Below, piece by piece: positions 1-22,395 of a DNA stretch of 22,395 nt (positions within the stretch are counted from its first letter, which is position 1; every line of letters starts with the position of its first letter). Made by a program: the position numbers and the translations under genes. Location of the stretch: the IMG/VR virus record IMGVR_UViG_3300033571_011670, positions 1-22,395 of that record; one strand, given 5' to 3'. The DNA is from a virus. The notes beneath the pieces were generated by a model, which saw only the letters and a list, made by a program, of their open reading frames with translations, was not told where the DNA came from and made no database searches.

Positions 1-3000
1 ATTAATATTATTAAAATTAAAACTGGCACACACTTTGATGACGAGACTGGATATTCCCTTGACTTTTTACCAACACAGTTTACACAGCTATCTAAAGATA
101 ACACAGCAGTTGATAGCATGTATAACATTTTGTTTGAACACACACTTCAAACAACTGCATTATACATTGACAGCAATGGTACACAAAAGCCAGTGCCGGG
201 TCCATATTCTTTCCGTAGACTATCTGGAAAAGACACAATATCTGAATTAAGCAATGGATATCGTCGTGCTTGGTTTAAGTTAAAAAGCTGGTCACTGCGC
301 TCACAATCAATCAATGGCCCTACTACTATTCAACTAGACAGCACAATGTGGCCCGAATACAACTGGGCTGTTAAGATTGCCAATGGCGTAGGCACAGTGC
401 TTTACACTGATGACTTTAAGCAAGTGGTTGATAACGTAGCAGTAGGCGCTCGTGGACGTGACATTTGCTTTAAGGTATATCACAATGGCTTACAAAACAT
501 TGCAACAGTTAGTGGACTGGGTTTTGAAACATTCTATGTACCAGTCATTGACGGCGAAGTGAGATTCGCAGTCCCAGCTACCGCAGTTGATACATTAACA
601 GTTTCAGTTGGCTTTATTAGCTTTATTGCTCGTCTAATAGAACTTAAGGATGATCCTAGATTTATAAAAATCAAAGTCAACGGTTTGCCTGTTGCTTACA
701 CTATAGATTCTACAGCATACACTGTTTCTTTGGACAGTGTAGGCGTGGCTGAAATTCAACACCAAGGCAATAACATTGATGGCGACCACTTGACTGCTAT
801 TCCTGGCATTGATTATAACCCAGAGCAGTTTGAAAATTTTGGTGAAATCAGTGTTGCTCGAGTCATCAAAGGCTTATCTAAAAATATTGCAGTAAACACT
901 GCCAACCAGCGTGAATGGATTGACTGTCCTAAATTTAAAACTCTAGATGGCATTTACATGGTTGATAATAGTGCAATGCGCTCTTCGTGGGCTAACTTTG
1001 CATTACAACCTGGACTACAAGATGTTGTTGTAGCACGTTCAGTGAGCGCCTGGCGCTGGTACCGTAAGTTTATTACCAAGCTAGAAGAAAGCAATAGAGT
1101 ATATGATATAGCGTCATCTGGTGTTGACAATGCACTTGATCGTATCTTGGGCGAACTATTACTTGGAGTAAATTACAGCTCAACTGACTCAGTATCAGGC
1201 ATGGCGTTTGTTCGAGATGGTATGCAATTGAATACAGCTATTGCCAACGGTAGTGATACTTTTGCAATTGGCTCTAGTACTCTGTTTACTAGACCATATG
1301 CAGCCGATCATGTTTATGTTTATCTTGACGGCAATTTACAATTAAAAGGTGCTGACTATACAATCAGTAACCAGCAAGTTATCTTTAAAACTGCACCAGT
1401 AACTGATAGTGTTGTTGAAATTTATTTTGCAGAAGAAACAGAAATTTATTCTGGCATTCCGGCTAGCCCTGCTAAACTTGGTCTGTCTGGCTTGTACGTT
1501 CCTCAGTTAGTTACTGAAACATGGGGACCACATTCAAAGACGTTTATCCAACGCCATGATGGTTCGCGTATCACTGCATATACGGACCCAGATTCTGGCG
1601 AAGTCAGTGACAGCAATCCTTTAAATGCAATCATCTTAGAGTTAGAAAAGAGAATTTATAATGCCTGCACTAACTCTGTTGGTGTTACTAATAGACAGCG
1701 CACATTTAGAAATTATGAAAATCAGCCGGTGACAGAATCACAGTCGCGCTCGCAATTGGAATGGTATTCAATGAACGGCATAGACTATCGAAGCCGCGCT
1801 GACTTTGATGCAAATGACTCATGGACATGGAACTATGGTGGAGCAAGTTGGAGAAAGTTATACTTGGACTTCTATGGTACATATCGTTTACATGATGCTC
1901 CTTGGGAAGCCCTAGGCTACGATAGCAAGCCAGTCTGGTGGGACACACATTATTCTTGGACTGATGCAACCAAGCGTTCTGCACTTGAATTAGCATTGTA
2001 TTTTGGTATTTTAAATGAGCCAGGCGCTGCCGCATTTACTGATCCAACATTTGCACACCCGCGCACAATGTTCCCAGTTGACAACGACGGAAATCTATTA
2101 AGCCCGTTTGATGCAGGAATTGCTTCACCAACAGCTGATGAAGCACAGCAGCCTTGGGAAATTGGTTCATTGGGTCCTGCTGAAATGGCTTGGCGCCGAA
2201 GCATAAGCGGTACATGGAGTAATGTACTCCATGCGCTGGATAGCTATGACTTGGCAAACGAGTTCTTTGACAGTTCAATTAATCCGTTTATTCAAACAGT
2301 CAACAACAACAGCATTGCCCCTAAAGGCACTGGCAGCATTGCCCCTGACCAGTTCTTGTACAATCGTACACTAATTGGTATTGGCGCAGTTATATTTGAA
2401 GGTTATAGAGAGTTTAATCTATTAGGCGAAACACCACTAAATGACTTGTTGGCCATTGGCACCAAGCTAGAGTTCAGTGTTGGCGGCTTTACCGACGGTG
2501 ACATTACACTAAAAATGCCGTACTCTAAGTTCCAAGACAACGAGTATGTGCCTGATAACGATTTTGGATTAACACTAAGCAAAGGCATACCGAAAGAACA
2601 GTTACGTTATACATCAGTTCGTATAGAAAAGGACGATGTTGGATTCCGTGTGTATGGTTACGATCCAAAATATAGATTTTTTAAAGTGCTGACTCCAACA
2701 GCAAATGCACTATCAACTGGTTATCCTACAACACGTAGACAGTTGGTGACTGGCTATGGAACTTTTGTTGAATATCTAAGTTGGAATCCAACACCAGTCA
2801 TGGTACCTTATGGTTCATATGTTGCAAACAAGCAAGACCTTATTACATTATTAATGGGGCTAGGCGAATACCAAACGCAACAAGGTCTAGTGTTAGACAG
2901 TTTGAACAATCGCGGCACTGTTACAAATTGGAGACAAGTGGCAATTGATGCAATATCTTGGAACGAAGAACAGTGGGGAGAAGAACACTTCTGCGTCGTG

Positions 3001-6000
3001 GGCGTTGCAACAGCAGACGGTTTAAAATTTCATCATGAAATGGGCGCACTAAGCAGATTAGATGCTGACCTTGGCCGCACAGGTAAAGTCTTGTATGCTA
3101 ACGGACGTTCAGCAACAGCCAACGAGTTGTTGATCACTAGAGACTTTGAAAAAAATATTGATAAAATTGCTCCACTAACAAGCGAGCAAATTGTATTTGT
3201 TAATTTTGAAGTACAGTATTACGATCATGTATTCTTTATCAGCAACAAAACCAAATTTGGCGATTTGATTGCTGACTTACAAACAGATAACCGATTACAA
3301 GACCTAACTATTTCTGGCCGTAGAACTTACAATTGGACAGGCCGCCCATCTGCGCTGGGTGTAATACCACAGCAATACAGTACCTTGCCAGGATTTGACA
3401 CACTGGTCAATGACATTGTTGCAAGTCACATGCCTGAACGAGTAGCATTTGACACATTAAAAACTGACATTGCTCGTGGCAACGTAGTACCTTCAAAGAA
3501 AAGTGTTATTGCTGACATTGTGCAGGATAGTTCAAGCTCATATCTATATCGCCAAGGTCTACAACGAGCAGTGGGAACAAACTTGGCCATTGATGCACTG
3601 TTCAGAAACAGAAACATTGATATTCCAGGGAACGAACAAGACGTAGGCGTTAATGAACAATGGATGTTTAACACTGGAGAGTTTGGCAATTTATCAAATA
3701 AGAAAATTTGGGAAATTGAACTTCGCAAAAAGGATCTAACAAACAACCGTCAAATTGTTCGTTTCAGAGATGACGCACTTGGCGTTACAGATCTAAGAAG
3801 TGACAACATTATTGATATTGTAGGCAAAGCAGACCCTCGCTGGGTATCACGCCCAAGTAACTACACATTTGGAACAATCAGCAGAGACTCTATTGACAAA
3901 AACTATAGCAAGTCTCAGAATTGGTTGCCAAGTGCAGGTGTAGCCGACTTAGTCAAAACTGATATTGAAATCATGTATCTAGCAGATCTTGCATTTGACA
4001 GTTTGATTAATGTAGAACGTTCTAAGTTATTGTTCGCTACACAGGCCTTTAGTAGATTCAATGACTACAATACTGGAGATCATGTATGGAATCAAGGAAA
4101 ACTGTACAAGGCCTTGGTACGTATTATTGGTTCTAGCACAAGTGCGTTTGAAAGTGCTCAATGGTCTGAAGTAACTGTTTCAGGATCAATGTTACCATCT
4201 ATTTGGGTAAGCGATTATATCTTTACATCGCCACAAGGCTACGGATGGAATGTGTTACAAGCGTTCCCTCCAGCCTACATTGAAGAAATTTGTCCTAATG
4301 CAATCAACACAGGCTTGAATGAAAGTAAAGCATCGTTTGCAAATCCACATAGATTGTCAGAAGGCGACTCGTTTATTATTGCTGGTACAAATGACGGAAA
4401 CTACAACTCAATACACAAGGTAAAAGCAGTAGTTGATGATTACAACGTATTGATTGAGGCTCGCAGTACCAGTAACGCACCTATATACAATGCAGTTGGA
4501 TTTAAATTAAGCTCGGTTAAATTTACAACCAACGAAGAATTTTTAAATTCTAACTTGGTATTCAGCGCAGGTATGCTGGCTTATGTTGACTATGGTGACA
4601 TTGAAGGCAATTATACAATTTACACATTTACTGGCAACGGTACAGTAGATGCAGATCAGTACACAGTTGAAAATTACAACGGTACCATGATTGACAGCGG
4701 TTCAATTTATCAAGTTCAATTGTTTGATTATCAAACAGAGAATCTGATTCAGACTGTTGAAGTATTTGATCCATATAAAGGTTTAACCATTGACGATGTT
4801 GCACAGTACATTGACTATAAGCAGTTGCCAGACCCTGCAAACTATAATGTTAGCGAGTTGGGTGTGTTTGATGAATATAGTGCGAAACCCTGGGGCGACG
4901 AGCAAGTTGGTACACTATGGTGGGACTTGAGCAAGGTACGTTATATTGAGTATGAGCAATCTGGTGATTTGCAGTACCGCGCTAACCATTGGGGTGAACG
5001 CTTTGCCAACAGCGAAGTTGTTGTATACGAGTGGGTATCAAGTACCGAGTTGCCGGCAATAGACACTGAACCAGATGCATATTTGGACACCAGCGGTAAT
5101 GCTGAGGGGCAAATCAGGTACAGTGAAATTACCACAACTGATGAAGACTCTGGCGCAACAACCACTGTCTATTACTACTGGAAGCGTAGACCTTCTAATG
5201 TTCCTGTTGGCGGAAATAGACCATACTCAGCAGCCGCAATTGAATCTGTATTAAACAATCCAGATGCCAACGGTATTGCATGGCTAGCACCTATTGACAC
5301 CAATGCATTTATTATTGCAAACATTGCAGGCATGTTTGGTAACAGAGATAAAGTAATTTTACGCATTGAACAAAACTTGAACCCTGAACAGGTGCATGTC
5401 AATAGTGTACTGGTAACAGAAAATGTTGATACCATAGATGACTTCTTGTATCAAAGACTGTCATCTAGCATAGTAGGTCGAGACAACTACAGAGAAGCGT
5501 ACAACTTGCTAGAGTACACTGTTGGTACAAAGTATTTCAAAGGCGACTACGTATACATTAAAAATAACGGAGTCAACGTTGCTACCAATGAGTATGGCAA
5601 TGATGATTATCCAATCCTGCAATACCTTGACGATACTCGTTACGATATTCATACTGTCAGACGTGCAACACTTGCTGACCATAAAATTTATGTAACAATT
5701 GCAGACTTTACTGCAAGCGGTCTTGCTAAGGATATTAAGAAAAGAAATATCACCAAGAGTGCTGCCAGTGCCTTGATTAAAGATCCGTATGAAAACACAA
5801 ACGGATATTATGCAGTGGTAAACACTCGACGCAAGGTACCTGATCCTGGCTTGCATCCGCTACGCCGTTACGGTAATGCGTATGCACCACGTCCACAATC
5901 ATGGTTTAAAGATGTTATTGCGGCCCGCAGAACTCTTATTGTAGCAGCCAATGATTATTTGTTAAACATTGATACAGTAAGCAAGCCAGACTGGGACAGA

Positions 6001-6807
6001 TACTTGTTGAAATATCAGCCATTAAATGGCTACTATGAAAAGGATTTGACACAGTATTGGTATTATGCAGACTATGTTGTTCCTGGTTATACTGTTGGCA
6101 ATGAACAGGTGCAAATCAGTTCAGAGGACATTGGCACACTTGACAGTACAATAACAAACTTTAGTGTGGTAGATATCTACGGTAATATCATCGAAGCTTA
6201 CACCAAGTCTGGAAATGATTTGACTCTAATGTATCGTAAAAATGGTACAATACAATTCTCAAATGCAATTTGGGACGGCAGTTTAAATGATGCTTGGGAC
6301 AAGTTGCCTTGGGACAAAACATACTGGGACGAAGACATTAGCGAAGTAGTAGAAAGCATACTAAGAGCCTTACGTAAGAGTATCTTTGTTGGCACGGACA
6401 TCAACTACTTTAACAAATTATTCTTTGCTTTGGTCAAGGAAAGTTTATCTCAGGTACCAAACGCAGACTGGGTAGTAAAGACCACATATCTTGATGTGTT
6501 CCAAACCAGCGAACGTGAGTTAGAACGAGTAGGCACATACTACAACAAGAAGGATAAGTTAATTATCAAGTATATTGATGAAGTTAAACCTTTCCACAGT
6601 AAAATTGTTGAAGCTAACAAGTTAAACAATGCCCAACAAGATATCACAGTTGCCGTTGGTGAAGCAATTACTTTAACTTGGACCACTCGTAGCTCGTTAA
6701 CTACAGAAGATGGTCGACCAATTACTACCGAGGACGGTAGAAAATTAGCACCAGTCTTTGAAGTAATTGTACAAGACCTAATTGAACAAACCGAACAAGA
6801 ACAATAA
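1..6807 (+). CDS. Giant virion structural protein, 5' end missing
   Basis: The frame is open from the first base, so the gene begins upstream; the first in-window ATG (118) is internal, not the start. At least 2268 residues are visible, ending in TAA at 6805-6807. It is probably a very large tail, baseplate or fibre component, judged from size, beta-rich composition and the structural genes after it. Visible modules: a fibre-like stretch at about residues 401-483 (VYVYLDGNLQ, then GADYTI); a short region resembling chitin-binding CBM5/12 domains near 1354-1391 (YNTGDHVWNQGKLYKA, ending in W); a segment around 1540-1640 with YTFTGNGTVDADQYTVENY and QLFDYQTENLIQTVEVFDPYKG; a Trp-rich stretch near 2090-2115 (DAWDKLPWDKTYWDEDI); an IDEVKPFHSKI motif near the C terminus; and a doubled TTEDGR motif at the end. 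I recall similar long proteins in marine T4-like phages, but assign no gp number. No signal peptide or membrane segment is evident in the visible part. Confidence 0.85.
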   Translation: MNIIKIKTGTHFDDETGYSLDFLPTQFTQLSKDNTAVDSMYNILFEHTLQTTALYIDSNGTQKPVPGPYSFRRLSGKDTISELSNGYRRAWFKLKSWSLRSQSINGPTTIQLDSTMWPEYNWAVKIANGVGTVLYTDDFKQVVDNVAVGARGRDICFKVYHNGLQNIATVSGLGFETFYVPVIDGEVRFAVPATAVDTLTVSVGFISFIARLIELKDDPRFIKIKVNGLPVAYTIDSTAYTVSLDSVGVAEIQHQGNNIDGDHLTAIPGIDYNPEQFENFGEISVARVIKGLSKNIAVNTANQREWIDCPKFKTLDGIYMVDNSAMRSSWANFALQPGLQDVVVARSVSAWRWYRKFITKLEESNRVYDIASSGVDNALDRILGELLLGVNYSSTDSVSGMAFVRDGMQLNTAIANGSDTFAIGSSTLFTRPYAADHVYVYLDGNLQLKGADYTISNQQVIFKTAPVTDSVVEIYFAEETEIYSGIPASPAKLGLSGLYVPQLVTETWGPHSKTFIQRHDGSRITAYTDPDSGEVSDSNPLNAIILELEKRIYNACTNSVGVTNRQRTFRNYENQPVTESQSRSQLEWYSMNGIDYRSRADFDANDSWTWNYGGASWRKLYLDFYGTYRLHDAPWEALGYDSKPVWWDTHYSWTDATKRSALELALYFGILNEPGAAAFTDPTFAHPRTMFPVDNDGNLLSPFDAGIASPTADEAQQPWEIGSLGPAEMAWRRSISGTWSNVLHALDSYDLANEFFDSSINPFIQTVNNNSIAPKGTGSIAPDQFLYNRTLIGIGAVIFEGYREFNLLGETPLNDLLAIGTKLEFSVGGFTDGDITLKMPYSKFQDNEYVPDNDFGLTLSKGIPKEQLRYTSVRIEKDDVGFRVYGYDPKYRFFKVLTPTANALSTGYPTTRRQLVTGYGTFVEYLSWNPTPVMVPYGSYVANKQDLITLLMGLGEYQTQQGLVLDSLNNRGTVTNWRQVAIDAISWNEEQWGEEHFCVVGVATADGLKFHHEMGALSRLDADLGRTGKVLYANGRSATANELLITRDFEKNIDKIAPLTSEQIVFVNFEVQYYDHVFFISNKTKFGDLIADLQTDNRLQDLTISGRRTYNWTGRPSALGVIPQQYSTLPGFDTLVNDIVASHMPERVAFDTLKTDIARGNVVPSKKSVIADIVQDSSSSYLYRQGLQRAVGTNLAIDALFRNRNIDIPGNEQDVGVNEQWMFNTGEFGNLSNKKIWEIELRKKDLTNNRQIVRFRDDALGVTDLRSDNIIDIVGKADPRWVSRPSNYTFGTISRDSIDKNYSKSQNWLPSAGVADLVKTDIEIMYLADLAFDSLINVERSKLLFATQAFSRFNDYNTGDHVWNQGKLYKALVRIIGSSTSAFESAQWSEVTVSGSMLPSIWVSDYIFTSPQGYGWNVLQAFPPAYIEEICPNAINTGLNESKASFANPHRLSEGDSFIIAGTNDGNYNSIHKVKAVVDDYNVLIEARSTSNAPIYNAVGFKLSSVKFTTNEEFLNSNLVFSAGMLAYVDYGDIEGNYTIYTFTGNGTVDADQYTVENYNGTMIDSGSIYQVQLFDYQTENLIQTVEVFDPYKGLTIDDVAQYIDYKQLPDPANYNVSELGVFDEYSAKPWGDEQVGTLWWDLSKVRYIEYEQSGDLQYRANHWGERFANSEVVVYEWVSSTELPAIDTEPDAYLDTSGNAEGQIRYSEITTTDEDSGATTTVYYYWKRRPSNVPVGGNRPYSAAAIESVLNNPDANGIAWLAPIDTNAFIIANIAGMFGNRDKVILRIEQNLNPEQVHVNSVLVTENVDTIDDFLYQRLSSSIVGRDNYREAYNLLEYTVGTKYFKGDYVYIKNNGVNVATNEYGNDDYPILQYLDDTRYDIHTVRRATLADHKIYVTIADFTASGLAKDIKKRNITKSAASALIKDPYENTNGYYAVVNTRRKVPDPGLHPLRRYGNAYAPRPQSWFKDVIAARRTLIVAANDYLLNIDTVSKPDWDRYLLKYQPLNGYYEKDLTQYWYYADYVVPGYTVGNEQVQISSEDIGTLDSTITNFSVVDIYGNIIEAYTKSGNDLTLMYRKNGTIQFSNAIWDGSLNDAWDKLPWDKTYWDEDISEVVESILRALRKSIFVGTDINYFNKLFFALVKESLSQVPNADWVVKTTYLDVFQTSERELERVGTYYNKKDKLIIKYIDEVKPFHSKIVEANKLNNAQQDITVAVGEAITLTWTTRSSLTTEDGRPITTEDGRKLAPVFEVIVQDLIEQTEQEQ

Positions 6808-6827
6808 AGCGGGTTATTTTAACTACA

Positions 6828-6834
6828 CTAAATA
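6828..6834 (+). promoter_or_regulatory. Candidate T4-like late promoter CTAAATA before the 6840 gene
   Basis: CTAAATA sits in the 32-base gap between the giant gene and the next one. It resembles the late promoter core of T4 (TATAAATA) and the CTAAATA form described for T4-like cyanophages. Its last A is six bases before the ATG at 6840, so T4-like spacing would put the transcription start at or next to the start codon. Confidence 0.5.
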
Positions 6835-6839
6835 TCATT

Positions 6840-7466
6840 ATGAACACAACATCTTTACCAGTAAAAATTACAACTCACATTGTAATCACAGATGCTGACA
6901 CTGGAGAAATCCTGCGTGAAGGCCAAAACGCTATTCATCAGGAAAACATGAGCCAAGTCCTAGCCACTGCGCTAGCCCGCGGTGCAAACAGTTTCATCAG
7001 CGAAATGCATTTTGGTAAGGGTGCAAGTGTAACAGCAATTGACGGATCCGTTTCCTATAGAACCCCAAATGTTTTTGGATCAAACGCAGACTTGTATAAT
7101 CCCACTTACTTTACAGTGGTTGATGCACAGGACTTGAATAATCCAGATTCTGACAATAATAATTTGACAGTAACGCATACAACAGGGACAACCTATAGCA
7201 ATACTGTGGTAACAGCAACATTAGATTATAGTGATCCTGTTGCAAGCGACAGTGTTTTTAACATTGTTAACAGTACCGAGGGCAGTTTAAATGCAACTAC
7301 AAGTGTAGATGGCGAGATGGTTTTTGATGAAATTGCATTGAAAACAAAAGGAACCGCAGGTTTAAACACAGGGAGTCTGCTGACGCATTTTATTTTTCAC
7401 CCAGTTGAAAAGGCTCAAAACCAGCGTATACAGATTGTATACACGCTAAAAGTTCAAGCTGGTTAA
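6840..7466 (+). CDS. Probable phage virion structural protein (208 residues)
   Basis: This is probably a minor tail, baseplate or fibre-associated protein. The N-terminal part reads HIVITDADTGEIL, then GQNAIHQENMSQVLATALA and FISEMHFGKGAS. I recall this arrangement (DxxTGE, NAIHxxNMS, EMxFG) from conserved hypothetical structural proteins of marine T4-like phages. The rest is rich in Thr, Ser, Asn and Val, as expected of beta structure. There is no signal peptide or membrane helix. It lies 32 bases after the giant gene and 52 before the next, so it appears to be one unit of the structural block. No convincing Shine-Dalgarno precedes the ATG: the upstream bases are a CTAAATA promoter candidate and TCATT, which would suit a leaderless or nearly leaderless late transcript. 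Structural assignment rests mainly on context. Confidence 0.75.
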   Translation: MNTTSLPVKITTHIVITDADTGEILREGQNAIHQENMSQVLATALARGANSFISEMHFGKGASVTAIDGSVSYRTPNVFGSNADLYNPTYFTVVDAQDLNNPDSDNNNLTVTHTTGTTYSNTVVTATLDYSDPVASDSVFNIVNSTEGSLNATTSVDGEMVFDEIALKTKGTAGLNTGSLLTHFIFHPVEKAQNQRIQIVYTLKVQAG

Positions 7467-7470
7467 ACCA
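7460..7470 (+). repeat. Palindrome TGGTTAAACCA, copy 1
   Basis: This 11-base sequence (arms TGGTT and AACCA around one A) overlaps the stop codon of the 6840 gene and lies eight bases before the CTAAATA at 7479. An identical copy lies at 11883-11893, in the other larger intergenic gap. It may be an operator or processing element, but is short enough that chance is possible. Confidence 0.35.
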
Positions 7471-7478
7471 AATTTAAA

Positions 7479-7485
7479 CTAAATA
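7479..7485 (+). promoter_or_regulatory. Candidate T4-like late promoter CTAAATA before the 7519 gene
   Basis: CTAAATA occurs in the 52-base gap before the tail gene at 7519, in the same ACTAAATAT context as the 6828 site. T4-like spacing would start transcription about six bases past the motif, giving a leader of roughly 28 bases that includes AAGGA at 7505-7509, nine bases before the ATG. Reading the + strand by eye, I found CTAAATA only at these two intergenic positions. Confidence 0.6.
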
Positions 7486-7518
7486 TACAAAGGCAATAAG
7501 CCAAAAGGACGAGAAGAA

Positions 7519-8592
7519 ATGGCATACGAAGTAAACAAAGCAAACGGTGATGTGTTAGTTAACCTAATTGACGGGGAAATTGACAACACATCAACCAGTT
7601 TAAACCTATTGGGCAAGAATTATCTTGGCTACGGCGAGCTGATCGCTGAAAACTTTGTTCACCTGCTAGAAAACTTTGCAAGTAGCATTGAACCAATCAG
7701 CCCAGTAACTGGACAACAGTGGTTTGACACAGGCGAACGCAGATTAAAGTTAAACACAGATAATTCAAATTGGAAGACTATTGCGTTTTTGGCAGCCCAA
7801 AATTCAGTCCCGCCAATTGGAACTTCAATCCGTGGCGACTTCTGGTACGATACTGCCAATAACTCTATTAAAATTTACACAGCTGATCCAGCTTTACCAG
7901 GCACCAACGGCAACGGTTGGATGAACATTGGTGCATTCCAAGGCAATCGCGAAACTGCAACAGGCATGGCATTTTTGGACTTGTTGGGCACTGACAGTGT
8001 ATTGCATAAGGTAGTTGCAATGTACGCCATGGGCGTATGTGTTATGATCATTAGCTCAGACGCAGACTTTACTATTGCGGCTTCACATGCTGTTCCTGGC
8101 TTTGGCGAAATTGGCAAGGGCATCAACATGAATACCACTGGCAATGATACCAATGCACTAAATCCAAATGCATTTAAGTTACGTGGTATCTCCATGGAAG
8201 CTGAGTTTGCTGACGTTGCAGAGATTTATGTAGGCGATGCTAGTTATGAACCAGGCACGTTGGTAAGTCTAGGTGGTGACGCTGAAGTAACGCAAACAAC
8301 AGAATTCGGCGATACAAACATTTTTGGTATTGTATCAACTCGTCCAGCTTACCTGATGAATGCACGACAAAAGCGTGAAAAGAATGCACTGCCAATTGCA
8401 GTAGCAGGTCGTATTCCAGTCAAGGTAAAAGGCACAATCAAACGTGGAGATCGTTTAGTATCAAGTGATATTCCGGGTGTAGCACAGGCTGCACCAGCTG
8501 ATGTAGCAAGTTGGGCCATTGTTGGCCGTAGTTTAGGAAACTTCAGCGGAGAAGGCATCGGTAAAGTCGAAGCAACAATCGGGGCTCGTTAA
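7519..8592 (+). CDS. Phage tail or fibre protein with conserved N-terminal module and a C-terminal fibre domain
   Basis: A 357-residue protein, probably part of a tail fibre or adhesin assembly. Residues 11-58 (VNLIDGEIDNTSTSLNLLG, then NYLGYGELIAENFVHLLENFA) match a module I recognise from many tailed-phage fibre proteins. Two copies of a 'G-x-x-W-[FY]-D-T' motif follow: GQQWFDTGERRLKL near 65-78 and GDFWYDTANNSIKIY near 106-120. The C-terminal part (about 225-357) contains EFADVAEIYVGDASYEPGTL, IFGIVSTRPAYLMN and VAGRIPVKVKGTIKRGDRLVSS. This pattern resembles C-terminal phage fibre domains including peptidase-G2-like (intramolecular chaperone) autoproteolytic domains, but I cannot identify catalytic residues, so self-cleavage is not claimed. 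The start is supported by an AAGGA ribosome site with good spacing and a promoter candidate. The next gene begins four bases after the stop. Confidence 0.85.
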   Translation: MAYEVNKANGDVLVNLIDGEIDNTSTSLNLLGKNYLGYGELIAENFVHLLENFASSIEPISPVTGQQWFDTGERRLKLNTDNSNWKTIAFLAAQNSVPPIGTSIRGDFWYDTANNSIKIYTADPALPGTNGNGWMNIGAFQGNRETATGMAFLDLLGTDSVLHKVVAMYAMGVCVMIISSDADFTIAASHAVPGFGEIGKGINMNTTGNDTNALNPNAFKLRGISMEAEFADVAEIYVGDASYEPGTLVSLGGDAEVTQTTEFGDTNIFGIVSTRPAYLMNARQKREKNALPIAVAGRIPVKVKGTIKRGDRLVSSDIPGVAQAAPADVASWAIVGRSLGNFSGEGIGKVEATIGAR

Positions 8593-8596
8593 TTAA

Positions 8597-11500
8597 ATGA
8601 CGACCAAACGCTACATTGTTGCGCTCGACAAAGGCGTTGACTATAACACATTTTGGACTCAAGTCGAGTCTGCCACAGCTGGCATTGCTAACATTCCAGA
8701 TCGTCCAGTTACGATTGCTAATCCTCGCTGGGCATTTGAGCGCATTTGTGAATATGAGTTAACTGATGCTGAAGCAGAGCAGTTACGCAATGACCCTAGA
8801 ATTGCCGCAGTTGAACAACCAGTAAGCGAACTGCCTTATGTTAAGATTGTTTATAATACAACTCTTGACAAGAACTTTGATAAAACAACTTCTAGTACTG
8901 TAGACAATGTAAATTGGGGCCTGATACGTCATAGTAATACATCAAATGTCTATGGTACAGGAACAACTACCTCTTCAAAATATACATATGACCTAGACGG
9001 TACAGGCGTTGATGTTGTTATTAACGATTCTGGCATACAAGCCGATCATCCCGAATTCACTGGAAGACTTAATCAAACTGGTGTAAATTGGAATGCACTA
9101 GTTCCAAATTATTCTGATAACAGCTATTCTGATACGAACGGTCACGGCACACATGTGGCTAGTACTGTTGCTGGTAAAATATATGGTTGGGCCAAAGGTG
9201 CAAATATACTTTCTTTAAAATATGCAGATACCAATGCATCTGGTGATGTACTAGATTGTTTTGAAGCATTAATTTTATGGCATACAAGTAAAACAAACAA
9301 TAGACCAACTGTAATGAATATGAGTTGGGGATTTGGATTGTCATATGAATGGTTTGTAGCAAATAATTTTATACCCTCCGGCGGCAGATATCAAGGAGTT
9401 AATTGGTCTTCAACATTAGCCGCAGATCGGCTAGCCCGAGGCATCATTGCATTACCTAATCTAGGTCCTTTTATTACCATCCCATATGATTCTGCGGCGT
9501 ACAATGCCGCATTAGCTGAAGTAATTGATAATGGTATTATTGCAGTTCGTGCCGCAGGAAATAACGGACATAAAATTGATATATCAGGCGGAATTGACTA
9601 CGACAATTACTTTGTAACTACACCTGCGTTAGATCAATTCTATTATCACCGAGGTGCAAGTCCAACAGATCCTCGAGCTATTGTTGTTGGCAATTTAAAT
9701 TCAGTCACACATAGTAATGGGAAAGATCAAAGATCGGACACTTACGGCTCGTCTGCTGGTCCTAGAGTTGACATTTGGGCCGCAGGTACAGATATATTAG
9801 CCGCTTGTAGCAATACAAATATAATGAGTGCCCAGCCTTACCAACATGGGAATACTTCTTTTAAACAAGTAAATATTTCCGGTACATCAATGGCCGCACC
9901 TCAGGTTACTGGTATGATTGCATTACATTTGCAACAACAACCTTTAACAAATAATAAGTCGTCTGCTAACTCTGAAACAGTAAAACAGTGGTTGATTTCA
10001 AACTGCCTGACTAATCAAATTCAAGATAGTGGTACTGTTACATCATACACGGATTTTAAATCTTTGTTAGGTGGTCCAAATCGTATTGCCTACATCAATC
10101 CAGTAACAACTACACCACCGCCTGCAACATACACACTAACTGTAAACAAAGCTGGTAACGGTAACGGCACAGTAACAAGCTCACCAGCAGGTATCAATGG
10201 ATCAGGTACAGCAACATTTGCCGCAGGCACGGTTGTTACATTATCTGCAACAGTCCCATCAGGCAGTACATTTGCTGGTTGGTCAGGTGCCGCAACAGGC
10301 ACAGGCACAGCGACCGTTACCATGAACAGTAACAAAACAGTTACAGCAACATTCAATGCAGTTGTAGGACCACCTACATATCCACCAGCAGGTACTTTCC
10401 TAAGATTTGAATGCCAGGGCTACGACAAATACAGCGTTTATGCCAACGGTACGGGCGGCGAGTACAGCACATTAACCGAAGCCAACAGCGCATATTGTAA
10501 TTACGTTCCACCACCTACTTACCCACCACGCGGTACAGTTATCAGCGAAGGTTGTGTCCCAAATACATATACCTACCGTATTGTCAAGGCTGATGGCTCA
10601 GGTGGCACATATAACGTTGACACCCGTAATAGTACACAATGTGGATATGTTCCACCGCCAGCAGCCGGCACGCTATTAAGAACTGCTTGTATTGGATTTA
10701 ACCAATGGGGATATTATGCCGACGGCAATGGTGGCGAGTATAATCAAATCATCAAAGAAAATAGTGCCGAGTGTGGATATGTACCACCCCCTCCAACAGT
10801 TAAAACTGTTCCACGTAAAAAAATCACCGCCGAAGACCTAAACAAATTGGTATCTGATGTCAATGAATTGTTTGGCGATACCCATGCCGGTCAAGGACCA
10901 TCTGATGATCCTCAAACGCAAGATGACATTCGCTGGGGCTGGGGCGGCGATAACGTTGAGTCGGTACAACCAAAGCAAAAGCTAACAGCCGCTTTTACAA
11001 ATGAGTTGGTTAACCGCATTAACCTAAGCACATATCGTACAAACAGTAACGATCAAGTACTTGTTATTGTAGAACAAGGTGACAAAGTAACAGCAGACTT
11101 TTTCAATGCCGCAGCAACTCTTTTGGACTCTGCAAGAAATTCTCGCAATGAAGTTGATCCAGCACTGACATCATTATCTACAATTCGAACAGTTACAAGC
11201 ACAGTAACCAATTGGAGACACCAATTAGAAAACGTAGTTGAATTTGACTTTGAAGGTTACGAAAGTGCTCGACACTTTTTCAATGCCGGAGGCGATATCC
11301 GTTTGGCATTTTCAATCACTGACGGTTTTGGTGCTGGCTACCACACTTGGCGCGGAATTTTTACGGACCAGGGCACACTCAGATTAAACGTTGAATCAAT
11401 GCAAAGTTTGAACAACCGCGGTATCAGTCAAGATATTGGATTCTCAGAATTGGCTCTCGGTGAGCGACTGTTGTATACCAGCCCTGCAGGTGGTGGCTGT

Positions 11501-11881
11501 GGATATGGTGGTTATGGCGGATATGGTGGTTATGGCGGATACGGGGGTTACGGTGGTTACGGAGGCTATGGCGGATATGGAGGCTGCGGTGGTTACGGAG
11601 GCTATGGAGGCTATGGAGGATATGGAGGATATGGAGGCTATGGAGGCTATGGAGGATATGGCGGTTACGCTTCAAGTCGAGTAAAAGTTTATGGCAACAT
11701 TGAAAACAATCGCTTACGCTTACGTACATTGCTGGACCATGTTGGTTTAGGCACCAAAGTAACAGGCACAATTGCAATGACAGTATCTGTTTCTCAGCCA
11801 TCTACAGTAACAGAAAACGGGGTAACGTTGGCCTTACCAACTCCTATTATTTCGATTAGTACTCCCTGGCAAGAAGTATAA
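8597..11881 (+). CDS. Subtilisin-family (S8) protease fused to phage adhesin-type modules
   Basis: A 1094-residue mosaic. Residues 1-77 resemble an I9-type inhibitory propeptide (RYIVALDKG, then FERICEYELTDAEAEQLRND and AAVEQPV). The S8 domain spans about 105-500 with a complete catalytic set: Asp144 (VVINDSGI), His183 (NGHGTHVA), oxyanion Asn322 (AAGNNG) and Ser431 (SGTSMAAPQVTG). Residues 511-587 are a divergent InlB B-type repeat (YTLTVNKAGNGNGTVTSSPAG, ending TVTATFN). Residues 594-738 hold three cysteine-paired repeats separated by Pro-rich linkers. From 740 comes a phage structural region (KKITAEDLNKLVSDVNELFG, then ESARHFFNAGGDIRLAF), interrupted at 966-1023 by a Gly-Gly-Tyr array before the C-terminal beta segment. 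No signal peptide is seen, so host secretion is unlikely; assembly into the virion and attack on host surface proteins, or processing of virion proteins, are the likely roles. The protease call is firm; virion location is inferred. Ribosome site is weak. Confidence 0.9.
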   Translation: MTTKRYIVALDKGVDYNTFWTQVESATAGIANIPDRPVTIANPRWAFERICEYELTDAEAEQLRNDPRIAAVEQPVSELPYVKIVYNTTLDKNFDKTTSSTVDNVNWGLIRHSNTSNVYGTGTTTSSKYTYDLDGTGVDVVINDSGIQADHPEFTGRLNQTGVNWNALVPNYSDNSYSDTNGHGTHVASTVAGKIYGWAKGANILSLKYADTNASGDVLDCFEALILWHTSKTNNRPTVMNMSWGFGLSYEWFVANNFIPSGGRYQGVNWSSTLAADRLARGIIALPNLGPFITIPYDSAAYNAALAEVIDNGIIAVRAAGNNGHKIDISGGIDYDNYFVTTPALDQFYYHRGASPTDPRAIVVGNLNSVTHSNGKDQRSDTYGSSAGPRVDIWAAGTDILAACSNTNIMSAQPYQHGNTSFKQVNISGTSMAAPQVTGMIALHLQQQPLTNNKSSANSETVKQWLISNCLTNQIQDSGTVTSYTDFKSLLGGPNRIAYINPVTTTPPPATYTLTVNKAGNGNGTVTSSPAGINGSGTATFAAGTVVTLSATVPSGSTFAGWSGAATGTGTATVTMNSNKTVTATFNAVVGPPTYPPAGTFLRFECQGYDKYSVYANGTGGEYSTLTEANSAYCNYVPPPTYPPRGTVISEGCVPNTYTYRIVKADGSGGTYNVDTRNSTQCGYVPPPAAGTLLRTACIGFNQWGYYADGNGGEYNQIIKENSAECGYVPPPPTVKTVPRKKITAEDLNKLVSDVNELFGDTHAGQGPSDDPQTQDDIRWGWGGDNVESVQPKQKLTAAFTNELVNRINLSTYRTNSNDQVLVIVEQGDKVTADFFNAAATLLDSARNSRNEVDPALTSLSTIRTVTSTVTNWRHQLENVVEFDFEGYESARHFFNAGGDIRLAFSITDGFGAGYHTWRGIFTDQGTLRLNVESMQSLNNRGISQDIGFSELALGERLLYTSPAGGGCGYGGYGGYGGYGGYGGYGGYGGYGGYGGCGGYGGYGGYGGYGGYGGYGGYGGYGGYASSRVKVYGNIENNRLRLRTLLDHVGLGTKVTGTIAMTVSVSQPSTVTENGVTLALPTPIISISTPWQEV
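10376..10810 (+). repeat. Three tandem cysteine-paired repeats in the protease protein
   Basis: Three units of about 45-50 residues (protein residues 594-738) share the pattern G-T, a Cys about six residues on, a Gly-Gly-x-Tyr in the middle, a second Cys and Y-V-P-P-P. Each unit has exactly two cysteines, suggesting one disulfide or metal-linked pair per unit. Linkers are Pro-rich (PPTYPP, PPAAG). The units have diverged at DNA level, so the duplication is not recent. Confidence 0.8.
11492..11665 (+). repeat. Gly-Gly-Tyr repeat array inside the protease/adhesin gene
   Basis: About 58 codons encode nearly uninterrupted GGY triplets, with Cys in two places (GGGCGYGG at the start and GGCGGY mid-array). 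The underlying DNA is a roughly 9-base pattern with variable third positions (ggt, ggc, gga; tat, tac). Glycine-rich arrays occur in host-range adhesins such as T2/S16-type gp38, which is the nearest functional analogy, though no homology is claimed. The array interrupts a beta-rich C-terminal region. Confidence 0.9.
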
Positions 11882-11882
11882 T

Positions 11883-11893
11883 TGGTTAAACCA
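11883..11893 (+). repeat. Palindrome TGGTTAAACCA, copy 2
   Basis: Identical to the sequence at 7460-7470. It begins one base after the stop codon of the protease gene and lies 14 bases before a GTAAATA in the same gap, so both copies precede a TAAATA-containing element between genes. Confidence 0.35.
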
Positions 11894-11897
11894 GGTC

Positions 11898-11925
11898 ATG
11901 TACGTTGGTAAATAACAACGTACAT
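11898..11925 (+). promoter_or_regulatory. Perfect 10-bp inverted repeat with a TAAATA loop, between structural block and cassette
   Basis: ATGTACGTTG and its exact reverse complement CAACGTACAT flank an eight-base loop, GTAAATAA. It lies in the 61-base gap between the protease gene and the 114-residue gene. No T-run follows, and the stem is not GC-rich, so it is not a standard intrinsic terminator. It could be an RNA hairpin (processing or stability), a protein-binding palindrome, or a late-promoter variant (GTAAATA) held in the loop. The inverted repeat is certain; the role is unknown. Confidence 0.65.
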
Positions 11926-11942
11926 AATAATTCTGGAACCAA

Positions 11943-12287
11943 ATGGATAACCGCCTAAATGATGCATTGGCATTCGCCAATTATAGACTAACGCTACAAG
12001 TTCAGCGCCAAAATATCGAAGCACGAGTAAATGCCGCTTTGATTGTGTCCTATCAAAACGCAATTTTCAAATCCACTCAAACACTAATCACATTTGTGGG
12101 GCTCAGAGCTATTCGGGCAGAAAAGTTGCTGGTTGAAGACAACAGCGGTAATGTCATCCAAATTGAAAATCCAAATGAGTTTTTAACAGCATTGCTAACT
12201 GCTTATGATTCTGCCATGGAACTAAAGCAACAAGAATTGCAAAAATTAAAGTCAGCACGTAGTACTGCTAAAATTGTAGGGCTGTAA
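11943..12287 (+). CDS. Small conserved phage protein, unknown function
   Basis: A 114-residue, mostly helical, hydrophilic protein without signal peptide or membrane helix. A central LLVEDNSGNVIQIENPNEFLTALLTAYDSA precedes a charged, probably coiled C-terminal helix (ELKQQELQKLKSARSTAKI). I recall similar small proteins (an 'ExxDN-xxxPIEIEN' core plus a long helix) next to tail genes of marine T4-like phages, with no known function. It follows the 61-base gap that carries the inverted repeat, and its stop is one base from the next start, making it the first gene of the downstream run. The ribosome site is weak (TGGA about eight bases upstream). It may belong with the structural genes or with the cassette. 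Confidence 0.75.
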   Translation: MDNRLNDALAFANYRLTLQVQRQNIEARVNAALIVSYQNAIFKSTQTLITFVGLRAIRAEKLLVEDNSGNVIQIENPNEFLTALLTAYDSAMELKQQELQKLKSARSTAKIVGL

Positions 12288-12288
12288 C

Positions 12289-13167
12289 ATGAGCACCAAG
12301 GGCTTTATGATGTTCGCCTACAACAACGAACAGTTAGATTATACCCAATTAGCCCTGGTTGCAGCCTATGCATGTAAAAAATACATGCCTGATATCCCAG
12401 TAGTGCTTGTAACTAACCAACAAAGTTTGGAACAATGCAAGAACACACACGGCCAGGCCATAATGAACGCCGCTTGGGACGATATTATTCTAACCAATCC
12501 CGAATACGAGAGAAACATGCGCTTACATCACGATGGCGCATATCACAGCTTTAACGCACAGTTTACAAACACCAACAAGCACGACATTTACAACCTAAGC
12601 CCATTTGATGAAACCATTCTAATTGACACAGATTATCTATGTGGCAACAATAATTTAGAAAAGTTGTTTGGCGGACAGTATGATGTGGCCATGTATCGTG
12701 ATGCTCGCAACTTGCAGATGCAAGAACCATATACTACAGAACGTTGGTTGCACTATGCTGGCATTCGCATGTGGTGGTCAACTGTGGTTTACTGGCGTAA
12801 AAGTGAAGAAGCTGAAAACTTTTTTAATATTTGGACCGCAGTTAAAAAGAATTGGGAATACTATCGTTTCTTGTATAAGTTTCCGGGATCGTTATATCGC
12901 ACTGACTATTCTGCCAGCATTGCCGCACACATGTGCAATGGCTGGCAAGATGGCGGCTTCATTGGAGAAATTCCCAACTACATGCGCTACCAAGATCAGC
13001 GAGATGACATTGTAGAAGTCAAAGGACCCAATAAGTGGGTAATGTTAAGCAACTTGCCCGAAGAGTGGAAAAACATAGTAGTTGAAATCTCAGGTGAAGA
13101 TGTTCATATGATGAACAAGAAAAGTATACTTCGTAATTACGAAAAGATTATGGAGGAACTTGCATGA
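12289..13167 (+). CDS. GT8-like glycosyltransferase (GT-A fold)
   Basis: A 292-residue protein probably transferring a sugar from a nucleotide-sugar donor. The N terminus (GFMMFAYNNEQLDYTQLALVAAYACKKYMPDIPVVLVTN) looks like the first strand-helix-strand of a GT-A Rossmann-like domain. The key signature is SPFDETILIDTDYLCGNN: Asp113 and Asp115 form a DxD-type motif that binds metal and donor diphosphate in GT8-like enzymes. GGQYDVAMYRDAR after it and the WWSTVVYWRKSEEAENFFNIW stretch also resemble GT8-family layout. No signal peptide or membrane helix, so it should act in the host cytoplasm. It starts one base after the previous stop and overlaps the next start by ATGA. Context suggests a glycan or glycosylated small molecule as product; donor and acceptor are unknown. 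Confidence 0.75.
   Translation: MSTKGFMMFAYNNEQLDYTQLALVAAYACKKYMPDIPVVLVTNQQSLEQCKNTHGQAIMNAAWDDIILTNPEYERNMRLHHDGAYHSFNAQFTNTNKHDIYNLSPFDETILIDTDYLCGNNNLEKLFGGQYDVAMYRDARNLQMQEPYTTERWLHYAGIRMWWSTVVYWRKSEEAENFFNIWTAVKKNWEYYRFLYKFPGSLYRTDYSASIAAHMCNGWQDGGFIGEIPNYMRYQDQRDDIVEVKGPNKWVMLSNLPEEWKNIVVEISGEDVHMMNKKSILRNYEKIMEELA
13152..13158 (+). promoter_or_regulatory. Strong Shine-Dalgarno GGAGGAA for the 13164 gene
   Basis: GGAGGAA ends five bases before the ATG at 13164, inside the end of the glycosyltransferase gene. It is one of the best ribosome sites in the cassette and fixes the ATG of the ATGA overlap as the start. Confidence 0.75.
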
Positions 13168-13862
13168 CCATACACATTATAGCCCCGCCCGACTTTGATG
13201 AGCATGTTAAAATTACATCTATGGATGCAAAGTTTGTTAACGCATCAGTTGAAATCAATGTGGTCAATGTTGAACAAGATCCCTACAGCCAGATCAAGCA
13301 ACTTGCTGGTCTTGACTTAAAACCTGGCGACATTATTTGTATGGCTGGAACATGCACACGGCAATCAACCGTGTCAATTGCAGAACTTGCCGCCACCAAA
13401 AAAATAAATCTCATGCCTGGAACAGGCGTAGACCACAGAGGCGTTCCGATTGAGCCATATAAAATAAATGCTCGTGCCGCCATTGAGAAAAATGACATCG
13501 CTGCCTGGCCCTACTTAATGGTCATCGGAGACCCTGAGCTGGCTAAAAAGAGTTTTGAGATTTTACCTGAATTGGACAGCGCACTATACTGGCCCAACTA
13601 TGTGCCTGATCCCGGTCAGGTTCGCATTGAACACTTGTTGGCCGTTGTAGCGGCAACAGGTTTGTGGGAAACGCCAGACTGGTTTAAGATTGTTGACTTG
13701 TCAGTTAGAGATTTAGAACTCGCTCCGGTTATGTATGCAAGTCATATGTGGCACGACTGGATTGCATTTTACCCAGCCAACGGAAACTTTAAACTTGAAA
13801 ATCATAGTCAACTACATCCGGTGTGGCTAGCTGGCAGTACCAAGCCCCTGGAATATTGGTAA
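13164..13862 (+). CDS. Unrecognised protein, 232 residues
   Basis: I do not recognise this protein. It begins MTIHIIAPPDFDEHVKITSMDA and contains GDIICMAGTCTRQSTVSIAELAA, which looks like a strand followed by a loop rich in small and polar residues, as at a ligand-binding Rossmann-type site, but no known motif is complete. The second half has an LYWPNYVPDPGQVRIEHLLAVVAATGLWETPDWF stretch and ends with aromatic-rich sequence (SHMWHDWIAFYPANG, then STKPLEYW). There are two cysteines, no signal peptide and no membrane helix. It has a strong ribosome site and ATGA coupling to the upstream glycosyltransferase, and the next gene starts two bases after its stop, so co-expression with the cassette is near certain. 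Function unassigned: enzyme partner or structural accessory are both possible. Confidence 0.75.
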   Translation: MTIHIIAPPDFDEHVKITSMDAKFVNASVEINVVNVEQDPYSQIKQLAGLDLKPGDIICMAGTCTRQSTVSIAELAATKKINLMPGTGVDHRGVPIEPYKINARAAIEKNDIAAWPYLMVIGDPELAKKSFEILPELDSALYWPNYVPDPGQVRIEHLLAVVAATGLWETPDWFKIVDLSVRDLELAPVMYASHMWHDWIAFYPANGNFKLENHSQLHPVWLAGSTKPLEYW

Positions 13863-13864
13863 AC

Positions 13865-14839
13865 ATGAGCGAGTTAAAATTTGAGCTACGTCGTCGAGAA
13901 AAAAAGCGAGCAGAATTTTGGTGCGTGTATTATGACGAGTATTCGGGCAAGATTAAATCAATTGAACCAGGTAACCAACAAGTTGCAGGTGCGCTTGTAG
14001 TTAACTATGCCCGCGTTAAGAAAATTCTCGCAGGCGAAATTAATCAAAATGACTATAGGGTATCACTTAATGAAAACTTAGGTGTACTTGACTTAGTTGA
14101 CATCAAAAGACCCCTTGAGTATAAAAAGAAACAAGTGTACAGGGGCTGGCTGTCATCAGCAGAAAGCGACAGTTATGCACCAGCACCGCTACGTGCAACA
14201 CTTTTTGTGGACACTGGGCATATTCGATTTGAAGCAAGTCGAGTGTGGACTACAAAGATCAAGCAAGGCCTAGAAAGAAATACTATCAATGATAGTATCC
14301 CATTCTTTATCAGTGACGTAGAAGACCCGCACAACTTATTTGGCCACGATGAAATTAGCCTGGCTGAAGTAATTGAACGTGGCTTTTGGGAAAAGCGATT
14401 ATGGGCATTTATGGATCATGGCATTATACAGAAAATACTGTATCATGGACAAGAGATACGCATCAATATGCCCCCAGTTGCCGACGGACTTAATTTTGTG
14501 AGAACTCAACAGCACTCGCCTTTTTCTGAAATCATCGATGAACGCACAATCCTTAGTAGAACAGGACCCGGAAAACACCTTAGTGTGTATTCGAAAAATG
14601 GCTCGTTATGGGCGCAAAGCCATTACTCTAAAGGATGTGCTATTGATCAGATAACCGGAAACTTATCAGTGGCAGTTCTATCGCAACCCGATCCAGATTT
14701 TTTTGTAGCATGGGCCGAATTGCCTGCACTAATGCTTAGACAAGAACATCCATTTGAATTGATTTCAAATTGGCCAGACCATGTGGTCCCAAGTTTGTTA
14801 TATAAAGCTAACAACTTAGATATAGGAGTGCTCCAGTGA
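13865..14839 (+). CDS. Unrecognised phage protein, 324 residues
   Basis: I assign no function. The start is taken at ATG 13865 (MSELKFELRRREKKRAEFWCVYYDEYSGKIKSIEPGN), two bases after the upstream stop; an in-frame ATG at 13823 would lengthen it by 14 residues and overlap the previous gene by 40 bases, which is less typical here. The opening 'E[LF]RR...WxVYYDxxSGxIxSIxPG' resembles conserved proteins I recall near glycosyltransferase genes in marine T4-like phages. The central region (ATLFVDTGHIRFEASRVWTTKI, then FFISDVEDPHNLFGHDEISL) and the rest look like mixed alpha/beta globular sequence with no membrane helix. It ends in a GTGA overlap with the first of three paralogous genes. It could be a structural or adhesin accessory rather than an enzyme. 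Confidence 0.75.
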   Translation: MSELKFELRRREKKRAEFWCVYYDEYSGKIKSIEPGNQQVAGALVVNYARVKKILAGEINQNDYRVSLNENLGVLDLVDIKRPLEYKKKQVYRGWLSSAESDSYAPAPLRATLFVDTGHIRFEASRVWTTKIKQGLERNTINDSIPFFISDVEDPHNLFGHDEISLAEVIERGFWEKRLWAFMDHGIIQKILYHGQEIRINMPPVADGLNFVRTQQHSPFSEIIDERTILSRTGPGKHLSVYSKNGSLWAQSHYSKGCAIDQITGNLSVAVLSQPDPDFFVAWAELPALMLRQEHPFELISNWPDHVVPSLLYKANNLDIGVLQ

Positions 14840-15807
14840 AAACCCCAATTACAGAATTTGACGTAGTCTTTATCAGCTACGATGAACCAAACGCAGATGA
14901 GAATTATGCCGACTTATTAGAAAAGTGCCCATGGGCCAAACGCAGTCATGGCGTATACGGCAGCGATGCTTGCCACAAGGCCGCAGCCAAGCTAGCCGAA
15001 ACAGAACGTTTTATCACAATTGACGCTGACAACAAGGTTCGATCTGACTTCTTTGAAATGGAATTAGATTTAACAAGATTTGATCGCAGTGATGTATTAA
15101 GCTGGAGTGGCAAGAATGTTATTAACGGACTTGTGTACGGCAATGGTGGCGTTAAACTTTGGCCAAAGAAAGTTGTTGAGCAAATGCGTACACACGAAGC
15201 AGTTGATGGCGGCGCAGGCGCTGTAGACTTCTGTTGGGATATTCACTATCATCAATTAAACAACATCTACAGCGATGTATTCAATAACGCAACTCCGTAT
15301 CAAGCATATCGTGCAGGCTTCCGTGAAGGCGTTAAGCTGGCTCTTATTGATGGTCGTCCCATGGACTGGAGACAAATTGCCGCTCGTAACAATTTTAAAA
15401 ATCACCGTCGCTTGTTAGTATGGATGAGTGTTGGCCAAGATGTACAAAACGGATTGTGGGCCATGTATGGCGCACGACTAGGCTGCTACTTGACTAACCT
15501 GCGCAAAGACTGGGATTACAAATTGGTAGCAGACTTTGAATGGCACAATCAATATTGGGCAGAAACTGTTATGCCAATGTTTGCTGGCGACGAGGAAACT
15601 TGCCCAACTTCAAAGTACTCATGGAGTAAAACCAAGCTCATGGCAGAAACTGTAAAATTAGGTAGAATTTTGCGCCAAGACATACAGCTAGACATTGCCG
15701 AGCTTGACGAAGTTGGTAGCAAATTCTTCAAAGCCAGTTTCTTTAATCCACATCGTTTAGCACCGCATATTAAAGAAAGTGATGTTGAACAGTTTATTGC
15801 TGAGTAA
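14836..15807 (+). CDS. GT-A-like transferase paralogue 1
   Basis: A 323-residue member of a phage family resembling GT-A glycosyltransferases, first of three tandem copies. The start is GTG, overlapping the previous stop by GTGA, with AGGAG at 14824-14828. Key features: FDVVFISYDEPNADENY at the N terminus; FITIDADNKV with Asp63 and Asp65 as the metal/donor DxD candidate; WSGKNVINGLVYGNGGVKLWP at 90-110; GAVDFCWD; and AYRAGFREGVKLAL. It shares all of these with the third copy, and with the second only the framework. Predicted cytoplasmic, no membrane segment. The family is known to me mainly as hypothetical or putative glycosyltransferase proteins in marine T4-like phages; no activity has been shown that I can cite. 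Sequence drift among copies suggests different acceptors or donors. Confidence 0.7.
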   Translation: MKTPITEFDVVFISYDEPNADENYADLLEKCPWAKRSHGVYGSDACHKAAAKLAETERFITIDADNKVRSDFFEMELDLTRFDRSDVLSWSGKNVINGLVYGNGGVKLWPKKVVEQMRTHEAVDGGAGAVDFCWDIHYHQLNNIYSDVFNNATPYQAYRAGFREGVKLALIDGRPMDWRQIAARNNFKNHRRLLVWMSVGQDVQNGLWAMYGARLGCYLTNLRKDWDYKLVADFEWHNQYWAETVMPMFAGDEETCPTSKYSWSKTKLMAETVKLGRILRQDIQLDIAELDEVGSKFFKASFFNPHRLAPHIKESDVEQFIAE

Positions 15808-16682
15808 TGCTAGACATATTTTTCATCTCAATGGGCGAAGAAGGCAGCGAAGCCAATTGGCAACGCTTGCTTCAACTTGCGCCCACAGCCAAGCGTGTTG
15901 ATAACGTTAAAGGAATTTACGAAGTACATCGTGCATGTGCTCAATTAAGCACAACAAAAAACTTTTATGTAGTAGACGCAGACGCCTGGGTGCTTGATGG
16001 TTTTAAATTTCACTGGGAACCCGATGCCAAAACATTACACTGGGGAATCCCAGAACCAGAGTGTGTGTTGGTCTGGCCAAGCCGTAATGCAGTAAATGGT
16101 CTTGAGTACGGCTACGGCGGTATTAAGATGTTTCCGCAGGCACCGTTTTTAGAAGATAAAGAATGGCGCATTGACTTATCTACCACAATTGGCCGAGCAA
16201 CAGTTAGCAAAGAACAAGTGGGTTGTGAAACACGATTTAATGCCACACCCGAATCGGCTTGGATTGGAGCATTTCGTGAATGTGCTAAACTTGCATCATT
16301 GAGCATGATCAAGAGTCGTGTTCGTAAAGCCACTAACGCTAGAAACGAAGAATTACAACGGCTAACAGAATCTGTTGCCGCAGAAACAAATTGGCCCTTA
16401 GAGAAACGTGCAACACATCGCAAGGTGCAAACTGTACTAATCACTGACCGTTACAGCCACGAATCAAACATTTATTCTTACTGGGCAGAAATTGAAGAAT
16501 GTAGTCGTAGAAGATTACATTGGGCCACTGTGGGTTGGGAAGCTCACAATGGAAAGTACAGCGTGTTAGGCGCTCAAGCTGGTTCTAAGTTTGGTTTACA
16601 ATACAGTGACGATTTAGAAATGCTTAATAAAATCAACGACTGGGATTGGTTGCGAGGAGAATTTAAAAATGTCAATGTTTAA
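15807..16682 (+). CDS. GT-A-like transferase paralogue 2 (divergent)
   Basis: A 291-residue paralogue of its neighbours, starting at a TAATG junction that shares one base with the upstream stop. It opens LDIFFISMGEEGSEANW where copies 1 and 3 have DEPNAD, and keeps Asp57 and Asp59 (YVVDADAWV) but has Ala in place of the Asn after DAD. The NAVNGLEYGYGGIKMFP and AWIGAFRECAKLAS segments are conserved, whereas the VDFCWD of the other copies is replaced by LSTTIG. It also has its own insertion before the C terminus (about residues 170-220, Arg-rich, KSRVRKATNARNEELQR) and ends LHWATVGWEAHNGKYSVLGAQAG. This version looks closest to the form I recall from other marine phages. Likely fold is GT-A, but donor, acceptor and activity are unknown. 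Confidence 0.7.
   Translation: MLDIFFISMGEEGSEANWQRLLQLAPTAKRVDNVKGIYEVHRACAQLSTTKNFYVVDADAWVLDGFKFHWEPDAKTLHWGIPEPECVLVWPSRNAVNGLEYGYGGIKMFPQAPFLEDKEWRIDLSTTIGRATVSKEQVGCETRFNATPESAWIGAFRECAKLASLSMIKSRVRKATNARNEELQRLTESVAAETNWPLEKRATHRKVQTVLITDRYSHESNIYSYWAEIEECSRRRLHWATVGWEAHNGKYSVLGAQAGSKFGLQYSDDLEMLNKINDWDWLRGEFKNVNV
16654..16659 (+). promoter_or_regulatory. Shine-Dalgarno GAGGAG for the 16669 gene
   Basis: GAGGAG ends nine bases before ATG 16669, inside the end of the second paralogue. It supports this ATG, rather than the in-frame ATG two codons later, as the start, giving a 14-base overlap of the two genes. Confidence 0.65.
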
Positions 16683-17643
16683 TGTCAAGCCAAAGGCACA
16701 ACAAAATACAAGAACTACGTTTGCAGATATCCCTGTGGTTTTTTTAAGTTTTGACGAGCCAAACGCAGACGCCCATTGGAATCTGTTACAAGCTGTAGTT
16801 CCGCATAAACGAGTTGCTCGTGTGCATGGCGTAAAAGGTTTTGATGCCGCTCACAAAGCAGCCGCTGATAGTTTTCCAATGAGTGATTATGTTATCACAG
16901 TTGATGCAGACAATCAAGTCGATCCCGAGTTTTTTACTAAGCGTTTGCCACCAAACATGGATGGACGAGTTAGCTTTACTTGGGGCGGCCGCCAAGTTAC
17001 AAATGGTCTTATGTACGGCAACGGCGGATTAAAGATGTGGAGCACTGAACATCTTGCCAACATGAAAAGCCATGAGCTTGCAGATGAAGAACGTGATGCT
17101 GTGGACTTTTGCTGGGACTTTCAACGCTATAAAGAATTGCCAGGATGCTGGAGCAATGTACACACAAACGGAAGTGCTTATCAAGCATTTCGTGTGGGCT
17201 TTAGAGAAGGCGTTAAGTTGTCAATGGAACAAGGCCAACCACTAGCATTCAATGAATGGTCAACTAAAATGCATGCCGCAAACTATCAGCGCCTGCTGAC
17301 ATGGATGACAGTTGGTAAGGACATTGAACATGGAATCTGGAGTGTGTACGGAGCAAGACTTGCTGTCAAGATGTTGCAGTATGATAATTTTAATTTTGTA
17401 AACATTCGAGATTATGATTGGTTTCAAGATTTCTTTAACATGCACAAGGATGCTGATCCAGTTAAAGGCAGCAAGAGTCTAGGCAAGCAAATCAGCAATG
17501 GCCTAGGTTGGATTCTTCCAGACTTTGACGCAGAACAAAGTGCATTTGTAAAGCAAATACAACTGCACCCCGACAAGCCTTTAACATATGAAGATGTTGA
17601 ATGGCGCACAAATTTAAGTTTATATGGATGGTTCCGTGGATAA
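16669..17643 (+). CDS. GT-A-like transferase paralogue 3
   Basis: A 324-residue paralogue closest to copy 1. It has a 20-residue N-terminal extension, then IPVVFLSFDEPNADAHW, the DxD candidate Asp79 and Asp81 (YVITVDADNQVD), WGGRQVTNGLMYGNGGLKMW, RDAVDFCWDF, AYQAFRVGFREGVKLS and a C-terminal TWMTVGKDIEHGIWSVYGARLAVKM that aligns with copy 1 (VWMSVGQDVQNGLWAMYGARLGCYL). The conserved DEPNAD, DADN and VDFCWD blocks in copies 1 and 3 suggest they retain a shared chemistry. Strong ribosome site at 16654. The following methyltransferase-like gene overlaps its end by about 20 bases. Predicted soluble. The transferase assignment comes from the GT-A-like DxD context; the substrate is unknown. Confidence 0.7.
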   Translation: MSMFNVKPKAQQNTRTTFADIPVVFLSFDEPNADAHWNLLQAVVPHKRVARVHGVKGFDAAHKAAADSFPMSDYVITVDADNQVDPEFFTKRLPPNMDGRVSFTWGGRQVTNGLMYGNGGLKMWSTEHLANMKSHELADEERDAVDFCWDFQRYKELPGCWSNVHTNGSAYQAFRVGFREGVKLSMEQGQPLAFNEWSTKMHAANYQRLLTWMTVGKDIEHGIWSVYGARLAVKMLQYDNFNFVNIRDYDWFQDFFNMHKDADPVKGSKSLGKQISNGLGWILPDFDAEQSAFVKQIQLHPDKPLTYEDVEWRTNLSLYGWFRG

Positions 17644-18802
17644 AAATACAGAATTAAGATCAGCGTTATTGTACTTTGTTGACGAGGCAATTGGATACCG
17701 TCACAGTATTCATTTTCTTCATCGTTGGATTGAAACAGGCGAACAGTCAGAGCTTGAAGGATTGATTCTTGAGGTGGGTCGAGAAAACTTTGTTGACCTC
17801 CAGCCGCTGATCAATACTGTAAAGGATCCATCTGATTTAAGTGGAATAACAGCTCTTAGGAATTTTATAAACATCAATGGAATCTGCAATTATGACAATC
17901 CAGAAATCAGAATTACGCCACCACCTGATTTAAACAACAGTGTTCCTGAATATGTTGAAGGCAATGCCTGGGCGATGCATTCATGGGTAGAAAAAAATAC
18001 TCATAGAAACATAACACCATTCTATTCGATTGCAAAGGCATACGGAATTTTTCAAGAGGCTCGAGAAGATTTTGTCAAGATTGTTGACCTTTTAGAACTC
18101 ATGTTTGGTAAAGGCACTACATTATTTTCAGCAGTAAAGGACAATGATATTGTACTGTTAGGGAATTTATTATCTAACTACTACCCAACACACAGCGTTC
18201 ACATTAATAAACTGGCACAGTCGGTTGCTGAGAACCCAGATCTAAATTGGAAAGATGCACTAAGCAGAAATCAAATCCGAAGCAAGCTATGGCTTCTTGA
18301 TCGATTAGACGCACTTAAGATACTACCGAAGCCTCGCAAGTATGCTACAGACGACTCTTCTAATGTATTGCTGGTTGGTGGTTGGGTTGGTATGCTAAGT
18401 TTCTTGGCTGACATGAAAGGCAAATTCCTTGACATAGTGACCAACATTGACATTGATGAGTCAGTTCATGCCGCATCTAGTGATTTAAATTCTGTAACAA
18501 AGTCAACATTTAGAACCAGCAACAGAGATGTAAGAAAGCTCAGCATTGAGAAGTACAACAAGCCAATTGTAATAGATACCATTGTTGAGCATTTTACAGA
18601 CCACGGCGAGTGGGTAAAAACACTGCCAAAAAAAGCCATGATTGTACTACAAGGCAATGACATGTTTGATGTTCCTGAGCACGTGAACTGTCATAGAACA
18701 TTAGAAGAGTTTGTTGCGTCATGCGGGTTAAATAACATTATCTGGAGCGGGGAACTAAATCTCTACAAATGTACCAGATACATGGCTATTGGTACCACAT
18801 GA
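17624..18802 (+). CDS. SAM-dependent methyltransferase-like protein (class I, C-terminal domain)
   Basis: A 392-residue protein. The C-terminal half looks like a Rossmann methyltransferase: motif I at 247-256 (NVLLVGGWVG, with the GxxG-type loop somewhat atypical), an acidic strand end TNIDIDES near 274-280, then IVIDTIVEHF and a C-terminal LQGNDMFDVPEHVNC and SGELNLYKCTRYMAIG. I recall the 'HINC...SGxLxLxxYxRFMxIG' ending from methyltransferase-like proteins of marine phages. The first 240 residues are helical and unassigned (RHSIHFLHRWIETGEQSEL; later helices around residues 135-225), perhaps substrate binding. The ATG at 17624 overlaps the previous gene by 20 bases; an in-frame GTG at 17636, with GGATGG just upstream, is an alternative start only four residues shorter. 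It ends in ATGA with the dioxygenase gene. Methyl acceptor unknown. Confidence 0.65.
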   Translation: MDGSVDKNTELRSALLYFVDEAIGYRHSIHFLHRWIETGEQSELEGLILEVGRENFVDLQPLINTVKDPSDLSGITALRNFININGICNYDNPEIRITPPPDLNNSVPEYVEGNAWAMHSWVEKNTHRNITPFYSIAKAYGIFQEAREDFVKIVDLLELMFGKGTTLFSAVKDNDIVLLGNLLSNYYPTHSVHINKLAQSVAENPDLNWKDALSRNQIRSKLWLLDRLDALKILPKPRKYATDDSSNVLLVGGWVGMLSFLADMKGKFLDIVTNIDIDESVHAASSDLNSVTKSTFRTSNRDVRKLSIEKYNKPIVIDTIVEHFTDHGEWVKTLPKKAMIVLQGNDMFDVPEHVNCHRTLEEFVASCGLNNIIWSGELNLYKCTRYMAIGTT

Positions 18803-19323
18803 TATTATTTGACAAACGATTTAAAAGATACGATAATTTTCGAGTTGATTTAGATAGGTTGCGGGCAGAGACGTACACACTCATGTACGATTATCCAAAC
18901 GGAGTCTATCATACTCAACGGTCGTTGCAAACAGATGGATCCAATGATTGGACTGCAGGAATAGGATCAAAACCTGACATCGACGAGTCTATTTGGGACC
19001 AGCTACACCCTGATCTAGTAGGCACCTGGTGGGAGGAATTTTTTGCCTCGCTGCCGTTTAAAGTGTATCGCGCCAGATTACTGACTCTTCAACCTAGAAC
19101 ATGCTACAGTATACACTCGGATAGAACGCCTAGAATACATATAGCAATTGATACCCATCCGCAAGCAAGATTTATTTTTACTAATCCGCCAGCTGTGTAT
19201 GTTATACCACCAGATGGTCATGCGTGGTGGGTTGATACTACAAAAGAACATTCGGCTATGAATGGTAGTTTAAAGCCTAGAATTCATTTTGTTGCATGCC
19301 TGGACAACACTGACCCAGATTAA
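18799..19323 (+). CDS. Fe(II)/2-oxoglutarate dioxygenase, aspartyl/asparaginyl hydroxylase-like
   Basis: A 174-residue single-domain oxygenase. The start is set at ATG 18799, forming an ATGA overlap with the methyltransferase-like gene; a longer in-frame reading from 18769 would extend 30 bases into that gene. The core shows the family layout: YSIHSDRTPRIHIAIDTHPQARFIF, with His106 and Asp108 as the HxD iron ligands and Arg112/His114 following; then HAWWVDTTKEHSAMNGSLKPRIHFVACL, with His151 the distal iron ligand and Arg161 the expected 2-oxoglutarate-binding arginine. These residues support an active enzyme that hydroxylates, or otherwise oxidises, a substrate with release of succinate and CO2. 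Related short proteins are common in large marine phages. The substrate could be a peptide residue, amino acid or lipid-linked group; nothing in the sequence decides this. Confidence 0.75.
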   Translation: MILFDKRFKRYDNFRVDLDRLRAETYTLMYDYPNGVYHTQRSLQTDGSNDWTAGIGSKPDIDESIWDQLHPDLVGTWWEEFFASLPFKVYRARLLTLQPRTCYSIHSDRTPRIHIAIDTHPQARFIFTNPPAVYVIPPDGHAWWVDTTKEHSAMNGSLKPRIHFVACLDNTDPD

Positions 19324-19343
19324 GTCATACATACAGGTATGAC
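19324..19343 (+). promoter_or_regulatory. Inverted repeat covering the start codon of the 19339 gene
   Basis: GTCATAC and its exact reverse complement GTATGAC flank a six-base loop, ATACAG. The 3' arm contains the ATG (19339-19341), and the only purine-rich stretch near it (CAGG) straddles the loop and stem. As RNA this would tuck the start codon into a 7-bp stem immediately after the previous stop codon. It could limit initiation until an upstream ribosome opens it. Being short, it may also be coincidental. Confidence 0.45.
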
Positions 19344-19953
19344 ATTAGAAGTTATTCATACCTGCGCAGAACACTTTAGTAGTATAGAACCTTTATACAA
19401 AGTTTTTCTGGAAAAAATAGCAAGTGATCCATTGCCAGCTTTGGTTAATATGGGCTATGAATTTCCAGCAGGGCTAGGATATCTTGTTACCAACAACTCA
19501 CGTTGGACTGAAAAAACAGGCCGCATTGACTTGCTATTAGACGATGGAAAAATAGTAGGAGTTAGTGCAGTAGAAACAAGCTCACTTTCAACAGTGTTTG
19601 GCAGCGGTGGAAATCGTTGTTGGCTACTGCCAAAGTATCGAGTTCATAACGAGATTACAAAGTACCTGTTGACGTCAAATCTACAGTGGTGCACAGATCG
19701 TGGTCATGTAGGAATGATATTAACTTTCAATGACTACAACAAGTGGATCTACAACACAATTAAAAAACGAGTAAAAGGACAAGCTGGTGCATTAGGTCCA
19801 GTCTGGAGTAACTGGTGGAACGATTGTGTTCCTTTTGAACGTCAGCTGAATGTTTTTAATACACCGCAGTGGGCAGTGGTAAAGCCAATAGCCGGCATTG
19901 AAGCTGTGCTTGATGGCATGAATAATATTGATAGAGAATTTGGAACAGCATGA
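19339..19953 (+). CDS. GNAT-like N-acetyltransferase 1 (tentative)
   Basis: A 204-residue protein with a GNAT-like layout. It opens with a helix-rich segment (CAEHFSSIEPLYKVFLEKIASDPLPALV), then GRIDLLLDDGKIVGVSAVETSSLSTVFGSGGNRCWLLPKYR, which looks like the beta hairpin, and NEITKYLLTSNLQWCTDRGHVGMILTF, which looks like the helix and strand around the acetyl-CoA site of GNAT proteins. The usual R/QxxGxG/A loop is not clear, so the family call is tentative and acyl-CoA use is unproven. There is a possible start-sequestering hairpin at 19324-19343. The stop overlaps the next start by ATGA. With a second GNAT-like gene just downstream, the pair flanks the PP-loop gene. Substrate unknown; N-acylation of an amine in the cassette's product is one reading. 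Confidence 0.5.
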   Translation: MTLEVIHTCAEHFSSIEPLYKVFLEKIASDPLPALVNMGYEFPAGLGYLVTNNSRWTEKTGRIDLLLDDGKIVGVSAVETSSLSTVFGSGGNRCWLLPKYRVHNEITKYLLTSNLQWCTDRGHVGMILTFNDYNKWIYNTIKKRVKGQAGALGPVWSNWWNDCVPFERQLNVFNTPQWAVVKPIAGIEAVLDGMNNIDREFGTA

Positions 19954-20900
19954 TTATAAACACCGAACGTTCGCATTTGAGATATTGGTACGGGGACGAC
20001 CGTAATCAAATTTGGCGCCGAGATAATTTGGAAACAACTTCCATGAGTGTTGGCGGGTGTGTTCGTAAGCCCATGAGCTTCAAGGCTGAACTAATTAGAA
20101 CAGCTCGTATACTAAGCAAAAACTATCCCGACTTGACTGTTTTTATGAGTGGTGGCCTGGACAGTGAAATGGCCTTGCAAAGTTTCTTGGCCGCTGGACT
20201 CAGTCCGCGCATTGTTACTGTTAGATTTCCTGATGGTAAGAACATGCATGACATTGGCCCAGCAATGCGAATGTTTGAACACATGGGATTGAATTACACT
20301 GTTATTGATATTGATCCTGAAGAATTCGTAATGAGTGGTGAAGCATTTGAAATAGGTGCTCGCTTTCAAGGGTATAGTTTTTATCAACAGCTTCTTATGA
20401 AAGTGGCACTTGATTATAATGCCCCAATGATCACAATTGATGAAATTGAACTAGAAAAGTTGCCTGCTATAGATTGGGCCACTGGAGAGCATTACGACCG
20501 CTGGGCATTCTTAAAGAAAGAAGACCAAGACGGAGTATGGCGTAGGTTTGCTGATGCAACTGGTATTCCTGCCCTTAATAACTTTTATAGCTACAGCCCC
20601 GAATCTATTTTAGCATTCTTGGAAATTCCAACTGTAGATGATCTAGTGAACGATCGCATCTACGGCAAGTTGGGATGGACCAGTAGCAAGATGAAAATTT
20701 ATTCGCATCTTGGATATAACTTTAGAAAACGTCCAAAATGGCACGGGGTTGAAAATTATATGCACTTATGGGACTATGTTAGATACAATGTCTATGATAA
20801 GTCAAACTTAAACTTTAGTGAGCGTAACTATGTTATGCCCATTGACCAACTGAAGCAAAATTTAATTAACGGAGTAGAGACAGTATGCAATATAGCCTAA
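19950..20900 (+). CDS. PP-loop ATPase, asparagine-synthase-like synthetase domain
   Basis: A 316-residue protein. The signature is TVFMSGGLDSEMALQSFLAAGL, with SGGLDS at 67-72: the PP-loop of N-type ATP pyrophosphatases, which adenylate a substrate (asparagine synthetase C-domain, GMP synthetase, QueC, adenine-nucleotide alpha-hydrolases). Other features include PRIVTVRFPDGKNMHDIGPAMRMFEHMGLNY, where the next strand and helix expected of this fold appear, YSPESILAFLEIPT in a position resembling the C-domain of asparagine synthetase, and a basic FRKRPKWHGVENY segment near the C terminus. The N terminus has only a short IINTERSHLRYWYGDD stretch and no N-terminal Cys glutaminase, so ammonia or another nucleophile must come from elsewhere. 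Likely chemistry is ATP-driven amide or other bond formation on an adenylated intermediate. It joins both GNAT-like genes by overlaps. Confidence 0.75.
   Translation: MIINTERSHLRYWYGDDRNQIWRRDNLETTSMSVGGCVRKPMSFKAELIRTARILSKNYPDLTVFMSGGLDSEMALQSFLAAGLSPRIVTVRFPDGKNMHDIGPAMRMFEHMGLNYTVIDIDPEEFVMSGEAFEIGARFQGYSFYQQLLMKVALDYNAPMITIDEIELEKLPAIDWATGEHYDRWAFLKKEDQDGVWRRFADATGIPALNNFYSYSPESILAFLEIPTVDDLVNDRIYGKLGWTSSKMKIYSHLGYNFRKRPKWHGVENYMHLWDYVRYNVYDKSNLNFSERNYVMPIDQLKQNLINGVETVCNIA
20871..20874 (+). promoter_or_regulatory. Shine-Dalgarno GGAG for the 20885 gene
   Basis: GGAG ends ten bases before ATG 20885, inside the end of the PP-loop gene. It supports this start and the 16-base overlap. Confidence 0.55.
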
Positions 20901-21529
20901 TACCAATGACACTTAATCATTTGCCAGGCCTGGTGGAGTTTGCAGAGCATATCTATGCAAACACAGATCCAGAAAAGTATCCAGATTTTAAAATATCAAA
21001 TGACATTGATGATGAGGAAAAGCGCAAAAAGTTCTTTTCAGCATTTATGCTGCCTAGCACCTTCAATAACTATAATATTAGACAGTGCTATGCACTTGTT
21101 GATAGTAAAGGGATATATCAGGCCGCTGTTGGAGTAAAACGTTGGGCACACATGCCAAGTTGGAGTTTAAGCTGGTTGCTAAGTCCCAGCATTGGGGTAA
21201 AGTTTATCCCAATGTTTAGAACAATCATTAATGAACTTTGCCGAGTACACGAAGACGCAGGCATGAACGAGTTTTATGTAAGTTACCCAACACATCGTGA
21301 GGCCGCATACAGCAAGATCATGCTACCCTTGAGAGAAAACTACTACAGCTTTGTTGAATGCACAATTCCAGCCAACACACGAAGCCATTATAGTTTTATA
21401 CATGAACTAATGGGGCATGCATTACATCCGCACGACATGAATCTGCGAAGATATATACTACGTAGAGAAAATACACTACCGCCGAGCCAAGGAGGTACGG
21501 CAACACCCTTGAATAAAGCTACTTCATGA
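20885..21529 (+). CDS. GNAT-like protein 2 (tentative)
   Basis: A 214-residue protein overlapping the PP-loop gene by 16 bases. It starts MQYSLIPMTLNHLPGLVEFAEHIYANTDPEKYPDF, a typical opening for GNAT folds (strand, then helix). QCYALVDSKGIYQAAVGVKRWAHMPSWSLSWLLSPSIG resembles the central hairpin, and FRTIINELCRVHEDAGMNEFYVSYPTHREAAYSKIM the helix and last strands around the cofactor site. No clear acetyl-CoA loop is seen, so the assignment is structural inference. It shows no obvious close sequence similarity to the other GNAT-like protein. The C-terminal tail (RRENTLPPSQGGTATPLNKATS) looks disordered. It is coupled by ATGA to the desaturase. Acceptor unknown. Confidence 0.45.
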   Translation: MQYSLIPMTLNHLPGLVEFAEHIYANTDPEKYPDFKISNDIDDEEKRKKFFSAFMLPSTFNNYNIRQCYALVDSKGIYQAAVGVKRWAHMPSWSLSWLLSPSIGVKFIPMFRTIINELCRVHEDAGMNEFYVSYPTHREAAYSKIMLPLRENYYSFVECTIPANTRSHYSFIHELMGHALHPHDMNLRRYILRRENTLPPSQGGTATPLNKATS

Positions 21530-22395
21530 AAAATTGGTTAAACAAACAAGCAGATTTGTATCGAAAGACGCATCAAATCCCCTATATACTTGCAATATGG
21601 TTCCCTTATCATATTGCCGCAATTGCTGTAATTGCATACACCATTATGACGGGGTGGTCGTGGAGCTACCTGCTTTTGGCAATTTGTGGTTGGGTATTGC
21701 TTGATGGGGTGGGCAATAACTTAACACTACATCGCTGGTTGAGCCATAAATCATGGACGCCGCATAAGTGGGTAGAGCCTTTCTTGTTATGGTCTGCAAC
21801 AATGGTTGGTGAAGGTAGCCCTCTATGGTGGGCCGCATTGCATCGTGGACACCATCACAAAGTAAGTGACCAACCAGGCAAAGACATTCATACACCAGTA
21901 GGCAACGGCTGGTGGTTCAGCTACATGGGATGGCAGTTTGGTATTGAACAAAATTCAGTTAGTTTCCGCTATGCAGTTGACCTGCTTCGTGATCGACGTG
22001 TTACATTTGTACACGAAAATTATAACAAGATCATTTATGGTACACTACTAATCAGCGCATTTGTATTTGGAAGGCAAGCAACCATTTGGTTCTTTGTTGT
22101 TGGCGCACTCATGAGCTTGCACGCCGATGGACTGGTTAATACATTTGGTCATGTTCCTGCCGCAGGCTATCAAAATTTTGAGAACAAAGATCAAAGTACC
22201 AACGTATGGCCAATTGGTTATTTCCATTGGGGTTCAGGCTGGCACAACAACCACCATAAACAAGCCAGTAGCTTTGACTTTGGTACAAGTGTAAGTGGCC
22301 GCTGGCATGAGTTTGATCCATGTTTATTACTTGTAGTTCCTTTTGCTCCGCTTTCGGAGACTAAACGCTTGTGGCAGTTGCGTAAAGATGCTATA
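21526..22395 (+). CDS. Membrane fatty-acid desaturase, delta-9/acyl-lipid type, 3' end missing
   Basis: The frame is open from ATG 21526 to the window end: 290 residues visible, C terminus outside. It is a membrane-bound di-iron desaturase putting double bonds into acyl chains. The histidine boxes are present in order: HRWLSH at 69-74, HRGHHH at 106-111 and HNNHH at 240-244, with an extra NTFGH at 205-209. Hydrophobic segments at about 18-40, 46-60, 86-98 and 170-200 fit the four-helix layout. The tryptophan- and proline-rich positions around the boxes (PLWWAALHRGHHH, WGSGWHNNHHK) are normal for stearoyl-CoA/acyl-lipid desaturases. The start overlaps the previous stop by ATGA. A GGAGGT at 21491-21496 lies about 30 bases upstream, too far for a normal ribosome site. 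Its role could be changing host membrane lipids, or an acyl group in the cassette product. Confidence 0.9.
   Translation, partial: MKNWLNKQADLYRKTHQIPYILAIWFPYHIAAIAVIAYTIMTGWSWSYLLLAICGWVLLDGVGNNLTLHRWLSHKSWTPHKWVEPFLLWSATMVGEGSPLWWAALHRGHHHKVSDQPGKDIHTPVGNGWWFSYMGWQFGIEQNSVSFRYAVDLLRDRRVTFVHENYNKIIYGTLLISAFVFGRQATIWFFVVGALMSLHADGLVNTFGHVPAAGYQNFENKDQSTNVWPIGYFHWGSGWHNNHHKQASSFDFGTSVSGRWHEFDPCLLLVVPFAPLSETKRLWQLRKDAI

Follow-up and report, generated by a model that had tools for sequence, protein, structure and literature searches.

An exchangeable subtilisin-like protease on a conserved anchor module in an uncultured phage: a putative virion-borne enzyme

The stretch of phage DNA analyzed here (22,395 nucleotides of IMG/VR record IMGVR_UViG_3300033571_011670, hereafter the window) raises an unusual question: what does a subtilisin-type protease, fused to several C-terminal modules, do amid the structural genes of a phage? 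The phage attack on host surfaces has been told almost wholly in terms of enzymes that degrade sugars and peptidoglycan, and in a review of barrier-breaching enzymes the words protease, proteinase and proteolytic are absent (PMC6116005). Judged from the genes of this uncultured virus, we consider it probable (roughly 60%) that the protein is a dispensable, exchangeable and virion-borne protease which would cut a protein at the host surface.

The protease and its domains

The protease is encoded by one open reading frame that continues into an InlB-type repeat, cysteine repeats and a C-terminal anchor module (Table 1). The S8 and InlB-type domains of the initial annotation both scored above the curated Pfam cut-offs: Peptidase_S8 (PF00082) reached 101 bits (cut-off 21.8), while Flg_new_2 (PF18998), a divergent InlB B-repeat present once, reached 35.4 bits (cut-off 23.6). 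The best PDB sequence matches are proteinase-K/aqualysin-type subtilases (best E 6e-20). The AlphaFold model of residues 1-505 is of low confidence (pLDDT 56) and was built from 10 sequences, but is matched by Foldseek to proteinase K-like enzymes with E 4e-14.

In alignments, the S8 motifs D-S-G, H-G-T-H, A-G-N and G-T-S-M-A follow each other in this order, and the numbering initially given for the triad and the oxyanion residue proved exact. Among 72 distinct S8 relatives, Asp, His and Asn are invariant, while Ser is found in 71; the sole relative lacking it is a contig-truncated copy that ends before this position. Such conservation argues for selection on S8 catalysis. Phages are known to re-use enzyme folds as binders, and the S8 fold might thus be a mere rigid spacer or binding module. 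However, the catalytic residues are invariant apart from the truncated copy, and where the domain is replaced in sister phages, it is replaced by another intact protease (see below), so that we regard such a relic as highly improbable.

No hydrophobic signal peptide is visible at the N-terminus (MTTKRYIVALDKG...), as had been stated before. The expected propeptide is I9-like and conserved: 14 of 25 S8 family members match Inhibitor_I9 with weak E-values (best E 0.005), and the model of residues 1-70 displays a beta-alpha-beta-beta-alpha-beta order (pLDDT about 61-82). The window prodomain itself scores 17.1 bits against Inhibitor_I9 (PF05922), which is under the gathering score of 21.2; residues 1-80 consequently look like a propeptide of this kind without a formal family assignment. 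Residues 246-310 share only 13-40% identity with all anchored relatives, in contrast to identities of up to 96% in the prodomain. From homology to subtilisin, this hypervariable stretch would adjoin the substrate cleft. The entire S8-InlB-Cys-anchor architecture was also found in L002, L031, L045 and L051, and without InlB in L055. Since it recurs in independent contigs, it is not a product of chance.

Table 1. Features of the protease locus and the flanking genes in the window
Feature	Position	Strand	Remarks
Giant virion protein, PA5oct gp355 homologue	1..6807	+	5' end lost at contig edge; phrog_10938 'virion structural protein' 7.6e-145
208-aa virion gene	6840..7466	+	homologue of PA5oct gp357 (blastp 1.5e-22) and Atu_ph07 gp177 (3.5e-39)
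357-aa virion gene, directly 5' of protease	7519..8592	+	homologue of PA5oct gp359 (blastp 3.5e-28) / Atu_ph07 gp176
S8 protease-InlB-Cys-anchor fusion	8597..11881	+	1094 aa, open frame, ATG start
I9-like prodomain	8597..8836	+	residues 1-80; Inhibitor_I9 family matches and model
S8 catalytic domain	8999..10006	+	residues 135-470; PF00082 7.4e-29, at DNA level 3.6e-32
Catalytic Asp144 codon	9026..9028	+	same residue in 72/72 relatives
Catalytic His183 codon	9143..9145	+	same residue in 72/72 relatives
Hypervariable stretch	9332..9526	+	residues 246-310, from NMSWG motif to oxyanion Asn motif
Oxyanion Asn322 codon	9560..9562	+	same residue in 72/72 relatives
Catalytic Ser431 codon	9887..9889	+	71/72 relatives
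InlB-type repeat (Flg_new_2)	10133..10360	+	residues 513-588; Pfam 1e-8
Three ~44-aa two-cysteine repeats	10373..10801	+	residues 593-735; ends (C)GYVPP or NYVPP
C-terminal anchor module	10814..11878	+	residues 740-1094
(GGY)n array within anchor	11501..11661	+	9-nt tandem repeat, 17.9 copies
114-aa conserved gene 3' of anchor	11943..12287	+	adjoins anchor in most anchored contigs

The anchor and the neighboring virion genes

The anchor module corresponds to a complete protein of sister phages, a short form of 347 aa, from its fifth residue on. For this module, neither a PHROG assignment at a useful E nor, in the structure search, a PDB fold match was obtained, and its clear structural relatives in a viral library are only three phage proteins with uninformative names. 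In a direct tblastn search of isolated phages, the anchor of the window protein matched nothing; only the intermediate L271 reached gp360 of PA5oct (2e-4 over the whole phage collection), to which it is 27% identical over a core stretch. A profile of the anchor scored gp360 with 25 bits if made from A4 alone and with 89 bits if intermediates were included. Thus, the anchor appears to be a remote, but syntenic homologue of this particle protein. In contrast to the window protein, gp360 (406 aa) carries no protease and has a different C-terminus. The cysteine-rich and glycine-rich modules of the initial annotation were found again as the two-cysteine repeats and the (GGY)n array, whereas the suggested adhesin function of the latter was rejected: it forms a low-confidence, probably disordered loop inside the anchor model and is common to all alleles.

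The order of the giant, 208-aa, 357-aa and anchor genes equals that of the PA5oct (Arenbergviridae) virion operon gp355-gp360, where the stop and start of gp359 and gp360 overlap. The giant protein matches gp355 with a blastp E-value of 1.6e-42, and gp355, gp357, gp358, gp359 and gp360 are all tagged ESI-MS/MS in the PA5oct record. We count the tag on gp360 as support for the anchor being part of the virion. Furthermore, gp358 is annotated as a T4-gp10-like baseplate wedge/tail pin protein, and the tail or baseplate location proposed at the outset agrees with this gene order. A host assignment by photosynthesis genes or tRNAs was dropped, as neither a Photo_RC match in nine records of relatives of the window phage nor tRNAs in five loci turned up.

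Exchange of the protease among sister contigs

Sister contigs that are 85-95% identical along the locus encode the anchor without protease, with S8, or with an S53 sedolisin. The S53 form, which replaces S8 in two contigs, was found in L003/L037 and L128. In addition, the Cys repeats can occur alone on the anchor (L044, L047, L048), and InlB/Cys-only forms exist. In L027 and L134, protease and anchor are separate, overlapping ORFs, so that covalent anchoring is not universal. The S8/S53 swap covers everything between the upstream stop codon and the first codon of the InlB repeat, and the DNA of L002 and L003 is nearly identical from the InlB start onward, but unrelated before. On a backbone tree of 39 contigs the presence of S8 requires at least seven changes, and well-supported branches force all 7. 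The S8 of L132 is 59% identical, compared with 25-35% for the giant, 357-aa and anchor proteins, and the S53 copies are 75% identical, compared with 55-64% for the 208-aa and 357-aa genes. Being more alike than their neighbors, the proteases move between lineages.

The N-terminus of the L003 protein matches mature kumamolisin over 335 aa (E 2e-35), and that of L128 matches as well. Glu78-Asp82, the SGD Asp and the GTSA Ser are retained in both copies. Hence the catalytic Glu-Asp-Asp-Ser set of kumamolisin and other sedolisins (MEROPS S53) is intact, and based on catalytic set and sequence match the enzyme belongs to S53. It differs from kumamolisin in its fusion to InlB, Cys repeats and anchor and in lacking the ~190-residue prodomain: Pfam detected no Pro-kuma_activ domain, and the protein starts where mature kumamolisin starts. 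This S53 form was not found among 50,697 phage records, and a search of four long related contigs, run without a positive control, gave no S53 match; the nearest cellular match in a donor search, from an Acidobacteriaceae MAG, is only 31% identical. An assembly chimera as source of the S53 allele was rejected, because the separate contig L128 combines a diverged anchor with an S53 that is 75% identical. The protease is thus a replaceable cassette on a conserved anchor, with S53 standing in place of S8.

These alleles bear on the second role envisioned in the initial annotation, the processing of other virion proteins. As a maturation protease, S8 would act on tail or head proteins of its own phage while particles assemble. 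Proteolytic maturation does occur in phages, with the S77 prohead protease as an example, and an intracellular, zymogen-like protein encoded in a virion operon would suit such a task. However, sisters that are ~90% identical in the neighboring virion proteins possess the same anchor without protease, and the S53 replacement occurred without a matching change in the neighbors. Moreover, S77 is encoded by a separate gene in all four related contigs examined, including G002, which has no S8 match. Consequently, we disfavor maturation as the main role. The frequent swapping and the hypervariable cleft region would suit any arms race, and a particle-borne protease might also attack the fibers of rival phages or host-secreted proteins instead of a receptor layer. 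The data do not separate this scenario from host-surface cleavage, and we consider it quite improbable.

Relatives in other phages and the putative function

At least 536 viral contigs encode relatives of the window S8 (one scan). In other phages, most relatives of this S8 are stand-alone proteins of ~520 aa. Across the S8 family at large, the upstream neighbors belong mostly to tail-fiber families and the downstream neighbors mostly to the baseplate wedge/fiber connector family phrog_677. In isolated cyanophages, S8 genes are annotated in tail and baseplate regions as well. Hence S8 genes in phage tail regions are already known, and the rarity initially claimed for tail-associated proteases does not hold as stated. 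The Kyanoviridae S-H38, S-CREM1, P-SSM2 and S-SCSM1 (gp144) encode, in a baseplate/tail-fiber cluster, a prodomain followed by a 'subtilisin-like serine protease' with intact triad, which is 28-33% identical to the window protein over most of residues 1-500. In contrast to the latter, these proteins lack the anchor module and either stand alone or, in gp144, end in a long lectin-like C-terminus. The S8 protease gp329 of Agrobacterium phage Atu_ph07 likewise has an intact triad and is encoded at one end of a gene cluster (CDS 284-329) which is rich in virion proteins according to its authors (PMC6102473). However, it is fused to other repeats and encoded far from gp176, the homologue of the 357-aa protein. 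The literature searched describes no case in which S8, S53 and the absence of a protease alternate on a single anchor, and a search of literature and collections yielded no previously reported phage enzyme of family S53.

Patchily distributed peptidases aimed at host proteins have been proposed for jumbo phages (PMC7824862). In line with this, with the lack of a signal peptide and with the stand-alone versions in many phages, the protease might act late in the host cytoplasm, while the anchor only tethers it or is co-expressed. Against this stand the fusion to an anchor with a virion homologue detected by mass spectrometry, the tail-fiber/baseplate neighborhood in unrelated phages and the '(virion protein)' label of S-SCSM1 gp144, an intact S8 homologue. 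We thus regard an intracellular effector as unlikely.

Tailspike polysaccharide depolymerases combine an exchangeable, variable enzyme with a conserved particle-attachment domain. The window protein may work in a similar way, yet its enzyme is a protease, and its anchor is of an unrelated fold that matched nothing in the PDB. Together with the dispensability of the protease, this analogy is what makes a host-surface protein the likeliest substrate, as had been suggested from the outset. In our preferred reading, a T4-like jumbo phage would incorporate the gene product into its virion through the C-terminal anchor, most likely at the periphery of baseplate or tail pin. The S8 domain, made without signal peptide as a zymogen with I9-like prodomain, would fold and presumably cleave itself. 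Riding on the outside of the tail, the protease would then cut an outer-membrane protein, pilus or surface layer of the host during adsorption. It would repeatedly be lost, re-acquired, re-shaped around the substrate cleft or replaced by S53, while the anchor stays; we propose that this happens because the target differs between hosts.

With about even confidence, these observations can be extended to a general scheme: a jumbo-phage protease port, in which S8, S53 or no enzyme is installed by recombination at fixed seams on a conserved virion anchor and the substrate cleft is hypervariable. With at least 536 related viral contigs, the S8 enzyme family is common, and the natural S8, S53 and protease-free alleles on one anchor provide a ready experiment on the role of tail-borne proteases. 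Proteolysis at the host surface might thus be a host-range trait that evolves by cassette exchange, as in depolymerases.

S8 domain and prodomain

The ORF spanning 8597-11881 was confirmed, and the initial annotation's protease domain and InlB-type repeat were both recovered by Pfam search (see table), the latter as a single copy. The residues D144, H183, N322 and S431 lie in the canonical motifs VINDSGI, NGHGTH, AAGN and SGTSMAAP, and a signal peptide is absent, as had been described. Across 72 aligned, distinct relatives taken from viral contigs, D, H and N never vary (72/72), while the catalytic serine is present in 71, the lone exception being a truncated contig. At the sequence level, the S8 enzyme is evidently intact and under purifying selection. 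Among solved structures, its nearest relatives are proteinase K/aqualysin-type enzymes; these were also matched by a structure prediction of residues 1-505 (E 4e-14), although the model itself is of low confidence (pLDDT 56). Residues 1-80 are conserved throughout the whole phage S8 family and I9-like, with the window's own score under the Pfam cut-off, and in the same model they follow a beta-alpha-beta-beta-alpha-beta pattern. They thus appear to behave as a prodomain.

Features of the window, its S8 fusion protein and related viral contigs (L-numbers)
Sequence	Position	Feature	Match
Window	14836-15807, 15807-16682, 16669-17643	three consecutive paralogous ORFs, 25-40% identical mutually, in a conserved glycosyltransferase-like cluster downstream of the anchor	third ORF: weak Glycos_transf_2 likeness, below cut-off
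Window	18769-19323	Asp/Asn beta-hydroxylase-like auxiliary-type gene	just below cut-off
Window	19950-20900	Asn-synthase/QueC-like auxiliary-type gene	weak
Window	21526-22395	fatty-acid desaturase, auxiliary-type gene	4.9e-13
Fusion protein	residues 135-470	S8 domain	Peptidase_S8, 7.4e-29
Fusion protein	residues 513-588	InlB-type repeat	1e-8
L027	921-4097, 4094-5761	separate, overlapping protease and anchor ORFs	
L266	383-2806	anchored protein with C-terminal extension	major tail protein family phrog_1696, 2.4e-27
L057	residues 1-220 of ORF 5844-8378	~200-aa module	
L051	~residues 630-830	~200-aa module	
L117 (IMGVR_UViG_3300043409_000928)	38221-39144, minus strand	S8 protease with apparent signal peptide	
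L009	9998-21553	ORF opened by S8	

The C-terminal anchor and the phage group

Where sister contigs carry flanking genes that are mostly 85-95% identical to those of the window, the gene at this locus encodes only 347 aa. This short form begins MAIQRKKITAEDL and corresponds exactly to the window protein from residue 740 on; consequently, the C-terminus can stand as a protein of its own, to which the protease is an N-terminal addition. The anchor matched no Pfam family, PHROG family or PDB fold. Across the whole phage collection it reaches PA5oct gp360 via a diverged intermediate, L271 (tblastn, 2e-4). Within an 11-protein set, to which the E-values of this search apply, gp360 scored 25 bits with an anchor-only profile and 89 bits with a profile including intermediates. 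Gene order agrees as well: the window's giant gene, 208-aa gene, 357-aa gene and anchor correspond to gp355, gp357, gp359 and gp360, while in PA5oct gp358, a T4 gp10-like baseplate wedge and tail pin, sits between gp357 and gp359. All five PA5oct proteins carry an ESI-MS/MS annotation. The homology to gp360, the PA5oct gene order and these tags are the strongest indications that the fusion belongs to the virion, located probably at or near the baseplate. That L027 and L134 encode protease and anchor as separate overlapping ORFs speaks against covalent attachment as a rule. An unnamed module of about 200 aa (SGQFIGWI and similar), without Pfam match, recurs at differing places of the anchored proteins in L057, L051 and L027.

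The window is a 22,395-base IMG/VR virus fragment that agrees without a difference over 21,873 bases with a stretch of a 45-kb contig. Long contigs related to it, of up to 285 kb, encode a T4-type gp23 capsid protein, which in the 285-kb contig is ~62-64% identical to gp23 of the jumbo phages Phosso, GAP32, CBB and PA5oct. No photosystem D1/D2 gene was found in nine records of the window's relatives.

That S8 genes are annotated in phage tail regions is already known. Our S8-alignment scan matched at least 536 viral contigs, and stand-alone proteins of ~520 aa made of prodomain plus S8 account for most of the best 80 of these. Directly upstream of S8, 17 of 53 genes match one tail-fibre family, the other leading families being tail-fibre or virion families; directly downstream, the baseplate wedge/tail-fibre connector is commonest (8/36). 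In isolated cyanophages, S8 genes lie within the baseplate/fibre cluster. Gp144 of cyanophage S-SCSM1 has intact catalytic residues and is labelled '(virion protein)'; we counted 47 such labels in the record, in close though not exact agreement with the 45 proteins that the paper reports from mass spectrometry on particles purified in CsCl (PMC9602691). In Atu_ph07, the S8 gene is gp329, the last CDS of the cluster 284-329 listed by its authors as virion proteins (PMC6102473). Other architectures were observed too. The L117 protease, an additional S8 of the 285-kb relative, has a long C-terminus resembling an autotransporter, and the same relative carries yet another S8, its third, which stands alone (L126) and shares 32% identity with that of the window. 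In L009 and L010, near a distant version of the window's gene order, an S8 domain (37% identical) opens an ORF of more than 4,100 aa with Ig-like, cadherin-like and FG-GAP repeats.

Exchange of the protease at a fixed locus

The anchor locus was found in 39 contigs, 35 of them distinct. Twenty bear no N-terminal extension, nine S8, five Cys repeats only, two InlB and Cys repeats only, two a protease-free beta-repeat extension and one a different enzyme; contigs without S8 here are fragments, so that absence refers to the anchor locus and their genomes may carry a protease elsewhere. The different enzyme (L003, equal to L037) aligns along 335 residues with kumamolisin of family S53 (2e-35), and a second S53-bearing contig, L128, was found after the census. 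Although they belong to one fold superfamily (clan SB), S8 and S53 are distinct families whose catalytic residues differ. Both S53 copies keep Glu78, Asp82, the Asp of SGD and the Ser of GTSA, and the usual S53 prodomain is missing from the L003 enzyme. In two scans of the viral collection, S53 occurred only in these contigs, both times on this anchor; a single query sequence, with which distant S53 may be missed, found none in 50,697 phage records.

The seam in the DNA is sharp: S8- and S53-bearing sisters match through the stop codon that ends the 357-aa gene, share nothing beyond it, and match anew once the first InlB-repeat codons are reached. On the tree of four neighbouring genes, S8 presence changes at least seven times, all seven forced by well-supported branches, and L055, with S8, and L057, which has no protease, hardly differ in these genes. 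By this comparison of loci, the protease is dispensable and replaceable by another protease family. Processing of other virion proteins, proposed initially as an alternative, is disfavoured as a maturation role, because near-identical virions manage without the S8 protease and a separate S77 prohead protease is encoded in each of four related contigs. An intracellular role, chiefly conceivable for the stand-alone forms, is less likely for the fusion because of the anchor.

Variation of the protease and its putative target

Among the 72, the anchored S8 domains cluster as a single group (support 83), so that the simplest account is one old fusion with later losses and transfers. L132 points to transfer between lineages: its S8 shares 59% identity with that of the window, against 25%, 35% and 29% for its giant, 357-aa and anchor proteins. 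The window and L002 share 96% identity in the prodomain and 88% in the anchor, but 40% in residues 246-310 and 44% in residues 331-420; within the gene, DNA identity runs from 93% to 56% and back to 88%. In every comparison, conservation is lowest at residues 246-310 (13-40%). By subtilisin homology they would be flanked by the substrate-binding strand and the oxyanion Asn, and altered specificity is therefore a reasonable inference.

In the open-licence literature searched, we found no earlier report of S8 fused to this anchor, of S8/S53/none exchange at fixed seams, of prodomain-less S53 in phages or of the hypervariable S8 stretch. Most likely, the phage tail carries a zymogen, which would be activated by prodomain removal and then cut a host-surface protein on contact. 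Variation of the target protein would then account for the turnover of the protease.
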